Under the pieces are notes generated by a model that saw only the letters and a list, made by a program, of their open reading frames with translations, was not told the DNA's origin and made no database searches. From an uncultured Planctomycetaceae bacterium (GTDB taxonomy: Bacteria; Planctomycetota; Planctomycetia; Planctomycetales; Planctomycetaceae), in contig CAIOKE010000296.1 in the NCBI GenBank assembly GCA_903858815.1, forward strand, positions 1 through 61,421: DNA of 61,421 bases. Direction: 5' to 3'. Made by a program: the position numbers and the translations under genes. Below are positions 1 to 61,421 of this stretch, piece by piece (the stretch's first letter is position 1; every line of letters begins with the position of its first letter).

Positions 1-6
1 GGGACC

Positions 7-52
7 ACCGAGCACCAGCTCGGTAACACTTCTTCAACTACCTTCGGTTCGG
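7..52. repeat. REP-like hairpin element, family A, copy 1
   Basis: Bases 7-24 form a perfect 7-bp hairpin (ACCGAGC, loop ACCA, GCTCGGT), followed by a conserved CCTTCGGTTCG-type segment at 38-52. The same arrangement recurs near 2631 and 8760, always between genes. No coding potential is seen in bases 1-188, which hold only this element and the heptamer array after it. Confidence 0.6.
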
Positions 53-83
53 CAGGAGCCTCACCACCCCAGGAGACCCTTGC

Positions 84-146
84 GACCACTGACCACTGAC
101 CACTGACCACTGAAAACTGAAAACTGAAAACTGAAAACTGACCACT
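84..146. repeat. Tandem heptamer array (9 units)
   Basis: Nine 7-nt units lie perfectly in phase: GACCACT four times, GAAAACT four times, then GACCACT once. The two unit types differ only in the third and fourth bases. The array ends 42 bp before the stop codon of the convergent phosphotransferase gene. Similar heptamer runs occur at 60298-60338 and, more degenerate, near 6584, 8813 and 28941. Confidence 0.85.
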
Positions 147-188
147 TCGTTCTCAGCCCAATTCCGTCACCGGCAAGGCAGCCAACGC

Positions 189-836
189 TTAGCGGAATTC
201 ACGCAGCCCCGCCAGAATCCGCTGCAAAGTCGTCAACATACACAACCCGGCAAACACCCACGCCAACACCGCAAACCGCTCGGGCCACAGACAAAACGCT
301 GCAAAAAACATCACCGTCTCAGAACCTTCCATCAACCCCACAGAATAAAAAAACGACTTACCACCACACTCAGACCGCTGCCCCCCCCCACGCTTCGCCT
401 TCACAATCGCATAGGCCAGAAATGACCCCGAAGTTCCGAAAAAACTGAACAGCAAAACCGTCGCCGGCAACAGATTCCGCTCCCGATCCAGCAACCCAAA
501 ACTCAGTGGCACTGCCGCATAAAACAAAAGATCCAGCACTATATCCAGAAACCCACCACAATCCGAACCGACGACATCATGGCCCCGAACAGACTGCGCC
601 CCCGTCGCCGCAACGCGGCGCGCAATCATGCCGTCCAGACCGTCCGCCAGACGATTGAACAGCAACAACACCAAACCCAGCCGCACATGCCCCGACGCAA
701 TCAGGACACAACCGCCGATCCCTACCAGAAATCCAAGGAAACTGACCTGGTTCGCACTGCAGCCACAGCGCTGCACCAACCCCGCCACAGAATCAAGATA
801 CGGATTAATCACTCGCCGCAGACCCCGGTCCAGCAT
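189..836 (-). CDS. CDP-alcohol phosphatidyltransferase family membrane protein
   Basis: This is an integral membrane enzyme of the family that transfers a phosphoalcohol from a CDP-activated donor to a second alcohol, for example in phospholipid head-group synthesis. The signature is visible in the 215-residue product: D65-G66, D68-G69-x2-A72-R73, then G94-x3-D98-x3-D102, which matches the DGxxAR...GxxxDxxxD metal and CDP-binding motif. Several hydrophobic segments flank it. The frame is open further upstream, but the preceding residues read through a CCCCATT heptamer run. The ATG at 836 has a GGGGAGAGG stretch just upstream, so I start there. It is the last gene of a co-oriented cluster behind a lipoprotein and a DUF1559 gene, with gaps of about 70 bp. 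The acceptor substrate cannot be told from sequence. Confidence 0.8.
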   Translation of the reverse strand: MLDRGLRRVINPYLDSVAGLVQRCGCSANQVSFLGFLVGIGGCVLIASGHVRLGLVLLLFNRLADGLDGMIARRVAATGAQSVRGHDVVGSDCGGFLDIVLDLLFYAAVPLSFGLLDRERNLLPATVLLFSFFGTSGSFLAYAIVKAKRGGGQRSECGGKSFFYSVGLMEGSETVMFFAAFCLWPERFAVLAWVFAGLCMLTTLQRILAGLREFR

Positions 837-843
837 CGCCTCT

Positions 844-864
844 CCCCATTCCCCATTCCCCATT
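844..864. repeat. CCCCATT heptamer run (3 units)
   Basis: Three perfect CCCCATT units lie directly upstream of the phosphotransferase start codon and would be in its 5' untranslated region. This is another 7-nt tandem repeat, unrelated in sequence to the one at 84-146. Confidence 0.75.
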
Positions 865-906
865 CCACCAACGGCCACCGCCACAACTTCCACCACAGAC
901 CACAAC

Positions 907-1320
907 CTAACGCTCTCGCCCCACGGATTGCCCCGCACTTCCTGACCCTGGCAACTCAATCACGTGCCCCCGTAACCCCTCCGCACCCACATCTACCCGC
1001 AATGGACTCTGCTCAGGATTCGCATACTCCGGCAATCCCAGACGACCTGCCAGTTGCGCCGACAACGTCACGACATAACGCCCCACCGATACCCCCTCAC
1101 CCCACGGATACGTCTGCATCAGAAAACTGCCGTCCAGCTGCAACTGACTGGTCGGCACGTCGCCCCGAAACGCGTTCGCAGCATCCGGATGAAACGCAAT
1201 CGAGCCAGCTGTCACCGCCTGCCCCTGCTGCTGCACCCGACCAGTCGCCTCCACCAGCTCCGGACGACCATCGGCACAGCCCGCCACAAGCCACAAACAC
1301 AACCAGACGATAATCCCCAT
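907..1320 (-). CDS. Small planctomycete lipoprotein
   Basis: A 137-residue exported lipoprotein. The N-terminus is a short hydrophobic signal ending in LVAGC, a lipobox with C15 as the lipidated residue. The body (a VEATGRVQQQGQAVTAGSIAFHP-like stretch) has the pattern of small carboxypeptidase-regulatory-like beta domains found in many planctomycete lipoproteins. The frame could start at 1353, but starting at the ATG at 1320 gives a compact signal peptide. It lies 74 bp downstream of a DUF1559 gene on the same strand. The same DUF1559-then-lipoprotein order recurs at 9.9-11.5 kb. The function is unknown; surface-associated is inference. Confidence 0.75.
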   Translation of the reverse strand: MGIIVWLCLWLVAGCADGRPELVEATGRVQQQGQAVTAGSIAFHPDAANAFRGDVPTSQLQLDGSFLMQTYPWGEGVSVGRYVVTLSAQLAGRLGLPEYANPEQSPLRVDVGAEGLRGHVIELPGSGSAGQSVGRER

Positions 1321-1394
1321 CCGATCCACAGCTCCTCCTCCCCCCGCAGACAACCTCTCACGTCACAGCAAACCACCCTGCATTCAATCCATCC

Positions 1395-2405
1395 TCACTC
1401 GACACTCACCACGCGGCCGTCTGCCGGCCGAATCAGATTCTGCATCACACCACGATCAATACCGAAACTCAATCCACGCACGCTGCCGTCACCCATGGTA
1501 AATTGAGGCCCCCCGGGGCTCGGACTGCCCCAGTTGCCACCACCGCAACTGTACTGACCATCACTCCACCCGGAACCACTCGCACGCTCGGGAAAACGAT
1601 TCAATTCAAAATCACTGTACAACTCGTACCCACACCGACCCACGCCACCGTTTCCACCCAGAATCCACGGCTCGTCCCAATACATCACACCAGCCTGCCA
1701 CGCCCGCTGAGCCATCGCCTTCTCACCAAAAAATATCGTGTTCGACGTGCCATCCGTCAGATCCCGATACTGACTCACCTTGCCCCAGCCCGCATACGTC
1801 GTCCAGAACACCAGCTCGTTCGCCGCATAGTCCGTCCGACCACATGGCCCCTCACCCCCGTCGCTGTAACCCCATCCCGGATACACCGTATCCGCAGCAG
1901 GAATCGCAAAGACGCCGCTGCGTCGCGAAGGAATATAAAACACCGGCAAGCCCGTCCGGTAACAGGTCAACGGATCGTCAAACAATGCCACCTGCTCAAG
2001 AAACGGCAACAACGAGTAAAAGGTCGACCCCAGCTGATACTTCGGCTGATCAGCCGGATCACCCCACCGCGGCCGAAATGCACCATAGCCGGGAATCAAC
2101 GTGTTGACATTCGGTGTCGCCCTGATGATTCCCTTCACTCGACTCTCATATGCCGCGGAATTTCCCGGCAAACCCGGCGTATAGTCGTAACCACCACTCG
2201 TCGGCAAATGCCGATACGTCTCCTCAAACATCGCTGCCGCCAGACCAATCTGCTTCAGATTGTTCTTCGACTGAGTCCGCCGAGCTGCCTCGCGAGCCTG
2301 CTGGACCGCCGGCAGAATCAACGATACCAGCACGCCAATAATCGCAATCACCACCAACAACTCAATCAATGTAAATCCCCGTCGCCCCACAACTCGCCTC
2401 CACAT
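1395..2405 (-). CDS. DUF1559 family protein with type IV prepilin-like N-terminus
   Basis: A 336-residue product with a type-IV-pilin-like start: a basic leader, then [14 protein letters not shown], a prepilin peptidase site followed by a hydrophobic helix. Next comes the planctomycete signature [20 protein letters not shown]. The C-terminus carries the family's H-x-G-type closing segment ([14 protein letters not shown]). The DUF1559 family is greatly expanded in Planctomycetota and is thought to be pseudopilin-like; the role is not established. The frame extends to 2651, but the extra residues run through an intergenic repeat, so the ATG at 2405 is preferred. No clear Shine-Dalgarno sequence is seen. 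It is followed by a lipoprotein gene. Confidence 0.85.
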
Positions 2406-2540
2406 CGCAACACACACCACAAACACCCGCCAAGGCACAATAATACAAGTCTCCCCAGCCACGGTCGAAGCACCTGCACCCGAAAACTGTCCCTTTGCAA
2501 CCCTTCGCCGAGTGCCCAGCCGCCACGCAAGCCTACCCCA

Positions 2541-2748
2541 CCCCTCCGGAGGGCGAAGCTCCCGCTGAGCCGAAACACTGTCAGACACGAGCATCTTTCC
2601 GCTCAGCCTTAGCCCCCCACCCCCGGCACCACCGAGCACCAACTCGGTCACGCTCCACCACCGTCCTCCGGTTCGCGAGGTACCTCACCCTCCCCAGAGG
2701 TCTTACCCCCAACCCCCAACCCCCAACCCCCGAAACCCGAAACCCGAA
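2541..2748. repeat. Gene-free stretch with a repeat cluster
   Basis: The 472-bp gap between the DUF1559 and ArsR genes (2406-2877) holds no convincing gene. Bases 2541-2572 contain a CCTCCGGAGG palindrome running into GGGCGAAGCTCCCGCTGAGC, a segment I recognise as common between planctomycete genes. Bases 2631-2648 are a family-A hairpin with one mismatch in the stem. Bases 2704-2748 are heptamer-type runs of AACCCCC then GAAACCC. The promoters of the divergent genes must lie here, but I cannot pick them with confidence. Confidence 0.6.
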
Positions 2749-2877
2749 AACAACCCTCTCACAAACATTTGAATATCAGAACACACTTGAAATCTCCGCA
2801 GTTCACTGCTCCAATCCCCACGCCCTCGAACCTTCCCCTGCTTCCCGGCTGACACACACAGCCACAGAGAACGTCCC

Positions 2878-3210
2878 ATGAAACACAAACCCAGGGATTC
2901 CTTTCGCGCATCATTCTGCGCCGAACGGCTGAAAGCCCTCAGTGACCCCCATCGACTCCGCATCATCGACGCTCTCCGCCCCGGCGAACTCACCGTCTCT
3001 GACCTCGCTGAACTGCTCGAAACCGAGCTGGTCACGATTTCTCACCATCTCAAAGTCATGAAATACGCCCAGCTCGTGTCCGTCCGTCGCGAGGGACGTT
3101 TCATGTATTACAACCTGCATCCCGACCTGCGTATTTCCGGCCCGCGAGCCACTCGAACTGTCGATCTCGGCTGCTGCCGGCTTGAAGTTCCCGAAAAAAG
3201 TCGTTCCTGA
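2878..3210 (+). CDS. ArsR-family winged-helix transcriptional regulator
   Basis: A 110-residue DNA-binding protein. The order is typical of ArsR repressors: a first helix (RLKALSDPHRLRIIDAL), the helix-turn-helix (LTVSDLAELLETELVTISHHLKVM, about residues 38-61) and a beta wing (LVSVRREGRFMYYNLHPDL). The only cysteines are C14, C99 and C100, so the classical CxC metal site in helix 3 is absent; the C-terminal CC pair could be a ligand, but that is inference. It lies 24 bp upstream of a COG0523 GTPase gene on the same strand, suggesting one operon in which it senses a metal or a related signal. Confidence 0.9.
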   Translation: MKHKPRDSFRASFCAERLKALSDPHRLRIIDALRPGELTVSDLAELLETELVTISHHLKVMKYAQLVSVRREGRFMYYNLHPDLRISGPRATRTVDLGCCRLEVPEKSRS

Positions 3211-3234
3211 ACCCCCTTCGGAAATCTGAAACAA

Positions 3235-4329
3235 ATGACACCCACGTACATCATGATCGGCGGATTCCTCGGCGCCGGAAAAACGACCACCGTCGCCCGA
3301 CTGGCACGCCACTACATGGCACTCGGAAAAAATGTGGGCATCGTGACCAACGATCAAACGACCGACCTTGTTGATACCCGCAACCTCCGGTCTCAGGGAT
3401 TCGATGTTGGCGAAGTGGCCGGATCCTGTTTCTGCTGCAACTTCAACGCACTCACCTCGACCGTCGAACAGCTTGGCACCGGGCAACTTCCCGAAATCAT
3501 TCTCGCTGAACCTGTCGGCAGCTGCACCGACCTCGTGGCCACTGTCATTCGCCCTCTGGCGCAGGTCTACGGCAAACCACTGAACATCGCACCCTATGGC
3601 GTCATCCTGAAACCCAGCCACGGAATCCGCATCCTCCGCGGTGAAGGCAGCGGATTCTCACCCAAAGCCGCCTACATCTTCCGCAAACAGATCGAAGAAG
3701 CCGATTTCGTCGTCATCAATCGTATCGACGAACTGCCCGCAGCGGATGTCACCGAACTGCAGACACTCCTCGAACGCGACTACCCCGGTCGCCCCATCAT
3801 CCGCTGTTCAGCTCGGACCGGCGAAGGCTTCCACGCACTCACGGAAATGCTCGATCAAAAAGGTCAGTTCGGACGGCGAGTCATGGACATCGACTATGAC
3901 CTCTACGCCGAAGGTGAAGCAGAACTGGGCTGGCTCAACAGCCAGGTTGCAGTTCACGCCCCCAACCCGTTCGCACTCGACGAACTGCTCCTGGACCTGA
4001 TCAAACGTCTGCACGCTCAGCTGGTCGCTACCAGCGCCGAAGCAGCTCACCTGAAAGTCATCGGTCTGTGCGATTCCAGCTACGCCGTCGCCAATCTGGT
4101 CAGTAATGCGGCCGGTCCCGAGCTGTCACTGTCGTCAGTAGCTACCACTCGCACCGCCGATGTCGTGGTGAATGCACGCGTCGCCGCTGATCCGGTAACC
4201 CTCGAACAACTTGTCCGTACCGAACTGAACGCCGCCATCAGCACCATCAACGGTACACTCACCGTCACCTCGATGCAAAGCTTTCAGCCCGGTCGCCCCG
4301 TCCCCACACATCGCCTGAATTCACAGTGA
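3235..4329 (+). CDS. COG0523 (CobW/G3E-type) GTP-binding metallochaperone-like protein
   Basis: A 364-residue P-loop GTPase of the G3E class, whose members deliver metal ions to client proteins. Visible motifs are Walker A GGFLGAGKTT (residues 9-18), the metal-binding C65-F-C67-C68 motif that defines COG0523, a conserved EPVG at 92-95, and NRID (162-165) in place of the usual NKxD guanine-specificity motif. The C-terminal half lacks an obvious His-rich tail, so the metal is not indicated. It sits between an ArsR-type regulator and a peptidase-like gene; the latter's reading frame is open back to a GTG overlapping this stop codon. The pairing with ArsR supports a role in metal homeostasis, probably zinc or another divalent ion by analogy. 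Confidence 0.88.
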   Translation: MTPTYIMIGGFLGAGKTTTVARLARHYMALGKNVGIVTNDQTTDLVDTRNLRSQGFDVGEVAGSCFCCNFNALTSTVEQLGTGQLPEIILAEPVGSCTDLVATVIRPLAQVYGKPLNIAPYGVILKPSHGIRILRGEGSGFSPKAAYIFRKQIEEADFVVINRIDELPAADVTELQTLLERDYPGRPIIRCSARTGEGFHALTEMLDQKGQFGRRVMDIDYDLYAEGEAELGWLNSQVAVHAPNPFALDELLLDLIKRLHAQLVATSAEAAHLKVIGLCDSSYAVANLVSNAAGPELSLSSVATTRTADVVVNARVAADPVTLEQLVRTELNAAISTINGTLTVTSMQSFQPGRPVPTHRLNSQ

Positions 4330-4517
4330 CTCAGCCGGGCTCTGCGGTCCGACACTTCACAGCGGTCCCGCAAGTCCCTGCAGAACACCAGCCCTTTCCC
4401 TCCGGTCGCGTGCAAAACGCCCTCCGCTCAGATAACCTCTCGCCTCAGCAGCAATTCCTGCCAGTGCTGCCAACAACATCGACTCTTCGTCTCGTCCAGA
4501 AATCACAGGCTTCCGTC

Positions 4518-6416
4518 ATGCAGGTTGAATCGCAAATGTCTCAACTGTACCGCTTCCAGTTCGTACTGCTGCTGGTCGTCCTCACCGCCGGTAACCTTGC
4601 TGCCGATGAGCCCTCATCGACGGAAAAAGCGGGGCCCATCTTCAAAGACGGGGAAGCACAGATCGTTCCGGCATTCAAAGACAGCAAGAAATGGATTCGT
4701 CAGGTCCTGTGGGTCGAAACGGAATTCGATTCAGACGGCGATGGTCGCAAAGACCGGATGCACGTCGATGTGACGCGCCCGGAACAGACAGAGACGCAAC
4801 AACTCAAAGTCCCGGTCATCTACGAAACCAGCCCGTATTACGCCGGAACCGGATCCAACTCGCCGGAAGTCTTCTGGAATCCGCGACACGCGCTCAATGC
4901 CGTGCCACCTCGGCACCAGACCCCCAAACCAATTCCCCACCAGTCCGACATGCAGCAGATCTCTGATACGCACGTCAACGACTGGGTCCCGCGCGGCTTT
5001 GCTGTCGTCCACTCCTGCTCGCCAGGCACCGGACGTTCCCAGGGTTGCCCGACAGTGGGCGGTAAAAATGAATCCCTCGCCCCCAAGGCTGTCATCGACT
5101 GGCTGAACGGCCGTGCCCCCGGCTACACATCGCCCGATGGCAGCGAAAAAGTAGAAGCCACATGGAGCACCGGGAAGGTCGGCATGACCGGAACATCTTA
5201 CAACGGCACACTGCCACTGGCCGCTGCCACCACTGGCGTCGACGGACTGGAAGCCATTATCCCCGTCGCCCCCAATACTTCCTACTATCACTACTACCGC
5301 TCAAATGGACTGGTTCGACACCCCGGCGGATACATGGGCGAAGACATCGATGTGCTTTACGACTTCATCGCCAGCGGCCCCACAGCAACCCGCAGCTACT
5401 GCGACCGCGAATTCCGCGAAAACCTGATGATCCGCTATCAGGATCGAGTCACCGGGGACTACAACGACTTCTGGGCCGGACGTGATTACCTCAACCAACT
5501 GCAACCCATGAAGGCCGCCATGCTGATGGCGCATGCCTTCAATGACTGGAATGTCATGCCCGAACACAGCGTGCGAATCTATGAAGCTGTCAAAGCCAAA
5601 GGACTGCCGCACCAGATCTATTTCCATCAGGGAGGTCATGGTGGTCCGCCACCCATGAAACAAATGAACCGCTGGTTCACCCGCTATCTCTACGGGCTTG
5701 AAAACGGAGTCGAACAGGATCCCAAATCGTGGGTCGTCCGCGAAGGAGCCACCCGCGGCAACCCGGAATCCTATCCCGACTACCCGCACCCGGAAGCAGC
5801 AACCGTCACTCTGCGGCCGAATCCGGGCGGAGTCACTGCCGGGGCACTCACTCTGAACTCTGCTGATGCAAAACCCACCGAACTGCAACTGGAATCCCTC
5901 GTCGATAATTTCTCATTCAGTGGCGCTATCCTCGCCAAGGCCGACTGGACCAACCACAGACTGCTCTACGCCACACCGGAACTGAAAGAACCACTGCATT
6001 TGTCAGGCACCGCACGCATCCGAATTCGACTCAGCAGCAGTCAGCCGGCTGCCAACCTGTCCGTCTGGCTGGTCTCACTGCCATGGACCGACAGTCGCTT
6101 GATCACTGATGACGTCATCACGCGAGGCTGGGCGGATCCACAAAATCACCGCTCACTCACCGAAAGTGATTCGTTGACTCCGGGCCAGTTCTACGACCTG
6201 AACTTCACCCTGCAGCCGGACGATCAGATCGTCAAAGCCGGCGAAAAAATCGGCCTCATGATCTTCTCGTCGGATCGCGACTTCACACTGTGGCCCGACC
6301 CCGGCACGATCCTGACAGTCGACCTGAATCAGACACAATTGGACCTGCCCGTCGTCGGCGGTACAGCCGCCTTCCAGCAGGCCATCAATGGGCCCCCCGC
6401 CGAACCAGCAAAATAA
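4518..6416 (+). CDS. Secreted X-Pro dipeptidyl-peptidase / CocE-NonD family hydrolase
   Basis: A 632-residue serine hydrolase of the S15/CocE alpha/beta-hydrolase family. The catalytic triad can be placed: S227 in GTSYNG, D343 in HAFNDWN and H374 in GGHGG. A jelly-roll C-terminal domain of the X-Pro dipeptidyl-peptidase type follows (about 440-620). The segment around WSTGKVGMTGTSYNG and the following PVAPNTSYYHYY resembles true X-prolyl dipeptidyl aminopeptidases, so a proline-specific exopeptidase is a fair guess. The frame is open from a GTG at 4326, but an N-terminal export signal (LYRFQFVLLLVVLTAGNLAA) follows the ATG codons at 4518 and 4536, so I start there. It is probably periplasmic or surface-exposed and may be co-transcribed with the upstream GTPase. 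Confidence 0.85.
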   Translation: MQVESQMSQLYRFQFVLLLVVLTAGNLAADEPSSTEKAGPIFKDGEAQIVPAFKDSKKWIRQVLWVETEFDSDGDGRKDRMHVDVTRPEQTETQQLKVPVIYETSPYYAGTGSNSPEVFWNPRHALNAVPPRHQTPKPIPHQSDMQQISDTHVNDWVPRGFAVVHSCSPGTGRSQGCPTVGGKNESLAPKAVIDWLNGRAPGYTSPDGSEKVEATWSTGKVGMTGTSYNGTLPLAAATTGVDGLEAIIPVAPNTSYYHYYRSNGLVRHPGGYMGEDIDVLYDFIASGPTATRSYCDREFRENLMIRYQDRVTGDYNDFWAGRDYLNQLQPMKAAMLMAHAFNDWNVMPEHSVRIYEAVKAKGLPHQIYFHQGGHGGPPPMKQMNRWFTRYLYGLENGVEQDPKSWVVREGATRGNPESYPDYPHPEAATVTLRPNPGGVTAGALTLNSADAKPTELQLESLVDNFSFSGAILAKADWTNHRLLYATPELKEPLHLSGTARIRIRLSSSQPAANLSVWLVSLPWTDSRLITDDVITRGWADPQNHRSLTESDSLTPGQFYDLNFTLQPDDQIVKAGEKIGLMIFSSDRDFTLWPDPGTILTVDLNQTQLDLPVVGGTAAFQQAINGPPAEPAK

Positions 6417-6621
6417 GACGCCTGCCGCAATTCCACAGTCCCTGTTACCAAACGCCCTGAAACCAGTCGCCGCACTAACCGCTCCCGCCTTTCCACTAAC
6501 ACGAAAAGGCCTCACCCCGCTGCGCCCCAACATAACGCCCCTCCACCCCCCGAATCCTTACCACGGCAAAACTCGCCCCCAGCTCCCACTGAAAACTGCT
6601 CACTGAAAACCGAAAACCGTC

Positions 6622-8706
6622 ATGCTTCGCTTTCTTGTCTGCCTTCTGCTTTTCACACCGCTGGCCACCGCGCAGAACGCGCCGCTGGAAATCACAGCCG
6701 ATATTCAGCTGGATCCCGCTCGCACCTACGGCGCTTTGATCATTCGCAAAAGCGGAGTCACAATCGATGGGCAGGGTGCGTGGTTGATCGGCTCTGCCAC
6801 CGACTCCGGACTGGCCGCCAAAAACTTCAAAGGCACAGCCATCCTTGCAGAAGGTGTCTCGAATGTGACGATCCGCAACATCAATGCGCGCGGCTGGGAA
6901 ACCGGACTTGTCGTCCGCAATGCCTCCGGCTGGCTCGTCGAAAACTGCAACTTCTCTGATAACTTTCATGACCCGGATTTTGGCTGGGGCGAAAACGGTC
7001 GCCGCGGTGGCATACTGCTTGACCATGTCACCCGCTCAACCCTGCTCAGAAACCGCGCGAATCGAGTCTGGGATGGCTGCGTCCTGCTGAACTCCGACGA
7101 CAACCTGCTTGTCGATAACGATTTTTCACACTGTTCCAACACCTGCCTGAAACTCTGGACCGCCTGCCGCAATTCCATACGACACAATGTGCTCAGTCAT
7201 GGCATCCGCATCGCTCCCAATGAAGTCCACGCACGTGACTCCACCAGCGTCCTCATCGAAAGCGGATCCTGCTTCAACTCAATGCTGCACAACGACTGCA
7301 CTCATGGCGGTGACGGCATCTTTATTCGGGTCCTCAATGGCTGGTGCAGTACCGACAACTACTTCGAAGGCAATGACTGTTCTTATGCCAACAACAATGC
7401 GGTGGAATGCTGGGCACCACGCAATACGTTTGTCGCTAATCGCGCCAATCACAGCAGCTATGGCTTCTGGATGGGTGGCTCAGATCAGACTCGCCTCATC
7501 GGAAACGAAGCGTCATTCAACGGACTTGCCTCAGGGCATCACAATTCCCCGCATCTGCCGGATTCCGGACACGCTGGCATCGTCTTCATGTTCGGCTCCT
7601 CCAGCCATACGCTTGCACAAGGCAATCGTTGTGCAGGTAACAACGGAGCAGGAATCGCCATCATCGGCGATCAGCCTTCGCAGGGGAAAAAATGGCACGC
7701 ATGGCACTGGGTACTGCAACACAATCAGCTGGTGGAAAATCGCTGGGGCATTTATGCTCAGTACGCTGACTGGATCACGCTGGCCAACAACACCTGCAGC
7801 CAGAACTCAGCCGCTGATGTCTTTCAGGCAGATGGCGTCACCAATCTGACCGAACTTGCCACCAACTTGCCTGCGGAAGCACCGGACAGCCCACCGCAGG
7901 TTACCATCAATGGGCCGGAAGTACTGCAGATCGGACAGTCAGGCAACTGGACAGTCGACATCAGGCACAGCACGAAGACCAATGCCGCATCTCTCCCTGA
8001 TCCTTTAACCTGCACATGGCAGGTGGATCGTGAAGCACTGACCTCCGGTACCTCTGTGCAGCGGCAGTTCGCTGAACCAGGTTTTCACAGGATCGGAGTC
8101 ACCGTTGTGGTGGCTGGCCACGTGGAACTGGCATGGCGGAATGTGTATGTCATTCAGGCTGTTACAGAGCTGGGAACAGAACACAACGGGGCAGGGTGGG
8201 GCATCGCGGATTTCCACGACCGCACGCTCAGCCCTCAGCAGACATCGCAGGCTCGCTTCACTTCCGTCTCGGACGCCACACTGATCGGCCAGCAGGCACT
8301 GCAGGTCAATATCGCGCCGTATGCAGGCTTTCGAGTCGCCTTAACGTGGCCACAGGACCACTCGCTGAAAATCCCCGGCGCAGACGCTCAGTATCTCAGC
8401 GTCTGGATGAAGACCGTCAACTCTGATGTGACTGGCTGGCAGGGAGGACCATTTCTGGTGCTGCACGGCACCGATGGCAGTCGGTGTCATCTGGAACCGG
8501 CCGAGGGACGCGATCTGATGCGCGAACTGGAATTCAGCGAGCAGCGTGAGGGGTGGCGCAGACTGCAGATTCCACTCAAGGGCAGCAAAGACTGGGTCCG
8601 TGATGGCCAGATTCCCGAAAAAATCGCCGCTGTCAGCCTGTGCGTGGACTCCTGGGGCGCCCCCGACCTGCAGCTGTGGCTGGACGGACTAGCCATCACC
8701 CCCTGA
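6622..8706 (+). CDS. Secreted right-handed parallel beta-helix protein
   Basis: A 694-residue exported protein. A signal peptide (MLRFLVCLLLFTPLATAQ) is followed by about 400 residues of parallel beta-helix coils in NosD/pectate-lyase style, recognisable from repeated N-rich turns such as VTIRNINA, WLVENCNF, NLLVDNDF and RLIGNEA. From about residue 415 there is a beta-sandwich segment of PKD-like type, and the last 170 residues look like a carbohydrate-binding beta-jelly-roll. No catalytic residues can be assigned. Such proteins commonly bind or cleave polysaccharides; the substrate is unknown. It is a single gene preceded by degenerate AAAACTG/AAAACCG heptamers that end right at the start codon. 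Confidence 0.82.
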   Translation: MLRFLVCLLLFTPLATAQNAPLEITADIQLDPARTYGALIIRKSGVTIDGQGAWLIGSATDSGLAAKNFKGTAILAEGVSNVTIRNINARGWETGLVVRNASGWLVENCNFSDNFHDPDFGWGENGRRGGILLDHVTRSTLLRNRANRVWDGCVLLNSDDNLLVDNDFSHCSNTCLKLWTACRNSIRHNVLSHGIRIAPNEVHARDSTSVLIESGSCFNSMLHNDCTHGGDGIFIRVLNGWCSTDNYFEGNDCSYANNNAVECWAPRNTFVANRANHSSYGFWMGGSDQTRLIGNEASFNGLASGHHNSPHLPDSGHAGIVFMFGSSSHTLAQGNRCAGNNGAGIAIIGDQPSQGKKWHAWHWVLQHNQLVENRWGIYAQYADWITLANNTCSQNSAADVFQADGVTNLTELATNLPAEAPDSPPQVTINGPEVLQIGQSGNWTVDIRHSTKTNAASLPDPLTCTWQVDREALTSGTSVQRQFAEPGFHRIGVTVVVAGHVELAWRNVYVIQAVTELGTEHNGAGWGIADFHDRTLSPQQTSQARFTSVSDATLIGQQALQVNIAPYAGFRVALTWPQDHSLKIPGADAQYLSVWMKTVNSDVTGWQGGPFLVLHGTDGSRCHLEPAEGRDLMRELEFSEQREGWRRLQIPLKGSKDWVRDGQIPEKIAAVSLCVDSWGAPDLQLWLDGLAITP

Positions 8707-8759
8707 TATCCCACTGCTCAGACTCAAAATCACCCCGACGGCTTCCACCCGCCGGGAAC

Positions 8760-8804
8760 ACCGAGCACCAGCTCGGTAACGGCATTCCAACCACCTTCGG
8801 TTCG
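8760..8804. repeat. REP-like hairpin element, family A, copy 3
   Basis: Bases 8760-8777 form the perfect ACCGAGC-ACCA-GCTCGGT hairpin, and 8791-8804 carry the companion CCACCTTCGGTTCG segment. It lies between the convergent beta-helix and HExxH genes, where it could act as a transcription barrier. Degenerate heptamers (CTGACCACTG and similar) follow at 8813-8841. Confidence 0.65.
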
Positions 8805-8839
8805 CCACGAGCTGACCACTGCCCAGTGACAACTGACCA

Positions 8840-9508
8840 CTATCCCCTCGATTTGCGATAGCCATATTCAATCGCAAACCAATCTGCAAAGCGTTCACGC
8901 TTCCGAAAACTGGTGTTCCGCGAATCGTTGATGTGACCGATCTCGTGCATCAGGACGTTGTTCAGATAGAAATCCCGAACCGTGTCAGTCGTCCAGATCA
9001 AACGCCAGAATCGGCCGTCCTGCACCCACCGACCGCCATACATCTCGGCCTCAATCCGTTGAGCCGGTCGAGGGGCACGTCCGTACCACTCCTCCAGCGA
9101 TTCTTCAATCGGATAAAGATACACTGCCGTCCCCCACTGCAGACCATAGCAGGGGAATAACTGGCGTTTGCGAGTCATCCGGCTGAGCTGCACAACGTCC
9201 AGACCACTTCGCAGTGACTGAGGCAACTGCAGGATACGCTCACGCACATCATCCGCAGTTACGGCGTGGATATACCCGACCCCCGCAGTCTGAACCACAA
9301 TCCGCGGATCCAACCCACGCTGTTCGGACGGACCCTGAACCGGAGGATGCCAGATTTCAGGAGCATCAAAGTGGCGACCTGCGGCAAGGCCGCGCCCACG
9401 CTGCTGATGAGCTGACGGCGCCTGAACACTACGCCGACGTCGCACCTGCCGGGAAGCCGGCAAGCCCGAACGATTACGCTGCTGTGATTGTCGGCGACTG
9501 AATTGCAT
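8840..9508 (-). CDS. Putative zinc-dependent metallopeptidase (HExxH)
   Basis: A 222-residue protein I cannot place in a named family. Near the C-terminus it has LMHEIGHIND, a zincin HExxH motif (H188, E189, H192), followed by RERFADWFA, where E205 or D209 could be the third ligand or helper, as in gluzincin-like clans. The middle contains a compact domain (YGLQWGTAVYLYPIEESLEEWY...) and the first 50 residues are Arg/Gln/Ser rich and likely disordered. No clear signal peptide is seen when started at the ATG at 9508, which I prefer to the upstream GTG. A perfect hairpin lies at 9525-9542, in the probable 5' leader. It is a single gene, convergent with the beta-helix gene. Confidence 0.6.
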   Translation of the reverse strand: MQFSRRQSQQRNRSGLPASRQVRRRRSVQAPSAHQQRGRGLAAGRHFDAPEIWHPPVQGPSEQRGLDPRIVVQTAGVGYIHAVTADDVRERILQLPQSLRSGLDVVQLSRMTRKRQLFPCYGLQWGTAVYLYPIEESLEEWYGRAPRPAQRIEAEMYGGRWVQDGRFWRLIWTTDTVRDFYLNNVLMHEIGHINDSRNTSFRKRERFADWFAIEYGYRKSRG

Positions 9509-9524
9509 GACTAAGAACCGCCAG

Positions 9525-9542
9525 AGAAGGACCATTCCTTCT
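9525..9542. promoter_or_regulatory. Perfect hairpin upstream of the HExxH gene
   Basis: AGAAGGA, loop CCAT, TCCTTCT forms a 7-bp perfect inverted repeat 17 bp before the start codon of the minus-strand gene. It could be an operator or a leader hairpin; the assignment is inference. The rest of the 417-bp gap (9509-9925) shows nothing I can identify. Confidence 0.35.
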
Positions 9543-9925
9543 GCCCACGATCCTAACAGTCACCGCACTCGAGTCCAGCTGAACAGCTTAAGTGCATCCA
9601 CCGCAACAACTTGCAAAAAACAAGCCGCAAACTCTAAAAATTCCTCCCCGTCTACGCAGAAGCAAATCTTTACCCAGTCTCACTTTCCGTACCACAACAT
9701 CACCAGATCTGGTTATGCCGGCATGTTCAGTGGTCTGGAATTTTTCTGGGGCCAATGATCCGCCTGTGACGAATCCAGCGATCCTGCGGAATCTACTGAC
9801 CGCTCGTATACCACCAGAACACCCTGTCCAGAAGCTCAGCAATGGCTTTTTCACCGGCCACTACACGTCACGGTAGACTTCAAGCCCCACGGCACTCCCT
9901 TGCCCGCAACCCACTTCAAAAACCT

Positions 9926-10444
9926 CTACTCGACCGGTTCTTCCTCCTCCGCCGGCCCCTCCTCCAGTTCAATCGTAAATTGATTTTCGCCGCCAGCCTT
10001 GACCTCCACCTCCAGCCCCGCCGGGACTTTTAACACCATCTGTCTGCCACGCTGGCTGCGGGTCCTGGAAGCATTGGCCGAGATACTCTCTGTGGCGTTC
10101 TCATCCGCCTCACCGGGTTCCGCAATTTCCTCGGCTTCACCCTCGCCCTCCGGCCCTTCGAAGATCACCCGATGTCGCCCTACGACGGCCCCATCAAACT
10201 GCCCATAGGTGGACAACTGAAAGGTTCCATCAGATTTCAACTCCGCCTTTGCCGGTTTACCCACCTCGCGACCACTGTCCGAATCCGCCGCAGACGCGAT
10301 CGGCACCAGCGTGATCGACCCGGCAGACACCGGAGCACCCTTGAACTGGACCAGACCACCGGCAGGGGCCACCTGATAAGCCGCACCACCACAACCCGCC
10401 AGACACAGCAACAACAAACCGCGCAGCACAGTCACCCGCTCCAT
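9926..10444 (-). CDS. Small planctomycete lipoprotein
   Basis: A 172-residue lipoprotein. The signal MERVTVLRGLLLLCLAGC ends in a good lipobox (LAGC). The body begins with APAGGLVQFKGAPVSAGSITLVP, the same carboxypeptidase-regulatory-like beta pattern as the lipoprotein at 907-1320. It then has an acidic Glu/Pro-rich linker (residues about 90-115) and ends in a Glu-rich tail. Upstream in-frame starts exist at 10459 and 10516; the ATG at 10444 gives the cleanest signal peptide. It is downstream of the DUF1559 gene on the same strand by about 95 bp, repeating the arrangement near 1-2.4 kb. The function is unknown. Confidence 0.72.
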   Translation of the reverse strand: MERVTVLRGLLLLCLAGCGGAAYQVAPAGGLVQFKGAPVSAGSITLVPIASAADSDSGREVGKPAKAELKSDGTFQLSTYGQFDGAVVGRHRVIFEGPEGEGEAEEIAEPGEADENATESISANASRTRSQRGRQMVLKVPAGLEVEVKAGGENQFTIELEEGPAEEEEPVE

Positions 10445-10538
10445 CACCAGCCCCCTCATCCAGAACTCTGACAGAAAGTCCAGCTGCGTACTGCAATTCA
10501 ACGCAGCACGCAACACTCACAGACAACACCTGAAGCTG

Positions 10539-11486
<948 letters not shown>

Positions 11487-11557
11487 CAGCAGCACTCCTT
11501 CAAATTGTCAGGAAATTCAGCTCCAGCCCCAAAAACAGAAAGGCAAAAACAATTGGT

Positions 11558-11624
11558 GAGAATCTCCGCGATTCTCATTAAAACCATGTCATAGTCAACC
11601 CAAAACTACCGTGAAACTATGACA
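11558..11624. promoter_or_regulatory. Two inverted repeats upstream of the DUF1559 gene
   Basis: GAGAATC-TCCGC-GATTCTC at 11558-11576 is a perfect 7-bp hairpin. TGTCATAGT at 11587-11595 and ACTATGACA at 11616-11624 form a perfect 9-bp inverted repeat with a 20-bp loop. Both lie 70-140 bp upstream of the start codon, in the only gap between this gene and the tRNA. They are candidate operators or leader structures; no protein can be named. Confidence 0.4.
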
Positions 11625-11789
11625 AAAAGTCAGGAATTACGGGCGGTTGCACCCGCTGTCCACAATCCGCTCACGCCGCAGACCCCGCTGACACTTGAAA
11701 ATCAGCCGCTGTTCTGGCACACTCACCACCGCTGACCGTCGTTGCACAGCGCCGTAACACAATACGGCAACGCAAAACTTCGTCCGCAT

Positions 11790-11863
11790 GTCTCGGTAGC
11801 TCAATTGGATAGAGTGTCGGCCTCCGGAGCCGAAGGTTGTGGGTTCGAATCCCGCCCGGGACA
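11790..11863 (+). tRNA. tRNA-Arg (anticodon CCG)
   Basis: All arms can be folded by eye. The acceptor GTCTCGG pairs with CCGGGAC (one G-U), with an A discriminator at 11863. The D arm is GCTC...GAGT. The anticodon stem TCGGC/GCCGA has loop CTCCGGA, giving anticodon CCG at 11824-11826. The T arm GTGGG-TTCGAAT-CCCGC is present. The CCA end is not encoded. The antisense strand reads as a typical spurious peptide. Confidence 0.96.
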
Positions 11864-11884
11864 ATTCTTCCATCAGTGTTCACA

Positions 11885-11921
11885 GCGTGTTCAGCCCCCC
11901 AAGGCCGAACACGCTTTTTTT
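11885..11921 (+). terminator. Rho-independent terminator of tRNA-Arg
   Basis: GCGTGTTC (11885-11892) pairs perfectly with GAACACGC (11907-11914) and is followed by seven T residues. It lies 21 bp after the tRNA. Confidence 0.88.
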
Positions 11922-11952
11922 ACGCACTAACATCCCCGCCCACCCGGGCGTC

Positions 11953-12024
11953 ATAGGTCCTATAGGACTTATAGGACCCATAAGACTTATAAGACCCATA
12001 AGACTTATAAGACCCATAGGCCCC
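11953..12024. repeat. 9-bp period tandem array (8 units)
   Basis: Eight 9-nt units sit exactly in phase: ATAGGTCCT, ATAGGACTT, ATAGGACCC, ATAAGACTT, ATAAGACCC, ATAAGACTT, ATAAGACCC, ATAGGCCCC. The units alternate between -CTT and -CCC endings, so an 18-bp higher-order unit is visible. It ends 10 bp from the stop codon of the carboxypeptidase gene. Confidence 0.9.
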
Positions 12025-12034
12025 ATCACGCCCG

Positions 12035-13624
12035 TCACTGCCCGCTTCCCGCTGCCACTGCCTCTACACTCAGCTCCACTCGCTCTGGAATCGCCAGCAC
12101 CGGATACTCGCTGCCCTCACGCAACATCACGTCTAAGAAATTCCACGTCGTCAGCCCATCACAACTTTCTGCTTCCAGCAGCCACGCTGCCAGACGACCT
12201 AACGGCTGCGCCGTCCGCACGATCACTGAACCCGCCCGTAATTCACGAACCTGTTGCATGGATTCCGTCTCCAACTGCACCAGTTGATGCTTCTGAAACA
12301 CTGTCGCACTGCGATGAATTCCCGTCACTCGCTGCACACGCACCGACACACTCACAGCCTCCCGCAGACGCTCCAGTCGCACCCCATGCTGCAACAGATT
12401 CTGCAGCACCGCTGCAGGCACCTCCGAAAGCACATAGGCAAACGGCAGTTCTACCCGCTTCGTCGCGTCATACCGCCCCCAGTACTCCACCTCATAATCC
12501 CGCGGCTCGTTGCTGCCCGGTACACGCCCCAGCACACGAAACTTCTGTTCAAACGGCCGCAGCTCTGCATTCAACGGCAACTGCTCGGGTGCGCTGCCCA
12601 CAGCTCGCACGACCTCAGCCCTCTGCTCAATCGCCCCCAGCACCCTTTTGATTTCGTCTGCACGGTCAATCGCTGCGTTCACACACTGCCGCACAAATTC
12701 ACGAGATGCCAGTACCCGCGTCCGATAGTCCGCATAACTGTACGACTCTGACAGAATCCCGATGCGGCCACGCAACCCCAGATACTCAGTGCTGTACCTC
12801 GGCTCAAACCCGAACGATTCCCACCTCGTATGCTCACGCGCAAAATTCCCGTAATAAAACGTCTCAAACCCCGCACCGCGCATCCCCTGCGATACCGCCG
12901 GCATCAGCTGCTCACGCAGATACGACCGCAACTCAGACACCACCGCCGGATTATGCGGAATGTCATAGGTCAGCGGATACCGATGAATCGATCCATTCGT
13001 CGTGTGACAGTCAATAAACATGTGCGGGTTCCACTGATCAATCAGCCGCACCAAAGACTTCCCCTCAGCGGTCTCCAGACGCACAAAATCCCGATTCAGA
13101 TCAAACCCCTGAGCCGTCTCGCGACGCCCCATGCCACGCACCGGGCCAATCTGCCCCGGGCGATTGTCCAACGACATCTGATCGTTACCGTCTGCGTTGT
13201 AATTCGGTACAAACACAAACACCGCGTGCCGCAGCCACGGATGACGAGCCGTCAGAGCCAGCTCGCGAACCAGCATCAGCAGAGCTTCCTTGCCATCACA
13301 CTCGCCACTGTGAATATTGCCCAGCAGCATGATCACTAACCGCGGATCCCCCGCACGCGGCTGCACTGGCGGATCCGCAATCACCACACCAGACATCGAA
13401 CGGTCCTGCGACGTCCGACCAAACTCAAACCCACGCACATGCTCGGCCCGCTCATCACAGGCCCGCAGAAACATCTGCACCTGCTCTGAAGTACTGGTCG
13501 CCTCATAACCGCTGGCCTCAGCCACTGTCGGCAACTCAGACGCACCCACCAGCTCGTCAGCACCCGCGCCCGCCGTACACAAACCCCAGACAGCCAACAA
13601 CCACACCACACACAGCCCCCTCAT
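12035..13624 (-). CDS. Secreted M14 family zinc carboxypeptidase
   Basis: A 529-residue exported peptidase. The signal peptide is MRGLCVVWLLAVWGLCTAGAGA. The M14 zinc ligands are clear: H105 and E108 in the HSGE motif, and H207 in FIDCH. The substrate-binding FDLNRDF segment (about 174-180) is also present. The catalytic glutamate should lie near residues 250-300 but I did not fix it. The C-terminal 250 residues form an extra domain of unknown role. A GAGGAG Shine-Dalgarno sequence lies 6 bp before the ATG at 13624. It is 10 bp downstream of the PQQ-propeller gene, so the two are one operon. Its job is probably periplasmic peptide degradation; the specificity is unknown. Confidence 0.88.
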   Translation of the reverse strand: MRGLCVVWLLAVWGLCTAGAGADELVGASELPTVAEASGYEATSTSEQVQMFLRACDERAEHVRGFEFGRTSQDRSMSGVVIADPPVQPRAGDPRLVIMLLGNIHSGECDGKEALLMLVRELALTARHPWLRHAVFVFVPNYNADGNDQMSLDNRPGQIGPVRGMGRRETAQGFDLNRDFVRLETAEGKSLVRLIDQWNPHMFIDCHTTNGSIHRYPLTYDIPHNPAVVSELRSYLREQLMPAVSQGMRGAGFETFYYGNFAREHTRWESFGFEPRYSTEYLGLRGRIGILSESYSYADYRTRVLASREFVRQCVNAAIDRADEIKRVLGAIEQRAEVVRAVGSAPEQLPLNAELRPFEQKFRVLGRVPGSNEPRDYEVEYWGRYDATKRVELPFAYVLSEVPAAVLQNLLQHGVRLERLREAVSVSVRVQRVTGIHRSATVFQKHQLVQLETESMQQVRELRAGSVIVRTAQPLGRLAAWLLEAESCDGLTTWNFLDVMLREGSEYPVLAIPERVELSVEAVAAGSGQ

Positions 13625-13634
13625 CACAAACTCC

Positions 13635-15029
13635 TCACTGATCCGACTCCGACCCTGCCGTCGCCCCGCCGTTCCGGAAACAATACAACCGAGCTGATGT
13701 GCGAATCAGCAGCCGATCACCCGCAATCGCCGGACTGGCCATCCCCATGTCATCCTCAGCCAGCACGTTCTTTCGCACCAGCTCATACTTGTCACTGTCC
13801 TGCAGCACAAATGTCACACCGTCCTCATTCAGACAGAAAATCCTGCCCCCCGCAGCCCATGGTGACGCCGTAAATGCCCGACCATTCGGTAATCGCTGCT
13901 GCTCAAACAACGGCGCGCCCGTCCGCGCATGAAACCCCGCCACAAACCCTCGATCATACAACACAAACAAACGCTCACCGCTGACCAGTGTCGAAGGATT
14001 ATACGGCGCCGCTGTCGGCTGCAGCCACGCTATGTATTCGCTCGATGTCACGCCCTTTTCCGGAGTAATATCGCCGGATGCACCCGGACGAATCGCGTAA
14101 ATCGGACGATTCGGGTCCAGCACATAACCCGAACTGACATACAACAGGCCGTCCGCAGCATACGGAGTCGCAATTGTGATGCTCGACATCCCGCCGCGAA
14201 TCGACCACAACTCTTTCCCCTCCAGATCATACGACACCGTGCCGCCTGTCCCCGCCGTCACAATCTCCGTCCGCTGGTCGTGCTGCCAGATAAAAGGAGT
14301 CGACCAGTTGCTCTTGTCCTCGCGGTCAGTCCGCCACAGCTGCTTCCCCGTGACCGCATCCAGCGCCAGCAGATAGGACTGCTGGTCATTATCACAACAG
14401 TAATACAGACGCCCGGAATGCAGCACCGGCGAAGCCGCCGTACCCCAGCCAAAACGCATCGGCACAGCCCCCAACTCATGCCGCCACAACTGCTGACCCG
14501 CGAAATCAAAACAATAAATCCCCAGATTGCCAAAACAAAAATACACCCGCTCGCCGTCCGTCACCGCCGTCTCCGATGCAAAACTGCTCTTGATGTGAAT
14601 CGAAGACTGCGGCGGACCCTCGTGCACCTGATGCTCCCACTGCACCTCACCCGTCACAACATCCAGACACAGCACCTTCCACTGATGCACCGACTGCGGC
14701 GGAGCTGTTCGATCCCCACCAAAATACAAACCCTTCTTCGGATCCTCAGACTTTCCCGTATTCACCACCGTCGTCAGAAAGACATGCCGCCCCCAGACCA
14801 CCGGTGATGACCAGCCCCGACCCGGCAGATCCCGCTTCCACGCCACATTCTCAGTCGCCGACCATACCTCCGGCACCTGCGCACCAGCCGATACACCCCG
14901 CCCACCAGGCCCCCGAAACTGCGCCCACGACCGGTCATCCTGAAACCCCTCAGACTTCCCACAGGAACCCCACACACAAATCATCACCAGCGTCAGCCGC
15001 ATGCACACATCCACAACCCACGAAACCAT
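13635..15029 (-). CDS. PQQ-binding-like beta-propeller protein
   Basis: A 464-residue exported protein. After a hydrophobic N-terminus (RLTLVMICVWGSC) come repeated propeller blades with the PQQ-like signature, including VTGEVQWEHQ, AVTGKQLWRT and DLEGKELWSI; the start region WAQFRGPGGRGVS...VAWKRDLPGRGWSSP is the classic planctomycete opening. Such proteins resemble BamB or quinoprotein dehydrogenases, but no cofactor residues can be shown, so a structural or sensing role is as likely. Start choice: a GGAG lies 7 bp before the ATG at 15029, and another ATG is at 15035. It is the first gene of an operon with the M14 peptidase. Confidence 0.87.
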   Translation of the reverse strand: MVSWVVDVCMRLTLVMICVWGSCGKSEGFQDDRSWAQFRGPGGRGVSAGAQVPEVWSATENVAWKRDLPGRGWSSPVVWGRHVFLTTVVNTGKSEDPKKGLYFGGDRTAPPQSVHQWKVLCLDVVTGEVQWEHQVHEGPPQSSIHIKSSFASETAVTDGERVYFCFGNLGIYCFDFAGQQLWRHELGAVPMRFGWGTAASPVLHSGRLYYCCDNDQQSYLLALDAVTGKQLWRTDREDKSNWSTPFIWQHDQRTEIVTAGTGGTVSYDLEGKELWSIRGGMSSITIATPYAADGLLYVSSGYVLDPNRPIYAIRPGASGDITPEKGVTSSEYIAWLQPTAAPYNPSTLVSGERLFVLYDRGFVAGFHARTGAPLFEQQRLPNGRAFTASPWAAGGRIFCLNEDGVTFVLQDSDKYELVRKNVLAEDDMGMASPAIAGDRLLIRTSARLYCFRNGGATAGSESDQ

Positions 15030-15396
15030 TGCCATACTCCGGTAAAATCGGCAAAGACACAATCTCGTCGCAGTCTAGCGAATCCCCCATTGATCCGCGA
15101 TCCCGAACCACAATCTGATAGCCGTTCAGTGCGACAGACATTCAGATCACATCAAAACACTCCCGCGAAACACCGGCTTCACCTGAAGGCTCGACACCCC
15201 GGCCTAACGTCACCTGAATTACGCGACGTGCAGTTTATTCTGAGACACTTAATTCTCTTCGACAGTTATTAATAAACCAAAAAACCCAGCAAAACATCAT
15301 TGACCTTCAGGACCAGACTGCAAAGCTTCCTCGTGGGTGTGCGGACTAAGTGCACATCAAACCGTTGCGTAACAACTTAATTTCAGGACACGTAAA
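15030..15396. other. Gene-free stretch between divergent genes
   Basis: The 367 bp between the PQQ-propeller gene and the DUF4430-like gene contain no credible gene. An AT-rich pocket at about 15230-15300, including TTATTAATAAACC, is the most promoter-like part, but I cannot assign boxes. The following gene has no clear Shine-Dalgarno sequence. Confidence 0.5.
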
Positions 15397-15945
15397 ATGC
15401 CCGCAGTACAGAATCCAGTGCGCCTTCGCATCGCCGGAATCTATTACGACGAAGTATTCAGCCTTGATAGCCTGCCTGGAACACCAGCCATTGACCTCAG
15501 AGGCCGAAATGTTCCAGCCAAACCAACCATTTTCGAACTACTGGAAGCCGCATTTCTGAAACCGGGGCGGAACAAAGAGAATTTCACATACGTGTTCGAG
15601 CGTCGCGGCGACCATCTTTCAATCACATCTCTGGGCGTCACCCATAAGAAGAATATTGTGGGAACACTTGGTGGGAAATCACGCGCATCAGGAACATATC
15701 AACTGACTGAAATCGGGATCCCGGGGGGTGTTGTAGCCTGGCAGTACTACGTCTATCGCGCAGGTGTGTCGGCATCACAGTTGCCTGCTGCCGCAGGCTC
15801 ATCACCCACGGGCTATTCGCCCGTGAAAGGGAACGGCACAGGCTTTACAGGTTTTGATCAGTTTGAACTGCAGGCGGGCGATGAGGTCATCTGGCGACAG
15901 GTCGCCATTCTTCGCGAACCAAACGTCCCGACCGCATCAGCCTGA
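15397..15945 (+). CDS. Small protein with DUF4430-like pattern
   Basis: A 182-residue protein without signal peptide or membrane segment. I do not recognise it as a named gene. The order of elements recalls DUF4430/transcobalamin-C-terminal-like beta domains: an FELLEAAF helix after a beta strand (residues 47-54), ITSLGV, an AWQYYVYR strand, and a closing FELQAGDEVIWRQV segment that parallels the GDxVxW ending of that family. A GSSPTGYSPVKGNGTG loop (about 133-148) splits the last strands. It stands alone on the + strand between minus-strand regions and has its own rho-independent terminator. The family call is inference from pattern only. Confidence 0.55.
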   Translation: MPAVQNPVRLRIAGIYYDEVFSLDSLPGTPAIDLRGRNVPAKPTIFELLEAAFLKPGRNKENFTYVFERRGDHLSITSLGVTHKKNIVGTLGGKSRASGTYQLTEIGIPGGVVAWQYYVYRAGVSASQLPAAAGSSPTGYSPVKGNGTGFTGFDQFELQAGDEVIWRQVAILREPNVPTASA

Positions 15946-15967
15946 TTCGCTGACAGAGGTCAACAGC

Positions 15968-15998
15968 ACAGGGGCGCCGTCCGCGTCCCTGTCTTTTT
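15968..15998 (+). terminator. Rho-independent terminator of the DUF4430-like gene
   Basis: ACAGGGGCGC (15968-15977) pairs with GCGTCCCTGT (15983-15992) with one G-T wobble and loop CGTCC, then C and five Ts. It begins 22 bp after the stop codon. Confidence 0.82.
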
Positions 15999-16072
15999 CA
16001 CCCGGTCTGAACTGCCCTTTCAGCCCCACGACATTCCCGCATCTGAACACCTTCACCAGGCTTCACGGTAAC

Positions 16073-17090
16073 TCACCCCACCACGTCCGGAATTGGAACG
16101 CCACCGTGAGCAATCGGTAACGGACGACCAGTGCGGTCCGGCAGCATCAGGTGAAAGTCAATTCCCGTCTGCTGGTAGATCGTCGCCACAACGTCGGCCG
16201 GTGAGACCGGATTCGACGCCGGCGAGGCACCGATCGCGTTCGAGCTGCCATACACCGCACCACGCCGAATGCCGCCACCAGCCAGCAGACAAAAACACAC
16301 TGCGGCCAGTGTTCCCGACCCGCCTTCGCGTTGATCTTCCGCGACCGACCCAGCTCGCGCAACATCGCAGAATTGTTCTCGTGCATGTCATAGGTAAAGG
16401 AACCATGCGGGAGAAAATTCCAGCATGTACGCTGATAAAGGAGACTTGCGCTTCCACCAGTCGACGCGCCACCAGCTTGCAGTTGCCAAATAACGAACCG
16501 CACTGTCGCTGCCGAAACTCGGCAGATTCCCCCGACAGGTCAAACGCCGCTCGCACACGTCCACTGGTCAGCAACCCAAAAGCCTTCTGCTGGGTCCAAT
16601 CCAGACGATCAATCGCCCACGCTGACTGCCCAGCCAGCCACCATATGGCCCCGGACGACGAATGCCGAGGTACATGCTGCTTTCACCCCGCCCGGATAAC
16701 ACGGCAGACAAACCGCTCTCGGCATGTCACCCGGTCCCAGACCCACGTACTGACAGACCGCACCGATATCCGGCGGATCAGCCGGATCCGGCACCCGGGC
16801 AGCAGGATACCCCAGACTGAAACCCGTCATGATGTTCAGCGGATTGGGAGTATTGTAGTTGTGAGTCACCGAACGGATCAAAGACAGCTTGTGCATGATC
16901 CGCGCTGTGTTCGGCAGATACTCACAGATCTGCACACTCGGCACGGATGTCTGAATCGGCTGGAACGAACCACGAATCTCCAGCGGCGCACCGGGCTTCA
17001 GATCAAACATGTCCAGCTGACTGGGACCACCCAGCAGATTGAACAGGATCACCGAACGAGCTGCCCCGGGGTGACAGGACACCGTTAGAA
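16073..17090 (-). pseudogene. DUF1501 gene, C-terminal part, frameshifted
   Basis: This is the decayed body of a DUF1501 (sulfatase-fold, planctomycete-specific) gene. Reading on the minus strand, AARSVILFNLLGGPSQLD starts near 17076 in one frame and continues to about 16610. The text then moves to a second frame (RVRAAFDLSGESAEFRQ), returns to the first (GSFTYDMHENNSAM, then GRSRKINAKAGREHWPQ), and ends in a third (LLAGGGIRRGAVYGSSNAIG to GGVPIPDVVG). Each piece matches the expected order of a DUF1501 protein, so at least three frame changes and a small internal deletion have accumulated. The N-terminus is missing here; it lies about 2.9 kb away at 20004-20154, beyond two sialidase genes. 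Confidence 0.85.
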
Positions 17091-17178
17091 CTTTTTTTGC
17101 CGGGAATCAGAACGTGGAGTCCTGGAAATCGATTTTGGGCGGGCATCCGCTAAACCTCAATGTATTATCGTCGGCTGG

Positions 17179-18462
17179 TCACTGCGATGCCTCCGCCAGC
17201 GCATCGACTTCGCTCATGGTGAACCGCACGCTGACGATGGACGGGTTCTCTGTGGCGACGAGGTTTGCATAGGTCGTGGCGACGATGGTGCCGTCGGTTA
17301 GCAAATGGATTCCGGGGTAGAAGCCGTCTTTGAAGGTTTTCAGCAGGCTGACGCGATACTGGCCGGGCTGGCCTTGCTTGATGTCGTCGTAGGTGCCGAC
17401 CCAGGCGATGAAGCCGCCTTTGTCTTTCGATTGCGGTGTGGCGCTACGGAAGACGATGACCATGCGGCGATCGGGCAAAGTGATGCCGTGGTGACGATCT
17501 CCCGTGAGCCCCCATGGTGCGTCCACGGCTTGAGACCACGTTTGGCCCTCGTCTCGGCTGAACATGACGAGACTGGTGCCGCTACGGCGGTTCTCTCGCA
17601 TCAGGCAGCAGAGTTCTTCGCCATCGGGTGAGCGGAAGACATAAGGCTCGCACGGGTGCTTGCCGTCGAGCTTCGTGCCATCGCAGACCACGACGGGCGG
17701 CGACCAGGTGAAGCCTCCGTCGCGCGTGATGGATTGCAGCACTTGCAGCGTCCCTTCCTCGCCGATGCCGCTGCCGCGATGGAAGAGTCCAAGTGATGTG
17801 CCGTCCTTCAGCCGCACGATGCTGGAGAAGGTCATGATGCAGCGAAACGGATCGTCCTTCGCGATGCGTCCGCCGATGGGCGGCAGCTCACGCCACGTCT
17901 TGCCATCGTCCTCGCTGACGATGCGCGGCATGAAGCCCTGATGCCGGCCTTCGATCGGCTTCGGGTTCTCCTTGTCGGCCAAAGTGCGTGCCGCGAAGAC
18001 CCACATGCGATCTTTGCCCTGTGGATCGGTGATGCGGTAGAGGCTGGGGCAGTTCTTAAAGTTGGCGTAGTTCAGCGGCAGCGCGTCATCCATGCGTGTC
18101 CACGTGAGACCACCGTCATCGCTGCGAGCCATCGGCCCCGCGTGACCCCCGTGGCCGATGTTCCAGACGCAAAACATCGTCCTGTTGTCCGCGAGCATCG
18201 CCGTGGTCGGATGCGCGTGATACGCCCCCGGCTCCGGCAAACCGCGGGCGATGACGATCTGCCGCGGCGTGTCCTCGGAGAGATCAAAGTGCTTCAAAGC
18301 CTCGCGATGCTGCTGCCACAGTGCCTTCTTCTCGGCAGGCGCGTATTCCCAAGCACGTTTCGCGGCCTTGGTGGCATTGGTAGCTTCGGGCTTGGCTTGG
18401 GCGAAGGCGGCGAGCGGAGCGAGGATGAAGGCAGTGAGGAGGGTGATGGCGGGCGTCTTCAT
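17179..18462 (-). CDS. Sialidase-like (BNR/Asp-box) secreted protein 1
   Basis: A 427-residue exported beta-propeller protein. The signal peptide is MKTPAITLLTAFILAPLAAFA. Four Asp-box motifs are visible: SDDGGLTW, SEDDGKTW, TRDGGFTW and SRDEGQTW. This is the six-bladed exo-alpha-sialidase fold; the catalytic Arg triad and Tyr/Glu pair were not assigned, so sialic-acid hydrolysis is not shown. The coding strand is C-rich at third positions (ATC, GCC, CTC), whereas the neighbouring minus-strand genes are G-rich. This marks it as foreign, with a Verrucomicrobia-like style. It overlaps the upstream sialidase-like gene by 4 bp, so the two are one operon inside the insertion that splits the DUF1501 gene. 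Confidence 0.85.
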   Translation of the reverse strand: MKTPAITLLTAFILAPLAAFAQAKPEATNATKAAKRAWEYAPAEKKALWQQHREALKHFDLSEDTPRQIVIARGLPEPGAYHAHPTTAMLADNRTMFCVWNIGHGGHAGPMARSDDGGLTWTRMDDALPLNYANFKNCPSLYRITDPQGKDRMWVFAARTLADKENPKPIEGRHQGFMPRIVSEDDGKTWRELPPIGGRIAKDDPFRCIMTFSSIVRLKDGTSLGLFHRGSGIGEEGTLQVLQSITRDGGFTWSPPVVVCDGTKLDGKHPCEPYVFRSPDGEELCCLMRENRRSGTSLVMFSRDEGQTWSQAVDAPWGLTGDRHHGITLPDRRMVIVFRSATPQSKDKGGFIAWVGTYDDIKQGQPGQYRVSLLKTFKDGFYPGIHLLTDGTIVATTYANLVATENPSIVSVRFTMSEVDALAEASQ

Positions 18463-19703
18463 TCTGGCGTTCCTCCTTTATTGAAGAGGCAACGATTTGA
18501 TTTCACGCGGTTGGTGGCTTCTTTGTTGGCGGCAAGCACGTCTTCTTCGTGAAAGGTGGTCATCCACAGATCCTGCTCGCGAGAGCGAAGATAGTCCCAA
18601 CACAAGTAGATGGTGCCGTCGGCGGCTTGTTGGGCGTCAGGGTAGGAGCAGCCGACGCGTTCATCGATGACGAGGCCGCCGATCCAGGTTTTGCCGTCGT
18701 CCTTCGAAAGGAAGGCAGTGAGTTCGCGGCGCTGTTTGGCTTTGCCGCCCGACAAGGGGTCCTCGGCGATGCCGAGGTGCTTCACCAGCAGCAGATTTCC
18801 CGATTGCAGCCTGCCGATGAAGAAGCGCGAGGGTGTGTGCGGGATGGCGGGAGTCTTCAGCGGACTCCAGGTCGCGCCGCCGTCGGTGGAGGAGCTTTCG
18901 CCGATGCCCTTGGTGGTGCGCACCAGCATCCAGAGCGAGCCGTCCTTGCGCTCCACCGCCATCGGCTCGGAGGGAAAGAGGTCCCAGCTCGCCAGCATCT
19001 GACCCTTCACGGTGAACGTGCGGCCCCGGTCGCGGGAGACCTGCGAGAGGATCGCGCCCATGTTTTCCGGCCGTCTCGCGTAGGTGGGGAACAACCAGTC
19101 GCCGTTGGCCAGCACGGTGGGCTTGTTGAGCAGCACGCCCTCGAAGACAGGACGCGGCGGCGACCATGCGGGACTGGCCTGATCTCCGTTTTCCGCCGTG
19201 ATCGCCCAGGCGTGTTTGTGCAGCGGGTAAGGCAGAGTGAAGAACACCCAGAGCTTCCCATCGGGGGCGACCCACGGATGTGGATCATAGGCTTTGAGCG
19301 GGCCGGGGCCGTCGGGATCAACCGCGAACACTTCCTTCCACGTCTTCCCGCCATCGCCGCTGGTGCTGACGACGACATAGGCGTTCGGGCAGCGCTCGAT
19401 AATCTCGCCCGGTGTCGTGCCGGAAAACCACGCCGCCCAAAGTCGTCCGCCACGCGAAACTGCAATGCTCGGCACGCCCGTGCAGGTGCGTTTGGCGCGG
19501 TTGTAGTCCGCCGTGCTGCCGGGATTCGGGATCAACTTCGGCGGCATCGCTTTGTCCGGTGGAGGTGCAGTGCCGTCGTCCGGATCGATGCCTGCGGATT
19601 GATCCGGATTCGGCTTGGCGGGTTTGTCGGCGGCGTGCAGCGAGGCCAGCGACGCGAGCAGCAGGACGGTGGGGAATCTAAGGCGTTTCAAGGTGGGGGT
19701 CAT
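18459..19703 (-). CDS. Sialidase-like (BNR/Asp-box) secreted protein 2
   Basis: A 414-residue exported protein with signal peptide PTVLLLASLASLHAA. Asp-boxes are SGDGGKTW, SRDRGRTF, STDGGATW and SKDDGKTW. VPSIAVSRGGRLWAAWFSG opens the propeller, as in many environmental sialidase-family proteins, and a SYPDAQQAADGTIYLCWDY segment ends it. It belongs to the same fold as its downstream neighbour but is clearly diverged from it, so the pair is not a recent duplication. Its stop overlaps the next start (ATGA). Codon and skew style are foreign, as for the neighbour. The substrate is unknown; host-glycan or algal-glycan turnover is only a guess. Confidence 0.85.
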   Translation of the reverse strand: MTPTLKRLRFPTVLLLASLASLHAADKPAKPNPDQSAGIDPDDGTAPPPDKAMPPKLIPNPGSTADYNRAKRTCTGVPSIAVSRGGRLWAAWFSGTTPGEIIERCPNAYVVVSTSGDGGKTWKEVFAVDPDGPGPLKAYDPHPWVAPDGKLWVFFTLPYPLHKHAWAITAENGDQASPAWSPPRPVFEGVLLNKPTVLANGDWLFPTYARRPENMGAILSQVSRDRGRTFTVKGQMLASWDLFPSEPMAVERKDGSLWMLVRTTKGIGESSSTDGGATWSPLKTPAIPHTPSRFFIGRLQSGNLLLVKHLGIAEDPLSGGKAKQRRELTAFLSKDDGKTWIGGLVIDERVGCSYPDAQQAADGTIYLCWDYLRSREQDLWMTTFHEEDVLAANKEATNRVKSNRCLFNKGGTPE

Positions 19704-19802
19704 GGAATCAGTCCTGCCAGAAAGGACTTCAATCTTTGTCTCCAGGATCAGTGCGAAAGCAGATTCTACTTCCCCACCGGTTCATCGTGAAATCCAAGGC
19801 TG

Positions 19803-20011
19803 GGTTTGAACCGCACGAATATCTTTTGCAGCAACGAGTTGCGGCATAGGCACGAAGAAACCCCCTGAAGCCGACGACGGAATTTGAACCACCAGATCTT
19901 GATGATCCGCCTCAGAAATCCCATGAAAAAAGCCCTCCGACCGAAAGATCGAAGGGCTTCACGATTTCAGAGTCGGGACCACGCGATTTGAACCGCCCCT
20001 CAACCTCACCA
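19803..20011 (-). other. tRNA 3'-end-like fragments near the insertion's right edge
   Basis: On the minus strand three segments read GCGG-TTCAAACCC, GTGG-TTCAAATTCC and GCGG-TTCAAATCGC, each like a tRNA T-loop and 3' half. In none does the sequence before TTCAAA pair with the sequence after it, so the 5' halves are missing. This is what integrase-type recombination in tRNA genes can leave behind. The fragments lie between the sialidase operon and the DUF1501 N-terminus. The identification is tentative. Confidence 0.35.
19926..19958 (-). terminator. Rho-independent terminator within the inserted segment
   Basis: On the minus strand AGCCCTTCGATC pairs with GGTCGGAGGGCT over 12 positions (wobbles included), loop TTTC, and is followed by six Ts. 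It directly follows one of the tRNA-3'-like fragments, as if a tRNA-plus-terminator end was carried in, and lies upstream of the sialidase genes, insulating them. Confidence 0.8.
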
Positions 20012-20154
20012 CGCGCAGTCATCATCTGACGCGCCTGCAACAGTCGAGGCAACGTCAGGCCACTCACCAGCGACAGACTGCCAGCCTGCAGCAGATCACG
20101 CCGAGCAGAGCGGTGGGGAATCCGCAGCCCCGACGGCAGACATGAACGGAACAT
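20004..20154 (-). pseudogene. DUF1501 gene, N-terminal fragment
   Basis: From the ATG at 20154 the minus strand reads LRIPHRSARRDLLQAGSL then LTLPRLLQA, the twin-arginine-type N-terminus of planctomycete DUF1501 proteins. The similarity fades about 50 residues in (RQMMTARGEVEGR), at about 20004, where the tRNA-like fragment begins. The remainder of the same protein resumes near 17090 on the same strand. I read this as one gene cut in two by an insertion. The exact junction is uncertain by a few tens of bases. Confidence 0.75.
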
Positions 20155-20303
20155 CCCCCAGATCACCCTCGCCACCAAATGCAAGCACAAATGCCGCCGA
20201 TTCCCGCAGGAGCAGGGCAGCAAGGCCGAATCTGACGATCTGTTGCCAAATCACCACAACCGCACACCCAATCCGCGCCCCAGTGCTGGCCTCCGACCAC
20301 GTC

Positions 20304-20840
20304 TCACTCGCCCGTCGCTTCCCGGCCCCGACGCTCACACTCCGCTATCGCCCGCTCAAACGCCTCTCCCGCCGCAGCTCGCTCGACTGCCACAATGCTC
20401 CTCCCACGCACTCGCCATAACTGCCGGATCGTTTCGGCACACCAGTGAGCACTGGTAGCAGAAATGCGAATGGGACGCCCACTCACCAGCACCTCGATCG
20501 GATTCGTATGCAACTGCGGAAAACAACGCACCGCCAACCAGCTGCTGCGTTCAATCGATACTTCAAACTCCAGCTCATGCTCGGCACCATCCGCCCGAAT
20601 CACACGGATCTCCGCCACCTCACCCGCACTATCAACTCCACTCGCCGTTCACCCCCACCAATCCAGCGCCGAGAACGCTCTCCATGCAGCGTCACTGTAT
20701 CCCCCAGCCATCGAGGTCGGTCCTGCTCGCCGCGACTTGCATACGCTATCGACTCAGGCATCTCAGGCGCTGCCGCAATGATCGTTCGCACTGCCACCCG
20801 AGTCGCCCCCGGCAGCTGCAACTGCCCCCCCGTCGTCACT
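20304..20840 (-). pseudogene. C-terminal remnant of a CehA/McbA-type metallohydrolase
   Basis: The frame 20618-20304 reads VSIERSSWLAVRCFPQLHTN then PIEVLVSGRPIRIS and SAHWCAETIRQLW. This is the C-terminal end that I know from planctomycete CehA/McbA-family metallohydrolases (homologues read ERSSWIALRI and HTNPIFVLV). The residues expected just before it appear in a different frame up to about 20840 (GGERRVELIV), so there is a frameshift near 20620. The catalytic N-terminal part, several hundred residues long, is absent. It lies beside the split DUF1501 gene, in the same decaying stretch. Confidence 0.65.
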
Positions 20841-20860
20841 TCCTGACCACCCGCTTTCGC

Positions 20861-21427
20861 TCAAAAATCGAGGGCATGCAGATACCCGTCAGAGACATCA
20901 CTGCGACCTGCCGCCAGACCCTGACACCAGAGACCAAAGTCCAGAGACTCCCGCAACGAGTCTTCCAGCTGCACATAACTGCGACCCTGCCCCACCGCCA
21001 TCCCGCTCATACACGGAAAATCCGGCTCACCGGCAGCCTTCAGCGCAAAACCACAATTCAGAATATAAAACCACATATTCCATTCGGCGATCCGCTGAGT
21101 ATCCATGGCACTGATGAAGTCACACACGCCCTCAGCCACTGCCACTGGCAGTTCCATCGCACCCACACTGTTCATTTCCGGTATCGCCACGTTGGGAAGC
21201 TGGTCGGCCGCCCGATCTACTGCCCACTGCAACTCACCCGTGCTCAGCCCACCATCGCCGTCCATGTCAATCCACTCAAACGCTGCCGGTAACAGCGCCG
21301 CAGCACACTCCGCATCCGTCAATAAACCACTCTGATCCACATCGAACTGCTCCAGCAGCCGCTGGGCAGCCCGCGCTGGCCCCCAACCCCCAACCCCCAA
21401 CAAGCACCAAATTTGACCAACGGCCAT
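20861..21427 (-). CDS. Secreted two-EF-hand protein
   Basis: A 188-residue protein with two canonical 12-residue calcium-binding loops: DVDQSGLLTDAE (29-40) and DMDGDGGLSTGE (54-65). The Asp, Asp, Ser/Asp and Glu ligand positions are all filled. A short hydrophobic N-terminus (MAVGQIWCLLGVGGWGPARA) could be a signal peptide; it is encoded by an AACCCCC heptamer run, which is unusual. Longer starts up to 21520 exist but overlap the divergent amidohydrolase gene. The C-terminal 110 residues are unrecognised. EF-hand proteins are frequent in planctomycete secretomes; the partner is unknown. Confidence 0.7.
   Translation of the reverse strand: MAVGQIWCLLGVGGWGPARAAQRLLEQFDVDQSGLLTDAECAAALLPAAFEWIDMDGDGGLSTGELQWAVDRAADQLPNVAIPEMNSVGAMELPVAVAEGVCDFISAMDTQRIAEWNMWFYILNCGFALKAAGEPDFPCMSGMAVGQGRSYVQLEDSLRESLDFGLWCQGLAAGRSDVSDGYLHALDF
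21381..21402. repeat. CCCCCAA heptamer run inside the EF-hand gene start
   Basis: Three in-phase CCCCCAA units lie within the first codons of the EF-hand gene (minus strand), coding part of its presumed signal peptide. The same unit occurs at 2704-2731. Confidence 0.7.
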
Positions 21428-21512
21428 CAACACCGTAGCCTCAGGCAACACCCAGGGTACACTCCACCCTGCGCCTAACCGTCGCCAACACCAGCCCCAG
21501 CGGACCTTCACC

Positions 21513-23342
21513 ATGCACAACCGTCACGCCGCCAGCCACTGCCCAATCGCCCGTTATCCCCGCCATACCCTGTCCGCAACAACCTCGCTCTGCCTGCTGC
21601 TGTGGCTCGCCATGCCAGTCACTGTCGCTCAGAGTCCCGCTCAACTGCCCCACAACCTTCCCGATCCGCGCCACGCTGCTCTGTCGTCCGACGCCTGGCG
21701 CAGCGAACGCCGCATCATCGACCTGCACCAGCACATCGAAACAACGCCGGAACGTTTTCAACGGGCCATCGGTATCCTTGACCGCAGCGGTGTCGGGCTT
21801 GGAGTCATCCTTGGGGCCGGCACCGTCACTGCCAAAGACGGGCAGCCATCAGGCTTTCAGAAATCAAAGGAACTGGCCGATCGTCTGTATCCCGGTCGCT
21901 TCCTCCACAGCATGATCCTCGACTACGCAGGCTGGGACGAACCTGGCTGGAGCGAACGAGCGGCCGAGCAGGTGTCCATCGGCCATCGCCTCGGAGCCGC
22001 TGGTCTCAAGGAATACAAACGCCTCGGACTCTACCTGCGTGACAAAAACCGCAAACTGATCCGTATTGACGATCCCCGACTGGACGCCGTCTGGAAACGC
22101 TGCGGCGAGCTGCAGATGCCCGTCTCGATCCACGTTGGCGACCCCAAAGCCTTCTGGCAACCATGGGATGAAAACAACGAACGCTGGACCGAACTGCGTG
22201 ATCACAAAAGCTGGTGGTTTGGCGATTCAGCCACCTATCCGCCGCGGATGGAACTGCTGGAAGCACTCAATCGCGTGATCGAGCGACATCCACAGACCAC
22301 CTTTGTCTGCGTCCACTTCGCCAACAACCCCGAAGAACTGGAGTGGGTCGATGCTGCGCTGGATCGCTATCCCAACATGTACGCCGATATGGCAGCACGC
22401 ATCCCGGAACTGGGGCGACATGATCCCGCCCGAGTAAAAGCCCTGTTTCAAAAACATCAGGACCGAATCCTGTTCGCCACCGACTTTATGGTCTACGGCA
22501 AGCTGATCCTTGGTTCCGGCGGTGACAGCGACAACCCGACCGATGATGACGCTGTCGAGTTCTTCACGAAATGCTGGCGCTGGATGGAGACCGATGACCG
22601 TGACTGGGCTCATATGACCCCCATTCAGGGCAACTGGCTGATCAGCAGCATCAACCTGCCCCCGGCCGTCGCTCGTCGAATTTACTTCGATAACGCTCAG
22701 CGACTGTTTGCTCGGTCCATCCCGCTGCCAGTCGCTCAGGCGCGGTTCATCGAACGCGACTTCAAACCGGATGGACTGCTGCAGGAACCGGAATGGCAGA
22801 CCACAACTCCCGCACGACTTGAATACGCCTCGATCGACAACCGTGCACGGCCGGACTACAGCACACCAGTTCGCATGCTGTGGTCCAGCAACTCGCTGTA
22901 CCTCAGCTACGAATGCCCCTTCGAACAGCTCACGACCTTCGAGCCGCCGCAGGCCACTGAACGCATCGGTCTCTGGGATCGCGATGTGGTCGAGTTGTTC
23001 ATCGCCCCGGACAACAATCGACCCAACTACTATGCGGAATTTGAATGGGCCCCCAACGGCGAGACACTGGATCTGCTGGTCGACCTTCCGGACAAGGATT
23101 TTGCGTGGACTGCACATGCGGAATCTGCCGTCACCGTCGATCACGCACGGAAGATCTGGCAGGTCGAAGTGCGAATCCCCTTCAAGTCACTTGCCGCTGC
23201 GGGACCGCAGCCCGGTGATCGCTGGAGAATGAACCTTTACCGCATGGATCGACACGGCCGCGCTTTCCTTGCCTTCTCACCCATTCTTGCCGGCAGCTTT
23301 CACACCCCCGAACGCTTCGGCTGGGTCGAGTTTCGGAAGTAG
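21513..23342 (+). CDS. Secreted amidohydrolase with C-terminal CBM9-like domain
   Basis: A 609-residue two-domain protein. A hydrophobic segment (SLCLLLWLAMPVTVA) suggests export. Residues about 65-405 form an amidohydrolase-2 barrel with probable metal ligands H72 and H74 (IIDLHQH), H207 (SIHVGD), H268 (CVHFANN) and D324 (FATDF). From about residue 410 a CBM9-like sugar-binding sandwich follows (ARFIERDFKPDGLLQEPEW to WRMNLYRMDRHGRAFLAFSP). The fusion suggests hydrolysis or decarboxylation of a carbohydrate-linked substrate, but this is inference. The start overlaps the longest possible frame of the divergent EF-hand gene, which is why that gene is started later. No operon partner is seen. 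Confidence 0.85.
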   Translation: MHNRHAASHCPIARYPRHTLSATTSLCLLLWLAMPVTVAQSPAQLPHNLPDPRHAALSSDAWRSERRIIDLHQHIETTPERFQRAIGILDRSGVGLGVILGAGTVTAKDGQPSGFQKSKELADRLYPGRFLHSMILDYAGWDEPGWSERAAEQVSIGHRLGAAGLKEYKRLGLYLRDKNRKLIRIDDPRLDAVWKRCGELQMPVSIHVGDPKAFWQPWDENNERWTELRDHKSWWFGDSATYPPRMELLEALNRVIERHPQTTFVCVHFANNPEELEWVDAALDRYPNMYADMAARIPELGRHDPARVKALFQKHQDRILFATDFMVYGKLILGSGGDSDNPTDDDAVEFFTKCWRWMETDDRDWAHMTPIQGNWLISSINLPPAVARRIYFDNAQRLFARSIPLPVAQARFIERDFKPDGLLQEPEWQTTTPARLEYASIDNRARPDYSTPVRMLWSSNSLYLSYECPFEQLTTFEPPQATERIGLWDRDVVELFIAPDNNRPNYYAEFEWAPNGETLDLLVDLPDKDFAWTAHAESAVTVDHARKIWQVEVRIPFKSLAAAGPQPGDRWRMNLYRMDRHGRAFLAFSPILAGSFHTPERFGWVEFRK

Positions 23343-23430
23343 AGGGGATTCACGGCATGCCGCAGACAGCAAAACACTCCTGTCATCTGCACGCGCAGCA
23401 CTTCCGCCAAATTCACGCCCTGACACGCAG

Positions 23431-24486
23431 CTACCACTCCGGCTGCTGCTGCTTCACCTGCACCGCAAGATTCGGAAAATATGCCGGCGAGGAACCACAC
23501 AAGACCGCGTCGGCTCCGGCCAGAAAGAAATCACCAGCGTCCTCGACAGAACTGACACCACCCACCGCAGCGACCTGCAGATTCAGACCGTAGCTGGAAA
23601 TCAACTGCCGCACCTGTCGTACAGCAGCCACCGATGGCTGATGAATGCTGCGGCCAATCACCCCGGCCCGACGATAACGCTCGCCAAACACAGGTTGGCC
23701 GTCTGCACGCAGAACTTCTCGAGTCACACAGTTGACCAGCGTCACGCCATTCGCCATTCCATCCACCGCCTGCAGAAATTCCAGCAGTAACTGCTGCTGA
23801 GGAAACAATCCAACCTTCAGCAGCAACGGCACCTTACCGATCGCCGTCCGGATGGCCTGCACCACCTGCCGAGTCGCCGCAACGTCCAGAAAAATTGCCC
23901 CCTCAGCCGAACACACATTCGGACACGACAGATTGGCCTCAATCACCTGCGCGCCAGCCTCAGCCGCCCACCCGGCACACACCGCAAAATCGTCGGCCGT
24001 CTGAGCCAGTGACCAGTCGGGCTGAGGACTGGCCACGACCGACACAATCAGTAACTGCCCCGGCAGCAATTGACCGGCAGTCCAGCGAATGTCCGCCCGC
24101 CACTGCTCGGGCGCCTGAGACGGCATGCCGAAACAGACGGCCGCACTCAGCTGCTGCTCATCACCGGTCCAGCGCTCTATCACCGTCACCGGACCATCCG
24201 CACGACCACCATCATCCACGATCACCCAGTTCGGAACCGGATAACACGGCCGCGCCACAGAACGCACGGTCTTCCATGTCAGAATGTCAAACCCCCGTCG
24301 AGCATACGGGAGCACCCAGTTGCTGTTTGGTAATAAACCGGCAGCTATCCCAAAGCGACTGCCCACCGGAAGACCAAGAAACTGCTTCAGCGGCACTTCG
24401 GGCACAATGGGATCCGCCCCCTGAAACTGAGGGCCACGAATACAATTGTGCTCCCAGGACATTGCAGTGTCATAGGCGCAATACAT
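23431..24486 (-). CDS. Dihydroorotate dehydrogenase-like flavoprotein
   Basis: A 351-residue FMN-dependent TIM-barrel protein related to PyrD, which oxidises dihydroorotate to orotate in pyrimidine synthesis. Visible features are FGIAAGLLPNSN near the start (flavin region), IEANLSCPNVCS with the central active-site loop, LLLKVGLF, and the phosphate-binding end AVGGVSSVEDAGDFFLAGAD followed by AVLCGS. The barrel is complete, but the sequence looks divergent, and flavin-linked relatives with other substrates cannot be excluded. The frame extends to 24633; I chose the ATG at 24486 because the extra 49 residues look non-coding. It is a monocistronic minus-strand gene. Confidence 0.8.
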   Translation of the reverse strand: MYCAYDTAMSWEHNCIRGPQFQGADPIVPEVPLKQFLGLPVGSRFGIAAGLLPNSNWVLPYARRGFDILTWKTVRSVARPCYPVPNWVIVDDGGRADGPVTVIERWTGDEQQLSAAVCFGMPSQAPEQWRADIRWTAGQLLPGQLLIVSVVASPQPDWSLAQTADDFAVCAGWAAEAGAQVIEANLSCPNVCSAEGAIFLDVAATRQVVQAIRTAIGKVPLLLKVGLFPQQQLLLEFLQAVDGMANGVTLVNCVTREVLRADGQPVFGERYRRAGVIGRSIHQPSVAAVRQVRQLISSYGLNLQVAAVGGVSSVEDAGDFFLAGADAVLCGSSPAYFPNLAVQVKQQQPEW

Positions 24487-24679
24487 AACCACCACGCACA
24501 GTAAGGACGAATATGGCGGTACTGGAAAGGGAGGGCTTTCCTGCCCCCTTCTATCAACATCGAGGCTACACGCAAGAGCAAACCGGCGCAAATTCACAAA
24601 AGCACTGGGTAACCCCCAATAACGATCAACCAACGGGCTCCCTGCGGCAACGGTTCAAATCGCACCCCGCCCCCCCCAA

Positions 24680-26131
24680 TCAGGACCGCACCAGAATTTC
24701 CCGTATCACTGTCGGCTCCAAAACACCCGTCAATCGCTCCTTCAAACCGGCGCGCGACACATACAGATCGTCCGCCCCAAGTCCCAGCACATGCAGCAGC
24801 GTGGCATGCAGATCGGGCACACCAACCCGCCCTTCCACCGCCGCAAAACCCAACTCATCCGTACTGCCATGCACCACTCCACCCCGCACTCCACCCCCCG
24901 CCAGCCACGCTACCATCGCGTTCTTGTTGTGGTCCCGCCCGGAACTGCCCGGATTCCGATCAGCAGCCAGCTGCGAAATCGGCAGACGCCCCATCTCACC
25001 TCCCCACACCAGCAGCGTCTGATCCAGCAATCCCCGCTGCTTCAGATCCGTCAGCAACCCGGCAATCGGCCGATCCGTCCGCGCACACGCCGCAGGCAGG
25101 GCCGTCCCGATACTCGAATGATTATCCCAGATTTGACTGTTGATGAATAACTGCACAAATCGAACGCCACGTTCAACCAGCCTGCGAGCGATCAGGCAGC
25201 GACGTCCATACGCATCCGTCGGCTCACGACCAATCCCATACAACTCCAGCGTCGCCGCCGTTTCCTGACTCAGATCCAGCGCATCAGTCGCTGATGTCTG
25301 CATCCGCGCTGCCAGTTCCCACGCTTCAATCCGAGACTCCAGACGCGACTGCCCGGCACGATTCTGCTGATGCAGGCGATCCAGACGACGAATCAACTGC
25401 CGCTCAACCGCCGTCACTGACGCGGGCTCCACAAAATCCGGACTGACATTCAGCACCGGAGCCCCCGTGGCGCGAAAACGCGTCCCCTGAAACGAAGCCG
25501 GCAGAAATCCGGACGTCCAGTTGTCCACACCATTCACCGGCAGTCCCTGAGGATCCTCAAGCACCACATACCCCGGCAGATTCTGATTTTCACTGCCCAG
25601 CCCCCACGTAATCCACGCACCCAAAGACGGTCGCCCGGTAAACTCACTGCCACTGTGATACTTGTACAGCGCAGGCTCATGAGTCAGGTTTGTCGTGTAT
25701 AACCCACGCAACAGCGACAGCTCATCCACGTGCCGCGATAACTCCGGCAATAACTCAGACACCCACATACCACACTGCCCATATCGTGCAAAACGGAAAG
25801 GACTGCCAAGCAATGCCCCCGCTGCTTCCGGAAACTCCACCTCACCCGCGATCCGATCAAAATGCTCCTGCCCATGACGCCGCACCAGCTCAGGCTTGGG
25901 ATCCAGCAGATCCATCTGACTGGGGCCGCCATTCATGAACAGATGAATCACCGATGTCGCACTCGGCTCATGCACCGGACCACCCGGACGACCAGACTCA
26001 TCCTCAGCACGCACCGCCCCACGCGATACACCCGACTCGCTGTCCAGTAACGACAACATGGCCACAGCCGATACGCCACCGGCCAGACTGCGAAATACTC
26101 CACGGCGATGAACTTCCTGACCATTCCTCAT
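24680..26131 (-). CDS. DUF1501 family secreted protein (intact)
   Basis: A 483-residue protein with a twin-arginine-like N-terminus (HRRGVFRSLAGG), indicating export in folded form. The family landmarks are in order: HLFMNGGPSQMDLLDPKP (about 63-80), SGRDHNKNAM near 397, AWLAGGGVRGGVVHGSTDELG near 408, and a DLHATLLHVLGLG close. The fold is that of alkaline phosphatase/sulfatase superfamily members, although substrate and activity are unknown. It starts 4 bp after the stop of the PSCyt1/DUF1549/DUF1553 gene, the usual planctomycete pairing, so the two products are made together. It is the intact counterpart of the broken DUF1501 gene at 16.1-20.2 kb. Confidence 0.92.
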   Translation of the reverse strand: MRNGQEVHRRGVFRSLAGGVSAVAMLSLLDSESGVSRGAVRAEDESGRPGGPVHEPSATSVIHLFMNGGPSQMDLLDPKPELVRRHGQEHFDRIAGEVEFPEAAGALLGSPFRFARYGQCGMWVSELLPELSRHVDELSLLRGLYTTNLTHEPALYKYHSGSEFTGRPSLGAWITWGLGSENQNLPGYVVLEDPQGLPVNGVDNWTSGFLPASFQGTRFRATGAPVLNVSPDFVEPASVTAVERQLIRRLDRLHQQNRAGQSRLESRIEAWELAARMQTSATDALDLSQETAATLELYGIGREPTDAYGRRCLIARRLVERGVRFVQLFINSQIWDNHSSIGTALPAACARTDRPIAGLLTDLKQRGLLDQTLLVWGGEMGRLPISQLAADRNPGSSGRDHNKNAMVAWLAGGGVRGGVVHGSTDELGFAAVEGRVGVPDLHATLLHVLGLGADDLYVSRAGLKERLTGVLEPTVIREILVRS

Positions 26132-26135
26132 ACAC

Positions 26136-28889
26136 TCAGTCCACCATCACAAAAGCCGCAGAATTCAACACTGCATGACACAGATTGCAAAACCCTTCAA
26201 ACTCCGCCGAATTCAGCAGCACCGACTGATTACCAGCCCCACCAGCCCCAGCCGCTCCACCAGTCCCAGCCGACTGCTGCCATTCCCGCACCAGCTGATC
26301 CAGCCCGGACTGCAATTCCCGCAGCTCGGCAACCTCCGGGTCACGCTGCAACGCCATGCGATACAACTGCACAATTCGCAGTTCACGAGCTTCCCCGGTG
26401 GCACTCAACGGCTCAGACTGCTCGACCGCCTGCACCACCCGCCGCGCCAGTCGCACCGCCAGATCATGCACAAATCCCCCGTTCAACAACTGCAGTGTCT
26501 GTGGAGCAGCCAGCGATTCACCACGCTGCACACAGTTCGGCCCCATCTGCGGATAATCAAAACTTTCCAGCAGACTGGGGATCTGAGTCCGACGGTGCAG
26601 CGCAAACACACTGCGACGCCACTGTTCACCCTCAGGCTGCACCGTCACCAGCCCGTCTCCTCGCACCTGCACCGGATCAGCTGGTCCATAACGACGCTCA
26701 CTTAAAGCCCCAGCCACCAGCAGCAGTCCGTCCCGCAGCGATTCCGCGTCCAGACGCCGCAGCGGCATGCGCGACCACAACTGATTCTCACGGTCCCGTC
26801 GCTCAGATAACTCAGACACGGCCGATGACTGCTGCCACGCCGCCGAATTCAACAGCAGACGGTGCATCGCCTTCACACTCCAGCCACTCCGCACAAACTG
26901 TACGGCCAGCCAGTCCAGCAGCTCTGGATGCGACGGCCGCGCACCCGCTACTCCGAAGTTCGCCGGAGTCTCTACCAGACCACGACCAAAATGCTGCAGC
27001 CAGATCCGATTCACCATCACTCGCGCTGTCAATGGATGATCGGGCTTTGTCAGCCAGCGAGCAAAGGCCAGCCGCGCACCCGTTTTCTGCGCCCCCGGCC
27101 ACGGTGGCTCATACGACAGCAATGGACCGCCAGGCTCCAGCACCTCCGGCACTCCTGGCTGCACCCGCCGCCCTGGCTTCAGGTAATCTCCTCGCAGCAG
27201 CACCCACGTCGGCGATGGGCGACCCCGCGACCACAAGGCACGAATCTTTGGTTCACGAGGTATCTGCTGCCGCAGTTTTTCGATCGCAGCGTCCAGCTCC
27301 TTGCGCTCAGCATCTGCCACCGCCTTCTGCTGCTCCCGCAGCTTCGCGATCTGATCCTCCAGCTGCTCCTTCTGCTGCTCCCACGCCACTCGTTCGGCCG
27401 TAGGCACATACGGCAGCAAACGCTCGTCCAGCGGTTTCAGCCAGTCATGCTCATCCCACGCATCCTTGAATACCGCAGACAGTCGGTAGTAGTCCGTCTG
27501 AGACAACGGATCAAATTTATGAGCATGGCAGCGCGCACAATTGATCGACAAACCAAGGACCGTGGAACCCAGTATCTGCAGTTCGTCGGCAATTACTTCC
27601 AGACGGTCGGGCACAAACGCGGTGATATTGGCAAAGGTTCGGTCAGGCGCCGTCCGCAGAAAACCCGTGGCCACAAGGTTGTCGCTCAGTTCCTCGGTTA
27701 CCTCAGCGGCCGACTCATAATCCGCCAGTTCATCCCCCGCCAGCTGCTCATGCAGAAACCGATCATAGGGCTTGTCAGCGTTAAACGAACGAATCACGTA
27801 GTCCCGATACCGCCACATGTCGGCCCGGATGCGATCCTCATTCTGTGCCCCCTCGGAATCCGCATAGCCAGCCGCATCCAGCCAGTGCTGCCCCCAGCGC
27901 ACTCCATACTCCGGTGATTCCAGTAACTCATCAATCAGCCGCGACATGCGATCGGGGCGAGAATCCTGCAGGACACGCTGCAGCTGCTGCCACGTTGGAG
28001 GCAATCCGGTCAGGTCAAAATACAGCCGTCGCACCAGCACTGCTGGTTCCGCTGGAGCTGCAAATGTCAATCCCGCCTGCTCCAGACGCTGCAGCAGAAA
28101 TGCGTCCACCGCAGTCTGCACTCGACCAGTCGCTCGCACCTCCGGAACATCAGCCGCTCGCGGGGGCTGAAACGACCAGAACTCCCGAGCTCCTGCGGGC
28201 AGCTCAGAAGACTTACCAGACTCCACCACAGCCTGCGGCATGCCCTCCGCTATCCACTGTCGCAACAACTGAGTCTCAGACTCAGTGATCGGCTTGATCA
28301 TCGCTTCCACCAGACGACGAGTGGGCGGCATTTCACCCGCCGCAATCTTCTGCAGAATCAAACTGGAATCAGGCTGACCAGGCACGGCCGCCGGACCCGA
28401 TTTACCACCACGCAGCAGACTGTCACGAGTCCGCACATCAAGACCGCCCTCCTGCCGCGACGCACCATGACAGGCGGCACATCGCAGCAACAACAGAGCT
28501 TCAATACGATCGGAATTCACCGCGGGAATCTGCTGCGATCCCGGCATCCGAGCCCCGGCAGCGATCCAGCGACGCAACATATCAATCTGCTCGCCAGACA
28601 ATCGCGGCTCACCCTCCGGAGGCATCGCACCCGACGTCACAAGTTGCAGCAGCAGACTTTCGTCCGGTTGACCCGGAACCAGCACCGGACCCGAATCACC
28701 ACCACGCACAAGACCAGCACCCAGATCCAGCCCGCCCGAACGCTCACCCCCGTCATGACACGAGCCACAGTGACTTTGAAACAACGGCTGAATATCACGC
28801 ACAAACTCCGGAGGCTCAGCGGCAATTACCCCACAACAGGCAGAAACACCCCACATCAGCACAGAATACAGGGCATTCGTCAGCCGCAT
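26136..28889 (-). CDS. Planctomycete cytochrome C (two domains) / DUF1549 / DUF1553 protein
   Basis: A 917-residue exported protein. After a signal segment ([14 protein letters not shown]) come two tandem PSCyt1-type haem domains: CGSCH at 41-45 and CAACH at 137-141, each with a downstream MPP segment (GAMPPEG, GEMPPTR) as candidate axial ligand. A DUF1549 domain follows ([11 protein letters not shown] to about 470), itself containing a third CxxCH ([11 protein letters not shown], near 449). A coiled-coil linker ([20 protein letters not shown]) leads to DUF1553 ([20 protein letters not shown] onward). The family is thought to link haem electron transfer to degradation of unknown polymers. It is the first gene of an operon with DUF1501. 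Confidence 0.92.
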
Positions 28890-28959
28890 CACAGCACCAA
28901 ACCGTTTGAAAAAACACCACATCCGTCAACCCCAACCCACCACTGACTACTGACCACTT

Positions 28960-29829
28960 TCAAAAAGCGATCTTTTCCGGCAAGTACTTGCCGATCAGTT
29001 GTTCATAGTAGGGTCGCAGCTGCCTCCAGTCCGGTGGCGTCGGACATTTCGAATACAGGTCATATGGATTGAACTTCCGCACCCACGGCAACATCTGACG
29101 GTCATGGTTGTCACACAACCAGTCATACTGTTCTTCACGATGCCATGCATAGAACGAATGATACCGAATCATGTACAACGCCGGCTCGGGCAGATACGGC
29201 TTCAGCACATGATACAGGTACTCGTCATGCCCCCACGACAGCAGGACATTCCTGAGCCCACAGCCCCGTTCGTAGATGCCGTGCTCACTACTGAGCACCG
29301 GGTCGAGCACATCCGGGTTCTCGGTGAAGAATTCACTATAGACAATCCGGTCGCTGAAACGACACCCCACGGGGAACGTATCGCCCACCACAGCCCACTG
29401 CGGTTGCCCCCACAGACACAACACCTTGCCCAGATCATGCAGCAGACCCGTCAGTACAAACCAGTCTTCATGCCCGTCTGCGCGAATCGCTTCGGCACAC
29501 TGCAGCAGGTGCTGTAACTGGTCCAGTTCAATGTCTGGATCAGAATCATCCACCAGCGTATTGAGAAAATCGAGCGCCTCGAAAGGACTCATGACCTGCC
29601 GCTGCAAACCCAGAAACTCACCGCGTTTACGGCGTACAAATTCGAGCGACTGAAACCGATGATTCTGCCGGTAGAACTCCCGCACCGTCTCCCGACCAGG
29701 ATTGTCGTAGTTGCGGTAGTCGCTGCGAGCCTTCTGCCCCGGTTCAGGATACACCTGCTGAACCACAAACTCCTCCACCGCCTCACCAACAGCATGTGCC
29801 TGCCCCGGCGACGATCTGTGCTCAGACAT
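28960..29829 (-). CDS. Myo-inositol oxygenase
   Basis: A 289-residue non-haem di-iron enzyme that converts myo-inositol to D-glucuronate with O2. It aligns throughout with animal MIOX, and all six iron ligands are kept: H107, H131 and D132 (LLHDLGK), H201 (WGHDEY), H224 (RYHSFYAWH) and D257 (PYDLYSK). The PQWAVVGDTFPVGCR segment is almost identical to the animal protein. A GAGGAG Shine-Dalgarno sequence lies 8 bp before the ATG at 29829. MIOX is mostly eukaryotic, with sporadic bacterial occurrence. No inositol transporter or uronate isomerase gene is adjacent. The protein is likely cytoplasmic; lateral acquisition is plausible but not shown by this sequence alone. Confidence 0.95.
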   Translation of the reverse strand: MSEHRSSPGQAHAVGEAVEEFVVQQVYPEPGQKARSDYRNYDNPGRETVREFYRQNHRFQSLEFVRRKRGEFLGLQRQVMSPFEALDFLNTLVDDSDPDIELDQLQHLLQCAEAIRADGHEDWFVLTGLLHDLGKVLCLWGQPQWAVVGDTFPVGCRFSDRIVYSEFFTENPDVLDPVLSSEHGIYERGCGLRNVLLSWGHDEYLYHVLKPYLPEPALYMIRYHSFYAWHREEQYDWLCDNHDRQMLPWVRKFNPYDLYSKCPTPPDWRQLRPYYEQLIGKYLPEKIAF

Positions 29830-30022
29830 CAAAGACACTCCTCAACCCGTGCCCAACTCAACCCAACCGACCGGTCTCAGTCTAACACACCACCCCCGAA
29901 CACCCCAACCGTACCTTTGGCTTCAGCCCGAGCACCACTCCGCCACCTACTCACCCGCCTGCCCACTAACGTCAGCCCCATATGTAGCCCGAGCATTCCC
30001 GACGCCGAGGAAAAAACGTAGT

Positions 30023-30040
30023 CCGAGCATTCCTGCTCGG
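30023..30040. repeat. REP-like hairpin, family B, copy at 30.0 kb
   Basis: CCGAGC-ATTCCT-GCTCGG, a perfect 6-bp stem with 6-nt loop, preceded by CGTAGT. A half copy (GTAGCCCGAGCATTCC) lies just upstream at 29984-29999. Confidence 0.7.
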
Positions 30041-30193
30041 CCCCGTCCATAAAAAAACACTGGGGATTTCAAGGGTGACGAGAAGTTCGAGCCCGGGCTG
30101 AAGCCCAGACTACAGTTCCTGCACCACCGTCATCCTCGCCCGCTGCCAGTAACGCAACAATCCCCCCTCTCCAACCGTAGCGTGGGCTTCAGC

Positions 30194-30334
30194 CCTTGTC
30201 ATTACCCACAAATTCAGCTGTCTGCCCCCTCGGCTTTCGGAAACCGGCCCGTCAGGCCTGAATCGCAGCCGCGGGCAGAGCAAAACGAAACAGTCGCTCC
30301 GGGGGACCGCTTGGTTTCATGGGTAATGACAAGG
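30194..30334. repeat. Long-span inverted repeat (MITE-like)
   Basis: CCTTGTCATTACCCA (30194-30208) and TGGGTAATGACAAGG (30320-30334) are perfect inverted copies, both flanked outward by GGCTTCAGCC-type sequence. A third copy with two mismatches (CCTCGTCATTGCCCA) lies near 30379-30393. The core has no gene. It resembles a small non-autonomous element; no transposase is present in the window. Confidence 0.55.
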
Positions 30335-30834
30335 CTTCAGCCCGCGGTCCCACCCCCAAACGTACCTTGCACTTCAGCCCTCGTCATTGCCCACGAAACC
30401 CGTCGGACAAGGACGCCGTTGCGGCGTGTGTCTGGTTTGTGCCGAGCGTATGTTTGCGATTCAGGCCAGCAGTGTCGTTTTCCGATAGCCCAGAGCGCAG
30501 CCCCGGGTGAGGGGCTTGCCGCGGGAACGCCCCACCACGCTTTCATCAAAAAAATGGCCCACCGAACGTTAGCACCCGAACCCACCGCCACTCACTAACA
30601 CTCAAATTGGCCAAAGGCCATAGTCAACATCACCCTGGGCATCGCCCGAGGGACTCGAATGAGCGCCACCCAAACCTGTTTCTGAATTCACAGCGGGCCG
30701 CAGACCGCTCGGCGACTTTCACAGCGACAGTAGCTTTTGCAAACGTAAAGAACGGGCCCTGATCCGGGCTGAAGCCTACGCTCCGGTTTTTGCACTCGAC
30801 ACGAAAACCGTGTTTTTTTCGATGATTTGGGCGG

Positions 30835-30852
30835 CCGGGCAGGAATGCCCGG
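30835..30852. repeat. REP-like hairpin, family B, inverted copy
   Basis: CCGGGC-AGGAAT-GCCCGG followed by GCTACG is the reverse-complement orientation of the family-B unit, with compensating changes on both stem arms that keep the hairpin. Confidence 0.65.
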
Positions 30853-30990
30853 GCTACGTTTGTGGCGACAACCCCAATCTCTGATCATCAAACAGCAGCG
30901 CAGGCGGGATGAAGCCCACCCCACCTGACCGAGGACCCGCAACAATTCTGCTGGTGTTCTTCGTCCCTCAGACCTGCACGCCACAAAGCC

Positions 30991-33204
30991 TCACAGCCGA
31001 GCTCGGCCGGAAACTCCCCGACGCTCGGCTGATGCTGGAGCAACCTCGCGCGACTGAGGCTTCGTCGCTCGCCAGAATGACGCGCGACGCACTGCTGGCT
31101 CAACAACCGACGCTGGCGCAGCCACTCGCTCAGACTGCACCGCCGCAGAACGCTGCGGAACGCTCTGCGTCACGACCTCGGACTGACCAGCCATTTCAAC
31201 CTTTGCACCACCCTCCGTCGCTGCAGCCTCGGGAAGTTGCGGCCCCGGACCACCACTGCGGCCTTTGTCCTTCGCAGGAGCCTGACCGGCGTCCGCCTGC
31301 GTCTCGGTCGGCTGCTCATGCACCCGCATATCCTTGTATTCCAGCAACGATCCCTTTTCAAAATGCACGTTCTTCAGAGCAATCGCGTACTCAGCTCGGG
31401 CTCGGAAAAACTGCGCCTCAGCTGCATACATCCGTCGCACCGCGTCAATCCGCCGGTCATCCGTCGAATCATCCCGCGCCTCGATCGCTTCACTGTATCG
31501 CCGCGCTGCCAGATACTGCTCCAGACTGTCCTGCAACGCCTGCCACGTCCGCTCACGATCCGTCCACGCACCGGACAGACTGCTCAACACCTCACGCTGC
31601 TGCTCACGCTGCACTGTACGCTCACGCATCAGATTCAGTTCCGCATGCGAGACCGCAGCATGCGCTCGACGGAATCCCAGCGGTACGCTGAACTCCACAC
31701 CGACCGCCCACTCCTGATGATCACCCGTCCCAAGATTCCCCAGCGAGGTATCCGGAGCACCACCCGAGGCCACCCCACCACCGGCAAACGTGTCGCCAAA
31801 CCCGCGCACACGATAACGACCCACCGCATCCAGCTGCGGCTTCAGGTAGTTCTTCGCAGCCACCAGCTCCAGCTCACGCTTCTTTACCGCCAGATTCTGA
31901 CGCTGCAGTTCAGGGCGCCGCTGCAACGCTTCCTCTGTCACCAGCTCCCAGCTGAACAGAAACTCGGCCATCGTCGGCTCGTCCAGCGGACGAATCACGT
32001 TGCCGTCCGCTGCCGGTAACCCGGTCAGCAGCCGCAGACGACGCTCGGCCGCCAGCACACCACCTCCACTCTGCAGCGTCCCACCCGGAGAACCGTTACG
32101 TACCTCCGTGCCATTCAGCAGCCGACCATACAAAGCTTCTTTCACCTCGTTCCGCAGCTGCAGCACCTGCTGGCGAACCCACGCTTCATCCACCGCATTC
32201 ACACTGCTGGGACCTCCACGCTGCTGCTCAGCCTGACGCACCAGCTCGTACTTCTCGTGATACAGTCTAGCCACGGAATCATAAGATTTCCTCAGGGCGT
32301 CATAGTTCCGCCACGCAGAGTACAGATCCCAGTAACCATTCTCCACATTGCTGACGTAATCCCGCAGCGACGCCTGAAAATCGGCGTTCGTCATGTCCCC
32401 ATTCACTCGCGCTATCAGGATCCCATTGTAACTGCCCGGCAGACCACCCGGACCCGCAATCCGATTGAATTCACTGCCACTGCCCTGCAGCAACGGCTGA
32501 CGAACCTCGCCCTCAACAGCCGTGTTCCAGCCACTGCGAAATGTGTTCGCCGGAGCATTGTTGCTGTCAAAATCCGCCAGACTGCGCACCGCCACCTGCG
32601 ATCCAGCAACCGTCCGCTTCGATAACTCCATCTTGTAGTCGTGAAAGTCCTGCAGAAAACTGTTCGTTCCGCCCGCGTAAAAACTGTTGTTATACAAACG
32701 GTCGTTGCGGTTGAAATTCGCGGTCGCCGATAACTGCGCATCAAACGCACTCAGGGCCGCTTCCCGACCCGTACGCGGATCCACCTGCTGTAACTGTCGA
32801 TTCACTGTCGACATCGCCGCATCCGGAGATCGCAGCACTACGCCGCCAATGTCCCGCAGAATTCCCGACGAACGCAGGCCACGCGACATCACGTCCGCTA
32901 AAGACTCGTCACGCCAGCACTCACCACGCTCCAGATCCTGCACTGACACCGGCTGACGCGGAGCACGCAGATCGCCAGAGACCATCACGCCGCCACGGTC
33001 AATCGCCGTACTCAGCCCAGCCACGCGCCGAGCTGTCGCAACAGGACCGTCATCATTCAATCCGCCAACGGCACACGGCACGCCAGACCCGGATACCCAC
33101 GCAACGCCCGCCAGCACCACCCCGAAACACACAGGCACACGCGGCCGAACGGGGCGCAGCAGCAACCCTCTCAGACCACCCAGCAATCCCGTGCGCTCCC
33201 ACAT
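30991..33204 (-). CDS. TolC-family outer-membrane channel protein
   Basis: A 737-residue outer-membrane efflux protein, longer than a typical TolC (about 450-500). A basic, hydrophobic N-terminus is consistent with export. Two TolC-type repeats can be seen: a first helical-hairpin/beta unit around residues 230-340 (VENGYWDLYSAWRNYDALRKS, VDEAWVRQQVLQLRNEV) and a second around 430-620 (RRPELQRQNLAVKKRELELV, MRERTVQREQQREVLSSL, YAAEAQFFRARAEYAIAL). The last 110 residues are Pro/Ala/Glu/Gln-rich and probably disordered. It is divergent from the HlyD-HlyD-M50 operon and most likely supplies its outer-membrane exit duct. Start chosen at the ATG at 33204; no strong Shine-Dalgarno sequence. Confidence 0.85.
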   Translation of the reverse strand: MWERTGLLGGLRGLLLRPVRPRVPVCFGVVLAGVAWVSGSGVPCAVGGLNDDGPVATARRVAGLSTAIDRGGVMVSGDLRAPRQPVSVQDLERGECWRDESLADVMSRGLRSSGILRDIGGVVLRSPDAAMSTVNRQLQQVDPRTGREAALSAFDAQLSATANFNRNDRLYNNSFYAGGTNSFLQDFHDYKMELSKRTVAGSQVAVRSLADFDSNNAPANTFRSGWNTAVEGEVRQPLLQGSGSEFNRIAGPGGLPGSYNGILIARVNGDMTNADFQASLRDYVSNVENGYWDLYSAWRNYDALRKSYDSVARLYHEKYELVRQAEQQRGGPSSVNAVDEAWVRQQVLQLRNEVKEALYGRLLNGTEVRNGSPGGTLQSGGGVLAAERRLRLLTGLPAADGNVIRPLDEPTMAEFLFSWELVTEEALQRRPELQRQNLAVKKRELELVAAKNYLKPQLDAVGRYRVRGFGDTFAGGGVASGGAPDTSLGNLGTGDHQEWAVGVEFSVPLGFRRAHAAVSHAELNLMRERTVQREQQREVLSSLSGAWTDRERTWQALQDSLEQYLAARRYSEAIEARDDSTDDRRIDAVRRMYAAEAQFFRARAEYAIALKNVHFEKGSLLEYKDMRVHEQPTETQADAGQAPAKDKGRSGGPGPQLPEAAATEGGAKVEMAGQSEVVTQSVPQRSAAVQSERVAAPASVVEPAVRRASFWRATKPQSREVAPASAERRGVSGRARL

Positions 33205-33766
33205 GGATCAAATCCCCGGCTGAATTCAAGAAAAATCCGACCCCACCCTGGGACCGTTTCCTGCAAGACGGCACACCCATCCGGAAAATCCCCTATTCTC
33301 AGTTTCATCGGCACGATCGAAACCCAATTCAATCAAAACACCGTGAATCCCTGCGCCACAATCGGTGCCAGCCACACAAACCGCCCCACTCCCCCAAATT
33401 CCGAGCCCCCGCCGCAAATCTCGCCTCCGATACCCTGTTCCCAACACATCCGCCCAAATCCCACACCCCCGACTGCCGTTATTAATGCTATCACCCTCTC
33501 AATCGGTCCCCCTGAGGCATCACTGTTTGAACACCGGCACAACCCCTAACCCGTAGCCCAAGCATTCCTGCCCGGCACAACCCAAACCCGTAGCCCGAGC
33601 TTCACCCCGGGAAACAACTCCACAAAAACTAAAACACCAAACCTTCTCCAGGACCCGCACCAAGCCGAAACCCTCGGGCGACCTACACCACTTACACGTA
33701 ACTAACACTCGAGCCACCGTCTGATCCCGTCCTGACCACTCCGTCACAAAAGACCCTGACCCCGCA
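33205..33766. other. Divergent intergenic region with a family-B repeat
   Basis: This 562-bp gap separates the TolC gene from the adaptor operon and must hold both promoters. Bases 33551-33600 contain a degenerate family-B hairpin (CCCAAGC-ATTCCT-GCCCGGC) and a partial second copy. I cannot assign promoter boxes and see no gene. Confidence 0.55.
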
Positions 33767-35230
33767 ATGAATGCCCCCGGTGACAACCAGACGCACACCC
33801 CCGGCCACGGGAACTCCGGCTCTTCGCCGGACCCCGCATACCGGACTCTGATCGCCGAACTGGAACTGCTGCAGGCCCTGCACCTGCTGACCCAAACACT
33901 CACTCACGCGACTTCCCCCGCCGCCGTCCACGACACACTCGCTCAGGATGCCGCTGTTCCACTGCAGGCCTCCCTTGCACTGGTCTGTCAGCGGACCGCC
34001 ACAGGTCAATGGACTGCCGTTACCGGACCGGGTGGCGCCCAGATCAATCAGCGTGCCGATGCCGTACAGGACATCCTGAGCTTTGTCGCCCAGCACAGCA
34101 CCACACGCCCCTGTGTGTCCGACGGCCCCCCCCACCGACTGTGCCTGCCACTCAGTCCTCCGCAGGATAACTCCCGGCCACAGACAGTCCTTGTCCTCGA
34201 AGCCACCACACCATGGACAGCGCGGCGTATTGAACTGGCCAGCACCGTTGCACACTACGCCATGCTGACACTGCAACACCGCCCCAGCCAGCCCGCGGAA
34301 TCGGATCTGACACAAAAGCTTCCTCACCCCCCTGCGCTCAGCTCCGGCTTCAACATTCGGAATCGGCGAGTCCAGCTTGTCGGCGGTCTGTTGCTGCTTT
34401 CCCTGTTGCCACTTGAGCTCAGAATCCCGGCCAGCGGACTGCTCGAACCGGTTCAGCGACAGCGGCTTTATGCGGCCGAATCGGGACTGGTCACCGAACT
34501 GACTGTCAATGACGGGGCCACGGTCGTCCCTGGCGATGTCCTCGTCCGACTCCGCAGTGATGAACTCGAACTGCAGCAGGCTGAACTGTTTGGTGCGCTT
34601 GCCGAAGCCCAGGCGCGGCTCGCAGCACTCGAATCTTCAGCAGCCCGAGGATCAATCGGTACTGCTGCGCTGACTGTCGAGTCCGAACAGGCCGAACTGC
34701 GTGCTCGCATCCTGTCACTGGAACAGCAGCGCAGTGTCCTGCAGCGCCGACTTGACTCGCTGGTCCTGCGTGCCACCGCAGCCGGTACCGTGGTCGGTCG
34801 CGATCTGCAGCAGCGATTTATCGGTCGCCCTCTGCTGCGCGGACAGTGGCTGCTGGATGTCGTCCCTGCCGACTCGCCCTGGCAGCTGCAGCTGGATGTG
34901 GCCGAAACCGATCTGCGACATGTGCTGCAGGCATTTGCCACTGCCCCCGCGGCATCCCGCCACGTTACGGTCAGTTACTTCACCGAAACAACTCCGGAAC
35001 GCCAGCTGCAGACAACTCTTGCCAGCATCTCCAGCGCCGCCGAGCTCAGTCCGCGTGGCGAACTGCAGACTCGACTGACAACAACCGCAGCACCGGCCAC
35101 CTCCGGCGAACGACCGGGGGTCGGAGTGCAGGCCAGCGTCCATTGTGGTCGCAGGCCACTGCTGTACATCCTGCTGCGTCGTGCCTTTGACTTTGTTCGG
35201 CGGACAGCCTTGCTTCAGGGAGTTTACTGA
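33767..35230 (+). CDS. GAF-domain HlyD-type membrane-fusion adaptor
   Basis: A 487-residue inner-membrane protein with an unusual layout. Residues about 45-170 are predicted cytoplasmic and have a GAF-like order (LAQDAAVPLQASLALVCQ, RLCLPLSP, QTVLVLEATTPWTARRIELAST ending in a helix). A single membrane helix follows (201-220). The periplasmic part then shows a half lipoyl motif (YAAESGLVTELTVNDGATVV) and a coiled coil (270-335). It ends with a beta-barrel adaptor segment and a short hydrophobic C-terminus. It thus couples a ligand-sensing type domain directly to an export adaptor. It is the first gene of an operon, 3 bp before the second adaptor. The ligand, if any, is unknown. Confidence 0.75.
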   Translation: MNAPGDNQTHTPGHGNSGSSPDPAYRTLIAELELLQALHLLTQTLTHATSPAAVHDTLAQDAAVPLQASLALVCQRTATGQWTAVTGPGGAQINQRADAVQDILSFVAQHSTTRPCVSDGPPHRLCLPLSPPQDNSRPQTVLVLEATTPWTARRIELASTVAHYAMLTLQHRPSQPAESDLTQKLPHPPALSSGFNIRNRRVQLVGGLLLLSLLPLELRIPASGLLEPVQRQRLYAAESGLVTELTVNDGATVVPGDVLVRLRSDELELQQAELFGALAEAQARLAALESSAARGSIGTAALTVESEQAELRARILSLEQQRSVLQRRLDSLVLRATAAGTVVGRDLQQRFIGRPLLRGQWLLDVVPADSPWQLQLDVAETDLRHVLQAFATAPAASRHVTVSYFTETTPERQLQTTLASISSAAELSPRGELQTRLTTTAAPATSGERPGVGVQASVHCGRRPLLYILLRRAFDFVRRTALLQGVY

Positions 35231-35233
35231 GCC

Positions 35234-36367
35234 ATGCGGCAGAACCTGCAAACCTCGCGGTTTCACTGGACATTGTTACCCGCCCTGATCCTGCTCAGTA
35301 CGGCGGCCACCACACCGGCTCAAACCATCCCCGCCAAAGCCGCCAACCCACCCCGCATCACGGCTCGTGCCTGCCGCGTGCAGCCCGGCGATGCCGCTGA
35401 TCTGCCGGCCCCGGAACGCGGACCACTACTGAAGCTGCTGGTAGAGCAGGGCAGTGAAGTACGAGCGGGCGACCTGCTGGCGGAACTTGATCAGGAAGAT
35501 GCTCTGCTGGCACTCAAGCTGGCCGAACAGGAACTGCAGGCCGCCACTCAGAAGCGAGCCAGCAGTCGACTGTCACAGGTGGCTGCTGCCGCTGTACAGG
35601 AAGCTGAACGACAGGCCGAACAGGCCGCACTGGATGCCGATCAGGCCCGGCAGTCCGCCGATGATCCGTCAGCAGTCCGCCTTGCCGAAGCAAAACTCTC
35701 CGAAGCCACTGCCGCACTGCAGCTGGCCGATGCCAGCCGCAAAGCGTCCGCCCGCAGCGTCAGTGAACGCGAATTCCTGGCCCTGTCTTCACAGCGCGAG
35801 CAGGCTGCGATTGCCGTGCAGCAGGCTCAGCATGAAAAAGCCCTCGCCGCCATCAAAGCCCGTTCACTGGCCAAAGCGACCGAACAGCAGCAGGCCGCTG
35901 TCGCTCGACTGAAGCTGCTGCTGGAAACCGCACGCGGTACGGAAGACGCCGAAACACAGCAACTGGAAGTCCTCCGCACCACCGTCGAAATCGCTCGGCA
36001 GAAAGTGCAGCGACGACGCCTGATCGCCCCCTTCGATGGTATCATTACCGAACGATGCAAAGCCGCCGGTGAATGGCTGGAACCCGGTGAACCGGTCCTG
36101 CGGCTGATCCAGACACGTCGCCTGCTGATCGATGGCGTTGTTTCCATCAGCGAATCACAGCAGCTGCAGCCAGGACAGACCGCTGCCGTCCGCATTCCTG
36201 TGGCCACCAGCAATCCCGGCCCGCAGGAGACCGTGACAGCCAAACTGATTTTTGTCAGCCCCGAAGTCGATGCACTGAACGATGCCGTGCGCATCCGCGC
36301 AGAAGTTCAGCAGCCACCACACTGGCTCCGCCCGGGCGCTCAGGTGCTGCTGGAGATTGTTCCATGA
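35234..36367 (+). CDS. HlyD/RND-type periplasmic adaptor protein
   Basis: A 377-residue exported adaptor. Signal region LLPALILLSTAATTPAQ. A lipoyl half motif (LLKLLVEQGSEVRAGDLLAEL) precedes a long alpha-helical hairpin (about 90-250, rich in EQAALDADQAR-type heptads). The second half motif is RRLIAPFDGIITERCKAAGEW, followed by a beta-barrel (LIDGVVSISESQQLQPGQTAAVRI). Such proteins bridge inner-membrane pumps to TolC channels. The gene lies 3 bp after the GAF-HlyD gene, and its TGA overlaps the next ATG by 4 bp, so translation is probably coupled. No ABC or RND pump gene accompanies it. Confidence 0.9.
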   Translation: MRQNLQTSRFHWTLLPALILLSTAATTPAQTIPAKAANPPRITARACRVQPGDAADLPAPERGPLLKLLVEQGSEVRAGDLLAELDQEDALLALKLAEQELQAATQKRASSRLSQVAAAAVQEAERQAEQAALDADQARQSADDPSAVRLAEAKLSEATAALQLADASRKASARSVSEREFLALSSQREQAAIAVQQAQHEKALAAIKARSLAKATEQQQAAVARLKLLLETARGTEDAETQQLEVLRTTVEIARQKVQRRRLIAPFDGIITERCKAAGEWLEPGEPVLRLIQTRRLLIDGVVSISESQQLQPGQTAAVRIPVATSNPGPQETVTAKLIFVSPEVDALNDAVRIRAEVQQPPHWLRPGAQVLLEIVP

Positions 36368-38655
36368 GCACCGGGGCAGGCCTTCCCGAACGCTCGGCAG
36401 GTGGTGGAATTCCGCTGCGTCTGCGCCCCGACCTGCAGATCTCTGCCGTCAGGACAATTCACGGGCAGGGCTGGCTGCTGCGTGATCCCCTGCGACTGTC
36501 CTACTTTGAAGTCTCACCAGCCGGACTGCGCTATCTGCAGCTGCTGAACGGCTGGCGTTCGCTCAGCGATCTGCTGCAGGCCCTGCAGACTGAATTTCCC
36601 GATGACGTCATCTCCGCGGACGATCTGCAAATCCTGCAGCGAGACGCCCTGCAGGCCGGACTGCTGCAGACCATCTGGCCACGTCGCAGTCTGCTGTCAG
36701 CAGCCAGCGATCGATCGCCGCAGGCGGACACACAGACTGGTCCGCAGGCGATTGCCAGCACGGATTCCCTCACTACTGCTCGCCGCCTGCTGTCGCGCTG
36801 GGGACTGTCACGGCTCAGTTTTCGCTGGCGCGGTCCGGATCCGACGCCTTTGCTTGACTGGCTGGTGCCACGACTGCAGCGATTCAGGCACCCGCTGCTG
36901 AAACCCGCACTGCTCAGCTTTGTACTGATGGCCTTTGTGGCCGTCCTGCTCTCAGCCCGACAGCTGCAGGCCGAGTTGCCGGATCTGTCAGCCCTGCTGA
37001 CGGTCACCAATCTGCTGGCACTGGGCACTGCCATCACAATCGCCCGCATCCTGCACGAACTGGGTCATGCCGTCGCCTGCCGCTGGTATGGCGGGGAATG
37101 TCATGAGCTGGGAATCACCATGATTCTGTGTTTCCCGCTGCTGTACTGCGACGTCAGTGATTCGCGACGATTTCCCACCACACAGCGGATCGTGGTCGCA
37201 GCGGCCGGGATTCTGGTTGAACTGCTGATTGCTGCTGTGGCCGCCTGCCTGTGGCTGCTCAGCTATCCCGGTTTCCTGCATGCCTTATTTCTGAACCTGC
37301 TGCTGTTCTGCAGTCTGAATACGCTGCTGATTAACGGCAATCCGCTGCTGCGATATGACGGCTATTACGTGCTGTCAGATCTGCTGGCCATACCCAACCT
37401 GTGGCAGCAGGCCGTGCGATCCGCGGGGCGGGCTGTGGGTCGGCTTGTGCTGGGTCCACTGCGGGCGACGGGTGACGAGCTGCCCGTGAGTGCACTGGCA
37501 TCGACCGGGCTCAGCATCCTTGGAGTTGCCATGGCCTTGTGGCGTCTGTCCGCCACATTGACGCTGCTGTTGATTGTGTATCGCCTGCTGGAACCCGTGG
37601 GCCTCGAGTCAGCGGTTGTCTTCCCGGCATCGGCCAGCGTGCTGCTGGGAATTCCGGCGATGTACAGCGGGTTACAGCAACGTCTGTCGGAAGCCGTCAA
37701 TCCTCGTCGGGCGCAGGTGCGATTATGGGCCAGCCTGTCAGTCTGTCTGTTGTTGTGCTGTGTACCGTTTTCATGGCCTGTCAGTGTACCGTGTCTGTTG
37801 ACACCGGGGACAGCGGCTGCTGTCTATGTCCGCAGTGGCGGGGTGCTGGAGTGGTCGGTCGCGGCTGGTGCAACCGTGCAGGTCGGGGACGTCCTGGCAA
37901 GGTTCCGTAATGCCGAACTGGAACAGCAGCTGGCAGCGGCTGAAGGTGCTCAGTCCCTGCGGCAGGCGACGGTTCGCACTTTGCAGAATCGTCAGTTTAC
38001 GGAACCAGCGGCGGCGGCTGCATTGCCGGCTGCCGAACAGTCCCTGAAAGCGGCGATTGACCGTTGTCAGACACTGCGGACGATGGTGGCTGACCTGACC
38101 CTGTGCAGTCCTCGTGCCGGCATCGTCATGCTGCCACGGAACCTGCCCACTGCCAGCAATCCGGACGCATCATTGCAGGGATGGACTCGCTTTGTCCTTG
38201 ACACCACGACTCGCGGTGGCTGGGTTGAACCACAGACGCTGATTTGTTGGGTGGGTGAACCGAACGATCTGCGGATTATAGCGGTGGCCGAACAGTCGGA
38301 TGTGGAACGGGTGCGAGCGGACATTGATGCTGCGCGAGTCACATTGTTTTCGCGGACAGACTGGCGACTTGTGGCAACGGTGACGGAGGTTGGTACATCG
38401 CCGTTGGAAGTCGTGGACCGGGAACTGATCAGCAGTGGCCTTGTCAGTGCCCGAGCGGACGGATCGCCGGCCCAGCCGTTGTTCCCCGCTGAGCTGTCCG
38501 CAGGTCACTTATTCCAGCAACAGGTCGAGCGTGGCGAAGTCTTACCGCCACTGTATTCCGTCGGTATGGCCCGTCTTCCGACCCAACAGGCATCGTTGCT
38601 GCACCGCACATGGCGCCTGGCCCGCCGCACCTTCCGCCTGCCAGCGCTACCATAA
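36364..38655 (+). CDS. PqqD-like / M50 metalloprotease / lipoyl-domain membrane protein
   Basis: A 763-residue polytopic protein combining three modules. Residues 18-102 resemble a PqqD-type peptide-binding fold (LRPDLQISAVRTIHGQGWLL to LQRDALQAGLLQ). Residues about 180-460 form a site-2-protease-like membrane domain with H231-E-L-G-H235 and N326-x-L-L-R-Y-D332-G-Y-Y. The third part has a lipoyl half motif (GGVLEWSVAAGATVQVGDVL), a short coiled coil and an adaptor-like beta domain. This is the architecture of YydH-type peptide-exporting zinc proteases, and the PqqD-like module suggests recognition of a peptide substrate. The gene starts inside the stop of the preceding adaptor gene. Codon style turns G-rich near 37.4 kb. 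Confidence 0.85.
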   Translation: MSTGAGLPERSAGGGIPLRLRPDLQISAVRTIHGQGWLLRDPLRLSYFEVSPAGLRYLQLLNGWRSLSDLLQALQTEFPDDVISADDLQILQRDALQAGLLQTIWPRRSLLSAASDRSPQADTQTGPQAIASTDSLTTARRLLSRWGLSRLSFRWRGPDPTPLLDWLVPRLQRFRHPLLKPALLSFVLMAFVAVLLSARQLQAELPDLSALLTVTNLLALGTAITIARILHELGHAVACRWYGGECHELGITMILCFPLLYCDVSDSRRFPTTQRIVVAAAGILVELLIAAVAACLWLLSYPGFLHALFLNLLLFCSLNTLLINGNPLLRYDGYYVLSDLLAIPNLWQQAVRSAGRAVGRLVLGPLRATGDELPVSALASTGLSILGVAMALWRLSATLTLLLIVYRLLEPVGLESAVVFPASASVLLGIPAMYSGLQQRLSEAVNPRRAQVRLWASLSVCLLLCCVPFSWPVSVPCLLTPGTAAAVYVRSGGVLEWSVAAGATVQVGDVLARFRNAELEQQLAAAEGAQSLRQATVRTLQNRQFTEPAAAAALPAAEQSLKAAIDRCQTLRTMVADLTLCSPRAGIVMLPRNLPTASNPDASLQGWTRFVLDTTTRGGWVEPQTLICWVGEPNDLRIIAVAEQSDVERVRADIDAARVTLFSRTDWRLVATVTEVGTSPLEVVDRELISSGLVSARADGSPAQPLFPAELSAGHLFQQQVERGEVLPPLYSVGMARLPTQQASLLHRTWRLARRTFRLPALP

Positions 38656-38689
38656 CCTACGCCCCCCGCAGCCGCAGCCTCAAACGTAG

Positions 38690-38786
38690 CCCGAGCATTC
38701 CTGACGCAAAGGACAAAACGTAGCCCGAGCATTCCTGCTCGGCCCCGTACCGCAAAAACACGATGTTTTTCGATGAGCTGAAGTCG
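38690..38786. repeat. REP-like hairpin, family B, at 38.7 kb
   Basis: CGTAGCCCGAGCATTCC occurs twice 36 bp apart; the second copy, at 38725-38742, makes the perfect CCGAGC-ATTCCT-GCTCGG hairpin. The CACGATGTTTTTCGATGA segment that follows resembles one at 30.8 kb. It lies just after the M50 gene and before the convergent small gene, where it may separate their transcripts. Confidence 0.7.
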
Positions 38787-38862
38787 GTTTCACGGCCTCA
38801 GCCGACTTTTGTCCCTCGCGTCATTCCTGCTCGGCCGCCTCCCCCCAGAAACGCAGGAAGCT

Positions 38863-39456
38863 TCAATCGCGGTCTGAGCGAACTTTCGAACACGGTGGTT
38901 GTGTCACCAGCCGCACCGGCAACAACGCCACATCCATCGCAAACCAGCCGACCGTGATGAAGGGATTCAAGCCCACCAGCGATTCGCCCGATTCTTCCAG
39001 TGCGGGCTGAGCGAAATACAGCGGCTGATGATGAAACGCGAACGCACCTCGACCCGCCGATAACGGACGACTGCGTGACCCTCCCGGGACCGTCTTCGGT
39101 TCACCCAGATAGTCCGCCCCACTGTCTGATGCCAGCTGCTTTGAAATCAGTTCGTCCAATGCCGGGGCCGCCTCAGCCGCAGCCGGCGCAGTTCCCGCTG
39201 GTGTGACGGGGTGCAGCTTCAGACTACCGATCGGCGCAAACAACGCACCCACCGAGACTCGCGGTTCCCCCCGTCCCTGCGATCCAATCGCTCCGGGTGC
39301 CGTCTCAGTACTTTCTGCCTGCCATGACACCCGCGCCACCGGTTCGGCTGACCCGCGACTGCCCGCACGCATCGGACCCGATGGCTCGTCAGCCACGACC
39401 GACGCTGCTGCCACGACTGCCGCCATTAACCCAATTGTAGCCCCGCATACCTGCAT
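38863..39456 (-). CDS. Small secreted protein of unknown function
   Basis: A 197-residue protein I do not recognise. It has a signal peptide (MQVCGATIGLMAAVVAAASVVA), then a low-complexity Ala/Gly/Pro/Ser-rich part (residues 25-110) and a more ordered C-terminal end, VGLNPFITVGWFAMDVALLP followed by VRLVTQPP, which could be a lipid- or protein-binding amphipathic segment. The frame is open to 39678, but the ATG at 39456 gives the signal peptide, and an AAGGG lies upstream. It lies between the export operon and the giant gene, convergent with the former and divergent from the latter, which makes a part in the same system possible. Confidence 0.6.
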   Translation of the reverse strand: MQVCGATIGLMAAVVAAASVVADEPSGPMRAGSRGSAEPVARVSWQAESTETAPGAIGSQGRGEPRVSVGALFAPIGSLKLHPVTPAGTAPAAAEAAPALDELISKQLASDSGADYLGEPKTVPGGSRSRPLSAGRGAFAFHHQPLYFAQPALEESGESLVGLNPFITVGWFAMDVALLPVRLVTQPPCSKVRSDRD

Positions 39457-39806
39457 GGGAACGCCCTTGTGAGACTTTATGAGCTCAAGGCAACCGAGGT
39501 TCTCAGGAACCACCGCTTTCCGATTATTTCGACAAAAGGGAATGTCTGGATTGGATCGATCTGCAGGAAGAGTACAGGAAAACAGGGATTGAACCTGCCG
39601 GGGAACTGCCGAGATCTCCCCAGCGATTCTTCCCACGAAATCGTCAAACTTTCTGCAAATCTCCACGGCAGAAACCATTGGCGATCGACGAAAACCAGGG
39701 AATATTACCCAGCCATCCCAGTTTCACTGAAAACAGCTGTTCGTTACGCTCCTTCGTCATTCCGGATCTGGCCAGACCGGGATCGTTTGGAAAGGCCGTA
39801 TCACAG
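39457..39806. other. Divergent promoter region of the giant gene
   Basis: These 350 bp separate the small secreted gene from the giant gene. The giant gene's frame is open back to a TTG at 39678, but the peptide there lacks signal-peptide character. I see no unambiguous promoter, repeat or operator. Confidence 0.45.
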
Positions 39807-42800
39807 ATGAGCCTCCGCACATTCTTGTCCAGGGTCCTGCAGCTGCTGAAAGGTGGCAGTGATCCCCAGCCCGCGCCCCCGCCGTCCACTCGGCCTGCCG
39901 CGCGAGCCATTCGTTTTTCGCGGCTGGAAGATCGCCGAGTATTCAATGCCAGCTTCGTCCTGAACGCCGCCGGCCTGACGCTCGACAATTTCACCAGCTC
40001 GGGTGAGCTCAGTGTCAGTGATGGCCCCGGTGACGTGCAGTTTCGACTGGGCTCGGGGATGGGCCAGTGGATTGGTGCCACCGGTCCCGGGATCAGTCTC
40101 CTCGACAATGGCAGCCTGCTGTCGGTCCAGGATTCGCTGCTGCAGAACGGCGGTGCAGCCGGCAACATCAGCATTCTGGCAGACAACGCCAATGGCGACA
40201 TCAACATCAGCCTGAATGATGCCATCCACCTGCAGGGTGGTTCCACGCCCTCCGCGCTGCAGATTCAAACGACCGGCAATGTCCTGCTGGCCCGGAATGT
40301 CATTGCCCCCAATGCCATTCTGGATGCTCCGAATTACCACATCAGCGTGACAGCCAGTGGCCTCGTTGGAATCGAAGGCATTGTGAATGCCCAATCGGTG
40401 ACACTGCATTCCGCAGGTGATGCAATCATCGCCGGGCGAATTGATGCAGAAAACTCAATCCTTGTGGACTCCGCAGCAGAGATCCTTGACGGTCAGAATG
40501 AGCAGATCAGTTTTCGCACTGAGCAGCTGACCCTGAAGGCAGTGAAGGGCATCGGCAATGCTGATACCATTGAAACCGATGTCCGGTTTCTGCAGGCATT
40601 CAATTTGGAATCCGGTCAGATCGACATTACGGAAACCGGTGCACCCGGCAACCTGACCATCGGCCGGATTGACAACCCTGGTCGTTTCGTACGTCTGCAG
40701 GTGATGAACGGCGGACTGGTTGATGGCAATGACGCCGGTGGCCGTCAACTGAACATCGACGCACACGATCTGCAGCTGGAAACTACGGCCGATATCGGTT
40801 CACCAGGAACGACTCCGTTTCCACTCTTCCGCAATCATCTGGAAGTGAGTGTGACGGGTGACCTCACAGCTCAGACGCCGGGCTTTGCCGCATTCTTCGG
40901 TCAGATCGACGGTCAGCTGAACGTGGTTGCTCACGACCTGACACTGGCCTCGGACACAGACGTGGACTTTACTCGCGCTGGCGAATCCATTCTGCAGGGT
41001 GTATCCCTGATTGCAGATGCTGACGGGAACGGCTCCGGGACCGTGCTGATCGCCGAACAGCTGTCGATGCCGGAAAGCCTGCTGCTGCAGGGTGCAGACA
41101 TTCAGGCCAGCGATGGCACGATCGACCTGCAGGCCGGCCGGATCCTGCTGGTCTCTGGTCAGTCAGAAGAACTGCATCTGAATCTGATTCCACTGCAGAC
41201 CGGTGAACTGGGACAATTCGACGGAACGGTCAACGGCAATCTGTCAATCGTCTCGGATTCCGCTGTTGCACTGGCCGATCTGGACGGCAGTGGCGATGCA
41301 CTGCGATCACTGTCCACAACAGGCTCACTGAATCTGACAATCGGTGGTCGAGCAGCGATTAACGGCAAAGTCACAGCAGCAGACAGCGTCACAATTGCGG
41401 CGGCGGATGACCTCGATGTCTTCGGACCCGTCTCTGCCGGCACACGGCTCAGACTTTCCGCAGGATCCGACGGAACCGGCAGCCTGTTCACCAGCAGCAC
41501 GTCCTTCATCGAAGCAGGTGGTCCAGGTCAGCCTGGTGATCTGACACTGAATGCCGGCGATCAGCAGGGCAATATTCAGCTGAACGGCACGGTTAAAGCC
41601 AGTCAGCAATTGACTGCCAGCGCTCCTGGAGGTCACCTCAACGGCAGTGCTGTGCCGTCCGCCCCCATGATCACTCTGACCGCCGGTGCCGGTATCGGCA
41701 ATCTGGCTCCACTGCAGATTATGGCTGCAGACGTGGAAGCCAGCACGGGATCCGACGGCATCTTTTTGAAAAACAGCATTGCCGCAAACTATCGAAGCCT
41801 GACGGCAACCACCGGTGATCTGATTCTGGAAAGTGCCGAAGCTGCCAATGTGATCTCGGCTGTCACAGGGGGTGGCAACATTCGCCTGACGACCGCAGCC
41901 GGCCAGCTACTGGTGCAACAGGCAGTTACAGAATCCGGTGATATCAGTCTGCGGGGCAGCCAGAACGATCTCGTGCTCGTGGGCAACGTGATCGCAAATG
42001 GGCTGATCACCGTCCACTCAGCGACCGCCGTGGCTGAGTTCGACAGTGATGAAGAAGGCGACCTGCAGGCGCTGCAGATCGAAATTTACGCAGCGACTGG
42101 AATTGGTACTGCGGCTAATCCCATCGAAGTGGCCGGACCAGAGATGACGCTGGCCGCTGCCACCGGGACCGGCGACATTCGACTGAACGCATTGCAGACC
42201 ATCGTCATCGGCAGTACTCCCGACCTGCAGGGCCTGATGATCAGGGATCCGGATCAGACAAATCAAAAAAACACGATCGCACTGACGGCTTCCGACCAGA
42301 TACTGCTGGCCAGTGGTATTGAGAATCGAGCAGAGGGGAATATTGAACTTACTGCTGGTGCCGAGATTTTTCAGGACAGTGGAGCGGGGATTTTCACCGG
42401 CGGGTCCGGCAGCATCAATATCACTGCCGGGCTGAGCCAGCAAACGTCGATTCCCGGCAGTTTTGTGATGAACGACGGTGCCATCATCAGTAATCAGATG
42501 GGGCAGATCCGCCTTGTTGCTGGTGCTGACGTCGCCCTTGGTGAGGTCCACAGCCAGTCCGGTAACCTTTACGTCGAGGCCGGATCCAACAACCCCTTTG
42601 GCAGTATTGTTGATAACTCAGTCGCCGAGAATCCGAATCTTTCGACCTCCGGAATCCTGACACTGCTGGCCGCCACCAATGTGGGTGGCCCGGACACAGA
42701 TGCAGATCTGAATCTGCAAGTCAACGGAGTGCAGGCAGCGGCTACCACCGGTGGTATCTATCTGCAATCGGCCAGCTTCCTCCGCATTCTCAGCAATGGA

Positions 42801-45800
42801 CTGCGAACTGCAGGGCCGGCTGGTGACATCCATGTCGTGACAACCAGCGGCGGTCTGGAAGTTTCCGGCAACATCATGGCCGCAGGCTCCGGCCGTATCC
42901 AGCTGATCACAGCCGACGAACTCAAAGTGAATTCGCTGATTGCGTCAGAAACCGGTGACATTTTCCTGACGGGCCGCCGCGTCAGCACTAACAACGCGGG
43001 CAACATACAAACAGGTGGCAGCGGAGCATTGAATCTGACGGCCACGGATGGCGAGATCGTAATCGATCCGTCCAACTCGCTGATCGCTCAGGACGGTGGC
43101 CTCGTTCTGCAGGCCACGGGCAATGTGGTGCTTTCCGAACTGCGTACGGCCGGTAACGTCACTATCAGCTCGGACACAGGCAATGTCTTCGACAACAACG
43201 ACACCACAACACAACGCCGCACGAATATTACGGGCAATGACGTGCGACTGAAGGCCGTCAATATCGGCCAGCAGCCCGTTGACTTCTTCACGGGGCTGCC
43301 TGAGGCACTGGATGTCAGCATCACAGGAGCCCTCAGTGTCGACGTCACCGGCTTTGCTGCTTTGCAGGGGAGAATTGCCACCACTGGAACGCTGTCTGCC
43401 GAAACACTGTTCCTGATGTCAGAACAGAACCTGAACTTCGCCACTCTGAATCCTTCCGTTGTGAATCTGGCCCTGCTGGGGGACGTGGATGGCAACGCGG
43501 ACGGTACTGTGTTTCTGAAGACTGAAGTTGTGGTGCCCGGAAATCTGCGGATCACGGCTGCTGATCTTGATGGGGGCACGGACGGCATTCGTCTGCTGGC
43601 AGAAAACCTGCTGCTGACGTCAGGCCAGTCCGAATCGGCTCGAGTGACGCTGAATGCGCCCGGCACGGGTGAGATCGGCGTCCTTGATGCTCGCTCAAAA
43701 GGCTCCCTGCAGCTGCAGGCAACCACCCCAGTGCAGCTGCGCGACCTTGATGGCGACACGCTTGCACTGGCATCCACGGCCAGCGACGGCGACCTCGTTT
43801 TAAACGCCGCCGGAACCATACTGGTGCAGAACAAACTGCAGGCCGACGGACTCGTAAGACTTTCCACAACCGGCGATCTGTCGGTCAATGCCCCGATTGA
43901 TCCAGACACCGTCACTCTGACTGCCGACGGTGACATCCTGCTGAATAATCAGATCGTAGCCACTCAGCAGATTGTGATCTCAGCCGGAGCTGATGGTGAC
44001 GGAAACCTCAGTTCCAGTGCCGCTGGCAGTCTCCAGGCGGGCAGCGGAAACACCGGCGATATTCTGCTCAGAGCTGGAGACACCAGTGGCTCAATTGAAC
44101 TTCAGGGCCCAGTGAACGCCGGGGCCGGACTGGTCCTCCGCGCCGTTGGAGGGTCGGTCAATGCCTTCAGTCAACTCACCTCTCGAACGCTGCAGATTGA
44201 TGCAGCCACGGGAATCGGGAATCAGACACCACTGCAGGTACAGGCCCACACAATTGCAGCCAATACACTGAGCGGAAATGTCGCACTGTCCAACAGCGTT
44301 GCCGCTGTTTGCACCAGCCTGACCACGTCTGCAGGCAGCCTGTTCTACAGTGGCACTGGCTCCACCGATGTCCTCGCGGCTGTGACGGATGAAGGTGAAA
44401 TCCAGCTGCAGACCGTCGGTGGCAATCTGACGATCGGACAGGTAACCGCCACGGCCGGGTCTGTACTGCTCAGCACATTCGAAACAGGCTCCGTGCTGAT
44501 CAATTCCGCAAGTGCCTCAACGATTCTGCAGGTTGAGGCCGCAGAATCCATCGCTGAAGTCGGTGCAGACAACGATGTCGATCTGCAGGGACAGCAGATT
44601 GGCCTGCGGGCCAGTACCGGAATTGGCAGTGCCGGCCAGGCACTGGAACTGGATGGTCCAGACCTGCAGCTGACGGCATACACAGACACGGGTGACATTC
44701 GACTGCAGGCACTCTCTGGAGTCACTGTTTCCACAGTGATCGAGGCCACGGGGCTGACGATCCGGGATCGAAATCAAACGGGAGGACAGCACCAGATCGA
44801 ACTGGTTTCCAACGCCGCAATCTTCCTTGAAGCCAGCGTTGTGAATAACTCGCTCGGTGATATCCAGTTGCTGGCTGACGGTGATCTGCAACAGTTTGCC
44901 TTCACGTCCGTCAGGACTGCAGGCCTCGGTACTGTCACACTGCGTGCCGGTAAGACTCAGGGGGGAAGCGTCGGCTCAATCGGCCGCAATATGACAATGG
45001 AGGACGAATCACTGATCGACAGCGATCAGGGCAGCATCACACTGCAGGCCACTGGTGATGTCCGGCTGGGAACGGTGCACAGCGCCAGTGGTCGGATTGT
45101 TGCCAGTGCCGGCACAATCACCTCCATCGGCAGCATCTTTGACAACACCCTGACGGAAACAGCCAATCTCGTCACCAGCGGGTCCGTCAGCCTCTCGGCA
45201 ACCGACAATGTCGGCGGTCCCGGCACTGATGAAGACGTCAACTTTGATGCACCACGACTGGAAGCCGTCTCAAACTTTGGCAGCCTGCATCTGCGGTCAG
45301 CCGGCACCGTCCAACTGGAAGGACAGGGACTGCGCACATTCGGTGCGACAGGAAATATCCACCTTGTGACAGATGCTGGCAATCTTGATGTCGCCGCAGA
45401 AGTCCACGCTGCAAACGCCGGAAACATCCGACTGGAGGCCAAAGATCAACTGACGCTCAGCAGGCTGGTGACTTCGCAGTCCGGCTTTATTACCCTCAAC
45501 GGAGCCAGCGTTGCTGCGTCTGCCGACGGAGATGTCAGCACTGCAGGAAATGGCAGTATTGTGCTGAATGCCTTCGAACAGGACATTCTGCTGGACGCAC
45601 AGCAGACGCTTGTCGCAGGCAACGGACTGGTCTCGCTGCAGGCCAATCGCCATATCAGTATTGCAGGAATTCAAACAGCCGGGAATGTCGCGGCCGTTGC
45701 CGTCAACGGTGACATCTTCGACAACAACGACGAGACCACCAGTCGCCGACTGAATATCACGGCAGCCAGTCTGACACTGACCGCAAATGCCATTGGCACG

Positions 45801-48800
45801 CCACCCGACAGCTTCTTCGTCGAACTCCCCAACGGACTGGAAATTGACCTCACCGGCACGCTCACGGTTCAGGCCCAAACCTTCGCTGCTCTGCACGGAA
45901 ACATCAATGGTACCGGTAACCTGACAGCACAGACACTGTTTCTGATGTCCGATCAGGACCTTGTTTATTCCACAGCAGGCACCCCACAGGTCACAAACCT
46001 CGCACTGCTGGCCGACCTTGACAACAACGGTGCCGGAGCTGTAGTCCTCCGGACACCCGTGGCAGTCTCCGGTAACCTGCGTCTGTCGGGCCACGACATT
46101 GACGGCGGTGTCGACGGAATCCGTTTAACGGGCCAGCGCATGCTGTTGCGTTCTGGTTCCAGCGAAGACATCTCCGCTGGTTCCGCATCAACCGTTTTAC
46201 CGCTGTTCCTCGATGCTGCTACCGCCGCCAGTCTTCGCATCACGGCAGTTACTGGCGTGCAGCTAAGCGACCTGAACGCAGATGGTTCAGCCTTCGCATC
46301 CTCTGGCACTACGGGACAGCTCAATCTGACAGCCGGCGATACGATCCATGTCGTCGACAAAATCTTCACGGCTGGCAGCGTCAACCTGAACGCAACGGGG
46401 CAGATTGTGATCGATGGAGCCATCGATCCGGAGACCATCACCCTCACCGCCTCTGACGACATTCAGATCAATAATGCGCTCGTCGCCACACACTTGCTCA
46501 CGGTCACTGCCGGCACCGATGGCACTGGCAGCATCAGTTCCGCCAGTGCCGGAACCCTGACAGCCAGCGGCCCAGGCAACACAGGCGAAATCCGGCTGAT
46601 CAGTGGTGAAGTTTCCGGAGCAATCCAGTTGCACGGCCGAGTCGAATCAGCGGCCGACATGACGATCACCGCCGCCGGTGGCGCAATCAACGGGACTGCA
46701 GAGCTGCTGGCAAAGTCCCTGAGAATGACGGCTGCCACAGGGATTGGAAACCTGAATCCACTGAACATGACCGCTGGTAACGTGGCAGCCAACACAGCCA
46801 ATGGCGATCTGCTGCTGCAAAATCGCATCGCTGCGGTTTACACCAGTCTCAGCACTGGAACCGGCCTGATCAGCGTCACGACTGCGGGCCTCGCCGAATT
46901 CCAGAATGTGCAGACTTCTGACGGTGATATCCGGTTATTCTCTGAATCCGCGGCGATTTTTGTTGACAATGTCAAAGCGGGCTCAACTGATAACACGCTG
47001 CGAATCACCAGTGAGACTCTGTCTGAGCTCAATTCCGACTCTGCCGCCGATCTGACAGCCTCTCACATCATCCTGCTGACCAATCGGGGCATCGGCAGTG
47101 TCAGCAATGCCCTCGAACTCAGCGGATCAGGCCTGCAGCTGACCGCCGGCAGCCAGAGTGGCAGTATTGTCCTGACCGCTGACACCACCGTCGAAGTCGT
47201 CGCTGCTCTGGACCAGAGTGGTCTGCAGACCGGCACTCCCGGACAACCCGCGGGAGGCAACGGCAGTGCAGACCCACAGCTGCTCAGCCTGACGACCACC
47301 GGATCCCTGCTGATCAATGCCGACGTCAGGAACTTCGCCGGCGGCGATGTGCTGCTGCAGGCAGGCGTTCAAATCCAACAGCAAAGCCCAACCACCATCA
47401 CAGCGACTGATTCCGGATCAATTCAGCTGCAGGCAATTGGTGACATTCGACTGAGCACACTGCAGTCCGAGGCCTCCGTGGAGGTGCGCAGCCAGCAGGG
47501 CAGCATCGTCGACAACAATGACTCACCGGGCAATCGACGCACAAACGTTTCGGCCGATTCACTCCTGCTGCAGGCCATCAGCGTTGGCCAGCCCCCGGCA
47601 GCTTTTTTCACCGATCTGCCGGAAGCTCTGGAAGTCTCACTCACGGGCGCACTGTCGGTTGATGTTGCGGGCTTCGCTGCCATTCACGGCACGATCGGCA
47701 CTACCAGTGCACTTCGCGCTGACACGCTGTTCCTGATCTCCGACGAGCACTTGAACCTGGCAGCTGTCTCTCAACAGCAGGTCAACAACTTTGCGGCCAT
47801 TGCAGACCTCGATCGCAATGGAAGTGGAACGATCAATTTCAGCCAGCCGGTTGCGGTCGCCGGCAATCTGCGTCTGCAGGCTGCAGACCTCGATGCCGGT
47901 GCGGAACCGATTCGCGTCAGCGCGCAGCGAACTCTGGCGACATCGCAGCAGTCTGAACTGCTCCTGCTGACCCCTCTGAACATCGGCCCCGGAACTCCCG
48001 GTCAGTTCGATGGCGTCGCCGGTGACAACCTGACTGTCTCAGCCAGCGATTCTCTGGTTCTGACCGATCTGAATGGTGATGGGAATGCTCTGTCTGCAGC
48101 AAAGACCATTCACGCCGATTCGGCTGCAGATCTGCAGGTCGCTGCTCGCATCACCACCACCGAAGAAATCCAGTTACGGGCAACGCGAACGCTGTCCGCT
48201 GACGGGGCTTTGACAAGCCGCGACATCTTTCTGCGCGGTGGTGATATCAATGTCACCGAACGTCTCGCTGCAGCGCGAAACACAATCCTCGAAGCCGGTC
48301 CGGGAGGCGTCGGCGGGATCCGCGTCAGCTCAACGGGACAGATTCAAGCCGGAAATCCGCAGGGAACTGGCAGCATCACGCTGCGCTCCGGCTCCATGAG
48401 TGGCGATATTCAACTGGATGGACTCCTGCAGGCGGGTCATCAGCTGGATGTCACTGCTGGTGGCGGACGAATTGATGGCACCGGACAGCTGGCAGCTCCA
48501 GACATCTCTCTGCACTCGGCCAACGGCATCGGTGGCAACTCATCTCTGCAACTGCTGGCTGACCGGATTGAGGCTGAAACCAGCAAGAGTGATCTCCTGA
48601 TCCGCAATTTACAATCCGGAACCTTTGCTCGCCTCCAGAACCTGACTGGAAATATCGATGCAACCGGTGATGGCGATACTCTGGTACAAACGGCATTCAC
48701 CTCGACCGGAAATATCCGACTGCAGACTGCTGCCGGACAGCTGACGATCGTCAGAGCTGTCGTGAGCACCGCCGGCGATATCCGTCTCAGCACAACTGAC

Positions 48801-51800
48801 ACGGGATCCATTCTGATTGGACGCGTCGGCACTCCGGATCAACTGGTGGTTTCTGCCGCCTCGGCCGTTGCCGAACTGGGCAGTGACTCCGATGTGGACC
48901 TCGCCGCGCGCGGTATCGCCATTTCAGCACGCTCTGGAATTGGCACGTCGGCCAACAGCCTTGAACTGCAGGCGTCCAACCTCGCCGCACAGACGCAGTC
49001 GGGCGATATCCGCCTCGACGCAACTGACAGCATCACCGTATCCACTGTCGATAATCTTTCCGGACTGCGGATTCTGGACCCAACCGCGCCACAGGGCACG
49101 ATCCGTCTGACATCGGCAAATGCTCTGGACGTTGCAACTGCCGTGATGAATGACACAGGCGGTGATATCCAGTTACTGGCTGGTACCAATCTTCGTCTGC
49201 AGAGTGACGCGGCCGTCGTCACCGCGGGTCAGGGTAGCCTGCTGCTGGTCGCTGGCTTCCGTCCTCCGGGCGATCAACGCACGCCCCTCGGTTCGATCAC
49301 ACAAAGCAGCCACGCGACGATATCATCCCAACACGGCAACATCACTCTGACGGCAGCTGATGATGTTTTGCTCGATCAGATTGTCAGCGTCGACGGCAAC
49401 ATCTTCATCACCGCCGGTGCTGCGAATCCAACGGGACACCTGAGCGCAGATCCGGCTCGCAACGACGCCCACATCAGAACAGCCGGTTTCGTCTCGCTGA
49501 AGTCAGGGGCGGAAAGTCCGGACCAGTGGACGTCACTGACAGTCGATGTCGGTGGGCTACAGGGCTCATGGCAGCAGGGAAATGTCATAATTCGCTCGTT
49601 CGGCGACCTGACCATTACTGGCACGGGACTCAGTACCACCGGCGCAACTGGCGATATTTTCGTGGTGACGGAAGACGGCAGCCTCAGGATCAACAGTCGG
49701 CTGGCCAGCCTCACCGGCGGTGCTGTCACTCTTTCCGCAGGCATCGATCTGAGCATCAATGCCGAAGTCCAGTCTGCCGGAGGACCTGTCAATCTGCAGT
49801 CGGCCGGTCATATCACTCTGCTTTCAGAGGGTCGCATAGCGACCATTGGACAGGGGGCGATCACGTTGAACGCAGGTGACGGGAGTCTGCAGATGCAGTC
49901 CGGCAGCCAGATCACGTCCGTCAGCGGTGATATTGAACTGACGGCCGGTCAGGATCTGCAGATTGCTCGCGTCAGCAGCCAGACCGGGGTCCTGAACCTG
50001 AGGGCGATTGCCGGACAGATCAGCGACAGCAGCAGCGCAGAGCAGCTGAATCTGCTGACAGATTCGGCGATCTGGCTGCGTGCGGGTGCTGGTATCGGCG
50101 GCAGTAGTCCGGAGCAGGATCTGAATCTGCAGGCTGGTCGACTCGATGCCGTCAGCAGCAGTGGCGGAATCTGGCTCACGGCACAGGGAAATCTCTACGT
50201 CACTCGCCAGGGCCTCGTTTCCGCAGGCAACAACGCCACCATTCAGCTGAATGTCAGTGGCCGTCTGCGGGCTGATCAGACACTGCGGGCCGACAGCGGA
50301 AATCTGCTGATTGCCGCTGCCGGGATCACCACAGAAGGTGCCATGCAGCTACTGGCACTGGAAGGCGATATCTCACTGCAGGCGGGCACGGAACAGATTA
50401 CAATGTCGGCCGCAACCGAGGTGAGAACACATGCCGGCTCGATCCGGATAAACGCCGCATCAGACATCAGACTGGCATACGTTGAAACGGCTGGACTGCT
50501 GAGCGTGGCCTCTACCGCCGGAGCACTTCTCGACGGAAATGATCCTTCTGGCACCGACACCGCACCGCAAGCGGTGCTCAATCTGCAAGCCGGCGAAATT
50601 CGCCTTGCCGCCACCGCAGGCATCGGCGCACTGAATCCGATCGAGATCAGCACTGCACTGCTGCATGCGATCAACAGCACAAACGGCGTCATCAACCTTG
50701 TGCAGACTCATGTGGGTGGCGATCTGGCACTGGACTTAGTGGACAACGCCGATCGTCCGGTTCAACTCGCGGTGCTCTCCGGCGCCCTGACGGACGGCAA
50801 CGATCAAAGTGGGCTCGCACGCTTGAACCTGCAGGCCGGTGCCGCCAGCCTGACCGCACGCGATGGGATCGGCAGCAACAATCCATTGGAAACGCGTCTG
50901 GGCACACTGAATGCCTTTGTCACCAACTCCGGCAGCCTGCGGATCAACGAGTCAGATCATCTGGCAGTGCAGCGAGTCCAGGTGTCAGGGCCGGGTGATG
51001 TGCAGATCGCCACTGGTGCAGACCTGCTGATACAGGATCAGATTCAGGTGCTTACCGGTGGCGGTGGTTCGGTCACCGGTACCCAGCCTGAAATCCGGCT
51101 CACCGCGATCAGCAGCATCGAGTTATCAGTCAATTCAAAAATCACGACCGAGCTGTCACACAACATCTCATTGCTGGCCGGCAACGACGTGACGATGCAG
51201 ACCGGGTCACTGATCAGTTCGTCCGGTGGCGAGCTGCTGGTCAGCACCGATCAACAGACCGGTGGTGACATTCTTGTGCAGAATCTGATCACAACTGGCC
51301 GGAAACTCACCGTGCAGTCAGCTGGCAATCTGCGAATCGGTGATACAGCCGGTGTCCTGTTGCGTGCTGCTGATGGCGTGGCCAGCAACGCCGAACAGAT
51401 CCTGCTGGACGCCGCCGGTAACATTCGCATCGCCGACGGGACAGTCATCTCGACGGACGATGATCCGAACCCCGGTGCTTCCGTTCAGCAGACTGCCGAT
51501 CGTCTGGTACTGATTGCGCGTGGACGCACTGCCGGCAGCAATCTGCCGCCCGATGCGGCTGTCGGAAGAGTGGAATTTGATGGGCGAGTTGTATTGCGTA
51601 CCGATGGCGGAGTGGCCACGACGTTTCTCGGACGTCCCACCGCCGACGCCGCTGGTACCATTGCGTTCTTTGACAGCAGCAGGGCCCAGAGGACCGCACA
51701 GGGCCAACTCATCTACCCAGGTAAGCTGAGGCCAGACCCGAATGGCGGATCACCCGGCTCGGGAACAGGCAGTGCCAGCCTGCAGCTGGTCTTCGAGCTG

Positions 51801-52913
51801 CAGGTTTCGGCAAACTCGCCGCAGGGCCAGCCGGCAGAAGAGAACCTGCGACTGGACATCGACTGGCGTGACCCATCGGACACAGCCCCGACAACCCTCT
51901 ACGTCGATCCCGGTTCGCGGCTGCTGGCACATTCATATTCGGTGGCTGAGTTGCTGAAGTTTCTGGAGACCGGAAAAAGTCAGTTCCTTGTCGACTTCAG
52001 CGTTTCCCACCATAACTCAATCCGAGTCTTTGGTGCGGAGGTGCGGCAGGGCGCTGCGTCTGCCGCAATTCCCGTCGGTCGCGTGACCAACCCGCTCACC
52101 GGAAATGACCTCGTTACAGGACTGATTTCGTCGTCAGACAGTGCCGCTACCGGCAGTTTGCAGCCGGGACAGAATGGCGGGCCGCGCGATATCTTCAGCG
52201 ATCCGAATTCCGATGCAGACTTCCATTTTGATGGTGCTGTTGTTCGAATTCAGGTGCCGGTCAGTCCGTTCGGTAGTGGGCCATTCAATGGGAATGGCAA
52301 CGGGCCAGGCAACGGGAATCGCGGGAACAATGATCTCGACGGGCCACCAGCTCAGCGACCGCCTCGACGCGCCTTTATTCCGCTGGTCGTCCAGCAGACC
52401 CCAATCCGAGCTCAGCTGCAGCCGCGAGCCGACTTTGAACCGATCACCGCCTCAATGGTGGTCAACACGAATGCACAGATACAGGACGTCGCAGCAGAAG
52501 ACAGTCTGGCAGTCACTGAGGACACCTATGAGGTTCGACAGTCAGAACAGGGACGATTCACTGTCCTGCGACAGCTGGATCGCTTTGACCAGGGAGAGGA
52601 ACTGCTGAACCCGCAGGCCTTGAAAGCCTGGGTTCAGCGACAGGCACAGCAGACGGAAAAACCACTGCTGGACGGCGAAGATTATGAATTGTGGCTGGTC
52701 ACGAAAAAACGCACGGCCAGCGGAGCTGTGGTGCGGATTGAACGCCAGCTGCTGATGTTTGATGTGATCGAAGGACAGCCGTTCCCGGCTCGCGATGATC
52801 AATCGACCGAGCAGTCCGCAGCCGGTCCGCAGCTGCAGCCAGTGGCTCCTGAAGACCTGCCGCCCCAACCGGGACAGCAGGAACAGGCCCAGCCAGAAGC
52901 TCCACGTTCCTGA
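39807..52913 (+). CDS. Giant secreted repeat protein (4,368 residues)
   Basis: A very large exported or surface protein. Near the N-terminus (residues 40-49) it has LEDRRVFNAS, a variant of the LExRxLLxA motif that opens many large planctomycete proteins. The rest, to about residue 4100, consists of short beta-strand units such as GDIRLTT, LQLTAYTDTGDIRL and GSIVDNN, suggesting a long beta-helix or haemagglutinin-like fibre. At a larger scale, four imperfect modules begin near 40719, 43185, 45714 and 47505, each starting with a (V/I)xDxND turn. A Gly/Asn-rich linker (GNGNGPGNGNRGNN) precedes a compact C-terminal domain. I start at the ATG at 39807 rather than the TTG at 39678. It is the probable substrate of the adjacent exporter; that is inference. 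Confidence 0.85.
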   Translation: MSLRTFLSRVLQLLKGGSDPQPAPPPSTRPAARAIRFSRLEDRRVFNASFVLNAAGLTLDNFTSSGELSVSDGPGDVQFRLGSGMGQWIGATGPGISLLDNGSLLSVQDSLLQNGGAAGNISILADNANGDINISLNDAIHLQGGSTPSALQIQTTGNVLLARNVIAPNAILDAPNYHISVTASGLVGIEGIVNAQSVTLHSAGDAIIAGRIDAENSILVDSAAEILDGQNEQISFRTEQLTLKAVKGIGNADTIETDVRFLQAFNLESGQIDITETGAPGNLTIGRIDNPGRFVRLQVMNGGLVDGNDAGGRQLNIDAHDLQLETTADIGSPGTTPFPLFRNHLEVSVTGDLTAQTPGFAAFFGQIDGQLNVVAHDLTLASDTDVDFTRAGESILQGVSLIADADGNGSGTVLIAEQLSMPESLLLQGADIQASDGTIDLQAGRILLVSGQSEELHLNLIPLQTGELGQFDGTVNGNLSIVSDSAVALADLDGSGDALRSLSTTGSLNLTIGGRAAINGKVTAADSVTIAAADDLDVFGPVSAGTRLRLSAGSDGTGSLFTSSTSFIEAGGPGQPGDLTLNAGDQQGNIQLNGTVKASQQLTASAPGGHLNGSAVPSAPMITLTAGAGIGNLAPLQIMAADVEASTGSDGIFLKNSIAANYRSLTATTGDLILESAEAANVISAVTGGGNIRLTTAAGQLLVQQAVTESGDISLRGSQNDLVLVGNVIANGLITVHSATAVAEFDSDEEGDLQALQIEIYAATGIGTAANPIEVAGPEMTLAAATGTGDIRLNALQTIVIGSTPDLQGLMIRDPDQTNQKNTIALTASDQILLASGIENRAEGNIELTAGAEIFQDSGAGIFTGGSGSINITAGLSQQTSIPGSFVMNDGAIISNQMGQIRLVAGADVALGEVHSQSGNLYVEAGSNNPFGSIVDNSVAENPNLSTSGILTLLAATNVGGPDTDADLNLQVNGVQAAATTGGIYLQSASFLRILSNGLRTAGPAGDIHVVTTSGGLEVSGNIMAAGSGRIQLITADELKVNSLIASETGDIFLTGRRVSTNNAGNIQTGGSGALNLTATDGEIVIDPSNSLIAQDGGLVLQATGNVVLSELRTAGNVTISSDTGNVFDNNDTTTQRRTNITGNDVRLKAVNIGQQPVDFFTGLPEALDVSITGALSVDVTGFAALQGRIATTGTLSAETLFLMSEQNLNFATLNPSVVNLALLGDVDGNADGTVFLKTEVVVPGNLRITAADLDGGTDGIRLLAENLLLTSGQSESARVTLNAPGTGEIGVLDARSKGSLQLQATTPVQLRDLDGDTLALASTASDGDLVLNAAGTILVQNKLQADGLVRLSTTGDLSVNAPIDPDTVTLTADGDILLNNQIVATQQIVISAGADGDGNLSSSAAGSLQAGSGNTGDILLRAGDTSGSIELQGPVNAGAGLVLRAVGGSVNAFSQLTSRTLQIDAATGIGNQTPLQVQAHTIAANTLSGNVALSNSVAAVCTSLTTSAGSLFYSGTGSTDVLAAVTDEGEIQLQTVGGNLTIGQVTATAGSVLLSTFETGSVLINSASASTILQVEAAESIAEVGADNDVDLQGQQIGLRASTGIGSAGQALELDGPDLQLTAYTDTGDIRLQALSGVTVSTVIEATGLTIRDRNQTGGQHQIELVSNAAIFLEASVVNNSLGDIQLLADGDLQQFAFTSVRTAGLGTVTLRAGKTQGGSVGSIGRNMTMEDESLIDSDQGSITLQATGDVRLGTVHSASGRIVASAGTITSIGSIFDNTLTETANLVTSGSVSLSATDNVGGPGTDEDVNFDAPRLEAVSNFGSLHLRSAGTVQLEGQGLRTFGATGNIHLVTDAGNLDVAAEVHAANAGNIRLEAKDQLTLSRLVTSQSGFITLNGASVAASADGDVSTAGNGSIVLNAFEQDILLDAQQTLVAGNGLVSLQANRHISIAGIQTAGNVAAVAVNGDIFDNNDETTSRRLNITAASLTLTANAIGTPPDSFFVELPNGLEIDLTGTLTVQAQTFAALHGNINGTGNLTAQTLFLMSDQDLVYSTAGTPQVTNLALLADLDNNGAGAVVLRTPVAVSGNLRLSGHDIDGGVDGIRLTGQRMLLRSGSSEDISAGSASTVLPLFLDAATAASLRITAVTGVQLSDLNADGSAFASSGTTGQLNLTAGDTIHVVDKIFTAGSVNLNATGQIVIDGAIDPETITLTASDDIQINNALVATHLLTVTAGTDGTGSISSASAGTLTASGPGNTGEIRLISGEVSGAIQLHGRVESAADMTITAAGGAINGTAELLAKSLRMTAATGIGNLNPLNMTAGNVAANTANGDLLLQNRIAAVYTSLSTGTGLISVTTAGLAEFQNVQTSDGDIRLFSESAAIFVDNVKAGSTDNTLRITSETLSELNSDSAADLTASHIILLTNRGIGSVSNALELSGSGLQLTAGSQSGSIVLTADTTVEVVAALDQSGLQTGTPGQPAGGNGSADPQLLSLTTTGSLLINADVRNFAGGDVLLQAGVQIQQQSPTTITATDSGSIQLQAIGDIRLSTLQSEASVEVRSQQGSIVDNNDSPGNRRTNVSADSLLLQAISVGQPPAAFFTDLPEALEVSLTGALSVDVAGFAAIHGTIGTTSALRADTLFLISDEHLNLAAVSQQQVNNFAAIADLDRNGSGTINFSQPVAVAGNLRLQAADLDAGAEPIRVSAQRTLATSQQSELLLLTPLNIGPGTPGQFDGVAGDNLTVSASDSLVLTDLNGDGNALSAAKTIHADSAADLQVAARITTTEEIQLRATRTLSADGALTSRDIFLRGGDINVTERLAAARNTILEAGPGGVGGIRVSSTGQIQAGNPQGTGSITLRSGSMSGDIQLDGLLQAGHQLDVTAGGGRIDGTGQLAAPDISLHSANGIGGNSSLQLLADRIEAETSKSDLLIRNLQSGTFARLQNLTGNIDATGDGDTLVQTAFTSTGNIRLQTAAGQLTIVRAVVSTAGDIRLSTTDTGSILIGRVGTPDQLVVSAASAVAELGSDSDVDLAARGIAISARSGIGTSANSLELQASNLAAQTQSGDIRLDATDSITVSTVDNLSGLRILDPTAPQGTIRLTSANALDVATAVMNDTGGDIQLLAGTNLRLQSDAAVVTAGQGSLLLVAGFRPPGDQRTPLGSITQSSHATISSQHGNITLTAADDVLLDQIVSVDGNIFITAGAANPTGHLSADPARNDAHIRTAGFVSLKSGAESPDQWTSLTVDVGGLQGSWQQGNVIIRSFGDLTITGTGLSTTGATGDIFVVTEDGSLRINSRLASLTGGAVTLSAGIDLSINAEVQSAGGPVNLQSAGHITLLSEGRIATIGQGAITLNAGDGSLQMQSGSQITSVSGDIELTAGQDLQIARVSSQTGVLNLRAIAGQISDSSSAEQLNLLTDSAIWLRAGAGIGGSSPEQDLNLQAGRLDAVSSSGGIWLTAQGNLYVTRQGLVSAGNNATIQLNVSGRLRADQTLRADSGNLLIAAAGITTEGAMQLLALEGDISLQAGTEQITMSAATEVRTHAGSIRINAASDIRLAYVETAGLLSVASTAGALLDGNDPSGTDTAPQAVLNLQAGEIRLAATAGIGALNPIEISTALLHAINSTNGVINLVQTHVGGDLALDLVDNADRPVQLAVLSGALTDGNDQSGLARLNLQAGAASLTARDGIGSNNPLETRLGTLNAFVTNSGSLRINESDHLAVQRVQVSGPGDVQIATGADLLIQDQIQVLTGGGGSVTGTQPEIRLTAISSIELSVNSKITTELSHNISLLAGNDVTMQTGSLISSSGGELLVSTDQQTGGDILVQNLITTGRKLTVQSAGNLRIGDTAGVLLRAADGVASNAEQILLDAAGNIRIADGTVISTDDDPNPGASVQQTADRLVLIARGRTAGSNLPPDAAVGRVEFDGRVVLRTDGGVATTFLGRPTADAAGTIAFFDSSRAQRTAQGQLIYPGKLRPDPNGGSPGSGTGSASLQLVFELQVSANSPQGQPAEENLRLDIDWRDPSDTAPTTLYVDPGSRLLAHSYSVAELLKFLETGKSQFLVDFSVSHHNSIRVFGAEVRQGAASAAIPVGRVTNPLTGNDLVTGLISSSDSAATGSLQPGQNGGPRDIFSDPNSDADFHFDGAVVRIQVPVSPFGSGPFNGNGNGPGNGNRGNNDLDGPPAQRPPRRAFIPLVVQQTPIRAQLQPRADFEPITASMVVNTNAQIQDVAAEDSLAVTEDTYEVRQSEQGRFTVLRQLDRFDQGEELLNPQALKAWVQRQAQQTEKPLLDGEDYELWLVTKKRTASGAVVRIERQLLMFDVIEGQPFPARDDQSTEQSAAGPQLQPVAPEDLPPQPGQQEQAQPEAPRS

Positions 52914-52953
52914 AGATATTGATTTTTTTCTGTTATTCCAAGGTAGATCAGAC

Positions 52954-55900
52954 ATGGCCGGACAGGATCAGAATCAGCCGCTGAATCAGCGGCCATTTGA
53001 GCCGGACGAACTGTCAACAAACCCGACACCGTTCTCGGACGCCGACGCTCTGGCGACCGAGCAGGGCAGCGGGGGTAGCGGAAACCAGCCTCTGGAAATC
53101 CAGCTGGATCCCCTTGCCACCATTCGCGAATCGCAGGCGCCCGCCCTGTTCAGCGATGCAGACGCCACCATCGCGTCGGCACCGGACGACGATGCTCGGC
53201 TTTCCTCAACTGCCCCACCACCGCGTTCACCGTCGCCTGCTGACGATGCCGCCACTCTGGTGCTCGCTGCTGATCAGCAGCTGCGCTCAGAAACCGCCAC
53301 AGAAGTGGCGTCGCAGCCAGGCAATGGGACCGATGGGCCATCACGCAGCACATGGAATCTGCGAATCCATTCGCACAACGTGGAAGGTCAGCTCTCAGGA
53401 ATCGTCAATCGAACCAATGATGCAGCACTGCAGGCGTCTCCGGTGGCCGCCGCGATCGCCCAGTCTGCGTCCGCCCCTGAGTATCAGATTCTGGGCATGC
53501 TGGCTCAGGGCGGAATGGGGATCGTTTACCGCGCGCGACAGACGTCACTGAATCGCGAAATGGCCATCAAAACTCTGAAGCCCGGTCAGGATGACCCCGT
53601 CGCGGCTCAGGAAATGTTCGTTTCCGAAGCAGTCATTACCGCCAACCTCGTACATCCGAATATCGTCCCCGTACATGACCTTGGCCGCAACGCCGAAGGC
53701 AAACTGTTCTATTCGATGAAGCAGGTCTCCGGTCGTGACTGGCGCAAGGCCATGCCGGAACTCAGTCGCGAAGAAAATCTGGATATCCTGCTGAAAGTCT
53801 GTGATGCCGTTGCCTACGCACATTCACAGGGAGTCATCAATCGTGACCTGAAACCGGAAAACGTGTTTGTCGGATCGTACGGTGAAGTGATTGTCCTCGA
53901 CTGGGGACTGGCGGTCGTCAACGATCGCTTCTCCCGACGCGACAGCGTGCTGATCAGCACTCGCGGGTGCGCCGGTACGCTGGCCTATGCCGCACCCGAA
54001 CTGTTCGATCATGATACTCGCCGCATCTGCCCCCAGACCGACGTGTACCTGCTGGGCGCCATTCTGTTTGAGATTCTGGAAGGCTTCCCACCCCATATTC
54101 TCAAATCTTTCAGCCAGCTGGCTGGACCACGCCAGCGGCGGGATGCCGTCTTTGCCGCTGTACGAAATAATCAGATTGAACAGGATGTCCGGAACAGCGG
54201 CGAACTGATGCAGATTGCCCTCCAAGCAATGGCCACCAGTCCGTCTGAGCGATTTCCCAGCGTCGAAGAGCTGCAGAAAGCGATTCGCCAGTACCGCACC
54301 ACAGGACGGGCCGAAGAACTGCTCGCGGAAGTCCGCAGCTCAACGGAAAAAACGACCAGCTATGACCAGTATCAGCAGTCCGTGGCATTGTTCACGGAAG
54401 CATTGCGATTGTGGCCCAGCGATCAGCGAGCCATTGCCGGGGACCGTGCAGCGCGACGCGGCTTTGCCGAGTTGGCCCTGCGTCGCAGTGACTTCGACCT
54501 CGGACTGGAAGTGGTCGCCGATCGATCCGAAAGCGAACTGCAGGCACTGGCCACGCAGCTGAAAGCCGGGCGCCGACGACGGACCATCATTCGCACCACA
54601 TGGCTGGTGTCCAGTGGCCTCGCCATGCTGCTGCTGGGACTGACGCTGATTTTCCAGCTGGACCTGCAGTCTGCTCGCCGGGAGCTCGCTTCTGCCAACG
54701 ATGACATCAAACGTGCTGATGCCAAACGTGAGACTGCTGAGAAGGAAGCGAAGGCTGCCGAAGCACTTGTCGCTGAAGCAGAATCTCGCAAGCAGGCTGC
54801 AGATGCCGCGGCAAAACAGGCCGTGGCAGGACAGCAGGCTGCCGAGTCAGCCCGGCAACAGGCTGAACAGGACAAACAGACCGCACAAAAGGCTGAACGA
54901 GACGCCAATGACGCGCGTAAACAGGCCGTGATGCTGGCCGACGCAGCCAATCTGGCCCGCAAATCCGCTGATGAAGCGGCCGCCGCTGCCATGCTCAGTC
55001 AACGCAAAGCCGTCCAGGAGCTTACCAAAGCCAACGAAGACAAGCAGCGAGTCATTGCCGAAAGCGAAGCCATCACGAAACAGGCCAGAGCCGATGTGGC
55101 AGCAGCCGAGGCCGAAGTTCGCAACCAGCAGTCACTGGCAGATCGTGTCGCACTCGATAGTCTGATTCAGCAACTGGAAGCACAGCAGGATCTGCGGGAA
55201 TGGCAGGCATTGATCCCGTTGGCCACCAAAGCCCTGCAGGAACTGGAAGCACGCGCTGCAGCCGGCCGACCGAATCCATGGTTCACCGATGCGGTCCGCA
55301 ACAGTATTCGTGAAAAACTGCAACAGGCCACCCGACAGGCCAATGCCCCCGCCAGCTCCGCTCGTCTCGAATTCCCGGAACGCACAACTCTGGCTGCTCT
55401 CAGTGATGACGGCCTGACGCTCGTCCGCATCCTGCGTCAGGCTGACCAGCCCACAGCGCCACGACTTCTGGAATTCCGGAACACAGCTGCACCGAATGCT
55501 CCGGATATGGCCGATCAGCGACTGCCCTTCAATGAACAAAGTTCTGTTGACCGTCTGCTGGTCTCGAAACACGGCGCCCACGTCGCAGTGCTGCTGAAAA
55601 CCGGCAAGGTCCTGATCTTCAGCCGCAATCAGCAGCAACAGTATCAGCAACGAGCTGAAGTGCCACTGACGATTGCCGGTCGACCGTTTCGAACCGCCTT
55701 TCTGACATTCTCCGGAAATGAACAGCGACTGTATCTGGCGGCCAGTGATCGCACAACATCCCTGCAGATCCTTGATCTGACCACAGCACAGACACAACCG
55801 CTGCTGCAGGATGTCGCGTTGTTCGCAGATCCCGCAGTGGATCATCGCTGCACGCATTTTGCCGTCTCACCGGATGAACAATTCCTGCTGCATTATTCTG

Positions 55901-58900
55901 CCGAAGGTCGCGATCGCTTTATCCGCGCGTTTCCACTCGTGACTGGCACAACACCCGGCAGTCTGCAACCGGATTCTCGACCGGAAGCGGTGACGCGCAT
56001 GAACATCGGGCAGCTGCGAATCCGTCAGCCTGCCGGTGACGGAGCCGGACAGTTTCTGCCTGAAACTCTGCTGACTTTGCAGCTCACTCCGGACGGCTCA
56101 GCCCTGATTCTTGGACTCAATAGTCGCTCAGATCGACGTGCATGGGCATGGCTGCCGCGCGCTACCGCTGCGAATGAGACTGAATTCCCGTTCGCCGTCG
56201 GTCGTGACGACGCACTGCTGGAGTCCTTTGCCTCAGCAGATGACCAGCTGCCCGCGTTCCTGAAAGTTTCACTCGACGGTCGGCGGATCGTCGCCGGACA
56301 CCTGCGACGGCGTGACAACCTCGAAGTCTGGACGGTGCAGAATGGTCGCATCCAGTCTGCCAGCGAATTCCAGTTGCACCAGTACGAGGGAGGTGGGCGA
56401 GTTTCAGCAATTGTCTCCGGGCAGTCGGAAGCTGTTGTCGATGCAGCCTTCACCGATGGCACGGCCGGTTTACTGACCAGTGTGGACAGCCGCGCTGTCA
56501 CACACTGGAACCTGCCGGGTTATGGCGATTTTGTGCGAGAACGGCAGCAGCTGGTGGACGAATTTCGGCGGCTGAAGAAACCGGCCGCCCCGCCCGCAAA
56601 AGGTAATGCCGGCCCACGATTGCCCGCAGCCGGCATCGCGACTCCCGTTTCACTGGCCTTCGAAGACTCTGAAGTCAGCACCTCAGCCGTCCTCCAGGAT
56701 GAATTCAGGCCAAAATTTCTGCAGCGCTGGACCAGCGTGTATTCACTGCAGTTCAATCCGGTCAATGGCAGACTCCTTGTGGGTGCAGACGATCTGGCCG
56801 CCCATCTGCTGGACAGCAATGGCAAGCCGGTGCTGTCTGTCAGCAGTCGGCCGGATCCTCTGCGGGAACAGCTGACTGCCGGCACAGGGACGCAGTCGGG
56901 CGGATATCTGACTGAAGGCCATAATTCCAATATTGTCGCCACTCGATTTCTGCCGGATGGTTCACTTTTGACCGCAGAGAACCTTGGCGTGATCTGTGTC
57001 TGGGATGCGCAGCCGGATGCTGACGGGATGGGGCAGGAAAAATGTCGTCTGCTGACCGGTTCGGGGGGAGGTGGATTTGCCGTTTCGCCGGATGGCCGAT
57101 TTGTGGTCGCCGGCGGAGCAGAGCTTAAGGATCCTGCGCAACCGGATTCCGGATTATCAGCTCGTGTGCTGGTGTGGCAGAGTTCAGACTTCGACAAGTC
57201 AGCAGCCCCCGCAGCGTTTCGCCAACTGCAGATTGAAGCAGGTTCAGCCAATCCGGAAGCCAGCTCTGTTCAGATTTCGTCCGTTGCCGTTTCTCCGGCA
57301 GGAACACTGGTCGCTGCCGGCTGTCGAAACGGACAGATTCTGCTATGGTCGCTGCAGGACAGCACTCTGCTGGATCTGCAGCGATCGCACCGCGAGGATC
57401 AGATTACTGCCGTCTGCTTCCTGAATGACAGCACGCTGTTGACCGCCGGTTATGACGGAACCGTGCGCAGCTGGACCATTGAAAACGGACAACTTGCAGC
57501 CGCAGCGATTCTGGTGCGTGGCTCCCAGATTCTCAGCCTCGAGGCCACCGCTGACGGACGTCGGTTCGCAATTATTGATCTGCAGCCGGACGCACCGCGC
57601 GGGGCTGAATCAGCAACGGTTGCAAATTCGGAAGGGACGGCTGCTCAGCAGTCGGCGGTCGAACAGACTGTGGCCGCTCGACTGCGAATTTCTCTGCATA
57701 GCAGCGATGGCGCACTGCAGTTGCTGCTGCAGGATCGATTACTTGCCGAAACAGACAGTGCGTTGCCCCTGCAGACGGCCCTCAGCTGGAGTCTTGACGG
57801 TGAGCGACTGCTGCTGTTGCAGAGCGGACGTTTGACCGTGTTCGGTGGACCACAGTGGCAGCCACTTCAGGCCTTGCAGATTGCCAGCGAACAGCGAGTA
57901 CCGGTTCGCGCCGCAATTCGAGGCGGGGCAGGGCAACCCCTGCAGATTGCCACAGTGGGTGGCCGCGAAGCCATCTTATGGGACCTGCAGTCCGGCCAGG
58001 CATTGACGCGTTTTCGCTCGCATTCCAGTGGTCGCCTCACCGCCAGTCAGTCCAGCGACCAGAACGTTGTCCTGACGGTCAGCGATGCCCTGCGAATGTT
58101 TGATGTCCGGGAAGGCTCTGAAACGCGCGGGCGAACGCTGCTCCGCGTGGCCTCGACAGATCTGCATCAGACGCCATTATCTGACGCACGCTTCAGCCCG
58201 GCACACGGCGATCTGCGATTTCTGAGCTGTGATCAGGCGGGCGAACTGGGACTGTGGCAGTATCGTGAAGGAGTCCTGCCGCAGTTGCTGCAGCGCATTC
58301 CCGCTGGCGAGCAGTCGGTACCGACCTGGGCGGCCGATTCCGGTATCGTGAACTTTGTCAGTCAGGTGGCGTGGCGGCCGGACGGACAGGGCTTTGCCGG
58401 GTTGCAGCGGGGTGTCCTGCACTGCTGGTCGATTGGCCAGCAGCAAAGCAACGTAGCCGGAACCGATCCACTGACGGCACTAACGCTGCCACTGCCAGCA
58501 GGGTTGGACTGTCGATTCAACGATCTGACGTGGTCCGTGGACGGCACGACTCTGGCCGCCGGCGGAGTCGCCTTCCGGGAAGCTGACGCGGTACTGTTCA
58601 GTGCGGCCTGCGTGTGGCGAGTGACGGCGGACGGTGCCCGGCTGGTGGCCGTACTTCAGGACGATCCTGAGCACGAACGCATCCCGGCGACAGGGTCTGG
58701 CGAGCAGCCGGGCGGGATCACAGCCATTGCTCTGGACGCAGCCGGTGGACGGCTATTGACTGGCGGCGTAGACGCTCGCATCAACACGTGGCTGTTGCCG
58801 CCACTGGACGTCCCTCGGGACACCAACACCGATCCTGACGCTGCCACTGCCGACACTCGCCTTGAACAACTGAAGATCTGGTGGGGCGTGCAGCTGGAAG

Positions 58901-59013
58901 CCCCCGGCATTCCGCCCCACGACGGCCGCATCATCGCACTGTGCCTGCACCCGGACGGACACCTCGCCTCCGCCGACACCACCGGCCGCCTGACCCTCTG
59001 GCCTCCCCGCTGA
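52954..59013 (+). CDS. Ser/Thr protein kinase with membrane helix, coiled coil and WD40 repeats
   Basis: A 2,019-residue signalling protein. A disordered N-terminus is followed by a Hanks-type kinase: glycine loop AQGGMGIVY (184-192), catalytic lysine K206, helix-C E225, NRD (296-298, instead of HRD) with D298, N303, DWG (316-318, instead of DFG) and APE (347-349). One membrane helix lies near 548-570, then a long Ala/Gln/Glu coiled coil (570-770). The remaining 1,200 residues, probably extracytoplasmic, are WD40-like propeller repeats (LLTAGYDGTVRSWTIE, LLTGGVDARINTWLLP). It starts 41 bp after the giant gene on the same strand, so the two may be co-transcribed. It could sense or regulate the fibre; this is inference. 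Confidence 0.92.
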   Translation: MAGQDQNQPLNQRPFEPDELSTNPTPFSDADALATEQGSGGSGNQPLEIQLDPLATIRESQAPALFSDADATIASAPDDDARLSSTAPPPRSPSPADDAATLVLAADQQLRSETATEVASQPGNGTDGPSRSTWNLRIHSHNVEGQLSGIVNRTNDAALQASPVAAAIAQSASAPEYQILGMLAQGGMGIVYRARQTSLNREMAIKTLKPGQDDPVAAQEMFVSEAVITANLVHPNIVPVHDLGRNAEGKLFYSMKQVSGRDWRKAMPELSREENLDILLKVCDAVAYAHSQGVINRDLKPENVFVGSYGEVIVLDWGLAVVNDRFSRRDSVLISTRGCAGTLAYAAPELFDHDTRRICPQTDVYLLGAILFEILEGFPPHILKSFSQLAGPRQRRDAVFAAVRNNQIEQDVRNSGELMQIALQAMATSPSERFPSVEELQKAIRQYRTTGRAEELLAEVRSSTEKTTSYDQYQQSVALFTEALRLWPSDQRAIAGDRAARRGFAELALRRSDFDLGLEVVADRSESELQALATQLKAGRRRRTIIRTTWLVSSGLAMLLLGLTLIFQLDLQSARRELASANDDIKRADAKRETAEKEAKAAEALVAEAESRKQAADAAAKQAVAGQQAAESARQQAEQDKQTAQKAERDANDARKQAVMLADAANLARKSADEAAAAAMLSQRKAVQELTKANEDKQRVIAESEAITKQARADVAAAEAEVRNQQSLADRVALDSLIQQLEAQQDLREWQALIPLATKALQELEARAAAGRPNPWFTDAVRNSIREKLQQATRQANAPASSARLEFPERTTLAALSDDGLTLVRILRQADQPTAPRLLEFRNTAAPNAPDMADQRLPFNEQSSVDRLLVSKHGAHVAVLLKTGKVLIFSRNQQQQYQQRAEVPLTIAGRPFRTAFLTFSGNEQRLYLAASDRTTSLQILDLTTAQTQPLLQDVALFADPAVDHRCTHFAVSPDEQFLLHYSAEGRDRFIRAFPLVTGTTPGSLQPDSRPEAVTRMNIGQLRIRQPAGDGAGQFLPETLLTLQLTPDGSALILGLNSRSDRRAWAWLPRATAANETEFPFAVGRDDALLESFASADDQLPAFLKVSLDGRRIVAGHLRRRDNLEVWTVQNGRIQSASEFQLHQYEGGGRVSAIVSGQSEAVVDAAFTDGTAGLLTSVDSRAVTHWNLPGYGDFVRERQQLVDEFRRLKKPAAPPAKGNAGPRLPAAGIATPVSLAFEDSEVSTSAVLQDEFRPKFLQRWTSVYSLQFNPVNGRLLVGADDLAAHLLDSNGKPVLSVSSRPDPLREQLTAGTGTQSGGYLTEGHNSNIVATRFLPDGSLLTAENLGVICVWDAQPDADGMGQEKCRLLTGSGGGGFAVSPDGRFVVAGGAELKDPAQPDSGLSARVLVWQSSDFDKSAAPAAFRQLQIEAGSANPEASSVQISSVAVSPAGTLVAAGCRNGQILLWSLQDSTLLDLQRSHREDQITAVCFLNDSTLLTAGYDGTVRSWTIENGQLAAAAILVRGSQILSLEATADGRRFAIIDLQPDAPRGAESATVANSEGTAAQQSAVEQTVAARLRISLHSSDGALQLLLQDRLLAETDSALPLQTALSWSLDGERLLLLQSGRLTVFGGPQWQPLQALQIASEQRVPVRAAIRGGAGQPLQIATVGGREAILWDLQSGQALTRFRSHSSGRLTASQSSDQNVVLTVSDALRMFDVREGSETRGRTLLRVASTDLHQTPLSDARFSPAHGDLRFLSCDQAGELGLWQYREGVLPQLLQRIPAGEQSVPTWAADSGIVNFVSQVAWRPDGQGFAGLQRGVLHCWSIGQQQSNVAGTDPLTALTLPLPAGLDCRFNDLTWSVDGTTLAAGGVAFREADAVLFSAACVWRVTADGARLVAVLQDDPEHERIPATGSGEQPGGITAIALDAAGGRLLTGGVDARINTWLLPPLDVPRDTNTDPDAATADTRLEQLKIWWGVQLEAPGIPPHDGRIIALCLHPDGHLASADTTGRLTLWPPR

Positions 59014-59502
59014 CGCAGCAGCCCCCCCACAACTCCGCCCAAGCGCACACCCCAGGCGAGCCGACTACGGAAGTGCCCGGATGTGCCCCCCAACCAACAC
59101 GCCCAAACACACCCGTCATTCACACCGCACACTCAACGAATTCAACCCTCGTGACCTTCCAACGAGTATCCTTCCCAGACTTCGTCCACCAGCACTTCGT
59201 CGCTGAACTCCACGCGCTGCACCCATCACTTTTCTCACTCCCAGGTGCATCACGGGTAAATACCGGGTACTGCATTTTTCCTGAACCCCCTGCCGTCCGG
59301 ACACCTTGCCCTGACCTCGATGCCCGTCAGAGCCAGTCAGGCATTCACCTTCCAGATCCTGAGTTAACGCAAACCAGATAATCCACGACTCCGCCCGCTT
59401 GCCCCACACCGTTGCAGTATTCTCAACGGAAACAAATCAGTATGCTCGGCAGCCACGTCAGCAGAGTCCCGTCGAACAACAGAAAACCAAACAGGAACAC
59501 CG
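59014..59502. other. Gene-free stretch
   Basis: These 489 bp between the kinase gene and the next gene contain no credible gene. CCGTTG (59409-59414) and CAACGG (59424-59429) form a perfect 6-bp inverted repeat 74 bp before the downstream start codon and could be an operator. No terminator is seen after the kinase gene. Confidence 0.5.
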
Positions 59503-60228
59503 ATGATTGATGTCAATGCGATTGCCGCCAAAGAGGGCGTATCACCTGCGGATATCGAGATTATCAGCGTAACGGAACAACAGGTTTCAGAAACACAAGT
59601 TGTCAAAACAATCACCTACAGACTGACTCGCCGTGGATTGTTCACACTGGCCAATCGATTTCTCGTGAAAAATCAGGTGACAGACGGTCGAGCGATCCAG
59701 CAATTCTATGTGCATATGACCGCTAACGCTCAACCGGAAGCAACCGCTCACGAGCTGTTCAGTGATAAACTGCAGTCGGGCTTCGTGGATGCCCTCGAAC
59801 AGGTCAGGAACTCCGGAATCCCGCTGCAGCCCCCTGCATGGTTTTCAGACATTGCGTGGTCCAAACCGATTGCAGTGCAGGATATTCCCCTTCTGTCACC
59901 ATCTCTGTTCTGCAGCGGCGCCTATATCTTCCTGATTGACTTCAAGGAGGAGCTGGAGGTGATCAATTTTGTCCCGCAGTGGAATATCGTCTGGGCCAGC
60001 ACAAGCAGATCATTGCGCAAAGACGTCCGCCGTATCCGTAGTATTGTCAGAAATCGAACAACTGCAGTCACAGCATCTGAAGTGGCTTTACACGAAACGT
60101 TTAAACATTTGGCAACCAGCGACAGGAAACTGCTGGTTCAATGGGCCTGCTGCCCGATTGATCCGCAGTTGGACAACCGGTTGATCGAGTACCTGTCCCC
60201 GATCCTGCAGCGAAATCAAAGCACCTGA
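59503..60228 (+). CDS. Unrecognised soluble protein next to the CRISPR leader
   Basis: A 241-residue protein without signal peptide or membrane helix; I do not recognise a family. It begins with an MIDVNAIAAKEGVSPADIEI segment, has a central beta-rich part (VVKTITYRLTRRGLFTLANR, AIQQFYVHMT, AYIFLIDFKEELEVINFVPQ), and ends in a helical region with two basic patches (SLRKDVRRIRSIVRNRT, HLATSDRKLLVQW). A cas gene is not indicated by any motif I can see. It sits alone on the + strand about 0.8 kb upstream of the CRISPR array; this may be coincidence. The ATG at 59503 follows an AT-rich stretch with no clear Shine-Dalgarno sequence. Confidence 0.6.
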   Translation: MIDVNAIAAKEGVSPADIEIISVTEQQVSETQVVKTITYRLTRRGLFTLANRFLVKNQVTDGRAIQQFYVHMTANAQPEATAHELFSDKLQSGFVDALEQVRNSGIPLQPPAWFSDIAWSKPIAVQDIPLLSPSLFCSGAYIFLIDFKEELEVINFVPQWNIVWASTSRSLRKDVRRIRSIVRNRTTAVTASEVALHETFKHLATSDRKLLVQWACCPIDPQLDNRLIEYLSPILQRNQST

Positions 60229-60297
60229 ACAACACATTTCTGGATTGACAGCCCCCAGTTGTGGACCTGGAAACCCAATCTGAACCTGAAGTTATAA

Positions 60298-60338
60298 CCA
60301 CTGACCACTGACCACTGACCACTGATCACTGAAAACTG
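60298..60338. repeat. GACCACT-type heptamer array
   Basis: In-phase units GACCACT (three), GATCACT and GAAAACT, with a partial unit before and after. It is the same family as the array at 84-146, some 60 kb away. Confidence 0.8.
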
Positions 60339-60967
60339 CCCAGTGACTGCCTTGCAGTTTGATATTTGCTGGCGTCGCTTCGCGACTGAGCAATCGCGTT
60401 CGTCGCGCTGCACTGCGAACTGACACCTGCAGCCGAATGCTGCCACAGCTCCGCCACTGCAGGCAAACACCTCCAGCCTGTACATCCGCGGTCGTATGCA
60501 CATCGCCAGCCGTCGCCAACCATCAGCACCCGAACGGTAAATATCACAGTTCCACCTTCAGTGTCCTACCGTGGCACGAAAACACACCAACACTTCGGAC
60601 GCCACAACCACAACGCACGCCTCGTGCTGCGGTCAAGCCTCAAAAATCGCTCCTTCCACAACCCCCAAAAATCGTCCCCGATTTTTCACCACGGCCGGGC
60701 GTTGCTCGAGTACAATATTGGCAGACGCAGGTGCAGCTGCCCGGGTGGGTGGAGGCCTGCGATTGGGTGCTCAAATGTGGTGGGGATCGGGGACCGTGAT
60801 CGTCGGCCATGTGACCGGACAGCGGAAAACGAACCTCACTTAAAACCACGGGACCACGCAAAACCCAACCCGCGGACTCGTCCGCTGGCCACATTTTGCA
60901 AGTGCCCCGGTTGGGGTGGGGGAACTTCTATGCAGCCCGTTCCAGACCATTTCTCTGTAACAATCGC

Positions 60968-60996
60968 TTGCCAAACGACTTACCGCAAATTAGCAT
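60968..60996 (+). promoter_or_regulatory. Candidate promoter in the CRISPR leader
   Basis: TTGCCA (60968-60973) and TAGCAT (60991-60996) match the -35 and -10 consensus at 5 and 4 of 6 positions, with a 17-bp spacer. Transcription would start just before the first repeat at 61018 and run into the array in the direction expected from the ATTGAAAC repeat end. Confidence 0.4.
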
Positions 60997-61017
60997 GCTC
61001 GCGTGACGAAACCAGGG

Positions 61018-61421
61018 GTCACAAAATGAGGGGCTTCGGCCCCAATTGAAACGTTCATGCCGAGCAGGTTCTGCACGAGGGTCGCCTGACGTCACAAAAT
61101 GAGGGGCTTCGGCCCCAATTGAAACTTCGACTCCTTCACCACCACCGGCTGCACCTTGACTTCCGTGTCACAAAATGAGGGGCTTCGGCCCCAATTGAAA
61201 CCCTGGACACAGCTGCGAATCTGCTGCCACCGTGTCAATTAGTCACAAAATGAGGGGCTTCGGCCCCAATTGAAACCGCGTCGTCGGCCATGGCGAAACC
61301 GCAGGTGGCGAGCAGCAGTCACAAAATGAGGGGCTTCGGCCCCAATTGAAACTGATGAACTCGACAGGATCTACCCCCTGCCACAAGTCACAAAATGAGG
61401 GGCTTCGGCCCCAATTGAAAC
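61018..61421 (+). CRISPR. CRISPR array, six repeats visible, continues beyond the window
   Basis: Six identical 35-bp repeats start at 61018, 61091, 61167, 61242, 61318 and 61387. Each begins GTCACAAAATGA, has the hairpin GGGGC-TTCG-GCCCC in the middle and ends AATTGAAAC. The last repeat ends exactly at the window edge. The five spacers are 38, 41, 40, 41 and 34 bp and share no sequence. The ATTGAAAC end is the 8-nt crRNA handle typical of several type I and type III systems, so I infer + strand transcription, with the leader on the left. No degenerate repeat is present at this end, which fits a leader-proximal end. No cas gene is in the window, so the subtype cannot be fixed. Confidence 0.97.

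Follow-up and report, generated by a model that had tools for sequence, protein, structure and literature searches.

What could power export, and what would be exported, at a locus that encodes a TolC channel and several HlyD-type adaptors with no ABC or RND transporter beside them? TolC conduits normally receive their substrate from an inner-membrane partner. The window, by which we mean the whole 61,421-nucleotide stretch analysed, is contig C296 of genome G000 (6.39 Mb in 373 contigs; a planctomycete, judging by its named relatives), and the features of the locus within it are as follows.

30991–33204, minus strand: TolC/OEP outer-membrane channel (PF02321, 4.4e-15; hydrophobic segment at residues 23–41 by hydropathy)
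33205–33766, no strand: intergenic region between the divergent TolC gene and adaptor operon (from coordinates)
33767–35230, plus strand: GAF-family HlyD adaptor, 487 aa (HlyD_3, 6.6e-5)
35234–36367, plus strand: HlyD/RND-MFP type adaptor, 377 aa (HlyD_3, 1.2e-17; TIGR01730, 7.2e-32, above cut-off)
36364–38655, plus strand: PqqD-like module, predicted M50 intramembrane metalloprotease and HlyD adaptor half in one protein, 763 aa (NF041824, PF02163, alignment, AF2 model, hydropathy)
36421–36678, plus strand: PqqD/RiPP-recognition-element-like module, about residues 20–105 (weak PqqD match, TfuB1 profile match)
37054–37068, plus strand: HELGH zinc-site motif, residues 231–235 (alignment of 23 homologues)
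37339–37362, plus strand: NPLLRYDG motif, residues 326–333 (alignment of 23 homologues)
38863–39678, minus strand: small protein Y of the PLYFE..LERxG family (Y profile, 5.7e-14; 17 members)
39678–52913, plus strand: giant protein, 4411 aa from TTG, candidate cargo (frame list, Pfam, hydropathy)
39900–39965, plus strand: N-terminal LExR motif RFSRLEDRRVFNASF, candidate export signal (A5 profile, self-inclusive E 7.8e-7)

All four frames named in the original prediction (TolC, two HlyD adaptors and the PqqD-M50-HlyD protein) were found in the frame list and in Pfam and family-model scans of the window. The three plus-strand genes are tightly packed, with a 3-base gap followed by a 4-base overlap, and the predicted arrangement, a divergent TolC gene and an operon of two adaptors and an HELGH membrane protein, was borne out by the frames, the Pfam matches and the intact motif. 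None of the 30 window proteins scanned with Pfam matched an ABC or RND family, which also agrees with the prediction; the RND transporter partner of an RND efflux pump is therefore absent from this set. With type I secretion (HlyB-HlyD-TolC) the locus shares the TolC channel, the HlyD-type adaptors and a candidate cargo that shows no evident Sec signal, but it has no ABC exporter partner nearby, besides its two adaptors it has one that is fused to a protease, and its candidate signal is at the N-terminus of the giant protein, whereas the signal of type I cargo is C-terminal.

The 763-aa protein carries the HExxH and NPxxxxDG motifs and the membrane helices that define the M50 (S2P) family, and is predicted to be a protease. 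Seven hydrophobic segments were recognized by hydropathy. Residues H231, E232 and H235 of HELGH and N326, P327, L328, D332 and G333 of NPLLRYDG were invariant across 23 aligned homologues; in a larger set of 161 homologous M50 frames (those of at least 500 aa, called mechanically, some of them not genes), the pattern HE.[GA]H was present in 158 and the NPLLRYDG-site pattern in 154. The PF02163 match (4.4e-5) was below the model cut-off. The predicted PqqD-like module was recovered at the family level, where the M50 family profile matched TfuB1 in the PDB remotely (6jx3; query 8–103, E 0.0032) and PF05402 (PqqD) matched 4 of the 23 homologues, but the window protein on its own gives a weak match (Pfam E 0.039). 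TfuB1 is a RiPP leader-binding element, and the match to it makes the reading of an N-terminal signal by the M50 protein plausible. The lipoyl domain that had been predicted is not a separate domain: in an AF2 model (pLDDT 82.6), the corresponding stretch belongs to an HlyD-type adaptor half, as judged by fold matches.

The first adaptor (33767–35230) had been described as a GAF-HlyD protein. This description stands for its family, in which PF01590 (GAF) matched 9 of 25 aligned members, but the window protein has no Pfam GAF match of its own. An AF2 model of the GAF-family adaptor (pLDDT 88.1) showed a mixed alpha/beta N-terminal domain, one transmembrane segment (202–220) and then the HlyD part; all of the best 50 matches listed in a fold search were adaptors, and the HlyD parts of both this model and that of the M50 protein matched TolC-partner adaptors. 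Together with the GAF domains of the homologues, the intact M50 site would suit a regulatory unit, in which the giant gene would be under the control of GAF sensing and regulated intramembrane proteolysis while the adaptors and TolC do other work, and a passage of PMC4452313 suggests that the GAF protein acts as a sensor. We nevertheless consider such a unit very unlikely, since the GAF-family protein and the M50 protein each contain a fused HlyD part, which points to a conduit.

The original prediction spoke of a little-described secretion route. The route is uncharacterized, but the underlying module is already published, and export is only its candidate function. According to the relevant passages of Kamneva, Poudel and Ward (2015; PMC4452313), genes for GAF-HlyD, HlyD, M50 and sometimes TolC proteins lie beside a 'secondary SecA_DEAD' ATPase from which the wing-scaffold domain is wholly or mostly missing; SecA was proposed as the ATPase or motor of the module and the M50 helices as a possible pore, cases with an unlinked secondary SecA were also reported, the substrate was unnamed and the broader role was called completely unknown. 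The words 'giant' and 'LEPR' have 0 occurrences in the main text of that paper. As far as these passages describe it, this T1SS-like module, reported in Planctomycetes among others, has in common with the window the co-encoded GAF-HlyD (with GAF undetected by Pfam in the window protein), HlyD and M50-HlyD proteins and the lack of an ABC gene, and a wing-less SecA is present in G000. The window differs in that this SecA is not in the same locus, an adjacent TolC gene points the other way, and the set is joined by genes for an LExR giant and a small secreted protein. Apart from the paper itself, one record of the open-access literature (PMC5313232) contains the words of its title. No paper treating SecA2, HlyD and peptidase M50 together was found in the open-access literature, against which the linkage to a cargo and the association of LExR with SecA appear new, the ABC-less module itself dating from 2015. 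To a module published without a named substrate, the present work adds a proposed class of cargo together with a candidate signal and motor.

The likelier start of the giant protein is the ATG at 39807 rather than the TTG, and from this ATG its N-terminus reads MSLRTFLSRVLQLL...RFSRLEDRRVFNASF. Hydropathy revealed no hydrophobic, signal-peptide-like core at this N-terminus. The Pfam matches of the protein were DUF2345, a weak Fil_haemagg and Amphi-Trp, none above cut-off; no barrel or TPS domain, by which type V secretion (autotransporter or two-partner) would be recognized, was found by Pfam, and no tandem array was found by TRF in 39000–54000. The A5 profile was built from 20 LExR segments of M50 loci, including the window row, hence the self-inclusive E value given above. 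Planc_extracel (PF07595, 'planctomycete extracellular') is likewise a short LExR-bearing motif, but its model does not match the window giant's N-terminus, the likeness being seen by eye and through the A5 profile; in relatives it gave weak matches, below cut-off, to the L139 and L056 proteins. A search for an LExR model in NCBIfam returned only unrelated weak matches. A passage of PMC10952558, the one paper found to name PF07595, lists it among signal peptides, and no connection of PF07595 or LEPR to a transporter was found in that passage or in a search of the open-access literature. The peak 12-residue hydropathy was −0.3 to 1.6 for LExR N-termini (13 rows) and 1.6 to 3.2 for Y proteins (17 rows), against a control median of 1.36. 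The probable start of protein Y is internal to its frame, ahead of a signal-peptide-like segment, and neither the window Y nor two of its cassette relatives matched a Pfam family. Y was considered as a cassette-specific gene and rejected as such, because Y relatives occur in 40/40 genomes, including G018 and G020, which have no M50 protein. A further Y relative lies elsewhere in G000 (G000:C142:28902-29495).

The M50 protein was found in 38 of these 40 genomes, G000 included. The initial HMMs cross-matched because these proteins have the HlyD part in common, and an M50-core profile replaced them for homologue searches. The loci comprised 60 stretches picked around listed matches, the best 80 of 588 loci (all but one from records bearing planctomycete names) and further stretches; two contigs were represented twice (L049/L107 and L072/L175), both copies being counted in the locus counts and one of each left out of the tree. 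Among 67 plasmid records with homologues, none reached 80% query coverage. At least two HlyD adaptors lay within 3.5 kb of M50 in 101 of the 161 M50 frames, and within 7 kb we found TolC at 26, secondary SecA at 21, Y at 17 and LExR at 18. By pattern search, an ABC gene was within 5 kb of a single frame, in contrast to the always adjacent ABC gene that the original prediction had named as fatal to it. This count, set against the 21 frames near a secondary SecA, also makes an ordinary type I system with a merely unlinked ABC gene highly improbable, even with the seven PF00664 matches in G000 from which such a gene could be drawn.

In one M50 subclade, a recurrent gene order was observed: TolC / GAF-HlyD / HlyD / M50 / Y / LExR protein. 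Some parts of this cassette are missing or cut off in some loci, and a complete cassette is present in Rhodopirellula baltica BR-MGV (L181). All 17 Y loci fell into one 42-row M50 subclade with a local support of 99 in a 159-row FastTree tree, which carries long-branch warnings and on which the Y label needs 8 changes. TolC was within 7 kb at 12/17 Y loci, compared with 14/144 other M50 frames. The LExR gene came next in 13 of the 17 Y loci (12 by pattern, and L050 by eye); three without it (L051, L055 and L131) have less than 2 kb of sequence left downstream, and L182, where the cassette is followed by 6.2 kb downstream with no LExR gene, was counted against the model. Six loci have LExR without Y. 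The proposed link with the neighbouring giant gene thus holds, as far as LExR giants are concerned, for one subclade and not for the whole family, in which a pattern search out to 7 kb gave no LExR gene for 143/161 M50 frames. LExR occurred in the first 140 residues of 16/590 genes within 6 kb of M50 and of 1/415 others (1/261 farther from M50 and 0/154 in M50-less loci), compared with shuffled expectations of 0.4, 0.2 and 0.2 for the sets of 590, 261 and 154, and none was found at residues 140–280 in the same gene sets.

G000 has two SecA genes (PF07517), on contigs C199 and C132, and none in the window. The canonical SecA (C199) has SecA_SW. The secondary SecA (C132; 709 aa) has DEAD, P-loop and preprotein cross-linking (PP_bind) domains and conserved ATPase residues, and gave no SecA_SW match at E 1. 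The energy source, which the original prediction had allowed to lie elsewhere, is probably this unlinked gene. The 19 kb stretch surrounding this SecA gene showed no M50, TolC or HlyD gene, and the neighbours of the SecA gene look metabolic by eye. Gene orders in distant families include HlyD-M50-SecA and SecA-HlyD-HlyD-M50. A short second SecA frame in G000 and in all nine relatives in which the cassette was found was counted for the SecA model, and the lack of a secondary SecA within 7 kb at all 17 cassette (Y) loci was counted against it; since SecA is adjacent at none of them, its use by the cassette is something that we infer. The secondary SecA could also act in a two-step route, crossing the inner membrane with SecYEG while the M50 protein only trims and the adaptors and TolC provide the outer-membrane step, an arrangement at odds with the usual feeding of TolC conduits by an inner-membrane partner. 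Passages of PMC4452313 bear on this route in both directions: the canonical Sec translocase is the partner of the SecA2-only systems known so far, but the wing is tied to SecYEG contact. In G000 the secondary SecA has no SecA_SW match, and the canonical SecA has one. Given that the secondary SecA retains the DEAD, P-loop and preprotein cross-linking domains, we regard the two-step route as unlikely yet the strongest of the competing explanations.

The association was then followed in 128 genomes of the phylum, each at least 90% complete. M50 was present in 37, three of which are weak partial matches (G053, G071 and G087). By hand assignment among the matches listed, at least 25 of the 128 have a second SecA, and all 25 have M50. 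This number includes G060, whose real secondary SecA was missed by the search and was added after its M50 locus had been read, so further ones may have been missed. In 12 of the 37 M50-positive genomes, three of them with the weak M50 matches, no second SecA was found among the matches listed, which was counted against the association; of the M50-positive genomes counted as SecA-negative, G043 and G053 showed one long frame each on reading, and the second match of G115 lay outside the reading. The 91 M50-less genomes divide into 65 with at most one SecA match and 26 with two. Twenty-three of the latter were read (G073, G101 and G102 are the others), and in 21 of them one long frame (863–1242 aa) accounts for both matches. 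In G134 there is only a SecA fragment at a contig start. M50-less G052 has two separate long SecA frames of 826 and 904 aa (C158 and C142; L250 and L251), which may reflect duplication or contamination, and was counted as negative.

LExR was found with A5 in 31/40 genomes (E 0.01) and in 17/128 phylum genomes (E 0.003). It was present in 14/37 M50-positive and 3/91 M50-negative genomes (p 1.3e-6) and, with hand-assigned SecA among the matches listed, in 13/25 genomes with and 4/103 without a secondary SecA (p 3.9e-8), these Fisher tests ignoring kinship. Kinship was taken into account in the genus-level version (9/18 with versus 3/83 without a secondary SecA) and in that outside the window's class (8/14 versus 3/102), both again among the matches listed. 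PF07595, an independent model, was found in 25/40 and 13/128 genomes, and its link to secondary SecA among the matches listed was weaker (7/25 versus 6/103, p 0.004, likewise by a test that ignores kinship). Two M50-less relatives among the 40 genomes had no LExR or PF07595 match, which was counted for the association. Counted against it were LExR in three M50-less genomes (G050, G125 and G131), LExR in relatives G021 and G024, which have M50 and no second SecA that was found, the absence of both LExR and PF07595 from 5/40 genomes (G018, G019, G020, G035 and G039), three of which have M50, and the occurrence of Y relatives in M50-less genomes. Overall, the distribution of the LExR motif follows that of the module, although there are exceptions in both directions.

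These distributions also bear on what is exported. In NCBIfam, the M50 core matches best to NF041824, a daptide M50 maturation protease (1.1e-34, but 120 of 300 bits), and daptide and epipeptide M50 proteases with PqqD-type recognition elements share with the window protein an M50 core and an RRE-like module. The operon might therefore export a small RiPP-like peptide or a small molecule, with its PqqD and M50 parts, the former resembling TfuB1, reading and cutting a leader and the giant being a co-regulated neighbour. Unlike those proteases, the window protein is fused to an HlyD adaptor, and its score does not come near the equivalog cut-off. Against a small product, LExR genes are found repeatedly at this position, and from genome to genome LExR goes with M50 and secondary SecA. 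We consider a small exported product improbable, somewhat more so than the two-step route.

The reading that we prefer, with nearly as much belief as doubt, takes the locus to be a version of the secondary-SecA/type-I-like module to which a cargo is linked: a SecA2-powered exporter that would read the LExR N-terminus, trim the cargo with M50 and release it through TolC. The giant protein would be made without a Sec signal peptide, and the PqqD/RRE-like module of the M50 protein, on the cytoplasmic side, would bind the basic LExR N-terminus of the giant. Pushed by the secondary SecA (C132), the chain would cross the inner membrane either within the M50 membrane bundle or next to it, and the intact M50 site would probably trim the giant's N-terminus during passage. 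In the periplasm, the two adaptors (GAF and free) and the HlyD half of the M50 protein would make up a ring that joins TolC. The stricter version, a dedicated one-step system of Planctomycetota in which a wing-less SecA drives giant adhesin-like proteins, whose N-terminal LExR signal is read and clipped by a PqqD-type element on an intramembrane protease, through a channel made of the protease-adaptor hybrid, the GAF and free adaptors and TolC, is a possibility that we advance more cautiously, at perhaps one chance in three. If true, the proposal would explain how planctomycetes export giant proteins without ABC exporters, and SecA would join the motors that drive TolC conduits.

Several minor observations were made on the same gene families. 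G000 encodes a second M50-HlyD protein (L007, 13201–16727; G000:C77) with a single adaptor, no TolC and an unrelated neighbourhood, and homologues from eight relatives cluster with it. In G021, a genome without a secondary SecA, a frame close to an M50-HlyD gene (L062) looks by eye like an RND pump. At L211, L217 and L225 a secondary SecA is directly beside TolC, and no M50 was found in those stretches. The canonical SecA of G000 (L208, 5900–9200) has two stretches that match the wing-scaffold domain; a passage of PMC4452313 reports that this domain is rearranged in planctomycetes. Further LExR frames in G000, at G000:C197:5825-5887 (3146 aa) and G000:C4:2173-2232 (499 aa), are on contigs other than those with M50 homologues found, and G007 has a 4484-aa LExR frame on contig C11 with a Y relative beside it. 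In the window, a 2072-aa frame (52795–59013, plus strand) that combines a protein kinase domain with WD40 repeats overlaps the 3′ end of the giant gene by 119 bases, and a myo-inositol oxygenase gene (28960–29838, minus strand; PF05153, 4.9e-106) adjoins a PSCyt/PSD1 cytochrome gene.
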